Source: Pandoraea pneumonica
GTDB taxonomy: Bacteria > Pseudomonadota > Gammaproteobacteria > Burkholderiales > Burkholderiaceae
Direction of reading: 5' to 3'
Assembly (NCBI RefSeq): GCF_902459645.1
Contig: NZ_CABPSK010000001.1
Location: forward strand, 124,001 to 188,000
Length of the DNA stretch: 64,000 nt
Shown: piece after piece, positions 1-64,000 of the stretch
How the letters are laid out: each line of letters begins with the position of its first letter
Numbering within the stretch: the stretch's first letter is position 1
Position numbers and translations under genes: made by a program
The notes under the pieces: model-generated
Database searches by the model: none
What the model was told of the DNA's origin: nothing
What the model saw: the letters and a program-made list of their open reading frames with translations, nothing else

Positions 1-1
1 T

Positions 2-616
2 TTGGGCTCGGCCCAGCCGGTCAAGCTGGACTTCCGGCTGGTGGCGGCGACCAACAAGAATCTGAAGTCGATGGTGCGCGACGAACTGTTCCGCGCGGAC
101 CTGTTTTATCGACTGGCTGTGATCGAGCTACATATCCCTAGCCTTGAAGAGCGCGGACCGGTCGACAAGCTGGCGGTGTTCAGCGCCTATCTGGGCAAAG
201 TGGCGGGCGACCCGGAGATCGGCAGCAAAATACCGCCCTGGCTGCGCGAACTGGTCGAGGGCGGCGTGTTCCCCGGCAATGTGCGGGAGATGCGCAATAT
301 CGCCGAGCGCGTCGGCATCATCTACCGCCAGTTGGGCACTTGGGACGAGCGCCGCATCCGGGCCATCTTCGAGGCGCTGGCCACCGGTGTCGTGGTACGC
401 AGCGATGACCCGGTACGCGGCGGCGCGCTCACCGACCGCGCGCGCTGGGACGCCACCGAGCGCACCCGCATCGTGGCGGCGCTCGACGCCAACGGCTGGC
501 GGCGGCAGGATACGGCCAATGCGCTAGGGATCAGCCGCAAGGTGCTGTGGGAAAAAATGCGCAAATATCAGATTCTGGGCAACGACTCGGAATTGGCCAG
601 CGAATATGAAAGCTGA
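2..616 (+). CDS. Sigma-54-dependent transcriptional activator, C-terminal part (cut by window start)
   Basis: This is the end of an NtrC-family enhancer-binding protein, which uses ATP hydrolysis to remodel sigma-54 RNA polymerase. The visible part begins inside the AAA+ domain: FRLVAATNKNL and the sigma-54 activator signature FRADLFYRLAV at about residues 12-40, then the arginine-finger region FPGNVREMRNIAER near residue 90. A Fis-type helix-turn-helix lies at about residues 150-192 (DANGWRRQDTANALGISRKV). The N-terminal sensory or receiver domain and the Walker A motif are outside the window, so the signal it answers is unknown. The TTG at position 2 is just an open frame, not a start. Family assignment is secure; the specific regulator is not. 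Confidence 0.93.
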   Translation: MGSAQPVKLDFRLVAATNKNLKSMVRDELFRADLFYRLAVIELHIPSLEERGPVDKLAVFSAYLGKVAGDPEIGSKIPPWLRELVEGGVFPGNVREMRNIAERVGIIYRQLGTWDERRIRAIFEALATGVVVRSDDPVRGGALTDRARWDATERTRIVAALDANGWRRQDTANALGISRKVLWEKMRKYQILGNDSELASEYES

Positions 617-1059
617 GTGAGGGCTGAGCCAAAGCTGATCCGGTGCTGACCGGCCGACGACGGCAGCGGTACAAAATCCCGCCGGTCAGGCTTTCCGCGT
701 ACTGCGTAGTCCGTAGGTCTTTAAATCCCGCTCAATGCAGGGATTTGTCTGACACACAACTTCGGTTTAAGGGAAAACCTTCGGCTGCGGGGTTGCGCGT
801 TATCAACAGTTGAATTTCTCCCGGCCCAATATTGCATTCCGCGCTTGGAAGAGCGCCGCGCAATGGATAGAATTGGCGGCTATTGTGAGCGTGCGGTGAA
901 TATCTGCCGGCAGCGCGGCGGCGGGACATGATGTCCGTTACACTGTCGTGGCAAAAAAACGCAGGTCTCAGATCCTCGGGACGGAGTCCGGGGGGGCGGA
1001 ATGAATGCGACGCATAAGGGTCGTTGAACGATCCGGTCGATAACAGGAAAACAGATCAG
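617..1059. other. Intergenic region without a gene
   Basis: No credible coding sequence is seen on either strand. It contains a small hairpin, AAATCCC at 723-729 pairing with GGGATTT at 740-746, which could end transcription of the sigma-54 activator but has no long T tract. The promoter of the DUF2968 gene should lie in the right half, but I could not pick out a confident -35/-10 pair. Confidence 0.5.
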
Positions 1060-1785
1060 ATGAAAATCAGTGATTGCCGGGGGCGGTTTTGGTTGGGCGT
1101 GGGGGTGGCATGCCTGGCAGCCTGGGGGACGTCAGCGGGGGCCGCAGAAGCGGTCAAGGATGTGACCGGGTCGTCAACCCCGGGTCAGTTCGCCGCACCG
1201 GCAGTGCCCACGCAAGCCCCTTCGGGCCCGGCATCGGCCTCGGGCACGATTCAAGAACTGCGTGATCGCATTCAGAACAAGGAAGTCACCGAACTTCGCA
1301 CGACGTACAACGGCCGCTACGGCGCCAGCCTGCTGTTTTATCCGCAAACGATGGGCTACTACGTCGCGCTGTTCCACGAAGGCCAGTTCTGGCGCGTGGT
1401 CAAGCTGAGCAACGAAAAGAAGGCCGAAGCACTGTACGGTGACTTCGTGCGTCAGACGCAAGTGCTGGCCGACGTCGAGATTCGCCGGATCAAGCTCGAA
1501 GCGCAGAAGGCTCTCATGGAGCGCCAACTGGCCGAGAGCGAATCCCGCCTGAACGCGGTGCAGAACGATCTGGCTATCCAGCGTCAGCAGGAACAAGCGC
1601 TGGCACAGAACCAGCAAGCCGTGCGTGAGCAGGCTTCGGCGCTTGAAACCGAACGCACTGCCGCCCGTCTGCGTTTGAACGACCTGCAAGGTCAGATTCG
1701 TTCGCTGGAAGCCGAGCAGAACAGCGCCGACTCCGATCTGGTCCGCTCGGTGAAGACCACCAGCAGCCGCAAGACGAAGCGTTAA
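1060..1785 (+). CDS. DUF2968 family secreted coiled-coil protein
   Basis: A 241-residue protein with an N-terminal signal peptide (hydrophobic WLGVGVACLAAWGTSAGAA, cleavage probably after AGAA). A conserved block follows (TIQELRDRIQNKEVTELRT ... GYYVALFHEGQFWRVVKLS), then a long heptad-like Glu/Gln/Arg-rich segment at about residues 130-220 that should form a coiled coil. This layout is that of DUF2968 proteins, which are common in Burkholderiaceae and have no established function. It is probably periplasmic. I chose ATG 1060 because an AGGA lies about 10 bases upstream and the signal peptide begins there; a TTG at 1024 would add 12 residues. It is followed at once by a strong terminator, so it is probably a single-gene unit. 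Confidence 0.85.
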   Translation: MKISDCRGRFWLGVGVACLAAWGTSAGAAEAVKDVTGSSTPGQFAAPAVPTQAPSGPASASGTIQELRDRIQNKEVTELRTTYNGRYGASLLFYPQTMGYYVALFHEGQFWRVVKLSNEKKAEALYGDFVRQTQVLADVEIRRIKLEAQKALMERQLAESESRLNAVQNDLAIQRQQEQALAQNQQAVREQASALETERTAARLRLNDLQGQIRSLEAEQNSADSDLVRSVKTTSSRKTKR

Positions 1786-1814
1786 TTCGCCGTTCGCTGC
1801 CGTCCGCTTGTGAG

Positions 1815-1839
1815 AAAGCCGCCTTCGGGCGGCTTTTTT
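1815..1839 (+). terminator. Rho-independent terminator after the DUF2968 gene
   Basis: GCCGCC (1818-1823), loop TTCG, GGCGGC (1828-1833), then six T. A-rich bases precede the stem. A very good intrinsic terminator 30 bases past the stop codon. Confidence 0.92.
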
Positions 1840-2220
1840 CATGCCCGATGCATGCCCGATTCGTGTCCGATCAATGGAAATCGAGGGCAATCAGGGCGTT
1901 TTGCGCCGCGATGCTGCAAACGGGCGGCATGCGCTACACGCAATCGCTGGGACTGTCGACTGGCGAATCGCTCATGTCTCGCATTTGCAACTCAAATGAC
2001 GGCGCGATGCGCGTTGCCGCGGTGGGTTCAGGCGCGTGCGAGGGGTAGGGAAAACCGCGTCGCACCGCGCTGGTCATGGGGCGCGGCTGCAATTATCCTA
2101 GGCGAACGTGTCGTGTGTGGCGTCCGGCACTCGGGGGCCGTCCCGACTAGCTAGGGACTCGGCAGCCAGTTAGAATAGCGCCCATTTTGTGCAGCGCAAT
2201 AAAGCGATTACCCAAACCTT
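1840..2220. other. Intergenic region upstream of kup
   Basis: No convincing gene. A TAGAAT at 2171-2176 would make a reasonable -10 element for kup, about 45 bases upstream of its start, but no good -35 hexamer lies at the right distance. Nothing else recognised. Confidence 0.4.
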
Positions 2221-4113
2221 ATGACGCAAAACATACGACAGGGGCATCGCCCTCAGCCCATGCCTGCGCTGATGGTGGCAGCCATTGGCGTGGTCTTCGG
2301 CGATATCGGCACCAGCCCGCTCTATGCGCTCAAGGAATGTTTCGATCCGCAACACGGCATTCCGTTTAACCAGCAAGCCGTGTTCGGCATCATCTCGCTG
2401 CTGTTCTGGGCACTGGTGATCGTCGTCTCCCTCAAGTACGTGCTGTTTGTGATGCGCGCCGACAACCGTGGCGAAGGCGGCGTGCTCGCGCTCATGGCAT
2501 TGAGCCTGCGCAGTGTGCGCGCGGGGAGCAAGTGGGCCTCTGTGCTCATGATGCTGGGGATGTTCGGGGCCTGTATGTTCTACGGGGATGCGGTGATCAC
2601 ACCCGCCATCTCCGTGATGTCAGCCGTCGAGGGGTTAGAGATCGCGGCGCCGTCGCTCACGCGCTTTGTGCTGCCCATTACCATCGTCATCCTGATCATT
2701 CTGTTTTCGATGCAGAAGTCGGGCACGGCCAAAGTGGGCCGATTGTTCGGCCCGGTGATGGTCGTGTGGTTCGTGATTCTCGGTGTGCTGGGCGTGTACA
2801 ACATGTTCGCTGCGCCCGAGATCATCAAGGCCATCAACCCGTATTACGGCATCCATTTCATTCGCACACACGCCTTGCAGGCCTACATCGTGCTCGGCTC
2901 GGTGTTCCTGGTGCTGACCGGTGCCGAAGCGCTGTACGCAGACATGGGGCACTTCGGTATCCGTCCGATTCGCTTCGCATGGTCGTTCCTCGTGTTCCCG
3001 GCGCTGGTGCTCAACTACTTCGGCCAAGGCGCGCTGCTGCTGAGCAACCCGAAAGCGATCGAGAACCCGTTCTTCCTGATGGCCCCCGACTGGGCGCTGC
3101 TGCCGCTGGTGGTGGTGGCGACGGCCGCGACGGTGATTGCCTCGCAAGCCGTGATTTCCGGCGCGTTCTCGCTCACGAGTCAGGCAATTCAGTTGGGCTA
3201 CGTGCCGCGCATGAAGATTCTGCACACGTCCGATCGCGAAATCGGCCAGATCTACATGCCGGTGATCAACTGGTCGCTGCTGCTGGTCATCATCTGGATC
3301 GTGCTGGCGTTCAAGTCGTCGAGCAACCTTGCGGCGGCGTACGGTATTGCGGTGACGACCACCATGGTGATTACGACGATTCTTGCGTGCGTGGTCATGG
3401 TCAAGGTCTGGAACTGGAACAAGTTCTTGGTCGCGCTGATCATTACCGGCTTCCTCGTGGTCGACTTCGCGTTCTTTGGTGCGAATTTGATCAAGGTCGA
3501 GGAGGGCGGCTGGTTGCCGCTGGCGCTGGGGGCGTTCCTGTTCTTCATGCTGATGACCTGGCACAAAGGCCGTCAGCTGCTGCGTGAACGCACCGCCGCA
3601 GACGGGATTCCGCTGGGCCCGTTCCTGCAAGGGCTGCTGGCCCATCCGCCGCATCGCGTGGCGGGCACTGCGATCTATCTGACCGGCGGCAATACGCTGG
3701 TGCCGGTGAGCTTGCTGCACAACCTCAAGCACAACCGCATCCTGCATGAGCGCACCATCTTCCTGACGTTCCGCACGGTGGATGTGCCGTATGTCGAAGA
3801 CGACAAGCGCATGGAAGTGAAGGACCACACGGGCGGCTTGTACAGCGTGGTGTCGACCTTCGGTTTCAACGAAACGCCTGACGTGAAGGAAGTGCTGCAT
3901 CTGCTCGAAGAGAAGACCGATATGCACTTCGAGCTGATGGATACGTCGTTCTTCCTGGCGCGCGAGACCGTCGTGCCGACGAAGCTGCCGGGGATGTCGA
4001 TCTGGCGCGAGCGCTTGTTTGCGTGGATGCACCAGAACGCCGCCAAGCCGACGGACTTCTTCAGCATTCCCGCGAACCGCGTGGTCGAGCTGGGGACGAA
4101 GATCGAGATTTGA
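2221..4113 (+). CDS. kup: Low-affinity potassium transporter Kup
   Basis: A 630-residue KUP/HAK/KT family protein, an inner-membrane K+ uptake system driven by proton symport. The family signature [13 protein letters not shown] lies at about residues 26-38. About twelve hydrophobic membrane segments follow through residue 430, including the conserved [20 protein letters not shown] region. A soluble C-terminal domain of about 180 residues follows (ending [12 protein letters not shown]), as in E. coli Kup (622 residues). The gene stands alone: an intergenic gap lies upstream, and a shared terminator separates it from the convergent tex gene. Assignment is firm. Confidence 0.97.
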
Positions 4114-4194
4114 TGCGGGTTTCGGGGCGACGGATAGGTCGCCCTAACGCTTGCATCGGCTTGCATCGGCACGCATCGCTTAGCGAGACGTCAA

Positions 4195-4236
4195 AAGAAA
4201 AGGCCCGCGAATCGGAAGATTCGCGGGCCTTTCTCT
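4195..4236. terminator. Bidirectional terminator between kup and tex
   Basis: A perfect 13-bp stem, AGGCCCGCGAATC (4201-4213) and GATTCGCGGGCCT (4218-4230), with a GGAA loop. It is flanked by AAAAGAAA on the left and TTCTCTTT on the right, so it can stop both convergent genes. Confidence 0.93.
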
Positions 4237-4258
4237 TTGCTTTGATGCAGCGTGCGGC

Positions 4259-6610
4259 TTAGCGTTTGAGCTTAGCGAAAGCGGCTGCCATGGCGTTCAC
4301 CGTTTCCGGTTCGCGCTGACGGCCACCGCCACCACCGCTGCGGTTGCCGCCGTTGCCACCACCACGATGTCCGCCGCCGCCACTGCCTGCGCCCGGACGA
4401 TCGCTCGCGCCGGCCACCGGCAGGTCGTCGTTCAGACGCATGGTCAGCGAAATGCGCTGACGTCGCGGATCGACTTCAAGCACCTTCACTTTCACGATAT
4501 CGCCAGCCTTCACGACTTCGTGCGGGTCTTTGATGAACTTGGTCGACATGGCCGAGACGTGGACCAAACCGTCTTGATGCACGCCGATGTCGATGAACGC
4601 ACCGAAGGCGGCCACGTTGGTGACGACACCTTCGAGTTGCATGCCCGGCTTCAGATCGGTGATCTTCTCCACGCCTTCCTGGAACGTCGCCGTCTTGAAT
4701 TCAGGGCGCGGATCGCGGCCCGGCTTCTCCAGTTCGGTCAGGATATCCTTCACCGTGGGCAGACCGAAGCGCTCGTCGACGAACTCGTTGGCCGAGACGC
4801 TGCGCACGACCGAGCCGTTGCCCATCACGTCGCCGATGCTCTTCTTGATCTTCTCGAGAATGCGCTCGACGACCGGGTACGCTTCAGGGTGCACCGACGA
4901 GCGATCGAGCGGGTTGTCGCCGCCGTTCACACGCAGGAAGCCCGCGGCTTGTTCGAACGTTTTGTCGCCCAGACGCGGCACCTTCTTGAGCGCTTCGCGG
5001 TTGGCGAACGGGCCGTTGCTGTCGCGGAAGTCCACGATGTTCTTCGCGAGCGTGCTGTTCAGGCCCGACACGCGTGCGAGCAACGGGGCCGACGCAGTGT
5101 TCACGTCAACGCCGACGAAGTTCACGCAGTCTTCGACCACGGCGTCGAGCATGCGGGCCAGTTCGCGCTGGTTCACGTCGTGCTGATATTGGCCCACGCC
5201 AATCGCCTTCGGCTCGATCTTGACCAGTTCGGCCAGCGGATCTTGCAAACGGCGAGCGATCGACACGGCACCACGCAGCGAGACGTCGAGCTCAGGGAAT
5301 TCCTTCGCCGCAAACTCCGATGCCGAATACACCGAGGCGCCGGCTTCTGACACCACGATCTTCTGCAACTTCAGTTCCGGGTGACGCTTGATCAGCTCGA
5401 GCGCCAGCTTGTCGGTCTCGCGCGATGCCGTACCGTTGCCGATACTGACCAGCTCTGCGCCCGTCGCGGCGACCACTTTGGCCAGACGTGCGAGCGAGCC
5501 GTCCCAATCGCGGCGGGGTTCGTGCGGATAAATCGTGTCGGTGCCCAGCAGCTTGCCGGTACGGTCGACGACGGCCACCTTCACGCCGGTGCGCAGACCC
5601 GGGTCGAGACCGATCACGCTCTTCGGGCCAGCAGGCGCGGCAAGCAGCAGGGCCTTGAGGTTGCGTGCGAACACGCGAATGGCTTCGCTCTCGGCGCTCT
5701 CGCGCATTTGCGTAAGCAGTTCCGATTCCAGATGCGGCTGCACCTTCACGCGCCAGCACCAACGGCACACGTCGGCCAGCCATTTGTCGGCGGCGCGGCT
5801 CTGATTGCGAATGCCGAAGTGGCCGGCAATGACGCCTTCGCACGGATGCGGGATCTGCGCGTCGAGTTCTTCGCCCAGCCCGAGCTTGACCATCAGAATG
5901 CCGAGGTTACGGCCACGGAAGAGGGCGAGCGCGCGGTGCGACGGCACCGAAGCGATGGGCTCGGCGTAGTCGTAGTAATCGCGGAATTTCTCGCCTTCCT
6001 CGCTTTCCTTGCCTTCGATCACCTTCGACGACACGACGCCCTGATTCCACAGGTAGTCGCGCAGCTTGCCGAGCAGGTCGGCGGTTTCGCCGAATTGTTC
6101 GGAGAGGATGTCGCGGGCGCCGTCGAGGGCGGCCTTCACGTCGGCCACGCCCTTGTCGGCGTCGACAAACTTGGCGGCTTCGGTTTGCGGATCGAGCGTC
6201 GGATCGGCGAGCAGCGCTTGGGCGAGCGGCTCGAGGCCGGCTTCGCGGGCGATCTGCGCGCGAGTGCGGCGCTTTTGTTTGTACGGGAGGTAGAGGTCTT
6301 CGAGGGTTTGTTTCGTCTCGGCGGCCTCGATGGCCGTGCGCAGCTCGTCGGTGAGCTTGCCTTGTTCCTCGATGCTCGCGAGGATGGCCGCGCGGCGGTC
6401 TTCCAACTCGCGCAGGTACAGCAAACGCTCTTCGAGCGTGCGCAGCTGCGTGTCGTCGAGGTTATCCGTCACTTCCTTGCGGTAGCGTGCGATGAAGGGC
6501 ACGGTGGCGCCTTCGTCCAGCAGTTGCACGGCGGCGGCGACCTGGCGTGGCTGCACGCTGAGTTCGGCGGCGATGCGTTGAACGATCTGAAGGGCTACGT
6601 TTTGCGTCAT
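4259..6610 (-). CDS. tex: Tex-family transcription accessory protein (S1 RNA-binding)
   Basis: A 783-residue Tex/YhgF homologue, a cytoplasmic nucleic-acid-binding protein related to eukaryotic Spt6. Regions in order: an N-terminal helical domain ([17 protein letters not shown] at about residue 36); a YqgF/RNase-H-like domain beginning [16 protein letters not shown] (about residue 330); helix-hairpin-helix repeats ([14 protein letters not shown] to [10 protein letters not shown]); and an S1 domain ([20 protein letters not shown]) at about 655-725. The Gly/Arg-rich tail resembles those of RNA-binding proteins. Length matches the family (about 770-785). It is transcribed toward kup from a start 73 bases before the next, divergent gene. 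Confidence 0.97.
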
Positions 6611-6715
6611 GAGTGTTGCGAATTACCCAAGTGCCAGGAGCGGGGCATTTTGCCATAAACCGCGGGCGCGTCCGGGCAGGCAATGCTAAAATTTGGCATC
6701 ACTCTGCTCAACCTC

Positions 6716-7606
6716 ATGATTTCCTTCGCAAAATTGTTTTCGCGCGGTCGCGCTGGTACGTCGGTCGCTGCTTTTAGCGCGCTGTCGGCCGTGGCTGCCG
6801 CTGCCGTCGTTGCCATGCCCGCCGCGTCGTTCGCGCAGGGTCTCTCGGCCGTCGAAGCCGCGGGCCGTACGACCGAACAGCTGCGCGTGCCCCAAGTCCC
6901 GTTCGATGCCACCGCCGATCGCACGCCGTCGGCCGCCAGCAGTGCGTCTGCGGCGGCTGCCGCCGAAGACGACAAGCCGGTTGCGTACGACGACAAACTC
7001 GATATGCATCCCGCTGACGACGATTTCGCTGGCCGCCGTGCCGTGATCGACCGTCAGCGCGCGTGGATCGACTACCGCTTCCAAGAGGCGAAGTACGAAT
7101 GCGCGTCGAAGTTCTTCGTGAACTATTGCATCGACAAGGCGCGCGACGAACAGCGTGAAGCGCTCAAGGCCGTGCGCAGTCAACGTCTGGTGCTCGAAGA
7201 TGCCGAGCGTAAAGCGCGGGCGAAAGAGCGCGACGAGCGTCTGGATGCCAAGCGCGCCGAGACCGCGGCCGAAGCCCCGCAACGCGCCGCAGAGCGTGCG
7301 CAGAACGTGACTTCCTATCAGGAAAAGCAGGCCGAATATCAGCAGCGCGTGACCGAGCGCACCGGCAAGGCGCCGGAACGAGCGGCCAACGCCGAGCAGT
7401 ACAATGCCAAGCAGGCCGAGCAGCAGAAGAAGCTCGACGAAGCGAAGGCGACCGCAGATCAGAAGGCTGCCGAGCGTGCCGAGAACGTGCGTAAGTACGG
7501 CGAGAAGCAGGCGGAAGCCATCGAGCGCCAGAAGAAGTCGGACGAGCGCCGTGCCCAGTCGCAGTCGGGCAGCACTCCGGCACAAAAGGCGTTGCCCGGA
7601 CAGTAA
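6716..7606 (+). CDS. Secreted repeat-containing charged protein of unknown function
   Basis: A 296-residue protein with an N-terminal hydrophobic signal segment (SALSAVAAAAVVAMPAASFA) and a likely cleavage site at AASFA-QG. The middle holds a segment with two Cys (YECASKFFVNYCIDKARDEQ, about residues 120-140). From about residue 180 there are three imperfect repeats built on RAxNVxxYxEKQAE (QNVTSYQEKQAEYQQR, NAEQYNAKQAEQQKK, ENVRKYGEKQAEAIER). They are rich in Glu, Lys, Gln and Ala and probably form a long helix. No family is recognised. ATG 6683, 11 codons earlier and in frame, is an alternative start. It probably acts in the periplasm or cell envelope; the role is unknown. Confidence 0.75.
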   Translation: MISFAKLFSRGRAGTSVAAFSALSAVAAAAVVAMPAASFAQGLSAVEAAGRTTEQLRVPQVPFDATADRTPSAASSASAAAAAEDDKPVAYDDKLDMHPADDDFAGRRAVIDRQRAWIDYRFQEAKYECASKFFVNYCIDKARDEQREALKAVRSQRLVLEDAERKARAKERDERLDAKRAETAAEAPQRAAERAQNVTSYQEKQAEYQQRVTERTGKAPERAANAEQYNAKQAEQQKKLDEAKATADQKAAERAENVRKYGEKQAEAIERQKKSDERRAQSQSGSTPAQKALPGQ

Positions 7607-7670
7607 GCGAGGCCGGGCCGGTCGGTTACCGGCGCCGGGATCACTTCAGCGTTGCAGGAGAGTTGCCACG

Positions 7671-7874
7671 ATGCAGCACGATCTTCACTCCATTGGACGT
7701 CGCATCATCGAGTTGCAGATCGAACATCGCGATCTCGATTTTCTGATCGACAAGTTGCTGACGGAGCCGACGTACGATGAACTGCAAGTCACGCGCCTCA
7801 AGAAGCGCCGTCTGAAAATCAAAGACACCATTACCCTGTTGCAAGTGCAGCAAATGCCGGATCAACCGGCCTGA
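7671..7874 (+). CDS. YdcH/DUF465 family small protein
   Basis: A 67-residue protein (HDLHSIGRRIIELQIEHRDL ... LKKRRLKIKDTITLL) with the typical YdcH pattern: a short helical hairpin containing a central hydrophobic/charged HRDLDFLID segment and a Lys/Arg-rich LKKRRLKIKD segment near the C-terminus. Members are small soluble proteins of unknown function. ATG 7671 is preceded at good spacing by GGAGAG. It lies 64 bases after the repeat-protein gene and may share its transcript, ending at the terminator that follows. Confidence 0.85.
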   Translation: MQHDLHSIGRRIIELQIEHRDLDFLIDKLLTEPTYDELQVTRLKKRRLKIKDTITLLQVQQMPDQPA

Positions 7875-7891
7875 ATTTGCTGCATACCGAG

Positions 7892-7924
7892 GCATACGGT
7901 TCGAACCGTATGCGCGACTTTTTT
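7892..7924 (+). terminator. Rho-independent terminator after the YdcH-like gene
   Basis: A perfect 22-base palindrome at 7892-7913 gives a 9-bp stem (GCATACGGT / ACCGTATGC) with a TCGA loop. It is followed after five bases by a run of six T. Confidence 0.8.
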
Positions 7925-7987
7925 CATTGCCGGCGTCGCGAATCGTGCGTTATCGATTCGCGGCGCCTTTGAGTTTTATTTGCCGTT

Positions 7988-10222
7988 TTGATCGATTCCG
8001 CAGCCGCTGCCAGCGATTCTCCCGACGTCTCCACTTCCGCCGACGCGCCCACGTTCCACGGTCTCAAGCCCCTCGCCGCCAAGCGAGAGCGTGAGCTGGA
8101 GGAAATCTTCGGCGACGGCGGCATGTTGGCGCGCGCCATCGACGGCTATCGCTCGCGCGAACCGCAAACCGAAATGGCCCGCGCCGTGGCATCCGCCATG
8201 GATACGCACGACTCGCTGATTGCCGAGGCAGGCACCGGCACCGGCAAAACGTACGCGTATCTGGTGCCCGCGATGCTGTGGGGCGGCAAGACGATCATCT
8301 CGACGGGCACCAAGCACCTGCAAGATCAGATCTTCGCGCGCGACATTCCGACGGTGCGCCGCGCGCTCGCCGTGCCGGTGAGCGTGGCGATGCTCAAGGG
8401 CCGCTCGAATTACCTCTGTCACTACTATCTCGAACGGGCGCAGCAGGAAGCGCGCTTCGCGTCGCGCCACGAAGCCGCGCAACTGCGCGAGATCGTGACG
8501 TTTGCGCAAATCACGAAGAGTGGCGACAAGGCTGAGTTGGCGTCTGTGCCGGAGAATGCGCCGATTTGGGCGCAGGTGACGTCCACACGCGACAACTGTC
8601 TGGGGCAGGAATGTCCGCGCTATAAGGACTGCTTTGTGATGCTGGCCCGCAAGGAGGCGCAGCAAGCCGACCTCGTGGTGGTCAATCACCATCTGTTCTT
8701 CGCCGATGTAATGCTGCGCGACACCGGCATGGCCGAGTTGCTGCCCAGCGCGAATACGGTGATCTTCGACGAAGCGCATCAGTTGCCCGAGACGGCGACG
8801 CTGTTCTTCGGCGAGACGGTGTCCACGGGGCAGATTCTCGAGCTCGCGCGTGATTGCGTGGCCGAGGGCCTGATTCACGCACGCGATGCGGCCGATTGGG
8901 TCAAGTTGGGGGCCAATCTCGAACGCGCTGCTCGCGATGTGCGTTTGACGTTCGGGCCCGACAACACGCGGATGTCGGTGGCGCAACTGGCCGACGATCA
9001 CGAGTTGTTCGGTGCGCTCGACGGTGTCGACGTCGCGTTGCAAGACTTGATCGAAACGCTGCAACATCAGGCTGAGCGTGCCGAAGCGCTGGGCGCATGC
9101 CTGCGTCGCGCGATAGAACTTCATCAGCAACTCGAGCGTTGGCAGATGGGCGTGACGCCGCCGACGCCGGGCGAGGCACCGTTGCCGCTGCTCGACCCCG
9201 ACGCACCGCGTGTGACCGACGGCAAGCGGGAAAAGGCGGCCAAAGCTGCCGTGGCGCGTGAGGCCGAAGCGGCCCGCGTCGCTGCCGAGGCGAAAGCGGC
9301 TGCGCAAGGGCAAGACGGCGAGGGCGGTAAAGAGAAGGTCTACACGCCGCCTGAGACGGTGCGTTGGATTGAGGTGTTCTCGCAGGCGGTGCAGTTGCAT
9401 CAGACGCCGCTGTCGATCGCCCCGATTTTCGCCAAGCAGCGCGCAGGGGCGCCGCGTGCGTGGATTTTTACGTCTGCTACGTTGTCGGTGAAGGGCAATT
9501 TCAATCACTACGCGGCGCAACTGGGGCTCGATTCTGAAAAATCGTTGACGCTGGCGAGTCCGTTCGATTACCCGAATCAGAGCCTGCTGTACGTACCGCG
9601 CGGTTTGCCGCAGCCGTCGTCGCCGGGCTTTACCGATGCCGTGCTCGATGCTGCGATGCCGGTGCTTGAGGTGAGTGGCGGGCGCGCGTTCGTGTTGTGC
9701 ACGACGTTGCGTGCGGTCAATCGCGCGGCGGAGCGTTTGCGTGAAGAGTTCGATCGGCGCGGCTGGCCGTATCCGCTGCTGGTTCAGGGTGAGGCGAGCC
9801 GGACCGAGTTGCTGGACCGGTTCCGTGCGCTGGGCAATGCGGTGCTCATCGGGAGCCAGAGTTTCTGGGAGGGGGTCGACGTGCGTGGTGAAGCGTTGTC
9901 GCTGGTCATCATCGACAAGCTGCCGTTCGCGCCGCCCGACGATCCGGTATTGGCTGCGCGCCTCGATGCGCTGACCAAGAAGGGGCTGAGTCCGTTTGCC
10001 GTTCACCAATTGCCACAGGCGGTGATTACGCTCAAGCAGGGGGCCGGGCGCTTGATTCGCTCCGAACGCGACCGCGGGGTGTTGATGATTTGCGATCCGC
10101 GGCTGGTCGATAAGCCCTACGGACGACGCATCTGGCAAAGCCTGCCACCGTTCAAGCGCACGCGCGAAATCTCAATCGTGCGCGGGTTCTTCGATGAGAT
10201 GGCGGCAGACGCGGAAGGTTAA
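7988..10222 (+). CDS. DinG/YoaA-type iron-sulfur superfamily 2 DNA helicase
   Basis: A 744-residue XPD/DinG-like ATP-dependent DNA helicase. Walker A is AEAGTGTGKTYAYL at about residues 78-91. Four cysteines that would ligate a 4Fe-4S cluster follow (NYLC, then CLGQEC and KDC at about 140-220). The DEAH box is VIFDEAHQLPE near 262, and the C-terminal helicase motifs include LIGSQSFWEGVDVRG and QGAGRLIRSERDRG. The insert at about residues 420-450 is Ala/Lys/Glu-rich and low in complexity. There is no ATG near the expected start. TTG 7988 is the first usable start after an in-frame stop at 7970, so the exact N-terminus is uncertain. It may act in DNA repair, as YoaA and DinG do. YoaA is the closer match by length and cysteine pattern. 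Confidence 0.9.
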   Translation: MIDSAAAASDSPDVSTSADAPTFHGLKPLAAKRERELEEIFGDGGMLARAIDGYRSREPQTEMARAVASAMDTHDSLIAEAGTGTGKTYAYLVPAMLWGGKTIISTGTKHLQDQIFARDIPTVRRALAVPVSVAMLKGRSNYLCHYYLERAQQEARFASRHEAAQLREIVTFAQITKSGDKAELASVPENAPIWAQVTSTRDNCLGQECPRYKDCFVMLARKEAQQADLVVVNHHLFFADVMLRDTGMAELLPSANTVIFDEAHQLPETATLFFGETVSTGQILELARDCVAEGLIHARDAADWVKLGANLERAARDVRLTFGPDNTRMSVAQLADDHELFGALDGVDVALQDLIETLQHQAERAEALGACLRRAIELHQQLERWQMGVTPPTPGEAPLPLLDPDAPRVTDGKREKAAKAAVAREAEAARVAAEAKAAAQGQDGEGGKEKVYTPPETVRWIEVFSQAVQLHQTPLSIAPIFAKQRAGAPRAWIFTSATLSVKGNFNHYAAQLGLDSEKSLTLASPFDYPNQSLLYVPRGLPQPSSPGFTDAVLDAAMPVLEVSGGRAFVLCTTLRAVNRAAERLREEFDRRGWPYPLLVQGEASRTELLDRFRALGNAVLIGSQSFWEGVDVRGEALSLVIIDKLPFAPPDDPVLAARLDALTKKGLSPFAVHQLPQAVITLKQGAGRLIRSERDRGVLMICDPRLVDKPYGRRIWQSLPPFKRTREISIVRGFFDEMAADAEG

Positions 10223-10234
10223 GGGCGGGGCGCG

Positions 10235-10261
10235 TGCCAACGCGTAGGTCTTGCGTTGGCA
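10235..10261. repeat. Hairpin between convergent genes
   Basis: TGCCAACGC (10235-10243) pairs with GCGTTGGCA (10253-10261). It lies 13 bases past the helicase stop and faces the convergent amidotransferase gene. No T tract, so it may be a weak terminator or an mRNA 3'-end hairpin. Confidence 0.5.
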
Positions 10262-10327
10262 TGCCCGTGGCACCAGCACATCGATTCACGCTGTAACGCC
10301 CCATTTCGACACGCCGCCGATGCGGTT

Positions 10328-11065
10328 TCAGTGGGGCAGGGCGTCGAGCCAGCGTCCGACCACCGTGGGGGCTGCCTTTGCGAGTCGCGCCTGATGGCGT
10401 TGCGCATCCGCTCGCAATCCCACAGGGTCGATGCCAGCCGCGCCTAGCTCGCACGCATGACCCACGAGCCACGATTCGATGCGCGCGGCATCCGCTTCCA
10501 AGTGGAATTGCAGCCCGAGCGCATGTCGGCCCCGCGAAAACGCCTGATGCGCGCCGACGCTGGTACGTGCCAGATGCTCGGCACCGGCCGGAATATCGAA
10601 TTGATCGCCATGCCAGTGCAGCACGGGCGTATCGCCCAGCGCTGCTAGCGGTGAGGTTTCGCCCGCAGCCGTCAGCGTAATCGGCGCATACCCAATCTCT
10701 TTCACCCCCAGCGAGTACACCTTCGCGCCGAGCGCGCGCGCCATCAACTGCGCACCGAGGCAGATGCCGAGGATCGGCGTCTTCGCGTCGAGACGCGCTT
10801 TCACTAACGCCAGTTCGTCGGCCAAAAACGGGTGGATCGCCTCATCGAATGCGCCGATCGGGCCGCCGAGGACAACCAGCAGATCGGGCGACAGGGCGTC
10901 GAGGCTGCGCAAATCGCTCACCGGCGCATCGACGTACTCGATGGCATAGCCGCGTTCGGCGAAAAACGGCGCAAGGATGCCGAGATCCTCGAAGTGCACG
11001 TGGCGCAGAGCGAGCAGGGTTTTGTTGGGGCGAGGGGCGGAAAGGGACGATTGGGACGAACTCAC
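10328..11065 (-). CDS. Class I glutamine amidotransferase (GMP-synthase-like)
   Basis: A 245-residue stand-alone class I GATase. The nucleophile elbow GICLGAQLMARAL holds the catalytic Cys (about residue 99), and the catalytic His-Glu pair is in LGLQFHLEADA (about 190). An oxyanion-loop-like LGGPIGAFDE motif lies near residue 67. No synthetase domain is present. Such proteins are usually annotated GuaA-like or glutamine amidotransferase, and some hydrolyse gamma-glutamyl compounds; the substrate cannot be told from the sequence. It is flanked by hairpins on its downstream side and by the bamD terminator upstream, so it looks monocistronic. Confidence 0.88.
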   Translation of the reverse strand: MSSSQSSLSAPRPNKTLLALRHVHFEDLGILAPFFAERGYAIEYVDAPVSDLRSLDALSPDLLVVLGGPIGAFDEAIHPFLADELALVKARLDAKTPILGICLGAQLMARALGAKVYSLGVKEIGYAPITLTAAGETSPLAALGDTPVLHWHGDQFDIPAGAEHLARTSVGAHQAFSRGRHALGLQFHLEADAARIESWLVGHACELGAAGIDPVGLRADAQRHQARLAKAAPTVVGRWLDALPH

Positions 11066-11116
11066 GCGACAAACTCCTTACGCAATATCCGGTGAAAACC
11101 ACAATGTAAGCGGAAA

Positions 11117-11145
11117 ACAAAAAGCCCTCGCATGCGAGGGCTTTT
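11117..11145 (-). terminator. Rho-independent terminator after bamD
   Basis: A perfect palindrome, AAAGCCCTCGCA / TGCGAGGGCTTT, at 11121-11144. On the minus strand it is followed by TTGTTTT. It lies 49 bases downstream of the bamD stop. Confidence 0.88.
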
Positions 11146-11192
11146 CGATGGTGCGGCAGAACAGCGAGGTTCGATGCCAGATCAGGGGCGAA

Positions 11193-12032
11193 TTAACGCC
11201 AGATCTGCCACCAGGACTTCTTGCCGGTGCCGTCGTCGATACGATGGCCGACCGTCAGATAACCGCTGTTCGGATACGTCTTTTCCATCACGCGGCGGGT
11301 GTCGTCACGCAATTCGGTCATGCCGAGTTTGTCGTACGACTTGATCATGATGCCCAGCGCGTCTTCGAGGGCCGGGGCCTTGTCGAAGTCTTGCAGTGCG
11401 GTCTGGGCGCGGTTCACGGCAGCCAGATACGCGCCACGGCGGTAGTAGTACTCGGCGGCGTGCACTTCGTGGGCAGCCATCGCGTTGACGGCGTAACGCA
11501 TACGCAGGGCAGCGTCGTTCGCGTACTTGCTGGTCGGATAGTGTTCGACCAGATACTTGAAGCTGTCATACGCCGCACGCAGTGCCTTCGGATCGCGCTC
11601 GCTCAGATCTTGACCCGAGAAGCGGCCGAACAGGCCCAAGTCGTCGTTGAAGTTGATCAGACCCTTGAGGTAATAGGCGTAATCGATCGACGGGCTATCC
11701 GGATGCAGACGAATGAAGCGGTCGATGGCGGTAAGCGCCTGAGCCTGCTCGTTGTCTTTGTAATACGAATACGCGGTATTGATCTGCGCTTGCTGGGCAT
11801 GCGGGCCGAACGGATCGCGCCCTTCGAGCAATTCATAGTACTTGGCAGCCTTGGTGTAGTCGCCGCCGTCGAAGGCGTCCTTGGCTTCCGTATATAATTT
11901 GTTCGTCGACCAGCTGGCCGTTTCGTCGACTTTCTCCGGCAGAATGCCGCAGGCGGCCACGCCGCCGACCAGAACTACGGCCAGCGTAAGATGTTTGACA
12001 AGTTTCAGGGCTTGCATGCTCGTTGGCTTCAC
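11193..12032 (-). CDS. bamD: Outer membrane assembly lipoprotein BamD
   Basis: A 279-residue lipoprotein of the BAM complex, which inserts beta-barrel proteins into the outer membrane. The signal peptide ends in the lipobox GGVAACG, so the mature protein starts at the Cys near residue 28. Five TPR-like helical repeats follow (YTEAKDAFDGGDYTKAAKYY; PHAQQAQINTAYSYYKDNE; SIDYAYYLKGLINFND), with the conserved family pattern of a small aromatic-rich helix before each turn. Length is slightly above E. coli BamD (245) because of the tail GKKSWWQIWR. Its start lies only a few bases from the divergent rluD start. Confidence 0.96.
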   Translation of the reverse strand: MKPTSMQALKLVKHLTLAVVLVGGVAACGILPEKVDETASWSTNKLYTEAKDAFDGGDYTKAAKYYELLEGRDPFGPHAQQAQINTAYSYYKDNEQAQALTAIDRFIRLHPDSPSIDYAYYLKGLINFNDDLGLFGRFSGQDLSERDPKALRAAYDSFKYLVEHYPTSKYANDAALRMRYAVNAMAAHEVHAAEYYYRRGAYLAAVNRAQTALQDFDKAPALEDALGIMIKSYDKLGMTELRDDTRRVMEKTYPNSGYLTVGHRIDDGTGKKSWWQIWR

Positions 12033-12038
12033 TTCTCG

Positions 12039-13199
12039 ATGACCCGTTCAATAGTGCCGGATTATAGCGTAACCGCCTCATTTGCCACGGAAAATGCAGA
12101 GGACTCGTCTGACGACGACCTCGATTCGCTTCCCGCGGCTTTCCCCGGTGCTCCCAATCGCACCGACAATTCCGACACGGATTCTACCTCTGCCTTGACG
12201 GGCGCGGCCGAAAGTGCCGAACCGCTCAGGGCCACATTGCCCGATGCCCTCGCTGGCGAACGCCTCGACAAGGCCTTAGCACAGTGTTTTCCTGAATATT
12301 CCCGCAGCCGGTTACAGGCGTGGGTCGAAGACGGGCGCGTGACGCTCGACGGCGTGACAGCCAAAGTTCGCCAGAAGGTGGCCGGAGGCGAGGCGGTGGC
12401 GATCACCCCCGCAGCGCTCCCCGAGCAGCTGGCGTTCGCGCCGGAACCCGTGCCGCTCGACGTCGTATACGAAGATGCCGCGCTGGCCGTCTTCAATAAG
12501 TCCGCAGGGCTCGTGGTGCATCCGGCCGCCGGTAACTGGTCGGGCACGTTGCTCAACGGTTTGCTGCATCGCTACGGACAGGCCGCCGCTGATTTGCCGC
12601 GTGCGGGGATCGTCCATCGCCTAGATAAAGAAACCTCTGGCCTGATGGTAGTGGCGCGTACGTTGATTGCGCAGACCGATTTGGTACGTCAGTTGCAGGC
12701 GCGTACGGTCAAGCGGCATTACGCGGCGCTGGTGTGGGGGCGTCCGCCCTTGCGCACCGTGGTCGATGCACCGATTGGACGCGACCCGCGCGAGCGCACT
12801 CGCATGGCCGTGGTGCACGGACAGGGCGGGAAGCCCGCTCGCACCCGAGTCGTCACCGTGGCCACTGCCGAATGGGAGAATTCGCCGGTCTCGCTGGTGT
12901 TGTGTTCGCTCGATACGGGACGCACGCACCAAATTCGCGTGCATTTGGCCCATCTCGGCCATTCGCTGCTGGGCGATCCGCTTTATAAGCCTCGTCATCG
13001 GCGCCCGGCGCTGCCTGGCGAATTCTCGCGGCAGGCGTTGCATGCATGGCGTTTGGGTTTGATTCACCCGGACGACGGCCGTGCAATGCACTGGCAGGCA
13101 CCGTTGCCCGACGATATGCGTGAACTCATGGCCGCGATTGGCCTCGAATTCGACTTCTCAACCCTTCCCGATTCGCTCGATGACTTCTTCCCTGCCTGA
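12039..13199 (+). CDS. rluD: Ribosomal large subunit pseudouridine synthase RluD
   Basis: A 386-residue pseudouridine synthase of the RluA/RluD family, which modifies 23S rRNA (positions 1911/1915/1917 in E. coli). An N-terminal S4 RNA-binding domain (GERLDKALAQCFPEYSRSRL at about residues 70-90) precedes the catalytic domain. The active-site motif is GIVHRLDKETSGLMVVA (catalytic Asp in HRLDK), with LDTGRTHQIRVHLAHLGH further on. The first 65 residues are acidic and Ser/Asp-rich, longer than in E. coli. The start is uncertain: ATG 12039 is only 6 bases from the bamD start, and GTG 12054 is an alternative. Its last 20 bases overlap pgeF. Confidence 0.93.
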   Translation: MTRSIVPDYSVTASFATENAEDSSDDDLDSLPAAFPGAPNRTDNSDTDSTSALTGAAESAEPLRATLPDALAGERLDKALAQCFPEYSRSRLQAWVEDGRVTLDGVTAKVRQKVAGGEAVAITPAALPEQLAFAPEPVPLDVVYEDAALAVFNKSAGLVVHPAAGNWSGTLLNGLLHRYGQAAADLPRAGIVHRLDKETSGLMVVARTLIAQTDLVRQLQARTVKRHYAALVWGRPPLRTVVDAPIGRDPRERTRMAVVHGQGGKPARTRVVTVATAEWENSPVSLVLCSLDTGRTHQIRVHLAHLGHSLLGDPLYKPRHRRPALPGEFSRQALHAWRLGLIHPDDGRAMHWQAPLPDDMRELMAAIGLEFDFSTLPDSLDDFFPA

Positions 13200-14019
13200 A
13201 CGAAACCATCAGCACGACATCCCCGACGACTGGATCATTCCCGATTGGCCCGCGCCATCGAATGTTCGCGCGGTGTTCACTACGCGCGCGGGTGGGGTGA
13301 GCGAAGGGCCGCAAGCGACCTTCAACTTGGGTTTCAAGGCGGATGACGATCCCGCTGCGGTCACGACGAACCGTGCGTTGCTGGCGGCGCGCACGGGCGT
13401 GCCGTCCGCGTGGGTCGCACAGGTTCACGGCCCCCGAGTGGTCGATTCGCAGGATGCGCTCGACGCCGTTCGCGCTGGCGAGCCGTTACAAGCCGATGCG
13501 AGCGCGACGAATGCCGCTGGGCTGGCGAGTACGGTGATGGTGGCCGACTGCTTACCCGTCTTGTTGTGCGACGCGCAGGGGCAGGCGGTTGCCGCCGCGC
13601 ACGCGGGCTGGCGCGGACTTTGCGTGGGTGTGATCGAACAGGCAGTGCAAGCGCTGCGCGCGCGTCTGCCGCAAACGGCGGGGGCGGGCGAGCGCGCGGA
13701 AGTAATCGCATGGCTCGGGCCGTGTATCGGACCGGCAACGTTCGAAGTCGGACCGGAAGTGCGGGAGGCGTTTTTGGCTGCGGCGACACCCGCAGAGCGC
13801 GATGCGACGCTGGCGGCGTTCGTCGCACATGGCGATCCGGAGGCAGGGAAGTCGCTGGCGGACCTGTGCGCGTTAGCGCGCCTGCGGCTTGCGCGCGAGG
13901 GCGTGACGAGTGTCTCCGGCGGGCAGTGGTGTACGGTTAGCGATGCGTCGCGCTTCTATTCGTATCGCCGTGATCGGACGACGGGACGGATGGCGGCGCT
14001 GGTGTGGCGGGTGGCGTAA
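13180..14019 (+). CDS. pgeF: Peptidoglycan editing factor PgeF (laccase-domain protein)
   Basis: A 279-residue DUF152/YfiH family protein. E. coli YfiH (PgeF) removes wrongly incorporated amino acids from peptidoglycan precursors; the family was earlier described as multicopper polyphenol oxidase. Metal-site residues are visible: His in AQVHGPRVVD, Cys in ADCLPVLLCD, and His in AAHAGWRGL (about residues 80, 125 and 143). The N-terminal FTTRAGGVSEGP motif is typical. ATG 13180 lies inside the last codons of rluD, giving a 20-base overlap that suggests translational coupling, an arrangement often seen for rluD-yfiH. The 3' end overlaps the opposite-strand gene by 83 bases. Confidence 0.92.
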   Translation: MTSSLPERNHQHDIPDDWIIPDWPAPSNVRAVFTTRAGGVSEGPQATFNLGFKADDDPAAVTTNRALLAARTGVPSAWVAQVHGPRVVDSQDALDAVRAGEPLQADASATNAAGLASTVMVADCLPVLLCDAQGQAVAAAHAGWRGLCVGVIEQAVQALRARLPQTAGAGERAEVIAWLGPCIGPATFEVGPEVREAFLAAATPAERDATLAAFVAHGDPEAGKSLADLCALARLRLAREGVTSVSGGQWCTVSDASRFYSYRRDRTTGRMAALVWRVA

Positions 14020-14410
14020 TCGACGGCGCGGTGAATGACGCTGTTAATGACGCCGTTGTGACGGTGGCGCCGGGTGTGGCGTAATCCGCATCTTGGGTAC
14101 TCGGGCGAGTCTCATCAAGATCGATGCCGCCGGACGCAGTGCTATCGAGACTGTTGAGACTGGCGAGACGTTCTAGATGCTGCCGTCTGGCCCGTCGGAT
14201 GCGTCCCCCAGCGATATAAAGCCAAAGCAGGGCAGGCGCGACACCGCCGCCGAGAAAGATGAACAGGCCGAGCCAGACCGAAGGGGCCGTGATCGCGACC
14301 ATCGCGAGAACATAGAGCCAGCCGAGAACGATGATCAGCATCGGGACAAACGCGCATTTAAAAATGGTCGGGGCGACGGGAGAATTCCGTAGGACGTACA
14401 CCGCAAACAT
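13937..14410 (-). CDS. Small membrane protein of unknown function
   Basis: A 157-residue protein with two clear hydrophobic helices (FVPMLIIVLGWLYVLAMVAI and VWLGLFIFLGGGVAPALLWL, about residues 20-68). A basic stretch (GGRIRRARRQHLERL) and a long Ser/Thr/Pro-rich, probably disordered tail follow. ATG 14410 is preferred because the membrane region follows soon after; an upstream frame to 14524 is rich in Arg/Ala and looks non-coding. It diverges from phaC and its 3' end overlaps pgeF. No known family was recognised. Existence is likely but not certain. Confidence 0.65.
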   Translation of the reverse strand: MFAVYVLRNSPVAPTIFKCAFVPMLIIVLGWLYVLAMVAITAPSVWLGLFIFLGGGVAPALLWLYIAGGRIRRARRQHLERLASLNSLDSTASGGIDLDETRPSTQDADYATPGATVTTASLTASFTAPSITPPATPAPPSVPSSDHGDTNRSATHR

Positions 14411-14534
14411 TGACACGCCTGCGCTCGCACGCAAGAATGCTTTACAGGCGGGGCGCAACGCTCGCGAGGCGTAGCACGCCGCCGCGTTTCGGGCACTGGC
14501 CCGTGGACGCAACGGACGTGACACTCAGGCTATC

Positions 14535-16370
14535 ATGAATCGCGCCAGTGCCAACTTCGATCCGGCTTCGTTTGCCGCCTCGTTTGCTCAGCAGTTTCCC
14601 TCCGCTTCGCTCTCCGCTCAGGACATGTCGCAGTGGTTCAGTGCCGCCCAACAACTGTTCGGCGCACTGCCAGGCGCTGCGGGCGCCAACGGCGCAGCGA
14701 ATCCCGCCAATCCTTTCTCACATCTCTTCGAACTGTTCGGCAAGTCGGGCAATTTGCCGCAGCCGACGCCGTTGCATGTCGATCCTGCGCGTCTGAATGC
14801 CCTTCAGACGGAGTACGCGCGCGAATTCGCCGAGCTTGTCGCGAGTTTTAACCAACCCGGGCTCGATAACGCGCCGCCGCTGGGTGACCGGCGTTTTGCG
14901 GGCGACGGCTGGCGAAATCCGTTCTACGCGCTGCCCGCTGCGCTCTATCTGCTCAACGGCCGGTTTCTGATGCGCATGGCCGAGTTGGTTGACGCCGACG
15001 TGAAGACGCGCGAGCGCATTCGCTTCGCCGTCGAACAGTGGGTGGCCGCGAGCTCGCCCGCGAACTTCATTGCGACCAACCCGGACGCACAGCAACGTCT
15101 GGTGCAGACGCACGGCGACAGCCTGCTCGCTGGCATGCAGCACCTGCTCGTCGATATGGGTAAGGGCAAAGTGTCGCAGACGGATGAGGCCGCCTTCGAA
15201 GTGGGCCGCAACGTTGCCACGACGGAAGGGGCAGTCGTTTTCGAGAACGACCTCATTCAGCTCATTCAGTACAAGCCGCTCACCCCGACGGTGCATCAGC
15301 GCCCGTTGCTGGTGGTGCCGCCTTGTATCAACAAGTACTACATCCTCGATCTACAACCCGAGAACTCGCTCGTACGCTATGCCGTGGAGCAAGGGCACAC
15401 GGTGTTTGTGGTGTCGTGGCGAAACCCCGATGCGTCGCTTGCACACAAGACGTGGGACGACTACGTGGGCGAAGGGCCGATTGCAGCGATCGATGTCGTG
15501 CGTGAAATCTCGGGCCAACCGCAGATCAATGCGCTCGGTTTTTGCGTCGGCGGCACGTTGCTCGCTGCGGCGCTCGCGGTGTACGCGGCGAAGGGCCAAA
15601 ACGGCCGCAAGTCACCGGTGGCGAGTGTGACGTTGCTGACAACGCTCTTGGATTTTTCCGATACTGGCGTGCTCGACGTGTTCGTCGACGAGCCGCATGT
15701 GCAGTTCCGCGAGCAAACGATCGGCGGTGCGCTTGGACAGCCACCGGGGTTGATGCGCGGTGTCGAGCTGGCCAACACGTTCTCGTTCTTGCGTCCGAAC
15801 GATTTGGTCTGGAATTACGTGGTCGACAGCTATTTGAAGGGCAACGCACCGCAGCCGTTCGACCTGCTGTACTGGAACGGCGACGGCACCAACCTGCCAG
15901 GCCCGATGTTCTGCTGGTACCTGCGTCATCTTTATTTGCAGAACGAATTGAAGCAGCCCGGCGTGGTGCAGACCTGTGGCGTGCCAGTCGATCTGGGAAC
16001 GATCGATGCCCCGGCCTATGTGTTCGGATCTCGAGAAGATCACATCGTGCCGTGGACGTCGGCGTTCCGTTCGCTGCCGTTGCTGGGTGGCGAGCGCCGC
16101 TTCGTGCTGGGCGCGTCGGGTCACATCGCTGGCGTGGTCAACCCGCCCGTGAAAAAGAAGCGTAGTTATTGGCGTAATGACGACGTGGGCGTCGCGTCGG
16201 AAGACTGGCTCGCGGGTGCCACGGAGCATCCGGGGAGCTGGTGGACGGACTGGAGCGATTGGCTTGCCGGCTACGCCGGAAAACGCGTCAAAGCGCCAAA
16301 GGCGTATGGTAATGTTGCTTATGCCCCCATCGAACCGGCGCCCGGCCGCTACGTAAAGGCGAAAGCCTGA
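14535..16370 (+). CDS. phaC: Class I poly(3-hydroxyalkanoate) synthase PhaC
   Basis: A 611-residue PHA polymerase, which joins 3-hydroxyacyl-CoA units into polyhydroxybutyrate on granules. The lipase-like box [10 protein letters not shown] holds the catalytic Cys (about residue 338). The catalytic Asp and His lie in [11 protein letters not shown] and [10 protein letters not shown] (about residues 497 and 527). The PhaC N-terminal domain precedes the alpha/beta hydrolase core. Length and single-subunit layout fit class I enzymes such as that of Cupriavidus (589). It heads the phaC-phaA-phaB-phaR cluster, 62 bases before phaA. Confidence 0.97.
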
Positions 16371-16432
16371 GCAGAAGCGGCGTAGCAGGGCAGCCCTTTG
16401 GTTCGACTTATTTTGAAAACGAGGAAAGAGAC

Positions 16433-17614
16433 ATGACGGATATCGTGATTGTGTCGGCTGCGCGTACCGCAGTCGGTAAATTTGGTGGTTCGCTCGCCAA
16501 GGTAGCTGCGCCGGATCTGGGCGCGATCGTGATCGACGAGGTCCTCAAGCGCGCCAAACTCAAGGGCGACGATGTCAGCGAAGTGATCATGGGTCAGGTG
16601 CTGACGGCCGGTTCGGGGCAGAACGTTGCACGTCAGGCTGCGATCAAGGCGGGTCTGCCGACGATGGTGCCGGCGATGACGATCAACAAGGTGTGCGGCT
16701 CGGGCCTGAAGGCTGTGATGCTGGCGGCCAACGCGATTGCTGCGGGCGATGCCGACATCGTGGTCGCTGGCGGTCAGGAGAACATGAGCGCCGCACCGCA
16801 CGTGCTGCCGGGCTCGCGTGATGGTTTCCGCATGGGCGATGCGAAGCTCATCGACACCATGATCGTCGACGGTCTGTGGGATGTGTACAACCAGTACCAC
16901 ATGGGTATCACCGCCGAGAACGTCGCGAAAGAGTACGGCATTACGCGCGAAATGCAGGATGCGTTCGCAGCGGCTTCGCAAAACAAGGCTGAGGCCGCAC
17001 AAAAGGCCGGTCGCTTCGATGCGGAAATCGTGCCGGTCTCCATTCCCCAGCGCAAGGGTGATCCGCTGCTGTTCAACACCGACGAATTCGTGCGTCATGG
17101 CGTGACCGCCGAATCGCTCGCAGGCCTCAAGCCCGCGTTTGCGAAAGACGGCACGGTGACCGCGGCCAACGCCTCGGGTCTGAACGACGGCGCCGCAGCG
17201 GTGGTGGTGATGTCGGCCAAGCGCGCCGAGCAACTGGGCCTCCAGCCGCTCGCGCGCATCAAGGCCTATGCGAATGCAGGCGTCGACCCGTCGGTGATGG
17301 GTATCGGTCCGGTGCCGGCGTCGCAGCGTTGCCTCGCACGCGCGGGCTGGGACGTGAAGGACCTTGATCTGATGGAAATCAACGAGGCGTTCGCTGCGCA
17401 GGCACTGGCAGTGAACAAGCAGATGGGCTGGGACACCTCGAAGATCAACGTGAACGGTGGCGCCATTGCCATCGGCCACCCGATCGGCGCATCGGGCTGC
17501 CGTATTCTGGTCACGCTGTTGCACGAAATGGCGCGTCGTGACGCGCGTCGCGGTCTGGCCTCGCTGTGTATCGGCGGCGGCATGGGCGTGGCGCTGGCGC
17601 TCGAGCGCGTGTAA
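16433..17614 (+). CDS. phaA: Acetyl-CoA acetyltransferase (beta-ketothiolase) PhaA
   Basis: A 393-residue thiolase that condenses two acetyl-CoA to acetoacetyl-CoA, the first step of polyhydroxybutyrate synthesis. The nucleophilic Cys is in [11 protein letters not shown] (about residue 88). The catalytic His is in [14 protein letters not shown] (about 348) and the second Cys in LCIGGGMG (about 378). A strong ribosome binding site (GAGGAAAGAGAC) precedes ATG 16433. It sits between phaC and phaB. Confidence 0.96.
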
Positions 17615-17836
17615 TGGTCTTGCAGCGAGTGTGGCAACGCACTCGCTGCTTGCTGTAGTAGAGCGGTAACCCACAACGAATCAAACCGGCGACGCCCGTG
17701 CGTGCAACGCGCGTGGGCTTGTTACCGGAGGCAGTCAGGAGACGGAAGGTTCGCGTGGGAACGCGCGGCCTGCGCGTCGGTCAATTGGCAGTCGCAACAG
17801 GCGGCAGATTTGCCGTTATTTAGGGGGAAGCGTTCC

Positions 17837-18577
17837 ATGACTCAACGCATTGCATACGTGACGGGCGGGATGGGCGGTATCGGTACGTCCATTTGCCAGC
17901 GGCTGTACAAAGACGGCTTCAAGGTCGTGGCGGGCTGTGGTCCGAATTCGCCGCGCCGCGTGAAGTGGCTGGAAGATCAAAAGGCGCTGGGTTTCGATTT
18001 CGTCGCTTCCGAAGGTAACGTCGGTGATTGGGATTCGACCAAGGCTGCATTCGACAAGGTGAAGGCAGAAGTGGGCGAGATCGAGGTGCTGGTGAACAAC
18101 GCCGGTATCACGCGCGACGTCGTGTTCCGCAAGATGACGCACGAGGACTGGGACGCCGTGATCGCGACCAACCTCACGAGCTTGTTCAACGTCACCAAGC
18201 AGGTGATCGAGGGCATGTGCGAGCGTGGCTGGGGCCGCATCATCAACATCTCGTCGGTGAACGGTCAGAAGGGGCAGTTCGGTCAGACGAACTACTCGAC
18301 GGCGAAGGCCGGGATTCACGGCTTCACGATGGCGCTGGCGCAAGAAGTGGCGACCAAGGGCGTGACCGTGAACACGGTATCGCCGGGCTATATCGGGACG
18401 GACATGGTGCGCTCGATCCGTCAGGACGTGCTCGACAAGATCGTGGCGACCATTCCGGTCAAGCGTCTTGGCGAGCCGAGCGAAATCGGCTCGATCGTTG
18501 CCTGGCTCGCCTCGGAAGAGTCGGGGTTTTCCACGGGAGCGGACTTCTCGCTCAACGGCGGCCTGCACATGGGCTAA
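17837..18577 (+). CDS. phaB: Acetoacetyl-CoA reductase PhaB
   Basis: A 246-residue NADPH-dependent short-chain dehydrogenase that reduces acetoacetyl-CoA to (R)-3-hydroxybutyryl-CoA for PhaC. The N-terminal cofactor motif is VTGGMGGIGTSICQRL, NNAGITRD follows at about residue 88, and the catalytic Ser and Tyr-Lys lie in NISSVNGQKGQFGQTNYSTAKAG read in two parts (about residues 138-157). ATG 17837 has GGGGGAAG eight bases upstream. The 222-base gap after phaA contains no gene. Confidence 0.96.
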   Translation: MTQRIAYVTGGMGGIGTSICQRLYKDGFKVVAGCGPNSPRRVKWLEDQKALGFDFVASEGNVGDWDSTKAAFDKVKAEVGEIEVLVNNAGITRDVVFRKMTHEDWDAVIATNLTSLFNVTKQVIEGMCERGWGRIINISSVNGQKGQFGQTNYSTAKAGIHGFTMALAQEVATKGVTVNTVSPGYIGTDMVRSIRQDVLDKIVATIPVKRLGEPSEIGSIVAWLASEESGFSTGADFSLNGGLHMG

Positions 18578-18652
18578 GCGGTGGCAGGGCGGAGGCGCAC
18601 AAGCGCAGGGGGCGAACCACGGGTCGCCACCATTCCGCCGCGGGTTAGGGCT

Positions 18653-18681
18653 TTGCCGCATAGCAGCAAACGCCCTAAAAT
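18653..18681 (+). promoter_or_regulatory. Promoter of phaR with an overlapping dyad
   Basis: TTGCCG (18653-18658), a 17-base spacer and TAAAAT (18676-18681) form a good sigma-70 promoter 68 bases before phaR. A dyad overlaps the -35 box: TTGCCGC, ATA, GCAGCAA at 18653-18669, with one mismatch between arms. PhaR proteins are known to bind TTGC/GCAA-containing dyads and repress their own genes, so this may be an autoregulatory operator (inference). Confidence 0.65.
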
Positions 18682-18698
18682 CGATAATATGTGACTAA

Positions 18699-18717
18699 CC
18701 CCGACCGTCGGTCGGGG
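18699..18717 (+). other. Leader hairpin of phaR
   Basis: CCCCGACC (18699-18706), loop GTC, GGTCGGGG (18710-18717), between the promoter and the phaR ribosome binding site. No T tract. It may stabilise the mRNA or modulate translation. Confidence 0.45.
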
Positions 18718-18748
18718 AAGTCCTTCATAAAAGCAGGAAACCCACCGC

Positions 18749-19363
18749 ATGACCGCGAGCAAGAAGACTGACGAGCGCCTGATCAAAAAGTATCCGAATC
18801 GGCGTTTGTACGATACCCAGACCAGTACGTACATCACCCTTGCCGATGTGAAGCAGTTGGTGCTCGAGACCGAGGAGTTCAAGGTCGTCGACGCCAAGAC
18901 GGGCGAGGACCTGACCCGCAGCATTCTGCTGCAAATCATTCTGGAAGAAGAGACCGGCGGTGTGCCGATGTTCTCGAGCGCCATGCTGTCCCAGATCATC
19001 CGCTTTTACGGCCACGCGCTGCAAGGGATGATGGGCACCTACCTCGAGAAGAATATCCAGACGTTCATCGAGATTCAGAACAAGCTGGCCGATCAGTCGA
19101 AGGGCATCTACGAAGGCGCAGCCTTCAATCCGGACGTCTGGGCGCAATTCATGAACATGCAGGCGCCGATGATGCAGGGCATGATGACCAACTACATCGA
19201 GCAGTCGAAGAACCTGTTTGTGCAGATGCAGGAGCAAATGCAGAGCCAGGCCAAGAACATGTTCAGCACGTTCCCGTTCCCGGGGGCGCCTGGAGCACCG
19301 GGCATGCCAGGGATGCCGGGTATGCCTGGAACGCCGAGCAAAGATCCCAACAAGAAGCCCTGA
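18749..19363 (+). CDS. phaR: Polyhydroxyalkanoate synthesis repressor PhaR
   Basis: A 204-residue PHA regulator that binds both DNA and nascent PHA granules and represses phasin genes until polymer forms. The N-terminal PHB_acc_N domain shows IKKYPNRRLYDTQTSTYITL at residues 11-30. Two PHB_acc repeats follow (ILLQIILEEE and MFSSAMLSQIIRFYGHALQG). The middle is Met/Gln-rich and amphipathic. The C-terminus is a short collagen-like run of Gly-X-Pro units (PGAPGAPGMPGMPGMPGTP). It has its own promoter downstream of phaB. Confidence 0.96.
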   Translation: MTASKKTDERLIKKYPNRRLYDTQTSTYITLADVKQLVLETEEFKVVDAKTGEDLTRSILLQIILEEETGGVPMFSSAMLSQIIRFYGHALQGMMGTYLEKNIQTFIEIQNKLADQSKGIYEGAAFNPDVWAQFMNMQAPMMQGMMTNYIEQSKNLFVQMQEQMQSQAKNMFSTFPFPGAPGAPGMPGMPGMPGTPSKDPNKKP

Positions 19364-19659
19364 CGTGGCTTGGCGCGCGTTTTACGCGTCGTTGGTGAGT
19401 GGTTAGTACGTGTGGTTGGTGCGCGAACGATGCGCACAGGTATGACGTTGCGGTGTGGCACGGGGCGCACACCGCAACGATAGTTGGAACGCACAACGGG
19501 CGAACAAGGTAAAATGCGCGGTTCTTCGCTGCGGGTTTGTCCGTGGCGCGAGTATCGGCAGGCGGGCAGGGCTCCCACGACGGCGAAATCGCCTCGTTGG
19601 TGCCACCGCACTCGCTGTCCGATCGTTACACCGTATTCACTAGATCAGGATTTCGCCCC
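19364..19659. other. Intergenic region between phaR and rimO
   Basis: No credible gene. An open frame in phase with rimO extends upstream to 19537 but lacks rimO homology and a ribosome binding site, so I treat it as leader. No clear terminator or promoter identified. Confidence 0.4.
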
Positions 19660-21027
19660 ATGTCCCGCCCATCGCCCGCCGGCACCCCTAAAGTCGGCTT
19701 CGTTTCGCTCGGCTGTCCCAAGGCTTTGGTCGACTCCGAGCAAATCCTGACCCAATTGCGCGCTGAAGGTTATGCGATTTCGGGCACCTACGACGGTGCC
19801 GATCTCGTGGTGGTCAACACCTGCGGCTTCATCGACGATGCCGTGCAGGAAAGTCTGGACGCCATTGGCGAAGCGCTCGCCGAAAACGGCAAGGTGATCG
19901 TCACCGGCTGCCTGGGCGCAAAGAAAGACGCCTCCGGGCAAGACATCGTGACCGCTGTTCACCCGAAGGTGCTCGCCGTGACTGGCCCGCATGCACTGGG
20001 TGAAGTCATGAGCGCCGTGCACACGCACTTGCCCAAGCCGCACGATCCGTTCAGCGATCTCGTGCCGGCGGCCGGCATCAAGCTCACGCCGCGTCACTAC
20101 GCCTATCTGAAGATTTCCGAAGGCTGCAACCACCGCTGCACGTTCTGCATTATTCCGTCGATGCGCGGCGATCTCGACTCGCGCCCGGTGGCCGAAGTCA
20201 TGCTCGAAGCCGAAAACCTGTTCAAGGCCGGCGTCAAAGAACTGCTGGTGATTTCGCAGGACACGAGCGCGTACGGTGTCGACGTCAAATATCGCACGGG
20301 CTTCTGGGCTGGCCGTCCGCTCAAGACCCGCATGACCGAACTGGTCACGGCGCTGGGCGAATTGGCCAAGCAGTACGGCGCGTGGGTGCGTCTGCATTAC
20401 GTGTATCCGTACCCGCACGTCGACGAGATCATTCCGCTGATGGCCGAAGGTCATATCCTGCCGTATCTCGACGTGCCGTTGCAGCACGCCCACCCCGACG
20501 TGCTCAAGCGCATGAAGCGCCCGGCCTCGGGTGAAAAGAACCTCGAGCGCATTCAGGCGTGGCGTAAAGCGTGCCCGGATCTGACGATTCGCAGCACGTT
20601 CATCGCCGGTTTCCCGGGCGAGACCGAAGCCGAATTCGAATACCTGCTGGACTTCCTGAAAGAAGCCGAACTCGACCGCGTGGGCTGCTTTGCCTATTCG
20701 CCGGTCGAAGGTGCGAAGGCCAACGAACTGCCGGGCGCGCTGCCTGACGAAGTGCGTGAAGAGCGCCGTGCTCGCTTCATGGAAGTGGCCGAAGAAATTT
20801 CGGCTGAGCGTCAGATGCGCAAGATCGGCAAGACGATTCAAGTGATCGTCGACGAAATCAATCAAGACGGCGGCGTCGCCCGCTCGGCTGCCGATGCCCC
20901 GGAAATCGACGGTCTCGTGTACATCGAGCCGACCCCGAAGGCCGCAAAACGCCTGAAAGTGGGCGAGTTCGTGAACGTGACGGTCACGGGCGCCGATGGT
21001 CATGACCTGTGGGGTGAAGTGGTCTAA
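19660..21027 (+). CDS. rimO: Ribosomal protein S12 methylthiotransferase RimO
   Basis: A 455-residue radical-SAM enzyme that methylthiolates an aspartate of ribosomal protein S12. The N-terminal UPF0004 domain carries three cluster cysteines ([30 protein letters not shown]). The radical-SAM motif CNHRCTFC lies near residue 156, and the C-terminal TRAM domain ends [16 protein letters not shown]. The sequence [10 protein letters not shown] separates RimO from MiaB. ATG 19660 has AGGA about 10 bases upstream. Confidence 0.96.
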
Positions 21028-21032
21028 CGCAT

Positions 21033-21052
21033 GGGGCCCGATGCCGGGCCCC
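21033..21052. terminator. GC-rich hairpin after rimO
   Basis: GGGGCCCG (21033-21040), loop ATGC, CGGGCCCC (21045-21052), six bases after the rimO stop. It lacks a T tract, so it may act as a weak terminator. Confidence 0.5.
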
Positions 21053-21127
21053 AACACGCGCATTGACCGCACCGCCTCCCGCCTACGCTGCCTTTCCCTT
21101 TCGACTCTTCCCCCGACGATCGAATCG

Positions 21128-22063
21128 ATGACACAAGCACAATCGCAAACGCCGCAAGTGCTGGCCATGGGCGAAGCCATGGTCGAGTTCAACCAATCGC
21201 CCGACGACGCGCGTCAGTATCTTCAAGGCTTCGGCGGCGACACATCCAACTTCGCCATCGCAGCGCGCCGTCAGGGCGTGCGCACGGGCTTTGTGAGCGC
21301 GGTCGGTGACGATCTGTTCGGCCGCATGTTGCTGGACCTGTGGCGCGACGAAGACGTCGATACCTCGACCGTACGCGTCGACACGCAGGCACCTACCGGC
21401 GTGTACTTCGTGTCCCACGACGAGAACGGGCATCACTTCGATTACCTGCGCGCCGGGTCGGCCGCTAGCCGTTACCACGCGCAAGACCTGCCGCGTGACG
21501 CCTTGGCGGGTGCCAAGTTCCTGCATCTGTCGGGCATTAGTCTGGCGATCAGCGTGAACGCTTGCGACGCGGCTTTCGACGCCATGTCGAAGATTCGCGC
21601 CGCAGGTGGTCAAGTGTCGTTCGACACCAATCTGCGTCTCAAACTGTGGCCGCTTGCCCGCGCTCGCGCGACCATGCGTGAAGCGTTCAGCCTCACCGAT
21701 GTTTGCCTGCCGAGCTGGGACGACGTGACGGCTGTGACCGGTCTGGAAGATCGCGACGCCATTCTCGACGAACTTCTCTCCCACGGTGTGAAGGTCGTGG
21801 CGCTCAAGTTGGGCCGCGAGGGTTGCTACGTCGCGACGCCGACGGAGCGCCGCATCGTCGCGCCGTATCCGGTGCAAGCGCTCGACGCGACCGGCGCAGG
21901 TGATTGTTTCGGCGGCGCTTTCGTCGCGCGTCTGGCGCTGGGAGACGATCCGTTCATGGCTGCGCGCTACGCCAACATTTGCGCGGCGCTCTCGACCACC
22001 GGCTACGGTGCCGTGGCCCCGGTGCCGCGTGCCGAGCAGGTGCTGGCCCTAATGGGTAGCTGA
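21128..22063 (+). CDS. PfkB-family sugar kinase, probably 2-dehydro-3-deoxygluconate kinase
   Basis: A 311-residue ribokinase-like enzyme. PfkB signature 1 lies in YLQGFGGDTSNFAIAARRQG (about residues 29-48), and signature 2 with the catalytic Asp in LDATGAGDCFGGAFVARL (about 255). The acidic QVSFDTNLRLKLW motif near residue 160 resembles KDG kinases, which phosphorylate 2-keto-3-deoxygluconate. Other PfkB substrates are possible. ATG 21128 sits 100 bases after rimO; no obvious sugar operon accompanies it. Confidence 0.82.
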   Translation: MTQAQSQTPQVLAMGEAMVEFNQSPDDARQYLQGFGGDTSNFAIAARRQGVRTGFVSAVGDDLFGRMLLDLWRDEDVDTSTVRVDTQAPTGVYFVSHDENGHHFDYLRAGSAASRYHAQDLPRDALAGAKFLHLSGISLAISVNACDAAFDAMSKIRAAGGQVSFDTNLRLKLWPLARARATMREAFSLTDVCLPSWDDVTAVTGLEDRDAILDELLSHGVKVVALKLGREGCYVATPTERRIVAPYPVQALDATGAGDCFGGAFVARLALGDDPFMAARYANICAALSTTGYGAVAPVPRAEQVLALMGS

Positions 22064-22211
22064 GGCCCCACCGAGGGGCAATTGAGGCGCAACTGAGGGA
22101 CAAGCGTCAGCCAACTGACGTTTCCCTCCAATGCGCCTGCCATCGCGGTAACGCCTGCCCGCTGTATACTCGTTCGCAAACGTCAAACCTATATCCACCC
22201 GGAGAAGAGAC

Positions 22212-23393
22212 ATGCAACGAGAAGTGGTGATTGTCAGTGGTGTGCGTACGGCCATCGGTGATTTCGGTGGCAGTCTGAAGGATTTCGCGCCGACGCAGCT
22301 CGGCGCTATCGTTGCCCGCGAAGCCATGGCGCGCGCGAGCGTGAACGGCGAAGACGTCGGTCACGTCGTTTTCGGCAACGTCATCCATACCGAACCCAAA
22401 GATATGTATCTGGCGCGCGTGGCCTCTATCGAGGCCGGCGTGAGCCAGCACGCCCCGGCCATGACCGTGAACCGCCTGTGCGGCTCTGGCTTGCAGGCTG
22501 TGATCTCCGCCGCGCAGTCGATTCTGCTGGGCGATACCGATGTCGCCATGGCCGGTGGTGCCGAGAGCATGAGCCGCGCCCCGTACGTGATGCCGGGTGC
22601 TCGCTGGGGCACGCGCATGGGCGAATCGCGTCTGGTCGACATGATGCTCGGTGCGTTGCACGATCCGTTTGCCAACATCCATATGGGCGTGACGGCCGAG
22701 AACATCGCGAAGAAGTGGGACATCACGCGCGAAGATCAAGACCGTCTGGCCGTGGAATCGCATCAACGCGCCGCGCGTGCGATGGCCGCGGGTTACTTCA
22801 ACGATCAGATCGTGCCGATCACGATCAAGTCGAAGAAGGGCGATATCGCGTTCACGACCGATGAGCACGTGCGTGCCGAAGTCACCATGGAAGACATGGC
22901 GAAGCTGCGCCCGGTGTTCCAGAAAGACGGCACCGTCACCGCTGGCAATGCTTCGGGTCTGAACGATGCCGCCGCTGCGCTCATCCTCATGGAGCGTGCC
23001 GAGGCAGAGCGTCGCGGTGCCAAGCCGCTGGCGCGTCTGGTGAGCTACGCGCACGCCGGTGTCGACCCGAATTACATGGGCATTGGCCCGGTGCCGGCGT
23101 CGCGTAAGGCGCTGGAGCGTGCGGGGCTGAAGGTGAGCGACATCGACGTCGTGGAAGCCAACGAAGCGTTTGCGGCACAGGCTTGTGCTGTCACGCGCGA
23201 TCTGGGTTTCGATCCGGCCAAGGTCAATCCGAACGGCTCGGGCATCTCGCTGGGCCACCCGATCGGTGCGACGGGTGCGCTGATTACCGTGAAGGCTTTG
23301 CATGAATTGCAGCGCGTCGGCGGCCGTTATGCGCTGGTGACGATGTGTATTGGCGGCGGTCAGGGCATTGCCGCCGTGTTCGAGCGCGTGTAA
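22212..23393 (+). CDS. bktB: Beta-ketothiolase BktB
   Basis: A second 393-residue thiolase, clearly distinct from PhaA. The catalytic Cys is in NRLCGSGLQAV (about residue 90), His in GISLGHPIGATGA (about 350) and the second Cys in MCIGGGQG (about 380). MYLARVASIEAGV and the overall sequence resemble BktB of Cupriavidus, which condenses acetyl-CoA with propionyl-CoA to 3-ketovaleryl-CoA and supplies C5 units for copolymer PHA. GGAGAAGAGAC precedes ATG 22212. A TATACT at 22165-22170 is a plausible -10 box. Confidence 0.9.
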   Translation: MQREVVIVSGVRTAIGDFGGSLKDFAPTQLGAIVAREAMARASVNGEDVGHVVFGNVIHTEPKDMYLARVASIEAGVSQHAPAMTVNRLCGSGLQAVISAAQSILLGDTDVAMAGGAESMSRAPYVMPGARWGTRMGESRLVDMMLGALHDPFANIHMGVTAENIAKKWDITREDQDRLAVESHQRAARAMAAGYFNDQIVPITIKSKKGDIAFTTDEHVRAEVTMEDMAKLRPVFQKDGTVTAGNASGLNDAAAALILMERAEAERRGAKPLARLVSYAHAGVDPNYMGIGPVPASRKALERAGLKVSDIDVVEANEAFAAQACAVTRDLGFDPAKVNPNGSGISLGHPIGATGALITVKALHELQRVGGRYALVTMCIGGGQGIAAVFERV

Positions 23394-23445
23394 GTTACAC
23401 CCCGGGGGCCGGCGGTGTTGTCGGCCCGTGAGATCCGGAGCTGTG

Positions 23446-24672
23446 ATGACGCAAGACAACCGCAAGCCCGCTGGGGCGCTCGATAAGCCTGACGCCAACG
23501 GCTGGCACTGGCAAACCAACATTCTCCACGCCGACACCCAGTTGCCGGCCGGTTTCGCCGCGATGCCCGTGCCCGTCGCCCGTGCGTCGACAGTCATCTT
23601 CCCCGACCTTGCCGCTATGCGCTCGCTCGACTGGAAGAACGACAGCCAGTGGCGCTACGGCCTGCACGCGACTCCCACCTCGATGGAACTGATGCGCCGC
23701 CTTGCAGCGCTCGAAGGCGGCAAGCATTGCTTGCTGTTTCCGTCGGGACTTGGCGCGATCTCCAACGTTTATTTCGGTCTGATTCAGACGGGCGACGACG
23801 TCCTGATTCCCGACAACGCCTACAGCCCGAACCGCGAACACGGCGACTGGCTGCAAGCCTCGTTCGGCATCACCGTGCGCTATTACGATCCGCTGATCGG
23901 CGAGGGCATTGGCGAGCTGATTCAATCGAACACCAAACTGATTTGGTTGGAAGCCCCGGGTTCGGTCACGATGGAAGTGCCCGATATCCCCGCGATCGCC
24001 CGAGTAGCGCGCGAACGCGGCGTGCTCACCGCCATCGACAACACGTATTCCGCCGGCATCGCGTTCCGCCCGTTCGATCACGGCGTGGACATCTCTGTGC
24101 AGGCGCTTACCAAATATCAATCGGGCGGCAGCGACGTGCTGATGGGCTCGGTCGTGACGGTCGACGACGACGTGCACCATCGCTTGAAGCAAGCCCGCAT
24201 GCGCATGGGCGTCGGCGTATCGGTGGACGATTGCAGTCTTTTGTTGCGCAGTCTGCCCAATATGCAACTTCGCTTCGAAGCGCATGATCGCGCGGCGATG
24301 ACGCTGGCAACGTGGCTCAAGACGCGTCCGGAAATTGCTGCCGTGCTGCATCCGGCGTTCGAAGACTGCCCCGGATATCAGAACTTCCGCCGCGACTTTA
24401 CTGGCGCGGGCGGCTTGTTCTCGGTGGTGTTCGACGAGCGTTATTCGCAAGCGCAGATCGATGCCTTCATCGAGGCGCTGCGCTTGTTCAAGATCGGATT
24501 CAGCTGGGGCGGGGCGCACAGTCTGGTGGTGCCGTACCGCGTGCCGTCCATGCGCACGGCGATGCCGTGGCCGCACAAGGGCGCACTCGTGCGCTTCTAC
24601 GTGGGGCTGGAAGACGTGCGCGATCTGCAAGCCGATATCGAGATGAGCTTGAGCGGGCACTTGACCGCATAA
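23446..24672 (+). CDS. metC: Cystathionine beta-lyase
   Basis: A 408-residue PLP-dependent Cys/Met-metabolism enzyme that cleaves cystathionine to homocysteine, pyruvate and ammonia. The cofactor-site region is visible: LFPSGLGAISNVYFGL (about residues 102-117), TAIDNTYSAGIAFRP (about 196-210) and the PLP lysine in ISVQALTKYQSGGSDVL (about 222). WGGAHSLVVPY near the end favours cystathionine beta-lyase over gamma-synthase. ATG 23446 follows CCGGAG. It shares a bidirectional terminator with convergent serB. Confidence 0.93.
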   Translation: MTQDNRKPAGALDKPDANGWHWQTNILHADTQLPAGFAAMPVPVARASTVIFPDLAAMRSLDWKNDSQWRYGLHATPTSMELMRRLAALEGGKHCLLFPSGLGAISNVYFGLIQTGDDVLIPDNAYSPNREHGDWLQASFGITVRYYDPLIGEGIGELIQSNTKLIWLEAPGSVTMEVPDIPAIARVARERGVLTAIDNTYSAGIAFRPFDHGVDISVQALTKYQSGGSDVLMGSVVTVDDDVHHRLKQARMRMGVGVSVDDCSLLLRSLPNMQLRFEAHDRAAMTLATWLKTRPEIAAVLHPAFEDCPGYQNFRRDFTGAGGLFSVVFDERYSQAQIDAFIEALRLFKIGFSWGGAHSLVVPYRVPSMRTAMPWPHKGALVRFYVGLEDVRDLQADIEMSLSGHLTA

Positions 24673-24691
24673 GCGGATCGTCGGCTGAAAT

Positions 24692-24743
24692 AAAAAACAC
24701 CCCAACCGATTGGATGACTATCCAGCGGTTGGGGTGTTTTTTT
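24692..24743. terminator. Bidirectional terminator between metC and serB
   Basis: The outer stem is AAAAAACACCCCAACCG (24692-24708) against CGGTTGGGGTGTTTTTTT (24726-24743). The loop itself folds as TGGAT / ATCCA. A-runs and T-runs on both sides allow function on both strands. Confidence 0.94.
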
Positions 24744-24811
24744 ACAGGGGGGACGCTAATCGTCGGCGCGTCGTCGTGTTTTCAAACTGCGCCGTGTCGA
24801 TTGGCTGCGAA

Positions 24812-25669
24812 TTAGTCCGCGCGAAACAGCGACAGCAGCCCGTCCAGTCCCACATGATTGAACGCGACCGAAGCGCGCTCGCGCACCACGGGCTTCGCGC
24901 GGAACGCGACCGACAATCCGGCAATGGCCATCATCTGCAAATCGTTCGAACCGTCGCCCATGACAATAGCTTGCGACGGCGTGGCACCGAATTGCGTAGC
25001 GACTTCGGCCACGGTGCGGGCTTTCACTTCCGCGTTGACGATCTCGCCGATGACTCGGCCAGTCAGCTTGCCGTCGACGATTTCGAGCGTATTGGCGCGC
25101 GTCACGTCCAGATTCAGCCGTGCTTTCAGACGATCGGTGAAGAAAGTGAAGCCGCCCGAGACCAGCAGCGTCTTGATGCCCAACGCTTGCACGCCGCGCA
25201 ACATGTCTTCCGCGCCCGGCGACAGTTGCAGGCGTTCCTCGTAGACCTTTTCGAGCGCGCTCGCGTCGAGCCCCTTGAGCAGGGCGACACGGCGGGTCAG
25301 GCTTTCGTTGAAATCTTTGATCTCACCGCGCATGGCGGCTTCGGTAATGGCCGAGACTTCCGCCTTCAGGCCGCAGTAGTCGGCGATCTCGTCGATGCAC
25401 TCGATGGTGATGAGCGTCGAGTCCATGTCCATGGCCACGAGCTTGAAGTCTGCGAGGCGGCGGGCACTGTCGACCAGCACGGCATCGACGCCATGCGCTT
25501 GTGCGAACGCCGCCATGGCAGTGCGAAGTGCCGGAGTGTCGGTGACATCGGCGATGCGTGCCACGCCCGGGGCGAAAGTCACGGTGGCGCTGGGCACCAG
25601 CGCACGAATGGCGTCGGCGGTGGTGGACGGGAGCTGGGTGGCACCCAGAATGACGAGATCGTTGGCCAT
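24812..25669 (-). CDS. serB: Phosphoserine phosphatase SerB
   Basis: A 285-residue HAD-superfamily enzyme for the last step of serine biosynthesis. After an N-terminal domain of about 75 residues comes HAD motif I, VAMDMDSTLITIECIDE (catalytic Asp pair). Motif II is in LLVSGGFTFF and motif III/IV in VMGDGSNDLQMMAIAG. The spacing and DMDST are diagnostic for SerB. Transcribed toward metC. Confidence 0.96.
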   Translation of the reverse strand: MANDLVILGATQLPSTTADAIRALVPSATVTFAPGVARIADVTDTPALRTAMAAFAQAHGVDAVLVDSARRLADFKLVAMDMDSTLITIECIDEIADYCGLKAEVSAITEAAMRGEIKDFNESLTRRVALLKGLDASALEKVYEERLQLSPGAEDMLRGVQALGIKTLLVSGGFTFFTDRLKARLNLDVTRANTLEIVDGKLTGRVIGEIVNAEVKARTVAEVATQFGATPSQAIVMGDGSNDLQMMAIAGLSVAFRAKPVVRERASVAFNHVGLDGLLSLFRAD

Positions 25670-25789
25670 CTTGAAAGGGAGAGTCCGGCAAAGGTACGGC
25701 GAGCGCGCCAGTTGCCCCGCGTTTTGCGGCGCTTACCTCGGGCGCGACCGACATTCTACCGGGTGATGCCCCCCGACGCGACGAACTGG

Positions 25790-26878
25790 CTAACTGAGGG
25801 CGGCAGCGCGCGATGGCCGCCGCGCTTGGCTGGGCGGCACGGCATCGAACTTGTGCCACACCCGGCGCATATGACGCGCCGAGCCGAAGCCCGCGCGCTC
25901 TGCGATTCGTTCGAGATCAAGCTGGCTGTTGCCCAGCATTTCCCGCACGAGCGCGATGCGCAAACGGTGCAGATAGTCGATCGGGGCGATGCCGGAATGC
26001 TCACGAAAGAGCCGCGTAATCTGGCGTTCGCTCGTGCTCGCGATGTCGGCCATGGCGGCGAGCGTCCAATCGCGCGCGGGGTCGGCGGCGATGGCGTCTT
26101 GTACGCGGTGTAATGCCGGGTGTAAATGATTGCGGCCCTCGAGCCACGGCGAGAGCTGCGGGTCGGCGCCCGCACGGCGCGAATAAACCACCATCAGCCG
26201 GGCGACGGCCGCCGCGCAGAGCGGGCTGGTGACTTCGGCAATCAGCGTGAGCATCAGGTCGAGACCGGTGGTCACGCCAGCGCTGGTCCATACATTGCCG
26301 TCTTGGACGTAGAGACGGTTGTCGGCCACGCGCGCCCCCGGGGCGAGCGAGCGCAGTTCGTCGCAACTGCCGTGGTGCGTGGTGCAGACTCGCCCGTCGA
26401 GCAAACCGGCACGGGCAGCGAGCAGCGCCCCGGTACAGATGCACACCAGCCGGTGCGTCGGCCGAACGACACGCCGCAGCCACGCCACGGCAAGGGTTTC
26501 GGGATCATCCCCCGACGCCCGACTCGGCGCACGTTGTTGCGCCTCTCGCGCCACCTGCGCCACCTGGGCCGACTGTGCCGCCTGTACCGCAGTTGTGACG
26601 TTCCCAGGCACGATCGCGAGCGGCAGCGGTTTTTCCACCGTACCGGTCACCACCAGCCATGCATCGTCGGGGACTGCATCGGGCAACACCGTCAACGGCG
26701 AGAGTTGCAAGCCAATCGATGTGGCCACCGACGGCTGCGTGCCCACGTAATGCAACGTGAACTGCACGGCGTCCTGCTGCAAATTGGCCATGCGCAGCGC
26801 TTCCGCAGGCGCGGCAACGTCGAGCAGCAGCGCGTCGGGCATGACCAGCAAGTAGACGGGTTGGATTCGCGGCATCAC
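25790..26878 (-). CDS. GlxA-type transcriptional regulator (DJ-1/PfpI plus AraC domain)
   Basis: A 362-residue protein. The N-terminal DJ-1/PfpI-like amidotransferase fold (about residues 8-215) has CICTGALLAARAGLLDGR at the nucleophile-elbow position. A C-terminal AraC/XylS DNA-binding domain follows (about 240-345) with two helix-turn-helix units: MADIASTSERQITRLFREHS and LERIAERAGFGSARHMRRVW. Such regulators often control amino-acid or quaternary-amine catabolism. The long Ala/Gln insert (AAQSAQVAQVAREAQQR) after residue 95 is unusual. It lies 73 bases after the cysteine hydrolase gene on the same strand, so it may govern the 27-31 kb cluster (inference). Confidence 0.9.
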   Translation of the reverse strand: MMPRIQPVYLLVMPDALLLDVAAPAEALRMANLQQDAVQFTLHYVGTQPSVATSIGLQLSPLTVLPDAVPDDAWLVVTGTVEKPLPLAIVPGNVTTAVQAAQSAQVAQVAREAQQRAPSRASGDDPETLAVAWLRRVVRPTHRLVCICTGALLAARAGLLDGRVCTTHHGSCDELRSLAPGARVADNRLYVQDGNVWTSAGVTTGLDLMLTLIAEVTSPLCAAAVARLMVVYSRRAGADPQLSPWLEGRNHLHPALHRVQDAIAADPARDWTLAAMADIASTSERQITRLFREHSGIAPIDYLHRLRIALVREMLGNSQLDLERIAERAGFGSARHMRRVWHKFDAVPPSQARRPSRAAALS

Positions 26879-26951
26879 GTAAGCGCCCCGGCAATGGCCG
26901 GGGCGAACAAATCAGCGGACAAATTCGGACAATTTCGAATGAGCCTCGACG

Positions 26952-27518
26952 TTACACCGCCGCGAGCGCTTCCTCAACCGTCACGATGCGTGCGAAGCGA
27001 TCGACCAGCACGGTTTCGGTCCGTTCCTTGAGATCGGCAACCGACAATTCGCGGCCCGTGCGCGGATGCTTCATCGGGAACGTGAGCGTGGCTTCGGTGA
27101 CGAAATCGACTTCGTAACCGGCGTCCGAGGCCGCGCGGGTGGTCGTCTCGCAGCACTGCTCGGTGCGAATGCCCGAGACGATCAGACGCGTGATGCCATG
27201 CTCCACCAGCCATGCGCCGAGCGTGGAGCCCGCCAGTGCGCTGTGCTTGACCTTATCGACCGTGAACACCGGCTCGATACGCAGCTCTTCGAGCGTGCGG
27301 ACATAGCCCGAGGCACGCGAGAAGTCGCCCGAGTCGATATGGAAGACTTGCACGACGGGCACGCCGCGCGCCACGGCACCATCCACCAGCGCTTGCTGGC
27401 GCGAGAAGTACGTCGCCAGATCGTCCTCGCGCCAATACGGGCGCCGACGGAACGATTCCTGGGCGTCGATGACGATCAGGGCGGTGCGGGAGGCTTGGGA
27501 CGTTTGGTTTTGCGACAT
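26952..27518 (-). CDS. Isochorismatase-family cysteine hydrolase
   Basis: A 188-residue cysteine hydrolase. The catalytic triad is visible: Asp in ALIVIDAQESF (about residue 18), Lys in VFTVDKVKHSAL (about 95) and Cys in VSGIRTEQCCETTTRAA (about 129). Family members include isochorismatase, nicotinamidase and N-carbamoyl-amino-acid hydrolases; which this is cannot be told. ATG 27518 is preferred because GGAG lies just upstream and homology starts there; the frame is open further upstream to 27671. It is likely co-transcribed with the downstream GlxA-type regulator. Confidence 0.88.
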   Translation of the reverse strand: MSQNQTSQASRTALIVIDAQESFRRRPYWREDDLATYFSRQQALVDGAVARGVPVVQVFHIDSGDFSRASGYVRTLEELRIEPVFTVDKVKHSALAGSTLGAWLVEHGITRLIVSGIRTEQCCETTTRAASDAGYEVDFVTEATLTFPMKHPRTGRELSVADLKERTETVLVDRFARIVTVEEALAAV

Positions 27519-27703
27519 GACTGACTCCGTAGGGTCGGGTGACGATGGAGTCATCTTACGGAGCTTCGCACGCAGGCAATAGACCCGGTGCGGACGGGAA
27601 GCGGACGGATTCGGACAAGATATCCGTCGCTGGGGCGGGGGCGATGCCGCTGCCGCCCCGAGTGAAGACACCCCAGAACGTCTACCGCTCCGGGGCCAAA
27701 ACG

Positions 27704-28720
27704 TTAGATCGCCGCCCGTACGCCGATGGCCGAGCCTTGCGCCCGCTGATAAAGCGCGGCGGCGAGCGCCACATCTTGCGCGCCCATGCCCAGCGATTTG
27801 AACAGCGTGACAGCCTCGGCGTTACCTCGGCCGGGGTGGCGTCCGATGACCAATTCACCCAGTTCGGCCAGCAGATCCTCCGGACCGATACGGCCCTCGG
27901 CGGCCGCAGCCAGATAGTCGCCCGATTCGTTGATGGTCGACTCGCGGCGATCCACGAACAACTGGGCGCGTGCCATCAGTTCGGTATCGGCTTCGCGCTG
28001 GCGCGGCGTGCTGCTGCCGACCAGATTGACGTGCGTGCCCGGCGCCAGCCAGCCCGAGTGCAGCACCGGCTCGCTGGCGTTGGTGACCGTGACGACGATA
28101 TCGGCATCGCGCACTGCGGCTTCGACGCTGTCGGCAGCCTCCAGCGTGAATCTGTAGTTCGGCTGTTCGGCATCGACGAACGCTTGCGCGCTAGCCCGCG
28201 AACGGCTTGCCACGCGAACGTGCGTCAGCCCACGCGCTGCCGCTAGCGCCGCAAGATGCCAATGCGCCTGATGCCCCGCACCGATCAGCGCAAGCCGCGT
28301 GGCGTCGTGACGGGCGAGCAAGCGCGTGGCGAGGCCGGTGACGGCGGCCGTGCGAATCCCCGTGATCTCAGCGGCATTCATGATGGCCAGCAATTCGCCC
28401 GTCTCGCCGCTCATCAACACGACGCAGCCTTGATGCGGATCTTTGCCCAAGGTGCTGTTGCCGGGGAAGAACGTGCCGACCTTCGCCCCATAGACCGGTA
28501 GGCTGCCGTCGCCTGCGATGAATGCAGGCATCATGCCCAGCAACCCCTTGGCGCCCAGCGCTTCGGGCGGCCTGACGATCTGGCGCAGGGGCAGGTGAAT
28601 CTGCTCGCGCGCGAGCGCGGCAAACATATCCGACATCACGGGAATGGCGTCGGCAACGGGCATCAACGCTGCGACTTGCGCAGCGTCGAGCAACAGAACG
28701 GCGGGCGAGGTGGCAGTCAT
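27704..28720 (-). CDS. Ornithine cyclodeaminase / mu-crystallin family protein
   Basis: A 338-residue NAD-dependent enzyme of the OCD/mu-crystallin family. The substrate-side lysine lies in LPVYGAKVGTFFPGN (about residues 74-88). The Rossmann nucleotide site is LALIGAGHQAHWHLAALAA (about 140). GSSTPRQREAD and the downstream Asp/Glu-rich segment complete the fold. The family covers ornithine cyclodeaminase, alanine dehydrogenase, ketimine reductase and the EutC protein of ectoine breakdown. It ends the MFS-dehydratase-OCD run and starts 6 bases after the dehydratase gene, so these are surely one operon. Confidence 0.9.
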   Translation of the reverse strand: MTATSPAVLLLDAAQVAALMPVADAIPVMSDMFAALAREQIHLPLRQIVRPPEALGAKGLLGMMPAFIAGDGSLPVYGAKVGTFFPGNSTLGKDPHQGCVVLMSGETGELLAIMNAAEITGIRTAAVTGLATRLLARHDATRLALIGAGHQAHWHLAALAAARGLTHVRVASRSRASAQAFVDAEQPNYRFTLEAADSVEAAVRDADIVVTVTNASEPVLHSGWLAPGTHVNLVGSSTPRQREADTELMARAQLFVDRRESTINESGDYLAAAAEGRIGPEDLLAELGELVIGRHPGRGNAEAVTLFKSLGMGAQDVALAAALYQRAQGSAIGVRAAI

Positions 28721-28726
28721 GGGCGA

Positions 28727-29755
28727 TCAGCCGTTGGCTTCGGCTGCGAGCGCCGCGTCGATGTGACGCTGGAACGTAGCCGGATCGGTGTTCGTGCCGC
28801 ACAACAGCACGCCCACGCGCTTGCCTGCAAGCTTCTCGCGCAACGGCCCCATCAGGGCAGCCGTCGCGGCAGCGCATGCAGGTTCCACGGCCAGCTTCAA
28901 TTGTCGGAACAGCGTGAGCATGCCAGCGCGCATCTCGTCGTCGGTGACCGTCACCAGTTCGTCGATATTGCGGCGGCACAGCGTGTAGCTGTACAGCTCG
29001 GTGTGCGGGGCCATCAGGCTGTCGGCGATGCCCGTCATCGGGCCCATCTTGACCGGGCCGTTGGCGGCAAAGCTCTGTGCCATGGCATCGGCACCCGCCG
29101 GTTCCACGCCGTAGACCTTCACGTGCGGCGCAAACAGCTTAAATGCCGTTGCCACGCCAGCGATCAGTCCACCGCCGCCAATCGGCACGATCACGGCGTC
29201 GAGATCGGGCGCTTGCTGCGCCCATTCATACCCGAGCGTCGCCGCGCCCAGCACCGTGCGATAGCCGTTGAACGGATGCACGAAGAAGCGGCCTTCTTCC
29301 TGCTCCACGCGCTTCACCACGTCGAACGCTTCGTGCACGTTCTCGGCCAGCACGAGATCTGCGCCGTACTCGCGGCACAGCGACGAACGCGCCGGACTTG
29401 CCGTCTTGAGCATCACCGTCTTGGCGCTCACGCCCATGGCCTGCGCCGCGTAGGCGACGGCCACGGCATGATTGCCCGCAGAAACACACGTCACACCGGC
29501 CTGACGCTGCGCATCGCTCAGCGCGAGCAGGTTCGAGAACGCGCCGCGCGCCTTGAACGTGCCCGACGCTTGCAGCAGCTCGTACTTGAAGGTCACTTGC
29601 GTGTCGCCAAGCGTGGGGAAGTCGCTGCGCGTGAAGACAGGCGTCGTGCGCACATACGGCTTGAGTTGCTCGTGCAACGCGGCAATCGCGTCCTTGGTCG
29701 GGGCGGGCTGACCGTCGATGGTGTCAGCGTGCAGGGCGGTGTTGGTTTGAGTCAC
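28727..29755 (-). CDS. Threonine dehydratase-like PLP enzyme (EutB / hydroxyaspartate dehydratase type)
   Basis: A 342-residue fold-type II PLP enzyme. The cofactor lysine is in QASGTFKARGAFSNLLAL (about residue 62). SAGNHAVAVAYAA binds the phosphate-side backbone, and the glycine loop is VIVPIGGGGLIAGVATA (about 180). It lacks the C-terminal ACT regulatory domain of biosynthetic IlvA, which points to a catabolic serine/threonine dehydratase, a 3-hydroxyaspartate dehydratase or EutB. I chose GTG 29755, which has CAGGAG 10 bases upstream; the frame stays open to 29911 inside the transporter gene. Its pairing with an OCD-family gene recalls eutB-eutC. Confidence 0.88.
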   Translation of the reverse strand: MTQTNTALHADTIDGQPAPTKDAIAALHEQLKPYVRTTPVFTRSDFPTLGDTQVTFKYELLQASGTFKARGAFSNLLALSDAQRQAGVTCVSAGNHAVAVAYAAQAMGVSAKTVMLKTASPARSSLCREYGADLVLAENVHEAFDVVKRVEQEEGRFFVHPFNGYRTVLGAATLGYEWAQQAPDLDAVIVPIGGGGLIAGVATAFKLFAPHVKVYGVEPAGADAMAQSFAANGPVKMGPMTGIADSLMAPHTELYSYTLCRRNIDELVTVTDDEMRAGMLTLFRQLKLAVEPACAAATAALMGPLREKLAGKRVGVLLCGTNTDPATFQRHIDAALAAEANG

Positions 29756-29799
29756 TTGGACGTTGTCTCCTGAGGGGGCGGCAGGTTGCCTTCGCTGGC

Positions 29800-31083
29800 T
29801 TAGCGCAGACCGATGCTGCGCACGCGCAGCAAGGCGGTAATGCTGATGAGGGCCGCAAAAATCAGATAAAAGCTCGGCGCAAGCTTGTTGCCGGTCGCGC
29901 CGATGAGCCACGTGATGATAAACGGTGCGAAGCCGCCGAACACGGTCGCCGCAATGTTATAGCCCAGCGAGAGGCCGGTCGTGCGCACCTGCACCGGGAA
30001 CAGTTCGGTGAGCAAGGCGGGCAGCGCGCCGAAGTACGTCGTCATCAGCAAGCCCAGCACGATCTGGAACACCATCAGCGAGGTGAACGTCGGGTTCGCA
30101 TCCAGGAAGCGGAACATCGGGTAGACGAGCACCAGCAGCGCGACGGCGGCGGCGAGCATCGGCTTGGTGCGGCCATGCGTATCCGACCAGTGGCCGACGA
30201 TCGGCGCGACGATCAACTGCACCACGCCCGTGAGCAGCACTGCCGAGAAGGCGGCCGACGACGGAATGCCCAGTTGCTTGACGGCATACGTCGGCATGTA
30301 GAGCACGAGATACGTGGCGACAGTGGCCATGACCACGACACCGATGGCCAGCAGCAAGCGTTCTTTCTGGCTGGCAAACGTGTCGCGCAGCGGGCTTTGC
30401 GTGGGTTCGACGTCGAGGAACTCGGGCGTTTCGTCGAGGCGGCGGCGAATGTAATACGCGACCGGGCCGATCAACAGACCGAAGAAGAACGGCACGCGCC
30501 AGCCCCACGAGGCCATGGCTTCAGCCGACAGGTTGCCCGTGAGCAGTGCGCCGAAACCGGCGGCAAGCAGCGTGGTGAGGCCCTGGCTGGCGACTTGCCA
30601 GCTCGAGAAGAAGCCGCGGCGCTTCGGGGCGTGTTCGGCGAGAAACGCCGTTGCGCTGCCGAATTCGCCACCGGCGGAGAAGCCTTGAATCATGCGGGCG
30701 AGCACGATGCCGATAGGCGCCAGAATACCGATCGACGAATACGTCGGCATGATGGCGATGAGCAGCGTGCCCACCATCATCAGCAGAATCGAGAGCGTGA
30801 GCGCTGCCTTACGGCCGGCGCGGTCGGCATACACGCCGATCACGATGGCACCGAGCGGGCGCATGAAGAACGACACACCGAACGTGCCCAACGCGATCAG
30901 CAGCGACACCGTGTCGTTGCCGGTCGGGAAGAACAGTTTGGCGATGGTCACGGCGAAGAAGCCGTACACCACAAGGTCGAACCATTCGAGGGCGTTGCCG
31001 ATCGAGGCCGATACGATCACACGCCAGGCGTGCGGGGAAGTCCGGGCGGCCGGGGCCGTCGCGTCGGGGGCTGCTGCGCTCAT
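29800..31083 (-). CDS. MHS-type major facilitator superfamily transporter
   Basis: A 427-residue inner-membrane transporter with twelve predicted helices. The metabolite:H+ symporter signature is present: ALEWFDLVVYGFFAVTIAKL near residue 30, MRPLGAIVIGVYADRAGRK at about 75-92 and RMIQGFSAGGEFGSATAFL near 130. Members move dicarboxylates, shikimate, proline or betaine. It is the first gene of the leftward operon with the dehydratase and OCD-family genes, 44 bases before the former, so it probably imports their substrate. Confidence 0.93.
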   Translation of the reverse strand: MSAAAPDATAPAARTSPHAWRVIVSASIGNALEWFDLVVYGFFAVTIAKLFFPTGNDTVSLLIALGTFGVSFFMRPLGAIVIGVYADRAGRKAALTLSILLMMVGTLLIAIMPTYSSIGILAPIGIVLARMIQGFSAGGEFGSATAFLAEHAPKRRGFFSSWQVASQGLTTLLAAGFGALLTGNLSAEAMASWGWRVPFFFGLLIGPVAYYIRRRLDETPEFLDVEPTQSPLRDTFASQKERLLLAIGVVVMATVATYLVLYMPTYAVKQLGIPSSAAFSAVLLTGVVQLIVAPIVGHWSDTHGRTKPMLAAAVALLVLVYPMFRFLDANPTFTSLMVFQIVLGLLMTTYFGALPALLTELFPVQVRTTGLSLGYNIAATVFGGFAPFIITWLIGATGNKLAPSFYLIFAALISITALLRVRSIGLR

Positions 31084-31246
31084 GTGCGAGATCTCCAGAT
31101 CCTGTCGTGCGGTATGTATGCGTTAGGGCGACGAGACCCTAAGTGCTTGTTATCGTGCTTGATGACTGTCCTGCGCCCTTGCCGTAGTTGGCTACGAGAG
31201 GCGTCTGGTACTGCGTGGCGTGCCTGAGCGGAAGCGCCATGGCAAC

Positions 31247-31275
31247 GGGCCGCATTCCAACGCGGAATGCGGCCC
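31247..31275. repeat. Strong hairpin downstream of argE
   Basis: GGGCCGCATTCC (31247-31258) pairs perfectly with GGAATGCGGCCC (31264-31275) across a five-base loop. It lies 37 bases past the argE stop and in the leader of the divergent-side transporter gene. No T tract on either strand, so terminator function is not assured. The rest of 31084-31311 holds no gene. Confidence 0.6.
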
Positions 31276-31311
31276 GGAGTTACGTCAGTCGATGCGTCAG
31301 CCGAAAGGGGC

Positions 31312-32529
31312 TTATGCGCCGACGGTGTTGCTGCGAATCAGCTTTTGCAGGAACGATTCGCACTGGGCGATCTGTTCGAGCGAAACGAATTCGTTCGGCT
31401 TGTGGGCCTGTTCGATATTGCCCGGGCCGCACACGATCGACGGCACGCCTGCCAATTGGAACTGACCGGCTTCGGTGCCATAGGCGACCTTGCGCTTGTC
31501 GGTGTCTTTGGTGAGTGCGCGCACGAGTTGCGTGATGGCGTCTTGTTCCGAAGCGTCGAGCGCCGGGGCAGCGGCAATCTTCTTGAACTCGATGCCAGCG
31601 TTCGGGTGTTCCTTCTGCATCTTCGGCACCAGCTCTTCGATGGCGTACTGCTGAATGCGCGCGAAGATGCCTTCGGCGTCGACGCCCGGCAGGTTGCGAT
31701 ATTCGAAAACGAATTCGCACAGTGCCGGAATCGTGTTCAGCGCGATACCGCCCGAGATCGTGCCCGTTTGCGCCGTGGTGAACGGCACGTCGAACAGCTC
31801 GTCGAACGGACCGTTTTGCTTGAAGTGGTCGGCCAGATCGCGGATGTAGCAAATCAGACGTGCCGCGTATTCAATGGCGTTCGAGCCCTTCGGCGTGAGC
31901 GACGAGTGCGCGGCATGGCCACGCACGCAGCACTGATAGGCGTTGATGCCCTTGTGCGCCACGATCACACGCATGCTGGTCGGCTCGCCGACGATGCAGC
32001 CATCCGGACGGATGCCGCGCTCGCGCAGTTCGGCGAGCATCACCGGCGCGCCGACGCAGCCGATTTCTTCGTCGTACGAGAACGCAAAGTGGAACGGCGT
32101 CTTGAGCTTGGCGTCGCGCATTTGCGGCAGCATCGTCATGACCGAGCCGATGAAGCCCTTCATGTCGCAGGTGCCACGGCCATACAGGTTGCCGTCGCGA
32201 ACTTCCGGCTTGAACGGGTCGGTGTCCCACGGCTGGCCGTCGACCGGCACCACGTCGGTGTGGCCCGACAGGACGATACCGCCTTGCGTATTGCCGTCGG
32301 CAGCGGGCAGCGTCACGAACAGATTGGCTTTGCGTTTCGTGGCGTCATACGACAGCCACGGTTCGACACCGGCGTCCTTCAGGCTGTCGCGCACCGTCTC
32401 GATCAGGCCGAGGTTCGATTCGCGGCTCGTCGTGTCGATGCTGACCAGCTTCTTGATCCAGTCGAGCGATGCGGGCTGGGCGTCGTTCGTGGCTTGCGTC
32501 GCTGCGGTCAGGGGGGAAGCGCTTGTCAT
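31312..32529 (-). CDS. argE: Acetylornithine deacetylase ArgE
   Basis: A 405-residue M20-family zinc amidohydrolase that releases ornithine from N-acetylornithine in arginine synthesis. Metal ligands are seen in VLSGHTDVVPVDGQPW (His/Asp, about residue 90) and YGRGTCDMKGFIGSV (bridging Asp, about 122). The catalytic Glu is in FAFSYDEEIGC (about 155) and a late His in GNIEQAHKPNEFV. The dimerisation domain with HAAHSS lies between. Length and the CDMKGF motif favour ArgE over DapE. It appears monocistronic. Confidence 0.93.
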   Translation of the reverse strand: MTSASPLTAATQATNDAQPASLDWIKKLVSIDTTSRESNLGLIETVRDSLKDAGVEPWLSYDATKRKANLFVTLPAADGNTQGGIVLSGHTDVVPVDGQPWDTDPFKPEVRDGNLYGRGTCDMKGFIGSVMTMLPQMRDAKLKTPFHFAFSYDEEIGCVGAPVMLAELRERGIRPDGCIVGEPTSMRVIVAHKGINAYQCCVRGHAAHSSLTPKGSNAIEYAARLICYIRDLADHFKQNGPFDELFDVPFTTAQTGTISGGIALNTIPALCEFVFEYRNLPGVDAEGIFARIQQYAIEELVPKMQKEHPNAGIEFKKIAAAPALDASEQDAITQLVRALTKDTDKRKVAYGTEAGQFQLAGVPSIVCGPGNIEQAHKPNEFVSLEQIAQCESFLQKLIRSNTVGA

Positions 32530-32708
32530 TCGAATCTCCGTGAATCTTTCAGTGATACGTACCGGGAAATGGTACCCAAAAATAATTTAGAGGTAAAAGA
32601 TTGCTTACACAACCATTCTTGCTACGCGGGAATTCACCACAGCATGCGCGCGCCGAGGGGCATGCGCATGCGGGTTTGCCCTTGGTTTTCTCATGAGATA
32701 AGCGCGCG

Positions 32709-35700
32709 TCAGGCCGCACGAGCCCCCGGTGCGCCGATGGCACGCAACGTTTCCTTGATCGCGCGCACGCGGTCGGTCAGTTGCGGGTGTTTTGCCTCGA
32801 TGCGCAACTTGTCCTGCCCGGCCAGCTTGATGTGGCGATGCTTTTGCACCAGTTCGATGATGCGCATCGGGTCGACGGCAGGCGTCGGCTCGAATTGCAG
32901 GGCGATGGCTTCCTCGCTGGCATCGATCTTGGTGATGCCCAGCGGCTTGGCGAGCAAGCGCATGCGGTGCGTCTCGATGAGCGCCTGCGCCTGCTGCGGC
33001 AGCTTGCCGAAGCGGTCGACCAGTTCTTCCTGAATCGTGTCGATGGCGTCGGCGTTCGTGCCGTTCGCGAGCCGCTTATACAGCGACAGACGCTCCTGCA
33101 CGTCGCCGCAATAGTCGCTCGGCAAGATCGCGGGGACGTGGAAGTTGATTTCGGTGGTGACGGCCAGCGGTGCGTTCAGATCCGGCTCGCGACCCGCTTT
33201 GAGTGCACTCACTGCATCCGCGAGCATGTCGGTGTAAAGCTGGAAGCCGATCTCGTGAATTTCGCCCGATTGCTTGTCGCCGAGCACTTCGCCCGCACCG
33301 CGAATTTCCAGATCGTGCATCGCCAGATAGAAGCCAGCGCCCAGTTCTTCCATCTGCTGAATCGCTTCGAGGCGGCGCTGCGCTTGCTTGGTAAGCGACT
33401 TCGGATCGTGCACGAGCAGGTAAGCGTACGCCTGATGGTGCGAGCGGCCGACGCGGCCACGCAGTTGGTGCAACTGCGCGAGGCCGAACTTGTCGGCGCG
33501 ATGCATCAGGATCGTGTTGGCGGTTGGCACGTCGATACCGGTTTCGATAATCGTCGTGCACAGCAGCACGTTGGCGCGCTGGGTCACGAAGTCGCGCATC
33601 ACGCGCTCGAGATCGCGCTCGTGCATCTGCCCGTGGGCGACGACGATGCGCGCTTCGGGGACGAGCGCTTCAAGCTCCGCCTTGCGGTTCTCGATGGTCT
33701 CGACTTCGTTATGCAGGAAGTACACCTGCCCGCCGCGCTTGAGTTCGCGCAGCATGGCTTCGCGAATCACGCCGTCTTCTTCGCGCCGCACGAAGGTCTT
33801 GATCGCAAGACGCTTCTGCGGGGCGGTGGCGATGACCGAGAAGTCGCGCAGGCCTTCGAGTGCCATGCCCAACGTGCGCGGAATCGGCGTGGCGGTGAGC
33901 GTGAGCACATCGACTTCGGCGCGCAACGCCTTCAGGGCTTCCTTCTGGCGCACACCGAAGCGGTGCTCCTCGTCGATGATGACGAGGCCCAGACGCTGGA
34001 ATTGAATATCGTTCGAGAGCAGCTTGTGCGTGCCGATCACGATATCGACTTGCCCCTCGTTGATCGCTTTCACGCTCGCGTTCACTTCCTTCGTGGTCTT
34101 GAAGCGCGAGAGTTCGGCAATGCGCACCGGCCAATCGGCGAAACGATCGGAGAAGGTTTGCGCATGCTGTTCGGCGAGCAGCGTCGTGGGGGCGAGCAGG
34201 GCGACCTGCTTGCCGTCGAGCACCGCGATGAACGCGGCGCGCAGGGCGACTTCCGTCTTGCCGAAGCCCACGTCGCCACACACCAGCCGGTCCATCGGAC
34301 GGCCGCTCGTCATGTCGCCCATCACGGCGGTGATGGCGGCGGCCTGATCGGGCGTTTCTTCGAAGCCGAAGCTGTCGGCAAACTTTTCGTAGTCTTTTGG
34401 CGAGAGTTCGAACGCGTAACCCGAACGTGCGGCGCGGCGCGCGTAGAGGTTTAGCAATTCGGCGGCGGTGTCGCGAATCTGCTGCGCGGCCTTGCGTTTG
34501 GCCTTTTCCCACTGACCCGAGCCGAGCGAGTGCAACGGCGCGGTGTCCGGGTCGGCGCCGCTGTAGCGCGAAATCAGATGCAGTTGCGACACCGGCACGT
34601 ACAACTTGCTCTCGCCCGAATAATCGAGATGCAGGAACTCGGTTTCGCCTTCGCCGAGGTCCATGCTGACCAGCCCCTGATAGCGGCCAATGCCGTGCTG
34701 GCTGTGCACCACCGGGTCGCCGACCTTGAGCTCGGCCAGATCGCGCACCATCGAATCGACGGAGGTCGCCTGTTCCTGACGGCGCTTGCCTGCGCGGCGC
34801 GCCAGCCCTTCGTACAGTTCGTTTTCGGTGATGAATGCGAGGTCTTCCGTCGGCAGCAGGAAGCCCGCAGCGAGCGGGGCCACGCCAATGGCGAAGCGCA
34901 CGTCGGACGTCAGGAAGTCTTCGAGCGATTCAACCGAGACCGGACGCAGATCGTTGTCGTGCAGCAGTTGCAGCAACGTCTCGCGGCGGCCCGCGGAGTC
35001 GGCGAGCAACAGCGCTCGCGCCGGGGTGCGCGCGAGGTAGGCGCGCAGGGCCGCCAGCGGGTCGTCGGCGCGGCGATTGATCGCAAGCGGCGGCAACGAC
35101 GTGGCCCAACTGCTGTCGCCGGGCTTGGCGAGCGTCAGGCGGGCAAACGGCTTGGCGAGCGTGAAGAAGTCCTGATCGAGCAGAAACAGTTGCTCGGGCG
35201 GCAGCACCGGGCGTTCACGATCGTGCGAGAGGAAGTTGTAGCGCTGGCGGGTGTCGTTCCAGAAGCGCTGAATCGCGCCTTCCAAATCGCCGACGAACAC
35301 GAGTTGCGCGTCGGACGGCAAATAGTGGAAGAGCGTGGCCGTCTCTTCGAAGAACAGCGGCAGATAGTATTCGATGCCTGCCGACGGCACGCCACTGCCC
35401 ATGTCCTTGTAGATCGTGCTGCGGCTCGGGTCGCCTTCGAACACTTCGCGCCAACGCCCGCGAAATGCGGTGCGCGAGGGTTCATCGAACGGAAACTCGC
35501 GGCCCGGCAATAGGCGCACTTCCTTGACCGGATACAAGCTGCGCTGCGTGTCGGGATCGAACGCGCGAATGCTGTCGACCGTATCGTCGAACAGATCGAG
35601 ACGATAGGGCAGCGGTGAGCCCATCGGGTACAAGTCGATCAGGCCGCCGCGCACGCAGTATTCGCCGGGGCGCATCACCTGCGACACATGCTCGTAACCG

Positions 35701-36173
35701 GCGAGCGTGAACTGCGACTTGAGCCGCGCTTCGTCCAACCGTTCGCCTTGCCGGAAGTAGAACGTGTAGGCCGCCATGAAGCTGGCCGGGGCCATGCGGT
35801 AGAGCGCCGTGGTGGCGGGCACGAGCACGATGTCGCAGCGGTTCTCGCCGAGATCGTGCAACGTGGCCAGACGCTCCGAGATCAAGTCCTGGTGCGGCGA
35901 GAACGTGTCGTACGGCAGCGTTTCCCAGTCGGGCAGCAGGCGCACGCGCGCTTCGGGCGCGTACCACTTGAGTTCCTGCTGGAGCCGCAGCGCGTCGGTG
36001 GCTTGCGCGCAAACGACGGCGAGCAGCGGCAGACGGCCTTTGTTCTCTTCGAAGTAACGGGCGATGAGCAGCGCGTCGGACGACGCGTGGGCACCGGCGA
36101 AGGCGTAACGCTGTCCCGCTTTCACGAGCGGCACAGGCACGGTATTACGGGATATGGCGTTAGCGGATGACAT
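32709..36173 (-). CDS. mfd: Transcription-repair coupling factor Mfd
   Basis: A 1154-residue ATP-dependent translocase that removes stalled RNA polymerase and recruits UvrA. The N-terminal UvrB-like module includes LPDWETLPYDTFSPHQDL (about residue 80). The RNA-polymerase-interacting domain starts near DPVVHSQHGIGRYQGL (about 490). Walker A is CGDVGFGKTEVALRAAF (about 640) and the DEEH box IIDEEHRFGVRQKEAL (about 740). The TRCF C-terminal domain ends the protein. Length matches E. coli Mfd (1148). ATG 36173 is preferred; ATG 36233 would add 20 non-conserved residues. Confidence 0.97.
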   Translation of the reverse strand: MSSANAISRNTVPVPLVKAGQRYAFAGAHASSDALLIARYFEENKGRLPLLAVVCAQATDALRLQQELKWYAPEARVRLLPDWETLPYDTFSPHQDLISERLATLHDLGENRCDIVLVPATTALYRMAPASFMAAYTFYFRQGERLDEARLKSQFTLAGYEHVSQVMRPGEYCVRGGLIDLYPMGSPLPYRLDLFDDTVDSIRAFDPDTQRSLYPVKEVRLLPGREFPFDEPSRTAFRGRWREVFEGDPSRSTIYKDMGSGVPSAGIEYYLPLFFEETATLFHYLPSDAQLVFVGDLEGAIQRFWNDTRQRYNFLSHDRERPVLPPEQLFLLDQDFFTLAKPFARLTLAKPGDSSWATSLPPLAINRRADDPLAALRAYLARTPARALLLADSAGRRETLLQLLHDNDLRPVSVESLEDFLTSDVRFAIGVAPLAAGFLLPTEDLAFITENELYEGLARRAGKRRQEQATSVDSMVRDLAELKVGDPVVHSQHGIGRYQGLVSMDLGEGETEFLHLDYSGESKLYVPVSQLHLISRYSGADPDTAPLHSLGSGQWEKAKRKAAQQIRDTAAELLNLYARRAARSGYAFELSPKDYEKFADSFGFEETPDQAAAITAVMGDMTSGRPMDRLVCGDVGFGKTEVALRAAFIAVLDGKQVALLAPTTLLAEQHAQTFSDRFADWPVRIAELSRFKTTKEVNASVKAINEGQVDIVIGTHKLLSNDIQFQRLGLVIIDEEHRFGVRQKEALKALRAEVDVLTLTATPIPRTLGMALEGLRDFSVIATAPQKRLAIKTFVRREEDGVIREAMLRELKRGGQVYFLHNEVETIENRKAELEALVPEARIVVAHGQMHERDLERVMRDFVTQRANVLLCTTIIETGIDVPTANTILMHRADKFGLAQLHQLRGRVGRSHHQAYAYLLVHDPKSLTKQAQRRLEAIQQMEELGAGFYLAMHDLEIRGAGEVLGDKQSGEIHEIGFQLYTDMLADAVSALKAGREPDLNAPLAVTTEINFHVPAILPSDYCGDVQERLSLYKRLANGTNADAIDTIQEELVDRFGKLPQQAQALIETHRMRLLAKPLGITKIDASEEAIALQFEPTPAVDPMRIIELVQKHRHIKLAGQDKLRIEAKHPQLTDRVRAIKETLRAIGAPGARAA

Positions 36174-36281
36174 AGAAAAGCGTTGCAGAAATGGCAAAGC
36201 ACGGGGCTCCATGAAGATGGGGCCCCGTGACAATCAGCGTCTATTATAAAATCCCCGCTTTACCCTTACCTGCGTTTTATC
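36174..36281. promoter_or_regulatory. Divergent mfd-ispD promoter region
   Basis: A 108-base gap between divergent starts. TATTATAAAAT at 36242-36252 is the most promoter-like stretch and could hold the ispD -10 box about 35 bases before its start. A clear -35 was not found. Confidence 0.4.
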
Positions 36282-37004
36282 GTGAGCGACCGACTTTTTG
36301 CTGTCATCCCCTGCGCCGGAGCGGGTGTGCGCGCCGGGGCCGACGTGCCCAAGCAGTACCGGAGCGTGGGCGGACGCGCCATGCTTCACTATGCGCTCGC
36401 CGCGTTCGACGCCTGTTCCGAGTTCGCTCAGACCGTGCTGGTACTGGCGCCGGACGACAATCACTTCGATGGCCGCCGTTTTGGCCCCCTGCGTTTTGCC
36501 GTGCGCCGCTGCGGCGGGGCGTCGCGCCACGCGTCGGTGTTGGGTGGCCTTCAGGCGCTGACCGAATTCGGCGCGCAGGACAGCGACTGGGTGCTGGTGC
36601 ATGACGCCGCGCGTCCTGGCATCACCCCGGCCTTGATTCGCACGCTCGTTGAAGCCCTGCGTAACGACCCGGTAGGCGGCATTCTGGCGCTGCCGGTGGC
36701 CGATACGCTCAAGCGGGAAGCGGCGCCGGCCAGTGCCGGTACGTTGTCGAGCGTGGGGTCGACCGAATCGCGCGACGGTCTGTGGCAGGCGCAAACGCCG
36801 CAGATGTTCCGTCTGGGCATGCTGCGTCAGGCGCTCGAAGATGCGCTCGCGGCCGGTGCCGAAGTGACCGACGAGGCCAGCGCCATCGAGCGTATGGGCC
36901 ACGCCCCGAAGCTCGTGCGCGGCAGTCTGCGCAACTTCAAGGTCACGTATCCCGAAGATTTCGCGCTGGCCGAGGCCTTTCTCGGCACAGCCCGCCCGGC
37001 GTGA
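36282..37004 (+). CDS. ispD: 2-C-methyl-D-erythritol 4-phosphate cytidylyltransferase IspD
   Basis: A 240-residue enzyme of the MEP isoprenoid pathway that attaches CMP to methylerythritol phosphate. The nucleotide-binding loop [20 protein letters not shown] lies at residues 6-25. The [16 protein letters not shown] motif is near residue 105 and [14 protein letters not shown] near 170. It starts with GTG at 36282. The ispF gene follows after 30 bases, the usual ispDF pairing. Confidence 0.96.
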
Positions 37005-37034
37005 GCCGGATTCTCTGCATTTGACGATTCCTTC

Positions 37035-37556
37035 ATGACTGAACAAGCTGTTTCCTCTTCCTCGCTCGCTGCACTGCCCAAGATCCGCATCGGTCAGGGC
37101 TACGACGTGCATGCGCTCGTTCCCGGTCGTCCGCTGGTCATGGGCGGTGTGACCATTCCGTTCGATCGCGGCCTGCTTGGCCATTCGGATGCCGACGTGC
37201 TGCTGCACGCGATTACCGATGCCGTGCTCGGCGCGGCGGCGCTCGGCGATATCGGCCGTCATTTTCCTGACACCGATCCGACGTTCAAGGGTGCGAACAG
37301 CGTCGTGCTGTTGCAAGAGGCGATGCGTCGCGTGCGCGCGCAGGGTTACGAGATCGTGAACATCGATTGCACGGTGATCGCGCAAGCACCGAAGCTCGCG
37401 CCGCACATTGCGGCGATGACGCAGTCGATTGCCGATGCGCTTGGCATCACGGCCGGTCAGGTCAACGTGAAGGCGAAGACCAACGAGAAGCTCGGTTATC
37501 TCGGCCGTCAGGAAGGCATCGAGGCACAGGCGGCGGCGTTGCTCGTCGGCGTGTGA
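37035..37556 (+). CDS. ispF: 2-C-methyl-D-erythritol 2,4-cyclodiphosphate synthase IspF
   Basis: A 173-residue trimeric zinc enzyme that closes the cyclic diphosphate in the MEP pathway. Zinc and substrate residues are visible: [17 protein letters not shown] (Asp, His; about residue 18), [17 protein letters not shown] (His, about 50) and the final [17 protein letters not shown] motif (about 145-161). The first 15 residues are a Ser/Ala-rich extension relative to E. coli (159). Co-transcribed with ispD and ended by a good terminator. Confidence 0.97.
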
Positions 37557-37608
37557 GGTTAGTGGGACTCGGGCGGCGGATGTCGTCCCGATGTCGATGC
37601 CGCTAATA

Positions 37609-37648
37609 GAAACGGCGCTGCGGGGATGATCCCGGCAGCGCCGTTTTG
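37609..37648 (+). terminator. Rho-independent terminator after ispF
   Basis: AACGGCGCTGC (37611-37621) pairs with GCAGCGCCGTT (37635-37645), followed by TT. The loop can extend the stem through GGG/CCC pairs. AAAC precedes the stem on the left, so weak reverse function toward ahpD is also possible. Confidence 0.85.
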
Positions 37649-37713
37649 CTTACATGCGACTTAGTTTGCCTAAAGTCGCATTACTGCTTTACCGCCTCAA
37701 CTGCATCAGCCAC

Positions 37714-38241
37714 TTAGGCCGTTTCGGCCGCAATGACTTGCGCGGCCGCGTTGATGACGGCGGCGATACGGCCGACGTCACGCAGTTGCGCCGTGCTCAT
37801 GCCTTGTTCGCTGGCGAGCAGATGGTAGTGCGACTTCACGCAGAAGTGGCACTTGCCGACGATCGACGCGGCGAGCGCGTACATCTCGAAGCGACGCTGA
37901 TCCACGCCGCCACGGGTGGCGTAGGCGTTCATGCGCAGTTGGGCCTTCTCGTTCTTGAGGTCGGCGTTGTCGGCCATCTCAAGATACGGATACCAGGTGT
38001 TGTTCATGCCCATGAGCGCGGCAGCGGTCAACGCGCCTTCCAGCTCTTCCGGGGGCAGCACGCCCGATTCGCGGATAGCCTTGATTAGCGGCTGGCTCTT
38101 CGCGGCAAACGCAGCAGCCAGCGCGACGCCCACGGCGTCGGTGCCTTCCAGCGAGGAACGAGCGATCGTGCCGTCGAGGTTCAGGCGGATGTCCTTGGCG
38201 TAGTCGGGGATCTTCGCCTTAATCGCGTTCAGGAATTCCAT
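37714..38241 (-). CDS. ahpD: Alkyl hydroperoxide reductase AhpD-like
   Basis: A 175-residue carboxymuconolactone-decarboxylase-family protein. AhpD has a CxxC thiol pair and can recycle AhpC. Here the active site is VGKCHFCVKSHYHLL (two Cys and the following His, about residues 130-142). A conserved TAAALMGMNNTWYPYLEM motif lies near residue 75. Length equals mycobacterial AhpD (about 175). It follows ahpC by 59 bases with an attenuating terminator between them. Confidence 0.94.
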   Translation of the reverse strand: MEFLNAIKAKIPDYAKDIRLNLDGTIARSSLEGTDAVGVALAAAFAAKSQPLIKAIRESGVLPPEELEGALTAAALMGMNNTWYPYLEMADNADLKNEKAQLRMNAYATRGGVDQRRFEMYALAASIVGKCHFCVKSHYHLLASEQGMSTAQLRDVGRIAAVINAAAQVIAAETA

Positions 38242-38264
38242 AAATTTCTCCTATTGCGTTGGGC

Positions 38265-38290
38265 TGAAAAAGCCCGCTTGCGCGGGCTTC
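38265..38290 (-). terminator. Intercistronic terminator between ahpC and ahpD
   Basis: AAGCCCGC (38270-38277), loop TTGC, GCGGGCTT (38282-38289). On the minus strand the stem is followed by TTTTC. It should reduce ahpD relative to ahpC rather than end the operon completely, because no separate ahpD promoter is apparent. Confidence 0.75.
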
Positions 38291-38300
38291 GAGACGATGC

Positions 38301-38849
38301 TTACAGCGTTGCACCGCCGACGGCGCGGTTGCACGGGCAGAGTTCGTCCGTTTGCAGACCGTCCAGAATACGCAGCACTTCTTCCGGGTTACGGCCGACG
38401 TTCAGGTTGTTCACCGAAACGTGTTGGATGACGTTGTGCGGGTCAACGATGAACGTTGCACGCAGGGCCACGCCAGCTTCCTTGTCACGCACGCCGAGTT
38501 GGTCGATCAGAGCACCGGTCGTGTCGCCGAACGAGTAGTGGTTCAGCTTGTTCAGATCCTTGTGCTCACGGCGCCATGCCAGCTTCACGAATTCGTTGTC
38601 GCCCGAACCGCCGAGCAGAACAGCGTCGCGATCGGCGAAGTCGTTCGCCAGCTTGCCGAATTCGACGATTTCGGTCGGGCACACGAAGGTGAAATCCTTC
38701 GGGTAGAAGTAAATGATCTTCCACTTGCCCGGGAACGAGGCTTCGGTGATGGTTTCGAAAGCCGACACGCCGTTTTCTTCATGGTTGTTGAAACCAGGCT
38801 TGGCCGCTTCTACCGAGAACGCTTCGAGTTTGTCGCCGACAGTTTTCAT
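38301..38849 (-). CDS. ahpC: Peroxiredoxin (AhpC/Prx1-like)
   Basis: A 182-residue thiol peroxidase that reduces hydrogen peroxide and organic hydroperoxides. The peroxidatic Cys is in YPKDFTFVCPTEIVEFG (about residue 57). The C-terminus carries a resolving-type pair in TDELCPCNRAVGG (about residues 170-176). That CxC arrangement is typical of mycobacterial-type AhpC that partners AhpD, which lies next. A consensus-like promoter precedes it. Confidence 0.95.
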   Translation of the reverse strand: MKTVGDKLEAFSVEAAKPGFNNHEENGVSAFETITEASFPGKWKIIYFYPKDFTFVCPTEIVEFGKLANDFADRDAVLLGGSGDNEFVKLAWRREHKDLNKLNHYSFGDTTGALIDQLGVRDKEAGVALRATFIVDPHNVIQHVSVNNLNVGRNPEEVLRILDGLQTDELCPCNRAVGGATL

Positions 38850-38946
38850 CGATTTACTCCTTAATTGATGCGGTTAACGTTGGATGTCTTCGAATACATC
38901 GCAACCTGCAACTACCCGGGTTCACGCGATCCCGGGCAACTAACGG

Positions 38947-38989
38947 ATTATACGCTATCGAATAATCGACGGCAATAGTTAATATTTAT
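38947..38989 (-). promoter_or_regulatory. ahpC promoter with possible OxyR half-site
   Basis: Read on the minus strand, TTGCCG (38975-38970), a 17-base spacer and TATAAT (38952-38947) form a near-consensus promoter about 100 bases before ahpC. ATAAATATTAACTAT (38989-38975) just upstream matches one half of the OxyR pattern (ATAGnTnnnAnCTAT) at most fixed positions. OxyR control is an inference; the second half-site is poor. Confidence 0.7.
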
Positions 38990-39082
38990 GCGGGGGATAG
39001 TTAAATCAAATCCCGTCGATAGGATTTTGTGAGTTGCCCGGCAGCGGGGCGAGTGAAGAGGCCAATTTCCGCACGATACGCC

Positions 39083-40426
39083 TTATTTAGCAAGCGGAAA
39101 TGACACGATGATTTCAAGCCCGGAGCCGGGGCGCACGTTGCGCAGCGATGCCTGTCCCTTGTAGCGCGAGGCAATGCGCTGCACGATCGCCATGCCAAGC
39201 CCCGTGCCGTCGGCCTTGGTGCGGGCGGTGTCCACACGATAGAACGGACGGAAGACCAGCGCGAGTTGCTCTTCGGGAATGCCCGGGCCGGTATCGCGCA
39301 CGCGCAGTTCGACACGTTCGCCAAGCACGCGTGTCGCGATGTGCACGTTGGCGATATCGGTCTCGGCGTCGCGGCCGTACTTGCGGGCATTCTCGATTAG
39401 GTTGTTGAGCAGGCGCTTCAGATCAGTGCGCTCGGCGAGCACGAAGGTCTCATCGGACAATTCGACGCTGATGTTCAGATCCTCGCGGCCTTCGAAGGCA
39501 TGCACGGTCTCGCGCACTGTCTCCGAGAGGTCGATGGTTTGCAATACCGTGCGTGACGCCGGGCGAGCGTAATCGAGGAAGCGGCCGATGATCTCGTCCA
39601 TCTGCTCGATGTCGCTGATCATGTCGCGCTTGACCGATTCTTCCGACGGGCTCATTTCCGTCTCTAAGCGCAGACGGGCGAGTGGCGTGCGCAGGTCGTG
39701 CGAGATGCCCGCGAGCATTAGCGCGCGGTCGGCTTCCAGCCGCTCCAACTCTTGCACCATCTGATTGAAACTTCGGTTGGCTTCGGCCGCTTCGCCCATG
39801 CCGCGCTCCGGCAAGGGGTCGGGCCGGTGGCCGCCGCCGATGGCACGCGCGGCATGCGCCAGCCGGGCGAACGGGCGGTTCACCAGCGCCGTGATGAAGG
39901 CCGCGCCGATCAGCGACAGCGCCAACGCGAACGTCCCCCAGCTAAATAGCTGCAAGCCGGTCGCGGTGTCGATGCGGTCTTGTTCGATGGCGACCCAATA
40001 GTCGTCTTCATCGATCTTGAAGCTGATCCACATCGCAGGAATTTCATTGACCGAGGAGGCGATCACCGTATCGGTGCCGAGACGGCGCTGAACGTCGCGC
40101 GTGATGAGGTCGGTGACGACGCCGCCTGTCTGCTTCTCGATCTTGTCGACGGGTTCGCGCGGGTACACGCGAATGCCTTCGTTGCTCTCCAAGTCTTGCA
40201 ACAGCGCGCGACGCAAGTCGGGTTCGGAATAGAGCAGGGCGGTGCGCGTGAGTTTGACGATCGAGACGAGTTGCTGCGCCACGCGTTGGGCGCGCGGCTC
40301 GCGCTCGATCACGCGAAAGCTCTGATACCAAGCGGCCAGACTCACGCCGATCAGCAGGGCAATCAGGAAGAAGGTACGCCAGAACAGACCGCCGAACAGC
40401 CCGCGTACCATCCGAATCGGATGCAT
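39083..40426 (-). CDS. EnvZ-type sensor histidine kinase
   Basis: A 447-residue membrane kinase. Two membrane helices (FLIALLIGVSLAAWYQ near residue 25 and FALALSLIGAAFITALV near 175) flank a periplasmic domain of about 135 residues. A HAMP domain precedes the phospho-acceptor helix MLAGISHDLRTPLARLRLE (His about 245). The ATPase domain shows NLIENARKYG, DTGPGIPEE and GTGLGMAIVQR. The partner regulator gene lies immediately upstream. The domain order is that of EnvZ; the signal sensed is not evident. Confidence 0.92.
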   Translation of the reverse strand: MHPIRMVRGLFGGLFWRTFFLIALLIGVSLAAWYQSFRVIEREPRAQRVAQQLVSIVKLTRTALLYSEPDLRRALLQDLESNEGIRVYPREPVDKIEKQTGGVVTDLITRDVQRRLGTDTVIASSVNEIPAMWISFKIDEDDYWVAIEQDRIDTATGLQLFSWGTFALALSLIGAAFITALVNRPFARLAHAARAIGGGHRPDPLPERGMGEAAEANRSFNQMVQELERLEADRALMLAGISHDLRTPLARLRLETEMSPSEESVKRDMISDIEQMDEIIGRFLDYARPASRTVLQTIDLSETVRETVHAFEGREDLNISVELSDETFVLAERTDLKRLLNNLIENARKYGRDAETDIANVHIATRVLGERVELRVRDTGPGIPEEQLALVFRPFYRVDTARTKADGTGLGMAIVQRIASRYKGQASLRNVRPGSGLEIIVSFPLAK

Positions 40427-40527
40427 GGGGTTGCTCCGTCTAAAGCGTAATGCGTGAGTGCGACGTCGTCCGGCGGGCCAGCGTGTGCGTCACACTGCGC
40501 CTCGTCAGAGGCGCTGCCGGATAAGAC

Positions 40528-40565
40528 ACGACGCCGGTGCGCGAAGAGGTCGCGACCGGCGTCGT
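40528..40565. repeat. Hairpin between the response regulator and kinase genes
   Basis: ACGACGCCGGT (40528-40538) pairs with ACCGGCGTCGT (40555-40565), with CGCG/CGCG extension in the loop. The TTTT lies on the plus-strand side, while both neighbours are on the minus strand. It may therefore be an mRNA-processing or stabilising hairpin that sets the ratio of the two gene products. Confidence 0.5.
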
Positions 40566-40594
40566 TTTGATGCGTGAGACGTGAAGCCGAGGTA

Positions 40595-41320
40595 TCACGC
40601 GCCGCCGTCCGGGATGAAGACGTAACCCAAGCCCCAGACCGTCTGAATAAAACGTGGGCTGCCCGGGTCCGGTTCGATCAGTTTGCGCAGACGCGAGATC
40701 TGCACGTCGAGGCTGCGATCGAACACTTCGTATTCGCGGCCGCGTGCCAATTCCATCAGCTTTTCACGCGAGAGCGGTTGGCGCGGATGGCGGGCGAAAA
40801 CCTTGAGCACGGAGAACTCGCCGGTGGTCAGTGCGATTTCTTGACCATTCTTGGTGAGCGTGCGCGTGGCGAGGTTCAGGGCGAAGTCGCCGAACTCGAA
40901 CGTCTCCATTGTTTCGCTAGGCGCACCCGGAAGTTCGGGCGGAGCCTGACGGCGCAGCACAGCGTGAATACGGGCGACGAGCTCGCGCGGGTTGAAGGGT
41001 TTGGGCAAATAATCGTCCGCACCCATTTCGAGGCCGACGATTCGGTCGACATCCTCGCCCTTGGCCGTTAACATGATGATCGGCGTGCGGTCATTGGCGC
41101 CACGCAAACGGCGGCAAATCGACAGACCGTCTTCACCGGGGAGCATCAGGTCCAGCACGAGCAGATCGAAGCGCTCGCGCACCCAAAGCTTGTTCATGGC
41201 CGTCGCATTTTCCGCAACGAAGACATTGAAACCCTGTTCCCCGAGGTAACGACGGAGCAGGTCGCGCAAGCGCGGATCGTCGTCGACAACCAGAATTTTG
41301 GAAGCGTTTTTATTTTCCAT
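40595..41320 (-). CDS. ompR: OmpR-family response regulator
   Basis: A 241-residue response regulator. The receiver domain shows ILVVDDDPRLRDLLRRYLG (acidic pocket), the phosphorylated Asp in LLVLDLMLPGEDGLSICRR (about residue 57) and KPFNPRELVARI (conserved Lys about 107). A winged-helix DNA-binding domain follows, ending DVQISRLRKLIEPDPGSPRF and the IQTVWGLGYVFIPDG wing. Length and sequence closely match E. coli OmpR (239). ATG 41320 is the clear start; the frame is open far upstream on this strand but without homology. It pairs with the kinase 168 bases downstream. Confidence 0.95.
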   Translation of the reverse strand: MENKNASKILVVDDDPRLRDLLRRYLGEQGFNVFVAENATAMNKLWVRERFDLLVLDLMLPGEDGLSICRRLRGANDRTPIIMLTAKGEDVDRIVGLEMGADDYLPKPFNPRELVARIHAVLRRQAPPELPGAPSETMETFEFGDFALNLATRTLTKNGQEIALTTGEFSVLKVFARHPRQPLSREKLMELARGREYEVFDRSLDVQISRLRKLIEPDPGSPRFIQTVWGLGYVFIPDGGA

Positions 41321-41489
41321 GCCACGTATCTTAGCTCGAAATGCCGCGAACTGAGGAGGCCGCCAAAGCGGGTTACAAAGGGTTACACAATTTACCCTAC
41401 GGCTTGTGCAATGACCATAGGCAGTGGGTACACTTGCACCCCTGCCAGGGCGAAAACCTGCCGCGTGGCATGAAGGACATACGCAAAAG

Positions 41490-41804
41490 ATGAGATGGGC
41501 TGCTGAGTTGACGCTACTGTTCGGGGGGATCATGCTCTGGGGACACCTGAGCGTGACGTACGCCCGTCCCGTGCCGCATTTCAGTGCGCAAACCCATGCA
41601 GCACCGAAGGTCGAGCGTGCTACCACGCCGCCACGCAACGCGCCAAAGAATTCACCCGCGAACGATCCGAATGCCGAGCGTCGTGCCGACGATCTGCCGA
41701 GTCCGCCTGCGGGCCGCCGTCCCAACGGCCATATGACCCCGGAAGATCGGCGCTTGCTTCGCGAGCATATTAAGGATGCAGTGCGCGAGTTGTATAGCCA
41801 CTGA
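41490..41804 (+). CDS. Small secreted protein of unknown function
   Basis: A 104-residue protein with a signal-peptide-like start (MRWAAELTLLFGGIMLWGHL). A Pro/Ala/Asn-rich linker of low complexity follows, then a conserved-looking C-terminal helix (GHMTPEDRRLLREHIKDAVR). Similar short exported proteins with a PEDRRxLRxxI tail occur in Burkholderiales, but no function is known to me. ATG 41490 is chosen because it starts the hydrophobic segment and AAGGA lies about 15 bases upstream. Confidence 0.65.
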   Translation: MRWAAELTLLFGGIMLWGHLSVTYARPVPHFSAQTHAAPKVERATTPPRNAPKNSPANDPNAERRADDLPSPPAGRRPNGHMTPEDRRLLREHIKDAVRELYSH

Positions 41805-41860
41805 CCGACGCGAAACCCAGCTCCGTTCGCCAACGTTGCCCCCTGTGATGCGAGCGTCTC

Positions 41861-43501
41861 ATGAAGCCGAACCGAATCCAGCCAGCCTCGATCGACGCTG
41901 GCTTTTTTTGCGCCCGCCGTTCCTCGGTCATGACAGCCGCGATGATGGCGGCGCTGGCTTTGGTCACCGTACCCGCGCAGGCGGCGAGCGGCAAACATGC
42001 CGCGACGGCTTCCGGTAGCGCGCACCGCACGGCGCGCACGCCGACGACAGCCGATCAGTCCCAGCGCACGCTCAGCGAAAGCGATGCGCGCTATCTCCTC
42101 ACCCGCACCGGTTACGCCCCCGACGCCCGGGAGCTTGCGCCCTTCGTCGGCCTGACGCGTGCCGAGGCGGTCGACCGGCTGCTTGCCGAGACGCGCCGCA
42201 CCGCCGTGACGCCGCCCCTGCCGTGGGTCAACGACGCGCCGCTCTACGGTGCACCGGTCAAGAACATGACCGACGATCAGCGTCGCGAACTTAATCAGCG
42301 TCGCAACCAAATGGCGAATCAACTCGCTGGCTGGTGGGCACAGGAGATGGCGACGACGCCGTCGCCGCTGACCGAGCGCATGACGATGTTCTGGCATAAC
42401 CACTTTGTCTCGAGCGACGACAAGGTGCGCGAGCCCGGGGTGCTCTATCGCCAGAACGTGCTGCTGCGAGCGAATGCCCTCGGCAACTTCGGCACGCTGT
42501 TGCACGCGGTATCGAAAGACCCGGCGATGCTGATCTATCTCGATGGGGCGGGCAGTCGCAAGGGCCATCCGAACGAGAATTTCGCGCGCGAAGTGATGGA
42601 GTTGTTCACGCTGGGCGAAGGGCATTACAGCGAACAGGACGTGCGTGAAGCCGCGCGTGCCTACACCGGCTGGAGCATCGACCGTCCGACGATGACCTAC
42701 CTCTGGCGGCCGAACTTCCACGATACCGACAGCAAGACCGTCCTCGGCCAGACCGGCAATTTCGACGGTGATCAGATGCTCGACGTGCTGTTGGCGCGTC
42801 CAGAGACGGCCACGTTCGTCACGACGAAGCTTTGGCGCGAGTTCGTCTCGCCCACGCCTGATGCCGCACAAGTTGCCCGCGTAGCCGATGCCTTCCGGTC
42901 GAGCGGATACGACATCCGTGTTGCGCTCAAAGCGTTGCTGTTGACGCCCGCCTTCTGGGACGCACGAACGCGCGGCACGCTGGTCAAATCGCCATCGGAG
43001 TTCGTGACCGACACCGTGCGCGCGTTCGACATTGGCTATGACGATCCGGTGATGCTGGCGCAGCAAATGCGCGTGCTTGGGCAAGACCTGTTTCGTCCGC
43101 CGAACGTGAAGGGCTGGCCCGGCGGCGATGCGTGGATCGACAGCACGACGCTGCTTGCGCGTAAGCAGTTCGTCGAGCGCATGTTCCGCGCGACGGAAAA
43201 CGCCAACGCGGGTGGCCCGGCGATGGCGCCGCAGATGTTGTCGGCGCGTCCCGGGGTGAAGCTCGCTGCGTTGCGGCCTGCGCAAGCGATGCCGCGTACG
43301 GTGGCAGGGGTGCGTTTCGATTTGGCGCGATGGTTGCAGCCGTATTCGTTGGGTCCGGTCGACGTCCCCGACACCGGCGCGCGAGACGCGTTGCAGAGTG
43401 CCGTGCTGCCGTTCGCCCCGGCCGCACCGCAGACGGCGAGCGATAACAGTGCCGCGTATTTGCAGGCGTTGTTGATGGACCCAGCCTATCAATTGAAGTG
43501 A
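41861..43501 (+). CDS. DUF1800 family exported protein
   Basis: A 546-residue DUF1800 protein. After an N-terminal hydrophobic segment (MTAAMMAALALVTVPAQAA, likely signal peptide despite a 23-residue basic extension), the family core begins at DARYLLTRTGYAPDARELAP. Hallmarks follow: LTERMTMFWHNHFVSSDDKV, NENFAREVMELFTLGEGHYSE, AARAYTGWSIDRP and QDLFRPPNVKGWPGG. Function is unknown. DUF1800 and DUF1501 genes are very often adjacent, and here the next gene starts 23 bases on. Confidence 0.9.
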   Translation: MKPNRIQPASIDAGFFCARRSSVMTAAMMAALALVTVPAQAASGKHAATASGSAHRTARTPTTADQSQRTLSESDARYLLTRTGYAPDARELAPFVGLTRAEAVDRLLAETRRTAVTPPLPWVNDAPLYGAPVKNMTDDQRRELNQRRNQMANQLAGWWAQEMATTPSPLTERMTMFWHNHFVSSDDKVREPGVLYRQNVLLRANALGNFGTLLHAVSKDPAMLIYLDGAGSRKGHPNENFAREVMELFTLGEGHYSEQDVREAARAYTGWSIDRPTMTYLWRPNFHDTDSKTVLGQTGNFDGDQMLDVLLARPETATFVTTKLWREFVSPTPDAAQVARVADAFRSSGYDIRVALKALLLTPAFWDARTRGTLVKSPSEFVTDTVRAFDIGYDDPVMLAQQMRVLGQDLFRPPNVKGWPGGDAWIDSTTLLARKQFVERMFRATENANAGGPAMAPQMLSARPGVKLAALRPAQAMPRTVAGVRFDLARWLQPYSLGPVDVPDTGARDALQSAVLPFAPAAPQTASDNSAAYLQALLMDPAYQLK

Positions 43502-43524
43502 CTTGCAGTGAAGTGAGGTGTGAC

Positions 43525-44760
43525 ATGCATCGACGCGATTTTCTGACCTTCGCTGGCGGTCTTGGGGCTGCCTGGCTGACCCCGGCGCCGTTGCTGGCGG
43601 CAACGCAATCCCTTGCTGGCACGCTGCCGGGAGGACTCGCCAGCGCAAGCAACTACGGCAATTTGCTGATTCTGATCGAGCTAAAAGGCGGCAACGACGG
43701 GTTGAATACTGTGATCCCGTATGCCGACCCGATGTATGCGAGTCTGCGTCCGACCATCGGTATCAAGCGCGAGCAGGTGGTTCAACTCGACGAGCGCAGT
43801 GGTTTGCATCCGTCGCTGCGTGCGCTCATGCCGATGTGGCAGGCCAAGGAGTTGGCGATCGTGCAGGGCGTGGGGTATCCGCAGCCGAATCTGTCGCACT
43901 TCCGGTCTATCGAGATTTGGAACACCGCATCGCGCTCCGATGAATACCTGCGGGATGGTTGGCTGTCGCGCGCATTTGCTGAACACGCTGTGCCGACGGG
44001 CTTCGACGCTGACGGCGTGATCGTCGGCAGCGCAGAACTTGGGCCGCTGGCCGGAGGAGCACGGGCGGTCACGTTGACCAATCCGGCGCAATTCCTGCGC
44101 GATGCGAGCCTCGCGTCTGCCAATGCGGCGCAGGTGAGCAACCCGGCGTTGGCGCATGTACTGCGTGTCGAGAACGATATCGTGAAGGCCGCCGACGGTT
44201 TGCGACCGCGTCAGGGGCAATACGTGCTCAAGACACCGATGCCGCAGGGCGCGTTCGGCAACGTGGTGAAGACGGCGTTGCAGGTGGTCGCGGCGGCCGA
44301 TTCGCCGACGGGCGTGCCTCAGCCGGGGCGCGGCGTGGCGGTGCTTCGCCTGACGCTCAATGGTTTTGACACGCACCAAAATCAGCCGGGGCAGCAGGCA
44401 AACCTGTTGCGTCAGTTGGCGGACGGGATGATGGCGCTGCGCGCGGGGCTGACCGAACTGAATCGTTGGCAGTCGACGATGATCGTGACGTATGCGGAAT
44501 TTGGACGGCGTCCGCGCGAGAACCAGAGCAGCGGCACTGACCACGGCACGGTGGCGCCGCACTTCGTGGCGGGCGGCCGGGTGAAGGGCGGGATGTATGG
44601 CGACGTGCCGCGTCTGGACCGACTGGACGGGAACGGCAATCTGCCATTCGCCGTCGACTTCCGCGATGTCTATGCGACGGTCTTGCAGCGCTGGTGGGGG
44701 ATGAATCCGCAGTCGGTGCTGGGCGGTCCATTCCGGCCGTTGGATATTCTGCGGGCGTGA
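43525..44760 (+). CDS. DUF1501 family exported protein, Tat-type signal
   Basis: A 411-residue DUF1501 protein (sulfatase/alkaline-phosphatase-like fold). The N-terminus HRRDFLTFAGGLGAAWLTPA is a twin-arginine-type signal. Core motifs are LILIELKGGNDGLNTVIPY, LHPSLRALMPMWQAKELAI, GVGYPQPNLSHFRSIEIW, YAEFGRRPRENQSSGTDHG and the late MNPQSVLGGPF. The Asp, His and Glu residues around GTDHG are likely metal ligands. It is translated with the preceding DUF1800 gene and closed by a terminator. Role unknown. Confidence 0.9.
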   Translation: MHRRDFLTFAGGLGAAWLTPAPLLAATQSLAGTLPGGLASASNYGNLLILIELKGGNDGLNTVIPYADPMYASLRPTIGIKREQVVQLDERSGLHPSLRALMPMWQAKELAIVQGVGYPQPNLSHFRSIEIWNTASRSDEYLRDGWLSRAFAEHAVPTGFDADGVIVGSAELGPLAGGARAVTLTNPAQFLRDASLASANAAQVSNPALAHVLRVENDIVKAADGLRPRQGQYVLKTPMPQGAFGNVVKTALQVVAAADSPTGVPQPGRGVAVLRLTLNGFDTHQNQPGQQANLLRQLADGMMALRAGLTELNRWQSTMIVTYAEFGRRPRENQSSGTDHGTVAPHFVAGGRVKGGMYGDVPRLDRLDGNGNLPFAVDFRDVYATVLQRWWGMNPQSVLGGPFRPLDILRA

Positions 44761-44805
44761 TTCCGTGGGCGTGATCCCGTGGGCGTGATGCCCGGAAGGT
44801 AAGTT

Positions 44806-44837
44806 CGAATGCCGCTGTCTTAGCGGCATTCGTTTCT
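44806..44837 (+). terminator. Rho-independent terminator after the DUF1800-DUF1501 operon
   Basis: CGAATGCCGCT (44806-44816), loop GTCTT, AGCGGCATTCG (44822-44832), then TTTCTT. Confidence 0.9.
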
Positions 44838-44863
44838 TGGGGCTGATGTGCGGGCGTCGCGTC

Positions 44864-45739
44864 TTATCGAGCCCGCCAAGCGCGCCAGAATTTGCGCAGC
44901 GGCGTGAGATCGATGCGCTGGTGCAGCACCTGATAATCGCTCGTGGCTACCTCATCGAGTAGCGCGAGTTGCAGCGCGGCGAGGGCGAGCAACGGCTTTT
45001 GTTTGCGGCGGTCTTTCTTGGGAATCGCCGCCATCGCTTCGCGGATGGCCTTGCGCGCCCGCTCATCCTGAAACTTCATCAGCGCGACGAATTCGGGCGA
45101 ATAGCGGCCATTCTGAATATCCGAAGCCGTCACGCCGAAGCGCTGCAATTCATCGATAGGGAAGTAGACGTAGCCTGCGCGCGCATCGACGCCTGCGTCG
45201 GTCACGCGCCGTGCGAGGGTGATCGCGTGCCCAAGCGCGCGTGCACGTGTGGGTGTTTGCGCATCTTCAAATCCGTACACATGCGCAGCGAGTTCCGCAG
45301 GCGCGCCACCGGCGGCATCGCAGTAATGATCGAGCCCTGCGAAATCCAGATACCGCATCTGCGATAGATCCATCTCCGCGCCGTGCAACACAGCGTCAAA
45401 CGCGGTGCGCGACAGCCCGGTGTCTTTGACCACCGGCGCGAGCGCACGAGTGATTGGGTGCACCGGCTTGCCCGCAAAGAGATTCGTAATTTCCTGACGC
45501 CACCAGTCGAGCTTCACATGCGCGACGCCCGGATCGTGCACGGCGCTGTGAATATCGGCGATTTCCTGACTGAACGCGTGCACGGCGTAGGCGGCATCGC
45601 GCTTGGACGGCGGCAGTTGCAGCAGGGCGTAGTAGAGCGCCGATCCCGGCGGACCCGCTTTCTGGCGGCAATACTCGTTGGCCTGTGCGGGGCCGGCGGG
45701 GGTGCCGACGTTGTCGTCGGCGGTCTCGTGGGGTTGCAT
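44864..45739 (-). CDS. Squalene/phytoene synthase family protein
   Basis: A 291-residue isoprenoid synthase-fold protein. Family landmarks are PPGSALYYALLQLPPSKRDA, the segment AFSQEIADIHSAVHDPG where the first Asp-rich motif normally lies, LDHYCDAAGGAPAELAAHV, and RRVTDAGVDARAGYVYFPID with a second Asp motif (DAGVD) followed by the conserved GYVYFP. The first motif is partly degenerate, so it may not make presqualene diphosphate as HpnD does. ATG 45739 is preferred; ATG 45832 would add 31 residues without homology. No hopanoid genes are adjacent. Confidence 0.8.
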   Translation of the reverse strand: MQPHETADDNVGTPAGPAQANEYCRQKAGPPGSALYYALLQLPPSKRDAAYAVHAFSQEIADIHSAVHDPGVAHVKLDWWRQEITNLFAGKPVHPITRALAPVVKDTGLSRTAFDAVLHGAEMDLSQMRYLDFAGLDHYCDAAGGAPAELAAHVYGFEDAQTPTRARALGHAITLARRVTDAGVDARAGYVYFPIDELQRFGVTASDIQNGRYSPEFVALMKFQDERARKAIREAMAAIPKKDRRKQKPLLALAALQLALLDEVATSDYQVLHQRIDLTPLRKFWRAWRAR

Positions 45740-45884
45740 GTGCTTCGGGGTATCGGTCGGGTCATTGGCCCGAACGTCGGCGCGCGCTCGCGCAGCCGGG
45801 GCAATGCCATGAATTGGGGCGAATTCTAGCATTGCACCGCGTGAGGCATGGCATCACGTCGCACTTTCCTAATGCGGTGGCGCT

Positions 45885-46295
45885 TCAATTGCCGAGCGGC
45901 TCGCTCGCGTCGATGTCGACGCGATTGGGGTAGAACGCGACGTAGTTAGCGATGCTTTTGACGGCATCGAAGGGCGTCTCGTAAGTCCAGATTGCGTTTT
46001 CTCCAGCCTCACCCAAATCGGCGATCGAGTAGTACGAGGCGTCGCCTTTGTAGGGGCAGTAAGTCTGATGCTCGGTGCGGACCAGGCGCGACATCTCGAC
46101 GTCTTCGCGTGGGATGTATTGCACGGGTGGATACGACGCTTCGCGCAGTGTGAGGGCATTGCGGGTGTCGGCAATGACGTGTCCGTTGGCGCGAACGACG
46201 ACGCGTGTGGTCGAAGGGGTAACGGTGATCGGGTGATCGGCGGAGGGGGTGAGTTGCTTGCGCGCGGCGGGAGATGCGTTTGAGGGCGAGGCCAT
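45885..46295 (-). CDS. DUF427 domain protein
   Basis: A 136-residue protein with a DUF427 domain: RVVVRANGHVIADTRNALTL, YPPVQYIPREDVEMSRLVRT, TYCPYKGDASYYSI and AIWTYETPFDAVKSIANYVA. DUF427 proteins are small soluble beta-rich proteins of unknown function that are widespread in Proteobacteria. ATG 46295 has GGAG eight bases upstream; the frame is open further but lacks homology. Single gene. Confidence 0.88.
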   Translation of the reverse strand: MASPSNASPAARKQLTPSADHPITVTPSTTRVVVRANGHVIADTRNALTLREASYPPVQYIPREDVEMSRLVRTEHQTYCPYKGDASYYSIADLGEAGENAIWTYETPFDAVKSIANYVAFYPNRVDIDASEPLGN

Positions 46296-46373
46296 TCGAG
46301 GCTCCTGATGACGTACGGTTGAGCCAGTATCGCCATCGTTTTCTCGCGCATCAATCGACACGTGGGAAGACAA

Positions 46374-46402
46374 TTGCCGCCGATTTTCACTTCGTGTAGA
46401 AT
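46374..46402 (+). promoter_or_regulatory. Promoter of the tRNA-Leu gene
   Basis: TTGCCG (46374-46379), a 17-base spacer and TAGAAT (46397-46402), followed by a GC-rich stretch. It lies 128 bases before the tRNA, implying a long 5' leader removed by processing. Confidence 0.7.
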
Positions 46403-46428
46403 GCTCGCCTGCTTTGACGCATGCAGCA

Positions 46429-46452
46429 GGGGCGGCGCCAGTCGCCCCTTTT
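46429..46452 (+). other. Terminator-like hairpin in the tRNA leader
   Basis: GGGGCG (46429-46434), eight-base loop, CGCCCC (46443-46448), TTTT. It sits between the promoter and the tRNA and could attenuate read-through. The stem is only 6 bp. Confidence 0.4.
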
Positions 46453-46530
46453 CATGTCCGACAGGACGCATGCCGTCGACCCGATGCCGGGATGTCGACA
46501 CCTTACCCAGGTGCCCGACACCCACGGGCT

Positions 46531-46617
46531 GCGAGGATGGCGAAATTGGTAGACGCACCAGGTTTAGGTCCTGACGCCCGAAAGGGTGTAGGGGTTCGAG
46601 TCCCCTTCCTCGCACCA
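46531..46617 (+). tRNA. tRNA-Leu (anticodon UAG)
   Basis: The acceptor arms are GCGAGGA (46531-46537) and TCCTCGC, followed by ACCA, with the 3' CCA encoded in the gene. The D arm contains AAATTGGTAGA. The anticodon loop is TTTAGGT (46563-46569) with anticodon TAG (46565-46567). A long variable arm (ACGCCCGAAAGGGTGT) shows class II structure, and the T loop is GGTTCGAGTCC. The anticodon stem CCAGG/CCTGA has a C-A mismatch at its outermost pair. A T5 run follows. The Tn7-like module starts just downstream. Confidence 0.95.
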
Positions 46618-46644
46618 CGACTCTTTTTAAAATCAACGGGTTAC

Positions 46645-46688
46645 GTTGTCGAGTTACCCATAAGTTGGCGGTAAACGACAACTTATGG
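46645..46688. repeat. Candidate transposon-end repeats next to the tRNA
   Basis: GTTGTCGAGTTACC (46645-46658, plus strand) resembles GTTGTCGTTTACC read on the minus strand from 46682 to 46670. Overlapping them, CCATAAGTTG (46658-46667) and CAACTTATGG (46679-46688) form a 10-bp perfect inverted repeat. They lie 27-71 bases past the tRNA and could be transposase-binding sites or a terminator hairpin downstream of tniQ. Confidence 0.45.
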
Positions 46689-46771
46689 TTCCTAAAATTC
46701 CCCTTGATTCTCATTCTGCGAGAAAGCTCGTGGCGACGAAAGCCGTGCTCAGCTTCCGTCGCGATATTTCG

Positions 46772-48097
46772 TCAGTTGCGGCTCGCCAGAGCGAAGCGTT
46801 TCACGGCCTTCTGTTGGAATTGATTGGCTTCTGTACGGTCATATCGGCATTCTGTGGCGGCAGCCAACACCTTGCGCCGTGATACCGAGCGCCCCGCAAC
46901 TCTGGAAAGCCGTGCGTGGGTCTCAAGATAGTGGTCCCTGCGAACTGATACTCGAACGATTGCTTTATTGCGGATGCGCGTTTTCGTCCGTTGAAAGACG
47001 GCATCGCAAAGTTCGGGCAGTTCCTTTCTCAGAGTCCGCATCCCGATGCCGAGGGATGTGGCAATCTCCCCAAGGGTTCGCGACGACAGCGGATTCGCGA
47101 GGTCGCTTTCAATGGAATCACGAGTCGCGGCCCAATCGATAATTGTGCTCGCGTTGCGTCTTTGTCTCTCGACCAGTTCTGGGGCACATGTTCCCAGTCC
47201 CTGCACACACGTGTCTGGTTTGTTTCCAAGGATGGTGTCTTCCACTGGCACGTCGAAGAACTGAGAGAGTTTCAATAGTACCGGAAGCGAAGGCGTAGTT
47301 TTGGCATTGACCCAGCCATGCACATTCGATTTTGACTCGTCGAATTCTCGTGCGAATACACAGTACTTTCCTCCGTAGTGTGCCTTTATGGCGTGACTCA
47401 AAAACTGAGCGGTCCGGTCATGCCTCGGAGTGATGTGTTTGAACGCTGACGCAGCGTCGAGCAGTCTGGCGACTCTGCGCGCAACGTCGATTGAGCGAGC
47501 GTCTGCCGGCTCTGCAGGCGAAATAGCGAGGGGCTCATCGCAATGTCTGCATCGGCCGGGGGTGAAATACATGCGAGCCGCTGTTCGACCGCAGGCGCAG
47601 TAATCAAGCAGACGCACCTCATGAATCGGGCACGCGTTGACCATTGGAAGCGTCCAAAGCAAGCGGTCATACGGGCCCAATGGGGAGCTGAGGTCGTTCT
47701 CGACGCAGGCAGGGCAGTGACGCCCCGCACAAAGACCTAGTCGATATCCATGCAGCCAGGCTTCGAGAGGGAGTAGCGTCAACCGGTCTAGGTCATCGCG
47801 AACACAAAGCGTGTTCATGCCGTGCACCCATGCTTTTGCCATAGGACCGAATCCCGACATTGTTCCTTCCTTCCATCCATGCGAAAACGCGCTTCCGCCC
47901 ATTCCTGGCATGTGCTTAACGATTGGCCACACTTTGTTCTCAGCGACCGCGTGCGGGTGAACGTAATGACTGAGCGCAATTCTGCACACTAAGCTGAAGA
48001 GGTTTTCACGAGTCGCACCGTCCACGCCCAGTGGGGCAACGTCCGGGAAGTAAGCGCGCGTTGGTATGCCTTGGGCCTCAAGAAGTGCTTCAAGCAT
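46772..48097 (-). CDS. tniQ: TniQ/TnsD-family target-site selector
   Basis: A 441-residue protein with an N-terminal TniQ domain (about residues 10-170): FPDVAPLGVDGATRENLFSL, then LPLEAWLHGYRLGLCAGRHC. Zinc-binding cysteines appear as CPAC, CPIH, CAC and CRHC between residues 128 and 186. An XRE-like helix-turn-helix segment follows at about 230-290 (SNVHGWVNAKTTPSLPVLLK), and a second at about 341-375 (TLGEIATSLGIGMRTLRKEL). TnsD and TniQ proteins choose the insertion site and load TnsC; the DNA-binding extension here may recognise the tRNA-Leu region (inference). The start overlaps the tnsC stop by 8 bases (translational coupling). Confidence 0.9.
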   Translation of the reverse strand: MLEALLEAQGIPTRAYFPDVAPLGVDGATRENLFSLVCRIALSHYVHPHAVAENKVWPIVKHMPGMGGSAFSHGWKEGTMSGFGPMAKAWVHGMNTLCVRDDLDRLTLLPLEAWLHGYRLGLCAGRHCPACVENDLSSPLGPYDRLLWTLPMVNACPIHEVRLLDYCACGRTAARMYFTPGRCRHCDEPLAISPAEPADARSIDVARRVARLLDAASAFKHITPRHDRTAQFLSHAIKAHYGGKYCVFAREFDESKSNVHGWVNAKTTPSLPVLLKLSQFFDVPVEDTILGNKPDTCVQGLGTCAPELVERQRRNASTIIDWAATRDSIESDLANPLSSRTLGEIATSLGIGMRTLRKELPELCDAVFQRTKTRIRNKAIVRVSVRRDHYLETHARLSRVAGRSVSRRKVLAAATECRYDRTEANQFQQKAVKRFALASRN

Positions 48098-49241
48098 TTG
48101 CTGCCTTTGCTTTGTTGGAGCGCTTTTCCCCTGTCGACGAGGACGCGGCCTCTCGCAGGTCCGTCTGGTAAGAAATGGCCTCCTCGTGCTTGGCGCGGAG
48201 GCGGGTCATTGCATCCTTCGCTGGCATTCTGAGAAAGGGCGTGATGCAGAGCTCACCCCTGATAGTCTCGTCCGAAATACTCGCGAACTCTTCGGGCGAA
48301 GGCATTGCCGCATAGACAATGTCGTCGCTCCATTCGCATGAATTGATGTCCTTCCCCTTGTTCATCTGTTCGAGAAGCCGGAGGGCCATCATAAGGATGC
48401 GGATGAATTGGCCAGTGATTCCAAAACTTCCCAAAAGTAGGTCTTTCCAAAGGTGCTCGAACTTCGCGCCTGCTAGAGGGAAGCGAGCTTGCACGGAAGC
48501 GACGACCGAGCGAAACGCCTTTACATCTTCTGGGGTATTTCCGTATCTGGGAAAATGAATAATGTCCGTTCGCCTCGCCAACTGTCCGCTCGCTCGAACA
48601 ATCTCCTCCGTGCCGTATGCGCCGAGAAGTAGGAACGTAATCGACTTATTGTTGGCGAGCGATTTGAGGACGTTGCCCCAATCTTGGGATGAGTGCAACG
48701 CGTTTGCGAAGTGAATACACTCATCGAGGATGACGACTTTTGTTCGTCGTCTCGATAGGGCTTGACCTGCTACGTATTGAGCAAAATGTATGGCCGATTC
48801 CTCCCCGGGTGCTCGCGTTCCAAGGACGGAACTTGTTCCCGGTCGTTGCGAGAACTGAGCGGGGAGGTCCGCCTCGGGGACCATGAGTTCGTGCAAGATG
48901 GCTCTGTAGAAATCTCGCCAGGGAAATGTGCTCGACTTCGACTTGCAGGGCGGGACGTCAAGTTTAATGGCGGGGATAAATGAGGGGTCTGCACGCATTT
49001 CGTCCGCATATAGCGATATCGTGTCCTCGAGAATCTTTTCCCCAAGCTTCGTCTTGCCAATTCCGGGTGGCCCCACGACGGTTGTGAGGTTACCGCTTGC
49101 GAAGGGAGCAATTGACGTGCGAATGCGGTCGAGCGCGTCCATCATATTTCTATGAGGGAGGCGAATCGTGTCCTTCAGGTATTGCAGTTTGAGGTCCAGG
49201 CCTCCCTGCTGAGCCATTTCCAATGTGGGGCGAAGTATCAT
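48090..49241 (-). CDS. tnsC: TnsC/TniB-type AAA+ transposition ATPase
   Basis: A 383-residue AAA+ ATPase that in Tn7-like systems links the target selector to the transposase. Walker A is VVGPPGIGKTKLGEKI (about residues 55-70). Walker B is KVVILDECIHFANALH (about 172), and a sensor-1-like FLLLGAYGTEEI and the downstream Arg-rich RASGQLARRTDII follow. ATG 49241 follows the tnsAB stop by 10 bases; an in-frame ATG at 49283 would overlap tnsAB. The C-terminal tail is Lys/Ser/Ala-rich. It is larger than many TniB proteins (about 300), nearer to TnsC size class. Confidence 0.92.
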   Translation of the reverse strand: MILRPTLEMAQQGGLDLKLQYLKDTIRLPHRNMMDALDRIRTSIAPFASGNLTTVVGPPGIGKTKLGEKILEDTISLYADEMRADPSFIPAIKLDVPPCKSKSSTFPWRDFYRAILHELMVPEADLPAQFSQRPGTSSVLGTRAPGEESAIHFAQYVAGQALSRRRTKVVILDECIHFANALHSSQDWGNVLKSLANNKSITFLLLGAYGTEEIVRASGQLARRTDIIHFPRYGNTPEDVKAFRSVVASVQARFPLAGAKFEHLWKDLLLGSFGITGQFIRILMMALRLLEQMNKGKDINSCEWSDDIVYAAMPSPEEFASISDETIRGELCITPFLRMPAKDAMTRLRAKHEEAISYQTDLREAASSSTGEKRSNKAKAANA

Positions 49242-49251
49242 TTTGAGTCTC

Positions 49252-52089
49252 TCAGAATTGCTCCAGAATTTCGACGTCCGCATGGTCGTCTTTTTCTTCT
49301 CTGGCGGGTGGATGGGTGTCTGTCAGCGCGTCATCTGCCAGTGGTGTGTTCTCTGGCGCAGGCGTTTCGCTAATCTCATGCAGGTTGTTGTCCGGAGGCG
49401 GTGAGCGCCGATTCCTATTAGAAGGTGACGCGATTTCGTTCAGTCTTCCGTCTAGGTACGCGTCTATGAAGCGTTCAATTATTTCTAGTGTGATGACGCG
49501 GTTATTCACGCCAGACTTCTTGGCATCCTTGGTGACCACACGAATCGCGTCAAATACATACCTTAGTTCCCAGTGACTGAGCTTCTCCAGCTTCGCCGTG
49601 AGCTTGCAAACGCACTTGAGCCACTCTCCACCCAATGCTACGTAAATGTGCCCGCAGTTCCACGGGTCGTATACGGCGGGAAGCTTCATGCCGATGGCAT
49701 GCGAGAGCTTTTCGTGAAAGTAGGGAATCTCGTAGAAGAGCACACCATCCGACTTGACCAGCCGCGCCCCGCCTCGAGTGAAAGGAATGCAAGTACGCAG
49801 GTAGAAATCCTCGTCATATTCGACCTGCTGATGCGGCCGATTACCCGTACGTTCGTATCCGAAAGCCAGTGCGTCTGCAGGTGATACATGCGTGGCGGAG
49901 TGCGGGGCGGTGTTGTAAACGTGGTATGCGTAGTAGTCCAGCAACGCATGTAGCACCGGGAAATCCAGCAGGTCTGCATTGAGCGGATTGACTGACTTTG
50001 TCATCGTTCGAACGTGCTTCGTTGCCTTCGTATTTCCAATCAGGTTGTGTATGCATTCGGTGTTACTTGTTCCAAACCAGCGCTCAAGTACGCTGCCAAA
50101 GCGAGGGTGATGCGCTGGCCGAAAGCGGAGATGGATGTTGAATGACACGCACCAGTAATGCATTGCGTCGGACCTGAATTCGGCGCCGTTGTCGACGATT
50201 AGAATGTCCGGTTTTCTGCGATGCCGGGACACCATTTCGCGAAGAACCATCATCACCGACGCGAAATTCGGCGGATGCGCCGAGATGTACAACGCCAGCA
50301 CCGTCCGTGAATACGCATCGAAAGCGACGGTCAACCACGGTCGGATTTTTCGCTTCTCGCCATGGCGCGTCCGAATCACGACGTAACAGTCGAGTTGTGT
50401 GTGGTCGATGTGGACTACATGAAACGGGTGTAAGCCTTGAATCGAGTCTCCTCGCTCAAGGTTCAAGACCTGCGCTTGCAACTGATACGCGCGTCTGGCG
50501 CCGAGGCGAAGAGTTGTGTCCTTTAGCGCCTTACTTTGGTGGTAGTACCATTTGGTCGAAAGTGGCTTGAGTCCGGCCTTCTCGCAAGCCGTCACGTACT
50601 GCTTGTAGCTGAACTTCCCGGTGGGGTTCGTCGGAGTATTTCCGTCCGCTTCGACCTTGCTGAGGAGTTCGTCATGCGCCGGGTCATACCGCTTAGTTCG
50701 ATTGCCGCGACGTACTTTTGGCAAAAGGGCGATGATTTGCGCGACATCGCTTGTGCCGGCGAGACGTATCAGTTGCGTCCAGCGCTGTAGTGAGCGGCGG
50801 CTTGCGGCGCCGACATTCTTCCCGAGTCGAAATGCATTGACTTGCAGGCGTCGATTCGTCGCTTGATTCAACTCTTTCACCGTGACGTGGCGCAGGGACT
50901 CTGTTGGAGAGTCACCGTCCTGACGCACTGGCCGAATGTCGGTGCCGAATCGCCTTGCAAACTCTCGACGAGAGATGGAGAGAGCCTTGCCGCCTTCGCT
51001 CACCAAATGCACGTCATCAGGACTTACCGTGTGTATTTCGAACGTCTCGGAATCGAGTTCGAAAATCGCGCCCTCTCTAAGCGCGAAGTCGACCTGCCAC
51101 TGCACGAGGTGACGGGCTGGTCTCGAGCTTCGGAGGGCATCCAGGGCTTTTTGCGACAGGCAAACAATGGCCCGATGTTGCTCGCCAAAAAGGTCCTCTT
51201 CCCAGTCAGCCAGAATCTGCCTGTCCACAAGTGCTTTGTGGACGTGGTCGATGGTGAAGTACTGAACTTGCACGTGCTCACCCGATGCCGAAACCTCCAA
51301 TCCGCATGAGCGCGACATGAGCTGCTCAATCGTCGTGGATTCCAGTGCGCTGTCTTTCAGAACGGTCAGGATGCATTCAAGGTTGGTTCCCGGCACCGGT
51401 GCTGCTTCTGACGCGATGTAGGTCTGAAGGTACTCGACGTTATCTCGAAGCGTTGGCGATATTTCCGTGTTCGCACGCAGCCGATAGGTAATCCCAAGCC
51501 TGCCAAACTCATCTTGGCGCTCCGGGCACTTCCAGACTCCCGAATCGTTCTGGTATCTGTATGGCTGCTTTGCTACAAGTGTCTGCAGTTCTGCCTCAGT
51601 CTTCCACTCGTCCACGAAGACTTGTCCGTCTTCCACGACGAGAAAGTCTGCCGTGTACTGGGTGGGGGAGTTGTAGGTGGACTCTCTGCCCTTCATCAAA
51701 CGATGAACAGTTTGCCGATAGTGGATGGGCGGTGGTTGACTCGCGTAATAGTCCGTGGCGAGTGACATCTCGTAGGACATGGCCGCAGCGTACTCCACCA
51801 AACTCTCAGCCGTCTCGCTGACGTTGGTGAGCCGATTCACGTATTTGGTAACAACGTTACCTACCTTGGACTCGACCTTCCGCGATGGGCCTTCGTTAAG
51901 GATGCTCTGGCGCACGTAGTCCCTGCCTTCGTGTGTCAGAGCGAGAGTCTCCGTCATGCGCAAAAGCGCATCGGTGTCTATGTACTTCATGTCGATGCTC
52001 TGCAATGGCTCCCGCACGCCAAGACGCAAAAGGTCCTGACGTGCGGACGCCGTCCGCGCTGAGTCGGCTCGGCTTAGCGCGAATGACAA
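49252..52089 (-). CDS. tnsAB: TnsA-TnsB fusion transposase
   Basis: A 945-residue protein combining both Tn7 strand-cutting functions. The TnsA-like endonuclease region is at about residues 90-230. Glu99 in SLVEYAAAMSYEMS, Asp148 in YTADFLVVEDGQ and Lys163 in VFVDEWKTEAEL line up with the Glu63, Asp114 and Lys132 catalytic residues of Tn7 TnsA, including the FLV after the Asp. The TnsB part has N-terminal helix-turn-helix segments (about 400-540) and an rve catalytic core: Asp562 in HIDHTQLDCYV, Asp633 in IVDNGAEFRS and Glu669 in GSVLERWFGT (DD35E). The acidic C-terminal tail may hook TnsC. TTG 52089 is the longest start; a GTG or ATG (51990) inside could be the real one, still before the nuclease core. 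Confidence 0.92.
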   Translation of the reverse strand: MSFALSRADSARTASARQDLLRLGVREPLQSIDMKYIDTDALLRMTETLALTHEGRDYVRQSILNEGPSRKVESKVGNVVTKYVNRLTNVSETAESLVEYAAAMSYEMSLATDYYASQPPPIHYRQTVHRLMKGRESTYNSPTQYTADFLVVEDGQVFVDEWKTEAELQTLVAKQPYRYQNDSGVWKCPERQDEFGRLGITYRLRANTEISPTLRDNVEYLQTYIASEAAPVPGTNLECILTVLKDSALESTTIEQLMSRSCGLEVSASGEHVQVQYFTIDHVHKALVDRQILADWEEDLFGEQHRAIVCLSQKALDALRSSRPARHLVQWQVDFALREGAIFELDSETFEIHTVSPDDVHLVSEGGKALSISRREFARRFGTDIRPVRQDGDSPTESLRHVTVKELNQATNRRLQVNAFRLGKNVGAASRRSLQRWTQLIRLAGTSDVAQIIALLPKVRRGNRTKRYDPAHDELLSKVEADGNTPTNPTGKFSYKQYVTACEKAGLKPLSTKWYYHQSKALKDTTLRLGARRAYQLQAQVLNLERGDSIQGLHPFHVVHIDHTQLDCYVVIRTRHGEKRKIRPWLTVAFDAYSRTVLALYISAHPPNFASVMMVLREMVSRHRRKPDILIVDNGAEFRSDAMHYWCVSFNIHLRFRPAHHPRFGSVLERWFGTSNTECIHNLIGNTKATKHVRTMTKSVNPLNADLLDFPVLHALLDYYAYHVYNTAPHSATHVSPADALAFGYERTGNRPHQQVEYDEDFYLRTCIPFTRGGARLVKSDGVLFYEIPYFHEKLSHAIGMKLPAVYDPWNCGHIYVALGGEWLKCVCKLTAKLEKLSHWELRYVFDAIRVVTKDAKKSGVNNRVITLEIIERFIDAYLDGRLNEIASPSNRNRRSPPPDNNLHEISETPAPENTPLADDALTDTHPPAREEKDDHADVEILEQF

Positions 52090-52092
52090 CGG

Positions 52093-52123
52093 ACACTAGT
52101 CGCTCACGAAGGAGGGCTAGTGT
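52093..52123. repeat. Inverted repeat at the tnsAB start
   Basis: ACACTAG (52093-52099) and CTAGTGT (52117-52123) are perfect inverted copies 17 bases apart, a few bases before the tnsAB start. Likely an operator or a transposase-binding site; not established. Confidence 0.45.
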
Positions 52124-52318
52124 TACGACCTGTGGGGAAGGGGATTACAGTCGTCGGTGACGATGTCGTACGTTCAAAACGCGAACGCGTTGCGGCGGAC
52201 GTGCTCGATGCGACGGCGTGGAGCGCGCGTGCGCAGGGCAGGGGGTCGGCTTACGGGGGAGAAAAAGAGGATGCATGATTTCGTCTGGTTAGCGCTTCCT
52301 ACGGGCGAGCGCGGTCAT

Positions 52319-52356
52319 TTGACCCGATGGACGAAATCTGCGAAAATAGCGGGTCA
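52319..52356 (+). promoter_or_regulatory. Promoter flanked by an inverted repeat
   Basis: TTGACC (52319-52324), a 17-base spacer and GAAAAT (52342-52347). TGACCCG (52320-52326) and CGGGTCA (52350-52356) are perfect inverted copies that bracket the promoter from the -35 box to the expected start of transcription, as an operator would. Confidence 0.55.
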
Positions 52357-52429
52357 TGGGCGCGGTTTCGCAAGAGATCGCCCAAAAGGGGCATGGTTGG
52401 AGATTCTGACCTTGCCCCTTTTTCTTTTT
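52355..52429 (+). ncRNA. Candidate small structured RNA ending in a terminator
   Basis: Directly after the promoter are two hairpins. The first is GGGCG (52358-52362) with CGCCC (52379-52383). The second, terminator-type, is AAAAGGGGCA (52384-52393) with TGCCCCTTTT (52413-52422), followed by TCTTTTT. The implied transcript is about 70 bases and has no ribosome binding site or reading frame. It could be a regulatory RNA of the element; it matches no RNA family I recognise. Confidence 0.45.
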
Positions 52430-52644
52430 GCGGCCCGGATGCGTCTCGCGTTCTGGGTCGGGGGCAAGGTCATCAGAAACCTTTCTACGGTGGTAATGAT
52501 ATTTTCATAGGGTCCGAATCCTATCCGAAAAGTGCCCCCGCGTGCAAGCGTGATTTTCAACTTGATCGACGTTGCCGGATTTTGGGGTGGAGATGGGCGG
52601 AGATAAGTCGAAATTAACGGTATACTAATTGTGCGTATATTTAC

Positions 52645-53109
52645 CTACTTCCAAGTCCATCGTGATCGCTCAAAAATATGTTTGACGTAACTTGTTAGCG
52701 CTAGGTGCGTTCGCGCTTCGCTTAGTCCAAAATATGGGTGCACCATGAACGTCCAGGGGATGGCCCAGTTGGGAATCGGCGTCCATGAGTGTTCAATACA
52801 GATAAGCAGACTTTCGGGGGCGGTTTTAACCACACTTAGTTCGTCTGGCATGCTCCAAAGATCATTTAAATGTTCGACGGACTGGGGCGTAAATCGCGCG
52901 GCCATAGAATCCGGTAGTTTCTGAAGAAGCTCTCTCAACGATTTTTCATTTAGCCGGCGCGTGTGAAGGCTCAGTTCTATCGATGGGAATGACTGAAGCG
53001 TTTTCTCTAGAATTCTTGTATTTGTAGCCAGAGTTCCAGCAGGGAACGCATCTGGAAGGTGATGGAGCGGTAGTAGTACACCTTCAATACAAACATGCAT
53101 CGATAGCAT
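52645..53109 (-). CDS. Unknown protein in island
   Basis: A 154-residue protein with no recognised family. It shows alternating charged helices (RRLNEKSLRELLQKLPDSMA), a Trp/Pro-rich stretch (IEHSWTPIPNWAIPWTFMV) and a basic end (VKHIFERSRWTWK). No signal peptide or membrane helix. ATG 53109 lacks a close ribosome binding site (AAGGAG is 20 bases away). The frame is open to 53343, but that extension is antisense to the divergent gene and looks non-coding. Codon choice is AT-richer than in the core genes. Confidence 0.5.
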   Translation of the reverse strand: MLSMHVCIEGVLLPLHHLPDAFPAGTLATNTRILEKTLQSFPSIELSLHTRRLNEKSLRELLQKLPDSMAARFTPQSVEHLNDLWSMPDELSVVKTAPESLLICIEHSWTPIPNWAIPWTFMVHPYFGLSEARTHLALTSYVKHIFERSRWTWK

Positions 53110-53163
53110 TGTGTCAATTGAGTCCGCGCGAGCTCCTTGGCGACCTTTGGTCGTCCTATCTCG

Positions 53164-53844
53164 ATGCCGGTCACCGTGGCGATCGGGGAGCAAAGTGAGG
53201 TTCTTTTGAGTCACGTACCTACTCCTTGGACTCGACTGGCATCGCGCTGCGTCCGCAGCATGGTGCTCCGTCAAGGCATGACGGTAGACGACCTGTTGGT
53301 CGCGTTCGAGACGCTTGGGATCATGCACTCGCGCCGAAGCCATGAAGGGCGGCTCGATCGTGGCACCTTTGATTGCGCGTACTTTCTTCAGGTCATGGTC
53401 GCCTCACGGTCGACGTTTCCTCCGTATTGGGCACCTGCGCTCTTGAATGTAGACCCCGATGTTTGCGACGCTTCCAGCTTCGATTGGGACGCCGCATGCG
53501 TCGAGATTTTTACGTTGGAATGCCGGGCTGCCCTCTATCGAGCCAAACTAGAACTAGCAAATAATCCGCTTGAGCGGCAGGACGTGATTAATCGCCTGCT
53601 TAATGAGGTCAAAGGGGCGAGAGGTCGAGTTCCATTTACGCTGCTAATGTATCTCGCGATGTTTGCACCAATGATTGGTTTTGATTGCTATTTAAGTCTG
53701 CGTGACGTGATGTTGGCTGAGCGAGAGTTGCCTCTTCGTCCGCCGTCTGCTCCATCACGCGACATGACCGATGAGCGACGAATGTCTGCGTCAGTAGGTC
53801 GACCGATCGGCCTCGCGCCGCGAAACGGCGGGTCTGGGCAGTAG
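53164..53844 (+). CDS. DUF6471 domain protein
   Basis: A 226-residue protein. Residues 20-80 (TRLASRCVRSMVLRQGMTV, then DDLLVAFETLGIMHSRRS, then RLDRGTFDCAYFLQVMVA) fit the DUF6471 pattern, a small helix-turn-helix-like domain with a terminal RGTFxxxFFLQ-type motif. The C-terminal part has a hydrophobic stretch (FTLLMYLAMFAPMIGFDCYL) and a Pro/Arg-rich tail. The start is uncertain: ATG 53164, TTG 53137 or TTG 53206 (the last with GAGG upstream). It diverges from the unknown gene to its left, so the two may be a regulated pair. Confidence 0.65.
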   Translation: MPVTVAIGEQSEVLLSHVPTPWTRLASRCVRSMVLRQGMTVDDLLVAFETLGIMHSRRSHEGRLDRGTFDCAYFLQVMVASRSTFPPYWAPALLNVDPDVCDASSFDWDAACVEIFTLECRAALYRAKLELANNPLERQDVINRLLNEVKGARGRVPFTLLMYLAMFAPMIGFDCYLSLRDVMLAERELPLRPPSAPSRDMTDERRMSASVGRPIGLAPRNGGSGQ

Positions 53845-54056
53845 GAATTTCGCCATTTAGGCTCGAAAAATCGGTCAAAAATTCGTGATCAGCGTCTATT
53901 TTGGTGAGTAATATTACATACAATAATAGGTCGTTTCCCTTGGGACGCAAGGGCTGATTTTCCAGACTTCTCCGCCTTCTGCCCCGGAATTTTGTCCGCT
54001 TATGGCGAGCGCCAGCGTCGACCCCGCGCTTTTTCGATACTCACCGGCGCCGTCGG

Positions 54057-54266
54057 CTAACTCGGGGGATGCCCGTTGTAGCATCCGAGTAGTCGAAATA
54101 GAGCAGTAAATTCATACCCACACGTTTCGCAAACGTATTCTTGGTGCACGGTGACACTTCCAATACCGCATGCGCCCATAGTGACGCTCTCTGAACCGCA
54201 TTCAGGGCAGTGAGTCTTGCCTGTTGCGTACACACGGGATTCCCACTCGTTGGAGTTGCTTGCCAT
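54057..54266 (-). CDS. Small zinc-ribbon protein
   Basis: A 69-residue protein with a four-cysteine zinc ribbon: THCPECGSESV (first CxxC) and YVCETCGYEFTALF (second CxxC), 20-odd residues apart, plus an extra Cys in GACGIG. Such proteins bind zinc and often nucleic acid or act in protein contacts; nothing more can be said. ATG 54266 has AGAGG nine bases upstream; ATG 54275 is in frame too. It lies alone in the island between the DUF6471 gene and the paralogue pair. Confidence 0.65.
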   Translation of the reverse strand: MASNSNEWESRVYATGKTHCPECGSESVTMGACGIGSVTVHQEYVCETCGYEFTALFRLLGCYNGHPPS

Positions 54267-54760
54267 GATGTCCATCCTCTGAGGTCGGGAGGGGCTCGCC
54301 TCGCGTTCTTACGCAAATCGCCGATATCAGTGGATTCGCCCCGTATCCATGTTCCATCGAACACCGTAGGTCATCTTTGGTGGCTTCGCCAACGTTTTTA
54401 TCGCGTGCTCTCGATCCAGTCGACAGAGTGATTCACGGCACTCAGCCCCTTTAGTGAATGCGCTTACGGCATGAACCTACGCCACGTCGTTTAGCCGCTG
54501 GTGGTTGAGGGCAGGACGTCTTCGTCTCCGAAGTCACAGCGACCTACCGCCCCAAAAATCATGGTCTCTCGATATTCCTATACTCCTTCGCGCTAATCGT
54601 TTGGCGTCGACTCACCTGCTGTCATTTGGCCGATTACGTCGCCTATCCAGGTGCCGGGCAATCGTCCATCAAGTGTGGGGGATAGGGGAGCGGCCATCGG
54701 CTTGCCCACGACTTATCACCTCTTTCGAAGACAGCGTGCAATCTCTAGCAAGGAGCATAT
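54267..54760. other. Intergenic region in the island
   Basis: About 490 bases without a supported gene. It should carry the promoter of the gene at 54761, but no consensus pair stood out. GTCGTTTAGCC at 54487 and weaker look-alikes near 54593 and 54619 recall the GTCGTTTACC repeat next to the tRNA, a weak hint of transposase sites. Confidence 0.3.
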
Positions 54761-55351
54761 ATGCCAGTTCAACCGTATCTCGGAAAATACGTTGTATTTC
54801 AAGGTGTCACGCAGGAAACCGCGGCTTGGGCGCCGGACTTCCACCTTCTGTGCCCAACGTCCGGGCGCAGACTCGCAAATCGAATGCGAATCGAGGCAAT
54901 TCCTGGCTATGACCGATACACGAAGGGTCTCGAAGTCGGTGCCATTTACTCCTGGAAAACCAAGCGCGAGGAAGCGGTGATAGATGAGGGGCTTGGCTTC
55001 TACTCGTTCCTTGCCAAGTTGGCTCTTTTGGTTGGGCACGACTGGCGCGCCGAGAATCCGCCGGGCAGGCCGGGGCCGTTCTTCGAGCTTCTACGCTATG
55101 GGCTGCAACGGGCGCACATGAGTAGTTTTGTCGCAAGGAAACTGCTCCACGATTTCGACGATTGGGAGGCGAGGGTGGAGGCTGTTGGTGACTCGGACTT
55201 CTTGGCTCAATACCGCAAGACGGAGGCGTTGATTTTCTCGGCGAGATTCGGCGCGTTGTATTTCGATGGCGTCCCTGAACCTGAACCCTACGATTTTCGC
55301 CGGCTGACGGGGCTGATTTTCAATGGCTGCGGGGACGACGACCAAATTTAA
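54761..55351 (+). CDS. Unknown protein, first of a paralogous tandem pair
   Basis: A 196-residue soluble protein without a recognised family. Its second half (PGPFFELLRYGLQRAHMSSF, ARKLLHDFDDWEARV, YRKTEALIFSARFGALYF) is clearly related to the second half of the next gene product: PFFE, RKL, DFDxWEA, an aromatic-Y motif and a final G-aliphatic-F align without gaps. The N-terminal half differs. AAGGAG lies five to six bases before ATG 54761, a strong ribosome binding site. I infer a duplicated gene; immunity or defence function is possible but not shown. Confidence 0.75.
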   Translation: MPVQPYLGKYVVFQGVTQETAAWAPDFHLLCPTSGRRLANRMRIEAIPGYDRYTKGLEVGAIYSWKTKREEAVIDEGLGFYSFLAKLALLVGHDWRAENPPGRPGPFFELLRYGLQRAHMSSFVARKLLHDFDDWEARVEAVGDSDFLAQYRKTEALIFSARFGALYFDGVPEPEPYDFRRLTGLIFNGCGDDDQI

Positions 55352-55376
55352 CCGCTGAGCAAGCAAGGAGAATTTT

Positions 55377-55931
55377 GTGGCGACTTCGTACTATATCCAT
55401 TCGTTGCGCAACGTCAGCAAGCGTTTGCCGGGAGCTCCGAAAGTTCAGTGCTGGTGGAAAGACTCGCTGATAGCGGAACTCGCTCCGGGTTGTTTGGATG
55501 GTCTCGCGGACTATGACCTTGGAGACGTCAAAGATGAGGATGTGGCCGTGTACAGGGAAAATCCTTCGCAGGACGGATACAGTTTCGAGCAATTCTGCGA
55601 AAGACTGCTTCTTATCCTAATCGAAGGAAGAGAACTTGAGCCGGCACGCGATGTTGGCGCGTGGTGCGACGAAATCGCGGAGATCGTAGAGCGACGGGGT
55701 GGCTGGCACGACGACGAGGGGCGTGGGCCGTTCTTCGAGATGTTCCGAGACTTGTATCGCGGGAGACCTATGGACGACGACGTGTGCAGAAAGCTTGTGG
55801 CGGATTTTGACCGCTGGGAAGCTCATGCACAGAGCATCGGGAATAGAAAGTTCTACGACTACTACCAGATGCTTCGCGAGTGCTTTCGGTTCGCGTCAAG
55901 TAACGGCGTTGTGATATTTCCCTACGAGTAG
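55377..55931 (+). CDS. Unknown protein, second of a paralogous tandem pair
   Basis: A 184-residue acidic soluble protein. The C-terminal half (RGPFFEMFRDLYRGRPMDDD, CRKLVADFDRWEAHA, DYYQMLRECFRFASSNGVVI) matches the preceding gene product across about 65 residues. The pattern PFFEMF...AKL..DF...A....Y...F..A...G.V.F is one I associate with widespread uncharacterised actinobacterial and proteobacterial proteins (from memory, not checked). It starts with GTG 55377 and has AAGGAG six bases upstream, in the same arrangement as its neighbour. The 25-base gap indicates an operon. Confidence 0.75.
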   Translation: MATSYYIHSLRNVSKRLPGAPKVQCWWKDSLIAELAPGCLDGLADYDLGDVKDEDVAVYRENPSQDGYSFEQFCERLLLILIEGRELEPARDVGAWCDEIAEIVERRGGWHDDEGRGPFFEMFRDLYRGRPMDDDVCRKLVADFDRWEAHAQSIGNRKFYDYYQMLRECFRFASSNGVVIFPYE

Positions 55932-56013
55932 TCCGAGTCCAAGCAGTCGCACCTTCGGGCGCGGGTTGAGGGGCCGACGTAACGACGAAAGGAAACGAGC
56001 GACTCAACTAAAG

Positions 56014-56035
56014 GGAGGCCGACATGTCGGCCTCC
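56014..56035. terminator. Palindrome after the paralogue pair
   Basis: GGAGGCC (56014-56020), loop GACATGTC, GGCCTCC (56029-56035): a perfect 22-base palindrome 82 bases past the last island gene, without a T tract. It may be a weak terminator. The remaining 55932-56217 holds no supported gene. Confidence 0.45.
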
Positions 56036-56190
56036 TGCTGAGATTGCGTGACGGTGACTGCGTGTCCCTGTGGCACATCCTGAGCCGGAAGGCGCGCAGC
56101 GAGCATCGGTTCTGCCACTATTTTATGGATGATACGACCGAAATCGAGTGCTAGCATTCACCAGCGGCCTTAGTCAGCCATATCGGTTGC

Positions 56191-56212
56191 GGCACGTCGG
56201 AGGTGACGTGCC
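56191..56212. terminator. Hairpin downstream of the siderophore receptor gene
   Basis: GGCACGTC (56191-56198), loop GGAGGT, GACGTGCC (56205-56212), just 5 bases past the receptor stop on the minus strand. No T tract follows, so terminator strength is uncertain. Confidence 0.5.
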
Positions 56213-56217
56213 GGCCA

Positions 56218-58665
56218 TCACCAGTTGTATTTCAATCCGGCTAGCACGATCCGGCCCTGACCCCAGTTACAGGTATCGCCGCTGCACGACGAGACGAAGC
56301 GCCGGTCGAACAGGTTGCTCGCGTTGAGCGAGACAAGCCAGCCGCGCATTCCCGGGAAGCGACGGCCCAAGTCGTAGCGCACCGACAGGTCGACGAGCGT
56401 AACCGAAGGCACCTGGAATGAGTTTGCCGCGTCGCCATACGTCGCGCCGACGTAGCGCACGCCACCACCGAATTGCAGCCCCGACAGATTCCCCGCCTTG
56501 ACCGTGTAATCGGCCCACGCCGAGGCCATGTTGCGAGGAATGCCGACCGGCGACTTGCCCTGCACGCTGTTGCTCTGTGTGTTCACGAGGTTCGTGTAGG
56601 TGTAGTTGGCGATCAGTTGCAGGTTGTTTGTCAGGCTCGCATGCGCCTCGAGTTCGATGCCACGCGAGCGTACCTGCCCTGTCTGCACACTGAAGTTCGT
56701 GTGCGCGGGGTCTGCCGTCGTCACGTTGTCCTGGGTGAGATGGAATCCACTCACCGTGACGAAGCTGTTGTAGCCGCGCGGCTGGAATTTCACGCCGACT
56801 TCGAACTGCTTGCCTGTCGTTGGGACGAACGACTTGCCCGAAAAATCCGTGCCGATCTGTGGTGCGAACGAAGTCGAGTAGCTCGCGTACGGCGCAATCC
56901 CGTTGTCGAACTTGTACACGCCGCCTAGACGCCACGTAAACGCGTGATTGCTCTGCGATGTGGTGGCGCTGCCCGCCTTGTACGGCACGAATTCCTCGTC
57001 GGTCCAGTCTTGCCTAACGCCCGCGAGGAAAGTCCATCTGCCGACTTCGATCAGATCCTGCGCGTAGGCGCCGAGCTGGTCGAGCCGCTGAGCGCCGGAC
57101 GTGCCGAACATGAAATTCGGATACGGAATCGATTGCCCGTACACTGGATTCGCGATCGAAAGCGACGGTGTGTCGTCGAAGCTCCCGAGGAAGTCGTGAT
57201 CGTATTGCAGGTGCTGATAGTCGAGCCCGACAGTGACCTTCTGTGTCACCGTGCCGAGCGCGAATTTCGCGCTGAGCTGGTTGTCGAGCGTGTGCATGTT
57301 GACCGTGCCCGAGTTCATGTAGGGCGTGCGGTTGATTGTGGTCTGATCCGCCGACAGCGAGTCGTAGCTCACGTACTTCACGGTCTGTGTGTTGTGCAGG
57401 AACCGGTAGTTTTGCTTGAACGACCACACGTCGTTGAACGCGTGTGAGAACGCGTAGCCGATGGACGCCTGCGTCTTGCGAAAACTGTCGAAATCCGGGT
57501 CACCGATGTCGAGTCCACGCGGCAGCATGATCGCGCCGGGTTTGACCGTCCCTACGACCGGCACGAAGTTGTAGTTGCCCGCCTCGGGGTCGACCTGATA
57601 GCTCGCGAACACGGTCAGGCTCGTGTCTTGCGTGGGACGCCAAGTCAGGCTCGGCGCGATGGCGAAGCGCTTTTCGCGCACGTTGTTGGTCTGCGTGCCC
57701 GTGCGAAAAGCGTCGCCCGTGATGCGGTACAGGACCTTGCCGTCCTGGTCGAGAGGGCCGCTGAAATCTGCGAAGAGCTGGGCGCGTCCGTAACTACCGG
57801 TCTGGACGCCAATCTCATGCATGGGCGTGTCGGTCGGCATTTTGCTCTGGAGATTGACCACTCCCCCCGGCGAGCCCTGACCATAGAGTACGGACGCTGG
57901 GCCGTGGACAAATTCGATGCGCTCCAGCATGTACGGATCGAAGCTCGTGACGTTATAGCCCGCGATAGCGCCCGGCAATCGGAGGCCATTCAGATATTCC
58001 TCCACCTGAAAACCGCGCGCGTAGAGATATTCGAGCGAATCGGTGTTGGTGCCGCGCTGCTCGGGGTTGATGCCGGATGTGTAGCGGAGTGCCTGCGCCA
58101 CGCTTTGAACGTTCTGCACATCCATCTGGTCGCGCGTGACGACGGAGATAGCCTGCGGCGTTTTGATGAGCGCGAGGTCAGTCTTGGCCCCTGCGCTGCT
58201 CGTGTTGGCCACGTACCCGATGGCCGGCTGATCACGCGAAGCGTCTGCCGTAACGTTGGTCGTCGGCAATTGCGCGGCCGTGTCGTCGGAGGCGCTGCGC
58301 TTGAGCGTGTAGGCACCGCTGCGTGAGACGATCACCTGAATGCCGGAACCGGCGAGCACACGGTCGAGTGCTTCGCGGGGCGTGAGGGTGCCGTGCACAG
58401 CGGGCGCGGTACGGCCCGCGACGGTGTCCTCATCGAACAGCACCTGCTGCTTCGATTGTGCCGAGAAGGCGCGCAGCGCGCTGTCGAGCGACTGCGAGGC
58501 AATGTCGAATGTGACGCGCGTCTGCTGTGCGTGTGCGCATGGTGCGCCGACGGTGAGCAACGCTGCAGCGGCCGTGACCGTGAGTGCCGCCGGTCGGAGC
58601 CCGAGCGACGCGCATCGCAAAACACCGGCTGACATCCATGTGCCGCCGCGATTCCCTGCTTTCAT
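56218..58665 (-). CDS. TonB-dependent siderophore receptor with signalling domain
   Basis: An 815-residue outer membrane receptor. After a signal peptide (LTVTAAAALLTVGAPCAHA) comes an STN secretin/TonB short domain (FDIASQSLDSALRAFSAQSK, about residues 55-125), which signals to FecR. The plug domain follows (TPQAISVVTRDQMDVQNVQS; EFVHGPASVLYGQGSPGGVV), then a 22-strand-type barrel ending LAGLKYNW with the typical C-terminal aromatic. The plug sequence is of ferrichrome/hydroxamate type. ATG 58665 has GGGGA upstream; a frame to 58782 adds a non-signal extension. It forms an operon with fecI and fecR. Confidence 0.94.
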   Translation of the reverse strand: MKAGNRGGTWMSAGVLRCASLGLRPAALTVTAAAALLTVGAPCAHAQQTRVTFDIASQSLDSALRAFSAQSKQQVLFDEDTVAGRTAPAVHGTLTPREALDRVLAGSGIQVIVSRSGAYTLKRSASDDTAAQLPTTNVTADASRDQPAIGYVANTSSAGAKTDLALIKTPQAISVVTRDQMDVQNVQSVAQALRYTSGINPEQRGTNTDSLEYLYARGFQVEEYLNGLRLPGAIAGYNVTSFDPYMLERIEFVHGPASVLYGQGSPGGVVNLQSKMPTDTPMHEIGVQTGSYGRAQLFADFSGPLDQDGKVLYRITGDAFRTGTQTNNVREKRFAIAPSLTWRPTQDTSLTVFASYQVDPEAGNYNFVPVVGTVKPGAIMLPRGLDIGDPDFDSFRKTQASIGYAFSHAFNDVWSFKQNYRFLHNTQTVKYVSYDSLSADQTTINRTPYMNSGTVNMHTLDNQLSAKFALGTVTQKVTVGLDYQHLQYDHDFLGSFDDTPSLSIANPVYGQSIPYPNFMFGTSGAQRLDQLGAYAQDLIEVGRWTFLAGVRQDWTDEEFVPYKAGSATTSQSNHAFTWRLGGVYKFDNGIAPYASYSTSFAPQIGTDFSGKSFVPTTGKQFEVGVKFQPRGYNSFVTVSGFHLTQDNVTTADPAHTNFSVQTGQVRSRGIELEAHASLTNNLQLIANYTYTNLVNTQSNSVQGKSPVGIPRNMASAWADYTVKAGNLSGLQFGGGVRYVGATYGDAANSFQVPSVTLVDLSVRYDLGRRFPGMRGWLVSLNASNLFDRRFVSSCSGDTCNWGQGRIVLAGLKYNW

Positions 58666-58756
58666 CCTGCTTCCCCGTGTTGTCATGAAACCGAACGATT
58701 CCGGCCTCTCAGACGTAAGACGCTGTTGGCAACGAAGTGGGAACCCAACGTGTGAA

Positions 58757-59803
58757 TTATTTATTCGAGACGATGCGTACACCGCCGTCGGGCTGCGGTT
58801 GTACGCGCACGGGAAGTAGGTCGGGCAGCGACTCCACGAAGGCGCGAGGTGCGGTTGTCGTGGCGAATCCGGAGACGGGCAGGGCCCCTAGTACCGGACT
58901 GTCGAGCGTGACGGGTTTGCCGAGATAGCGGCTGAGTGTCTGGGCCACTTGTGAAAGCGGCGTGCGGCGGAATGCCAATTGCCCGCTGCGCCAGTCTCCA
59001 ATATCGTCGGCGTGCGGCGAGAAGGCGACGGTCGCGCCGGTTATCGTGTCGACGGCGACGCCCCGATTCGCGGTAAGCACGATGACGCGGTCTCTCTCCT
59101 CACGGTCGGGACGGACTTCCACGCGGCCCTCTCGCACGCTGACGACGAGACTCGGCGGACCGGCATCGACGTTGAACATCGTGCCGACGACGCGCACTTC
59201 GGTGCGGCCGCTCGTCACGGTGAACGGGCGCTCGGCCGCGTGCGCTACCTGAAAATAGGCTTCGCCTTCGCGCAGCACGACTTCGCGTCGTCGGGGGTAG
59301 TAGCGCACTTGCACCTCGGTGTCGGTGTTCAGGGCGAGGGCGGATCCGTCCGGCAGTGTCACCGTGCGGATTTCGCCGTGGGCCGTGCGCAGATCGAGCC
59401 GGTAGCCGGGGAGGTTGTCATAGGCGATCCAGCCGCCGACACAGAGCACCAGACTGGCAAAGGCGAACGCCGACGCGAACCATGCGCGATGTCGGCCTGC
59501 CCCGCGGGTGCGGAGCGTGTCGCGACGCGGTGTGGTCGCGAAATCTGGCTTCGCGGCACTCTCGCTAGCGAGCACGGGGCGCGGTACCGCCGCAAACGCG
59601 TGCCAGGTCATGGCAAGCGACTCGAAGGCGGCGCGATGCGCGTTGTCGGCAGCGAGCCATCGGTCGAGCGCCTGCTGATCGGCGTCGGACCAACTGTCGT
59701 GCTGGGTTCGTATGCGCCATTCGGCGGCGACCTCGTGAACTGCCAGCGTATCGGGAGTGACGGGGTCACGCGGCGCGACGGGGGGAGTCTGCGCGGACGT
59801 CAT
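58757..59803 (-). CDS. FecR-type anti-sigma regulator
   Basis: A 348-residue inner membrane regulator. An N-terminal cytoplasmic DUF4880 segment (AAEWRIRTQHDSWSDADQQA) precedes one membrane helix (WFASAFAFASLVLCVGGWIA, about residues 108-127). The periplasmic FecR domain follows (GEIRTVTLPDGSALALNTDT; VSVREGRVEVRPD), then a C-terminal part (FRRTPLSQVAQTLSRYLGKP). It transmits receptor occupancy to FecI. ATG 59803 overlaps the fecI stop by four bases (translational coupling). Confidence 0.93.
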   Translation of the reverse strand: MTSAQTPPVAPRDPVTPDTLAVHEVAAEWRIRTQHDSWSDADQQALDRWLAADNAHRAAFESLAMTWHAFAAVPRPVLASESAAKPDFATTPRRDTLRTRGAGRHRAWFASAFAFASLVLCVGGWIAYDNLPGYRLDLRTAHGEIRTVTLPDGSALALNTDTEVQVRYYPRRREVVLREGEAYFQVAHAAERPFTVTSGRTEVRVVGTMFNVDAGPPSLVVSVREGRVEVRPDREERDRVIVLTANRGVAVDTITGATVAFSPHADDIGDWRSGQLAFRRTPLSQVAQTLSRYLGKPVTLDSPVLGALPVSGFATTTAPRAFVESLPDLLPVRVQPQPDGGVRIVSNK

Positions 59804-60396
59804 GCTTCGTCCTCGTTGCGAAGTTCGGCGAGTGCGGGTCCCATCTGGTCGGCGCGCGCATATTGCACGCGCAGTTCGCAATAGGCGAAAGCGCGGCTGA
59901 GATGCTTCACGACCATACGACGGGAGATTTGCATGCGTTCGGCGACTTCGTCCTGAGTGAGACCATCGAAGCGATAGAGCACCAGCGCTTCACGTTGACG
60001 TTCGGGTAACTCGGCGAGTGCCTGTTGCAGACGTTCGAGGCGCTGGCGGCTCGCGGCAACGTGCTCGGGGTTTGCGTTACCGGGGGCGGGGAGTGCGTCG
60101 GCTTCGAGTTCGGAATCGCCGAACGATACCATGTGCGCCGGATCTTGCCGATCGCGATGCCGGTCGTGCAGAAGGTTGGCCGCAATCTGGAAGAGATAGG
60201 GGCGATGCTTGTCGGGCGCAGGCACAGGCTCGTTTTTGCCGAAGCGGGCGAAGAAGCGGGTGAACGACTCCTGCATGGCGTCTTCAGCCTCCGCACGGTT
60301 GCCTAGCCGATGCTGAAGGAATCGCAACAGCGGCAGGCGGCACGACGCATAGGCCTGTGCCACCCACGACCGCGAATCACCGTCCGAAGCCTCCAC
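59800..60396 (-). CDS. FecI-type ECF sigma factor
   Basis: A 198-residue ECF sigma factor of the iron-starvation (FecI) group. Region 2 contains EDAMQESFTRFFARF and RPYLFQIAANLLHDRHRD. Region 4 contains LAELPERQREALVLYRFDGL and the helix-turn-helix TQDEVAERMQISRRMVVKHL. The start is GTG 60396, the first start after the Fur-box region. First gene of the fecI-fecR-receptor operon. Confidence 0.93.
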   Translation of the reverse strand: MEASDGDSRSWVAQAYASCRLPLLRFLQHRLGNRAEAEDAMQESFTRFFARFGKNEPVPAPDKHRPYLFQIAANLLHDRHRDRQDPAHMVSFGDSELEADALPAPGNANPEHVAASRQRLERLQQALAELPERQREALVLYRFDGLTQDEVAERMQISRRMVVKHLSRAFAYCELRVQYARADQMGPALAELRNEDEA

Positions 60397-60423
60397 TGTG
60401 CGCCACCATCTCCCTAATTAAAT

Positions 60424-60442
60424 GCAAATGAGAATCGATTGC
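60424..60442 (-). promoter_or_regulatory. Fur box upstream of fecI
   Basis: GCAAATGAGAATCGATTGC is a near-palindromic 19-mer that agrees with the Fur consensus (GATAATGATAATCATTATC) at about twelve positions. It lies 28 bases before the fecI start, where Fur with iron would block transcription. Confidence 0.7.
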
Positions 60443-60720
60443 AATTATAGGGAAAGAGAAACGAATTGGAAATCAGAAAATGCTGGTCGTTGTCTCGACA
60501 GGGCATCGTGTTGCGGTATGGAGTGGCGGAAACTATCGAGGTTGACCAAATCGACCGACGGGTGCTCCTGGCTCGGATCAATTGTCTAGAAGCCACGTTG
60601 ACGCATGTGTCGATATGCGACCTGCGGCGATTGACGGTCTCGGACGCTCGGAGCGCAATTCCAAATATGCTGGACGCGTATCATTTTCTACTCGTGGGTC
60701 AATCAATCCAAGTCAGTCGT
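60443..60720. other. Intergenic region between fecI and the fluoride operon
   Basis: AT-richer sequence with no supported gene. A short rightward open frame from a TTG at 60466 runs through the riboswitch and is not believable. The fecI promoter should lie near 60440-60480. Confidence 0.4.
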
Positions 60721-60749
60721 TTGCCGGCGTCGTCCTGCTCTGGTAGACT
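60721..60749 (+). promoter_or_regulatory. Promoter of the fluoride-responsive operon
   Basis: TTGCCG (60721-60726), a 17-base spacer and TAGACT (60744-60749). Transcription would start about 7 bases later, immediately before the riboswitch aptamer. Confidence 0.7.
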
Positions 60750-60761
60750 CCGCAGTCGAAC

Positions 60762-60815
60762 TACGGAGATGGCATTCCTCCCGTAACCGCCCTTGCAGGG
60801 CTGATGATGCCTGCT
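60762..60815 (+). promoter_or_regulatory. Fluoride riboswitch (crcB motif)
   Basis: All conserved parts of the fluoride aptamer are present: GGAGATGGCATTCCTCC (60765-60781), the AACCGCC strand (60785-60791) that pairs with GGC, and GGCTGATGATGCCTGC (60799-60814). Binding fluoride turns on the downstream gene. The expression platform probably includes the CCTG/CAGG hairpin near 60820-60835. It lies 82 bases before the CLC-F gene, exactly the expected target class. Confidence 0.96.
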
Positions 60816-60896
60816 GAATCCTGGATACAGGAGGATGCAGGACGCCCTTGCTCTCCTTTGTCCAGGTTTTTCGTGTCTGATTAACCTGGAAACCTC

Positions 60897-62219
60897 ATGA
60901 AAATCCATAAATTGTCAGCTGCGCGAGAGCAACTGATGATGCTGCCATTCCTTGGGCGATGGGTTGCGTTAGCAACCGTTGTCGGAGGTCTGTCCGGTAG
61001 CGCTTCTGCACTTTTTCTGTGGTCGCTCGAATTGGCGACCGATACGCGCCTAGCTCACCCTTGGTTGTTATGGCTTCTTCCTGTCGGCGGATTCGTCGTT
61101 GGCTGGCTCTATCTACTCTTTGGACAGAGCGTGGAAGGCGGAAACAATCTTCTCATCGACGAGATTCATGATCCGAAGAAGGTAATTCCTCTTCGCATGG
61201 CTCCGCTCGTGTTCTTGGGCACGGTCGCAACCCATCTTTTTGGCGGGTCTGCCGGACGAGAGGGCACCTCAGTTCAAATGGGAGGCGCACTTGCAGATCA
61301 ACTCACCCACTTTGTACGACTAGACAGTGAAGAGCGCAGGGTCATATTGATGACCGGCATCAGTGCGGGTTTCTCATCTGTTTTTGGGACTCCATTAGCT
61401 GGCGCAATATTCGGTCTCGAAGTTCTGGCGGTGGGGCGGCTGAGATATGACGCCCTGTTGCCGTGTTTCGTTGGCGCAATCGTAGGTGATTTGACGACTC
61501 GTGCTTGGGGTATCCATCACACAGAGTACGTCATTGCTTCGATGCCACCGGTCAACGCAGTACACATTCTGCTCGTGATTGCGGCGGGAGCGGTATTTGG
61601 CGTGGCAGGGATGCTATTTGCCGAAGGGACGCATGCAACTTCTGCACTGTTCAAAAAGGCTTTCAAGTTCGCGCCACTGCGCCCATTTGCTGGCGGTATC
61701 CTCGTCGCGCTAGCCGCGACACTCATTGGAACGCCTCAATATCTTGGGCTTGGTATTCCCACCATCGTCGACGCCTTCCACCATCAATTGCCTTGGTACG
61801 ATTTTCTTGGCAAAGCTGGCTTTACGATTCTCACTCTGGGGTCGGGATTTAAGGGCGGCGAAGTTACCCCACTCTTTTACATCGGCGCGACATTGGGCAA
61901 TGCCTTGTCGCACATTTTGCCGCTGGCGGCTCCAGTGCTCGCTGGCCTCGGGTTTGTTGCGGTGTTTGCTGGCGCCGCTAACACTCCTATCGCTTCAACG
62001 GTGATGGCAATCGAGATTTTTGGACCCCAAATTGGTGCGTACGCTGCTATTGCTTGCGTAGTCAGCTATTTGTTCTCGGGACACACGGGTATATACCGTG
62101 CTCAGCGCATCGGACACGCGAAGCGAATCTCTATTCCAGAGGGACTCAGGCTCTCCGAGATTCACGCATTCCGGCGTGATAGCGCGTCCCGCCCAGATAC
62201 TTCGGCCGAACGACAGTAG
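60897..62219 (+). CDS. eriC: CLC-F type fluoride/proton antiporter
   Basis: A 440-residue CLC-family membrane protein that expels fluoride. The selectivity-filter region reads SVEGGNNLLIDEIHDPK, where ordinary CLC chloride transporters have GSGIP; an Asn there marks the CLC-F branch. GREGTSVQMGGALADQ (about residue 120) and GSGFKGGEVTPLFYIGATLG (about 315) are other CLC hallmarks. About ten hydrophobic helices are visible, and the length is that of CLC-F. Control by the fluoride riboswitch supports the function. The C-terminal 30 residues are a polar tail. Confidence 0.95.
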   Translation: MKIHKLSAAREQLMMLPFLGRWVALATVVGGLSGSASALFLWSLELATDTRLAHPWLLWLLPVGGFVVGWLYLLFGQSVEGGNNLLIDEIHDPKKVIPLRMAPLVFLGTVATHLFGGSAGREGTSVQMGGALADQLTHFVRLDSEERRVILMTGISAGFSSVFGTPLAGAIFGLEVLAVGRLRYDALLPCFVGAIVGDLTTRAWGIHHTEYVIASMPPVNAVHILLVIAAGAVFGVAGMLFAEGTHATSALFKKAFKFAPLRPFAGGILVALAATLIGTPQYLGLGIPTIVDAFHHQLPWYDFLGKAGFTILTLGSGFKGGEVTPLFYIGATLGNALSHILPLAAPVLAGLGFVAVFAGAANTPIASTVMAIEIFGPQIGAYAAIACVVSYLFSGHTGIYRAQRIGHAKRISIPEGLRLSEIHAFRRDSASRPDTSAERQ

Positions 62220-62259
62220 CTCCGCCAAAACTCTCTATCGCATTCAGGATCACATCATC

Positions 62260-62607
62260 ATGAGTAAACATTTCGCGCTTAGACTCTATTTCCATCACTC
62301 GGCTCGCGTTCGCCCCTCTCGTTTCTGGCATAAGGTGGCTCGACCGTCACTTGCTTCACACCTTCTCAAAAAGGCGAGCGAAGCGGGCATTCACCAAGTC
62401 GTAATGCACCATGTGAAGGCTGGTTACCTGCCAGGAGACAAGCTGAGCCACGACCATTCGGACGCGCGACCCCATAGGCTGCCTCACTGCATCGAGCTGA
62501 TCGACCTTGAACATCGGCTTCGCGAGTTTCTGGCCCATCACGGGGAACATCTGGAAAACGTTCGAGCTGTGTTTTTTCCTTGCGAGATTAACGCTAAGGG
62601 GACTTGA
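62260..62607 (+). CDS. DUF190 family protein
   Basis: A 115-residue DUF190 (PII-like) protein. Visible features are FALRLYFHHSARVR at the start, LLKKASEAGIHQVVMHHVKA, a G-rich turn with LPGDKLSHDHSD, then LPHCIELIDLEHRLREFLAH. DUF190 genes are often neighbours of fluoride exporter genes (CrcB/Fluc), and this one follows the CLC-F gene by 40 bases under the same riboswitch. Its role in fluoride response is unknown. ATG 62260 has AGGA upstream. Confidence 0.83.
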   Translation: MSKHFALRLYFHHSARVRPSRFWHKVARPSLASHLLKKASEAGIHQVVMHHVKAGYLPGDKLSHDHSDARPHRLPHCIELIDLEHRLREFLAHHGEHLENVRAVFFPCEINAKGT

Positions 62608-62615
62608 TCGAACCC

Positions 62616-62657
62616 TGACACGTGCGTGTCAATCGTACTCAGGCACGCGCGTGTCAA
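62616..62657. repeat. Tandem dyads between convergent genes
   Basis: TGACACG-TG-CGTGTCA at 62616-62631 is a dyad, and the related GGCACGCGCGTGTCAA lies at 62642-62657, giving a direct repeat of about 17 bases with a 25-base period. They sit between the DUF190 gene and the convergent HIT gene; they may be a terminator pair or protein-binding sites. Confidence 0.5.
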
Positions 62658-62667
62658 TTTAGTCTAG

Positions 62668-63177
62668 TCACTCGTAGGATTGGCGCTCTGGGATTACGCC
62701 ACGGACTCCGCCTTGAGGCCACGGTGTGTCGCCAACATATCGTGGAATGACATGGATATGGACATGCGGAATCGTCTGCCCGGATGCGCCTCCTATGTTC
62801 ACCCCGACGTTGTAACCGTCAGGCTCGAATTGCTTGTCGAGGAATACTTTGACTTCGTCGACCAGGTCCCACATCGCACGCTTCTCATCTTCCGATAGGT
62901 CGAAATATGACGACACGTGTCTGGTGCTGAGGATAAGCATGTGCCCGGTTGTCACCGGGTTTATGTCATAGATGACTCGTGCATGAGCTCGGCGGAACAC
63001 GGCCTTGCCATCGTCGAAGCAAAATGGGCATTCGCTATCGTTGGTGCGCATGACGCCAGACCGAAGGCGCGTGGTTCGACTCGCCTCCTCTTTGCGGTAG
63101 CTGTCGCGTACCAGGTTGACGATGTACATCACGCATAGCGCAAGCCCAACCATCGAAATCGTCTGTACCGTGGTCAT
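62668..63177 (-). CDS. Membrane-anchored HIT-family protein
   Basis: A 169-residue histidine-triad protein. The active site is IPHVHIHVIPRYVG (H-x-H-x-H), near residue 140. A CPFC pair (NDSECPFCFDDG, about residue 50) may bind zinc. An N-terminal hydrophobic segment (TISMVGLALCVMYIVNLVRD) suggests an inner-membrane anchor, which is rare in this family. HIT proteins hydrolyse or transfer nucleotides; the substrate here is unknown. ATG 63177 has GAGGA upstream. Downstream of usp on the same strand. Confidence 0.85.
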   Translation of the reverse strand: MTTVQTISMVGLALCVMYIVNLVRDSYRKEEASRTTRLRSGVMRTNDSECPFCFDDGKAVFRRAHARVIYDINPVTTGHMLILSTRHVSSYFDLSEDEKRAMWDLVDEVKVFLDKQFEPDGYNVGVNIGGASGQTIPHVHIHVIPRYVGDTPWPQGGVRGVIPERQSYE

Positions 63178-63208
63178 GGAGTCCTCTTCATGATGAGATG
63201 CTGATCGA

Positions 63209-63625
63209 TTACCGAACGACAAGAACTGGGCAGTGCGCGTACGCAACTGCGAGGCGTGATATCGATCCTAGAAGCCATCGTTCGAATACCCCGCGTCCCC
63301 TATGCCCAGTGACGATGAGATCGGCATCGAGCTCCTCTGCGAGAATGACAATTTGCTCGGCGGGATGACCGACGCGCACAGTGCATTCGATCAGGAGTCC
63401 AGCATTCGCTGCTCGCTGCCTTAGTTGCGCGAACGCTTCGTCGAAATATGTCTCGGCCTGTTCAAGAAGCGCCTCTGTTTCGACGTCCTCAGATATCTCT
63501 GGCGGTCTTGCTACGGCAATTATGTGCAGTACGGCTCGATATTTTGCAGCAATATCCAGCGCGTAATCGAACGCCTTAAGGGCGGCGGGAGATCCGTCGA
63601 ACGCAAGAATGATGGTCTTAAACAT
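63209..63625 (-). CDS. Universal stress protein (UspA family)
   Basis: A 138-residue single-domain UspA protein. It starts with FKTIILAFDGSPAALKAFDY, and the ATP-binding loop is VTGHRGRGVFERWLLGSISR (G-x2-G-x-G with following G-S), near residue 110. It lies between the antiporter gene and the HIT gene, with 14 and 31 bases between ends, so the three form a leftward operon. UspA genes are often found near fluoride exporters in Burkholderiales. Confidence 0.92.
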   Translation of the reverse strand: MFKTIILAFDGSPAALKAFDYALDIAAKYRAVLHIIAVARPPEISEDVETEALLEQAETYFDEAFAQLRQRAANAGLLIECTVRVGHPAEQIVILAEELDADLIVTGHRGRGVFERWLLGSISRLAVAYAHCPVLVVR

Positions 63626-63639
63626 AGCTACCTCCGCAA

Positions 63640-64000
63640 TTACTCGTTCGTTCGCGTCGACTTGGCTGACGAGAGATCCAGCGATGACTCTGCCGTTCCT
63701 TCATCAGCAGCTTGCTTCCTGAGTAGATGCTTGGGGAGAAATGCTGCATTTGCGATAAGCGTCGGAATAATTGCACTTCCAATGACCGTCGCAATCATGA
63801 AGGAGTACTGTGCTTGATTGATGATTCCGTGCGATAAGCCAAATAGCGCCGAAATACTCCCAAACGTCAGTCCCGTGGACATCAGGAGGGTTGTGTACAT
63901 TGACTCTCGTCTGGGAGACCCGTATCCGCGCGCTACCGGATATACACCGACACATTTCGTTAGGATTTTTGCCCCGAGCAGTACGAGAACCGGAATCGGC
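63640..64000 (-). CDS. Cation:proton antiporter, C-terminal end (cut by window end)
   Basis: The frame runs leftward from the window edge and stops at 63640. Visible residues are PIPVLVLLGAKILTKCVGVY, the polar loop PVARGYGSPRRESMYTTLLM, then STGLTFGSISALFGLSHGII and FMIATVIGSAIIPTLIANAA. This is the last membrane part of a CPA-family (NapA/Kef-like) antiporter, with a short charged tail. An internal Met at 63900 is not the start. The substrate (Na+/H+ or K+/H+) is not decidable here. Confidence 0.8.
   Translation of the reverse strand, partial: PIPVLVLLGAKILTKCVGVYPVARGYGSPRRESMYTTLLMSTGLTFGSISALFGLSHGIINQAQYSFMIATVIGSAIIPTLIANAAFLPKHLLRKQAADEGTAESSLDLSSAKSTRTNE

What the first reader, a model, noticed from the sequence alone, without database searches (positions are those of the whole stretch)
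49252..52089. Natural TnsA-TnsB fusion transposase
One 945-residue protein contains a TnsA-type nuclease core (Glu99, Asp148, Lys163, with flanking residues that align to the Tn7 TnsA catalytic region) followed by a complete TnsB DD35E domain (Asp562, Asp633, Glu669). Fused TnsAB proteins are known from some CRISPR-associated transposons, but here there is no cas gene and no CRISPR array in the 64 kb. The fusion would give cut-and-paste movement by a single polypeptide in a betaproteobacterial chromosome.
Basis: partly seen in the sequence, partly recalled or inferred. Interest (0 to 1): 0.8.

Follow-up and report, generated by a model that had tools for sequence, protein, structure and literature searches.

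The report
tRNA-homing Tn7-like transposon, fused TnsAB
A bacterial jumping DNA segment carries one protein that joins the two cutting enzymes most of its relatives keep separate, and it sits just past a transfer-RNA gene; it is a well-formed new example of a known kind of transposon rather than a new mechanism.

Summary
The ORF encodes a TnsA endonuclease domain fused to a TnsB DDE transposase; the six named residues are present and the frame is open. The likely start is the ATG at 51990 (912 aa). It heads an operon tnsAB-tnsC-tniQ/tnsD, and all three proteins match chains of one solved complex, 9bw1, taken to be PmcCAST (type I-B2).

I delimited the element, which runs off the window: 63,746 bp, identical 24-bp inverted ends, duplication TACGT, starting 29 nt past tRNA-Leu(UAG). 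Pandoraea aquatica carries a 39,154-bp sister with the same ends, another duplication (GTAGG) and mostly other cargo. In 17 of 28 genome-contig loci an end motif starts 27-30 nt past a tRNA or tmRNA gene.

CRISPR-free fused TnsAB elements and tRNA sites are already described (PMC11406308, passages), and nothing suggests that one polypeptide suffices: TnsC and a target selector are encoded beside it. Verdict: intact-looking new member of a known kind; tmRNA sites are the least expected part. No activity or structure was tested.

The parts
46531..46617 (+). tRNA-Leu (anticodon TAG): attachment gene; its 3' end faces the element
   Evidence: ARAGORN; same tRNA without this element in relatives
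46642..46646 (.). target-site duplication TACGT (left copy; right copy lies just after contig position 234392)
46647..64000 (.). Tn7-like element, part inside the window; whole element is G000:C1:170647-234392, 63,746 bp (window-extended 46647-110392)
46647..46670 (+). tRNA-proximal 24-bp terminal inverted repeat TGTCGAGTTACCCATAAGTTGGCG, identical to the distal end
46676..46690 (-). second putative TnsB-binding repeat (inverted AACCATAAGTTGTCG)
   Evidence: similar arrangement in relatives
46772..48097 (-). tniQ/tnsD, 441 aa, target selector
   Evidence: PF06527 8.3e-8; chain TnsD 8v32_J/9bw1 8e-22 over residues 11-380
48090..49283 (-). tnsC, 397 aa, AAA+ ATPase; overlaps tnsAB and tniQ
   Evidence: PF05621 TniB 9.4e-10; chain TnsC 8fcu_Q/9bw1 3e-22 over residues 35-280
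49252..51990 (-). tnsAB fusion, likely start ATG at 51990 (912 aa); the frame is open to a TTG at 52089
51331..51990 (-). TnsA-type nuclease region (E99, D148, E161, K163 in 945-aa numbering)
49636..50439 (-). TnsB catalytic and C-terminal region (rve 574-662, Mu-transpos_C 773-818; D562, D633, E669)
53137..53844 (+). cargo ORF with DUF6471, in the stretch shared with the P. aquatica element
54761..55931 (+). two cargo ORFs without a significant Pfam match, in the stretch shared with the P. aquatica element
56218..60396 (-). cargo outside the 9.5 kb shared with the P. aquatica element: TonB-receptor-, FecR- and sigma-factor-like ORFs (named by eye, not tested with Pfam)
   Evidence: lies inside the element ends
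60897..62219 (+). cargo: ClC-type chloride channel
   Evidence: PF00654 3e-74
62668..63625 (-). cargo: HIT-domain protein and universal stress protein
   Evidence: PF01230, PF00582

Best explanation
This is a complete-looking, probably mobile or recently mobile Tn7-like transposon of the fused-TnsAB lineage, without CRISPR. Inferred mechanism: TniQ/TnsD (441 aa) binds the 3' end of tRNA-Leu(UAG) and recruits TnsC. TnsC in turn brings in TnsAB bound to repeats at both 24-bp ends. The TnsB domain nicks and joins the 3' ends, while the fused TnsA domain cuts the 5' ends. The outcome is a cut-and-paste simple insertion 29 nt past the tRNA with a 5-bp duplication, which leaves the tRNA intact. Shown here: gene content, catalytic residues, ends, duplications, the site, and a second insertion in another species. 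Inferred: protein-protein and protein-DNA contacts, cut-and-paste chemistry, present activity.
For: All three proteins match chains of the same solved complex 9bw1: TnsAB 8e-78, TnsC 3e-22, TnsD 8e-22. TnsA and DDE residues are conserved. Identical 24-bp inverted ends starting TGT with repeated sub-sites, 5-bp duplications TACGT (window) and GTAGG (P. aquatica). Element DNA is 97% identical over 9.5 kb between the two species while the left flank is 77% identical over 1.9 kb. The stretches fetched from G009, G010, G015, G020 and G027 have the tRNA-Leu without the element; G020 shares the window's flank sequence just past the tRNA. In 17 of 28 genome-contig loci (P. aquatica among them) an end motif starts 27-30 nt after the 3' end of a tRNA or tmRNA gene; no random control was run for this spacing. 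CyCAST was shown to home 30-33 nt downstream of a tRNA-Leu with TnsAB, TnsC and TnsD (PMC10293859, passages).
Against: No transposition was measured. The window TnsA domain alone scores against no Pfam TnsA model. The structure could not be predicted. Nine of 28 relatives have no RNA gene recognised beside the operon (four are on contigs of 3.5-11.1 kb), one (L085) has a tRNA-Gly but no recognised end, one (L091) a divergent end, and L087 has an end beside a protein gene. RNA target changes about as often on the TniQ tree (10 changes, 20 labelled rows) as on the TnsAB tree (9 changes, 19 labelled rows), so the trees do not single out TniQ as what sets the target.
Confidence: 0.93

Rival explanations
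1. A CAST remnant: a type I-B2 or I-D CRISPR-associated transposon that lost its Cascade genes, so the lack of CRISPR is derived.
For: All three proteins match chains of 9bw1, taken to be PmcCAST.
Against: In the TnsAB tree the PmcCAST row sits with six cyanobacterial plasmid rows (7 rows, 100/99) and the window in a separate 27-row, mostly proteobacterial clade (100/99); five rows, four of them proteobacterial, fall outside both, and the root is arbitrary. Cas5 has no match in 24 of 25 genomes searched, window genome included; the one hit was not shown to lie near its element. tniQ ends 125 bp from the element end, so no cas gene is left there.
Confidence: 0.04
2. A decayed or domesticated element: ends and genes look complete, but the element no longer moves, or moves replicatively because the TnsA domain is impaired.
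For: The window's TnsA domain is the one of 14 that misses PF08722 at E 0.1, and the window pair sits on a long branch (1.93).
Against: All named catalytic positions retained; both copies have exact 5-bp duplications and identical 24-bp ends; 99% TnsAB identity between two species whose left flanks are 77% identical implies recent movement.
Confidence: 0.1
3. Chance assembly or misreading: an ordinary DDE transposase with an unrelated N-terminal extension.
For: NCBIfam's only hits are IS481 and IS3 models, far below their cut-offs; no Pfam TnsA hit on the protein itself.
Against: The N-terminal region aligns over its length to 9bw1_M, and 13 of 14 homologous N-terminal domains match PF08722.
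Confidence: 0.01

Closest known systems
Tn7744 / PmcCAST (type I-B2 CAST, Peltigera membranacea cyanobiont 210A), taken to be complex 9bw1
   Same: Fused TnsAB matched over residues 52-849, TnsC over 35-280, TnsD over 11-380; tRNA attachment site (PMC11406308, passages)
   Different: No Cascade or CRISPR array found, one TniQ/TnsD found in the operon, separate TnsAB clade
Tn7745 / CyCAST (type I-D CAST)
   Same: Homes 30-33 nt downstream of a tRNA-Leu with TnsAB+TnsC+TnsD (PMC10293859, passages); here 29 nt
   Different: CyCAST also has Cascade I-D and a small TniQ; here neither was found. No direct sequence comparison with CyCAST was made
CRISPR-free fused-TnsAB Tn7-like elements
   Same: The same lineage as described in PMC11406308 (passages); five cyanobacterial plasmid stretches carry the fusion and an ATPase gene with no cas gene annotated in the part viewed
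   Different: Different host phylum, own ends, cargo and tRNA-Leu site; of those five plasmid stretches only one has a TniQ protein annotated
Tn7
   Same: TnsA/TnsB/TnsC/TnsD plan, TGT..ACA ends with several TnsB sites, 5-bp duplication, insertion past a conserved gene (PMC11406308, passages)
   Different: TnsA and TnsB separate in Tn7; glmS instead of tRNA; no TnsE model among the 40 ORFs scanned here

Membership tests
Tn7-like transposon | TnsB-type DDE transposase | tested here: met
   rve and Mu-transpos_C over cut-off; DDE invariant in 9 aligned fusions
Tn7-like transposon | TnsC AAA+ ATPase | tested here: met
   TniB model over cut-off, TnsC chain 3e-22
Tn7-like transposon | TnsA and/or TniQ family protein | tested here: met
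   TniQ model over cut-off; TnsA region through homologues
Tn7-like transposon | TGT..ACA ends with repeated TnsB sites and a 5-bp duplication | tested here: met
   Identical 24-bp ends, repeats, TACGT and GTAGG duplications; TnsB binding itself not tested
Fused-TnsAB, tRNA-homing subfamily (lineage of I-B2/I-D CASTs) | TnsA and TnsB fused in one protein | tested here: met
Fused-TnsAB, tRNA-homing subfamily (lineage of I-B2/I-D CASTs) | insertion about 30 nt downstream of a tRNA gene | tested here: met
   29 nt in both Pandoraea copies
Fused-TnsAB, tRNA-homing subfamily (lineage of I-B2/I-D CASTs) | TnsD itself recognises the tRNA gene | not testable with these tools
   Homology to the TnsD chain only; tree comparison inconclusive
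CRISPR-associated transposon (CAST) | Cascade or Cas12k genes and a CRISPR array in the element | tested here: not met
   No CRISPR-like repeats in the 63.7 kb, no Cas5 match in the genome, no cas family among 40 of 61 listed element ORFs scanned with Pfam
PD-(D/E)XK nuclease (TnsA fold) | three-dimensional fold | not tested
   Structure prediction switched off; inferred from alignment to 9bw1

The most novel reading that the evidence does not exclude
The window element belongs to a mostly proteobacterial, CRISPR-free fused-TnsAB clade whose target selectors have diversified to the 3' ends of structural RNA genes in general: several tRNAs, tRNAs that look intron-containing, and repeatedly tmRNA (6 of the 17 loci with an end beside an RNA gene), at a nearly fixed 27-30 nt. 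tmRNA as a TnsD/TniQ attachment site would be a new site type.
Probability: 0.5. Interest if true: 0.45.

Novelty: new member of a known kind. Interest (0 to 1): 0.33.

Why it matters
It gives a fully delimited natural TnsAB element with exact ends, duplications, insertions in two species and tRNA sites without it, so it can be tested directly as a compact three-gene, protein-guided insertion system that needs no guide RNA. It is also the kind of CRISPR-free relative from which I-B2/I-D CASTs could have been built. The cargo (Hachiman genes, a TIR protein, a reverse transcriptase, ion transporters, a stress protein) fits the known role of Tn7-like elements as carriers of defence and other accessory genes.

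Tried and rejected
Terminal ends were first sought inside the window by repeat finding and by the point where identity to the P. aquatica element falls (about 56055). That point proved to be a change of cargo, not the end; the true end is 54 kb further on. The own-genome search with PF08722 found nothing and could have been misread as absence of TnsA; its control did not ring either. The nine-row alignment A1 was too divergent for the collection scan. Counting RNA-target changes on the TniQ versus TnsAB trees gave no preference (10 on 20 labelled rows, 9 on 19). The PADLOC scan of 41 ORFs listed only 25 of 63 families, so it is not used as proof that cas genes are absent. No random control was run for the RNA-to-end spacing, and several end motifs, as well as the RNA 3' ends of L076 and L080, were picked by eye before the gap was computed. 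Recalled primary sources not read: Hsieh and Peters 2023 (two look-ups by recalled identifiers, not held) and Saito and others 2021 (not looked up).
Full report
Observation. The minus-strand ORF 49252-52089 is open for 945 codons from a TTG. Aligned relatives have a start near an in-frame ATG at codon 34, window position 51990, so a 912-aa protein is more likely. In 9 aligned fusions, one of them cut by a contig end, the DDE triad is invariant. In 14 TnsA domains E99, D148 and E161 are invariant, while K163 is K in 11 and R in 3.

Is the N-terminal part TnsA? The direct profile test fails on the window protein: Pfam reports only rve and Mu-transpos_C, and the genome gives no PF08722 match, although the control of that search did not ring either. 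The indirect test succeeds: 13 of 14 homologous domains match PF08722 at E 0.1, best 1.2e-8, the window's being the exception, and their joint profile finds 9bw1_M at 1.5e-59 and a PseCAST TnsA part at 2e-4. A single-sequence search already aligns residues 52-849 to 9bw1_M at 8e-78. The entry 9bw1 appears under all three proteins, with chains named Integrase, TnsC and TnsD. I take it to be the PmcCAST TnsABCD structure described in the abstract seen, but the link between code and paper is recalled. No fold prediction could be made.

Operon and site. tnsAB overlaps tnsC (48090-49283), which overlaps tniQ (46772-48097). TnsC matches the 9bw1/8fcu TnsC at 3e-22, with an equal score for a second AAA+ chain, 9g0f. 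TniQ matches the TnsD of 8v32/9bw1 over residues 11-380 (8e-22), better than the TniQ of 8fcu (1e-7). Downstream lies tRNA-Leu(TAG) at 46531-46617, its 3' end facing the operon.

Ends. Comparison with an unnamed genus relative, G001, showed 97% identity from 46647 to about 56.1 kb. One search names a locus, L064, on a contig of exactly G001's contig length as Pandoraea aquatica LMG 31011, so the genus is Pandoraea. The tRNA-proximal end begins TGTCGAGTTACCCATAAGTTGGCG. Stretches of five relatives have the tRNA-Leu without this element; one, G020, shares the window's flank just past the tRNA and gave the expected right flank. Searching for that found the distal end at G000:C1:234392, with the same 24 bp inverted and TACGT on both sides; in G001 the same 24 bp with GTAGG on both sides. 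The elements are 63,746 and 39,154 bp. They share 9.5 kb at the operon end (97%), 0.7 kb at the distal end (89%) and two short internal matches; no other match was reported at E 1e-10. Element G+C is 54.8% against 62.8% in the left flank.

Relatives. Among 61 genomes from the genus, family and order, 14 have some match at E 1e-3, but only the window's genome and G001 over the whole length. In the order 10 of 399 genomes match at E 1e-25, window included; one of these, G181, in two pieces and one, G098, over the TnsB part only. In the class 2 of 369 match at 1e-40, window included, the other over residues 397-829. A scan of genome contigs gave 28 loci. In 22 of 28 two ORFs of tnsC- and tniQ-like length follow tnsAB, judged by order and length alone. 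In 17 of 28 an end motif related to the window's begins 27-30 nt after the 3' end of an RNA gene: tRNA-Leu (1), -Met (4), -Ser (1), -Gly (2), an undetermined tRNA (1), two tRNA 3' halves that look intron-containing (L076 by eye; L080 beside an Rfam group I intron) and tmRNA (6). ARAGORN's tag for the tmRNA of L075 is odd. Of the other 11, L085 has a tRNA-Gly but no recognised end, L091 a tRNA-Phe and a divergent end, and nine show no adjacent RNA gene, four of these on contigs of 3.5-11.1 kb. Two loci of the order scan, L061 and L062, have an end 25 and 26 nt past a tRNA-Ser.

Phylogeny. In a 39-row TnsAB tree the PmcCAST row groups with six cyanobacterial plasmid rows (100/99), and the window lies in a separate 27-row clade (100/99), mostly Proteobacteria with some Acidobacteriota and Nitrospirota; five rows (L049, L051, L053, L087, L091) fall outside both. 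Caveats: several long branches; the join of the window pair with L068 may be long-branch attraction, as the program warned; no AU test was run; the root is arbitrary. Cas5 had no match in 24 of 25 genomes searched; the hit, in G435, was not shown to be near the element. The control rang in 6 of 14 genomes.

Cargo (40 of 61 listed ORFs scanned with Pfam). Besides the operon: DUF6471, ClC channel, HIT, universal stress protein, HAD-like hydrolase, enolase, Na/Ca exchanger, CMAS, MFS, two MutS-V proteins, histidine phosphatase, dynamin-like protein, DUF1254/1214, TIR protein, PAP2, HamA, DEAD helicase, HNH_2, nucleotidyltransferase, CrcB, a helix-turn-helix protein and a reverse transcriptase. 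PADLOC reports HamA, HamB and ThsB1 models among 41 ORFs; that these are the HamA, helicase and TIR ORFs is inferred, as the table does not name the member.

Comparison with what is known. The review PMC11406308 (passages seen) states that I-B2 and I-D CASTs evolved from a Tn7-like subfamily with fused TnsA-TnsB and a TnsD adapted to different tRNA genes, with various non-CRISPR targeting systems besides. PMC10293859 (section 8 and passages seen) marks TnsAB fusions on a tree of 6,384 TnsC homologues and shows CyCAST homing 30-33 nt past tRNA-Leu. PMC8649781 (passages) notes integration downstream of tRNAs; its title names defence cargo. The window element fits all of this. tmRNA as an attachment site for Tn7-like elements was not seen in the passages read: tmRNA and ssrA do not occur in PMC11406308, nor tmRNA in PMC10293859. 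The search for Tn7-like with tmRNA gave 9 papers and the one with TnsD, ssrA, attachment site and Tn7-like (three of four needed) 24, 20 listed, one of them with a single ssrA occurrence (listings only); no title is about it. The library lacks Hsieh and Peters 2023, so priority is not claimed. Pandoraea with Tn7 gave 7 papers, none about such an element by title (listing only).

Mechanism. Shown: components, residues, ends, duplications, site. Inferred from Tn7 and PmcCAST: TniQ/TnsD marks the tRNA 3' end, TnsC bridges, the TnsB domain joins 3' ends and the fused TnsA domain cuts 5' ends, giving simple insertions. Fusion fixes TnsA:TnsB stoichiometry at 1:1 and may replace TnsC-mediated recruitment of TnsA (inference). 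I rate membership at 0.93 and interest modest: a good example, not a surprise to specialists.

Noticed in passing
L066, L067, L071, L074, L075, L089: Ends of fused-TnsAB elements lie 27-30 nt past tmRNA genes, a site type not seen in the papers read.
   Followed up: partly
L066, L074, L089 (Holophagaceae): Here the RNA-proximal end is on the tnsAB side, whereas in the window and the other loci with an end beside an RNA gene it is on the tniQ side; element orientation at the attachment site has flipped in this branch.
   Followed up: no
L050, L065, L066, L069 TnsA region: The conserved TnsA lysine (window K163) is arginine in these rows; whether second-strand cleavage is kept is open.
   Followed up: no
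L087 around 15051-15350: An end of this family lies just past the stop codon of a protein gene whose C-terminus reads like DnaN (recalled motif), so not all relatives use RNA genes.
   Followed up: no
G000:C1:234393 to about 280820 (L094-L096): Beyond the element's distal end lies a second, prophage-like stretch (phage tail tip protein) whose far junction holds a tRNA-Leu 3' fragment; the transposon sits between tRNA-Leu and it. Sequence just past this tRNA differs among relatives, as at an insertion hotspot.
   Followed up: partly
window-extended 96647-99594 (L093:12647-15594), 92402-93385, 103263-105068: Cargo holds HamA and a DEAD helicase (Hachiman), a TIR protein and a reverse-transcriptase ORF.
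   Followed up: partly
window-extended 75885-79093: Two adjacent ORFs of 558 and 519 aa each carry only a MutS domain V match.
   Followed up: no
L080 17743-18002: Group I intron beside the element end in a Steroidobacter MAG; the attachment tRNA appears intron-containing, as perhaps in L076.
   Followed up: partly
9bw1_M at the first DDE position: The solved chain has Ala where relatives have the first catalytic Asp (HIAHT versus HIDHT), probably an engineered substitution (inference).
   Followed up: no
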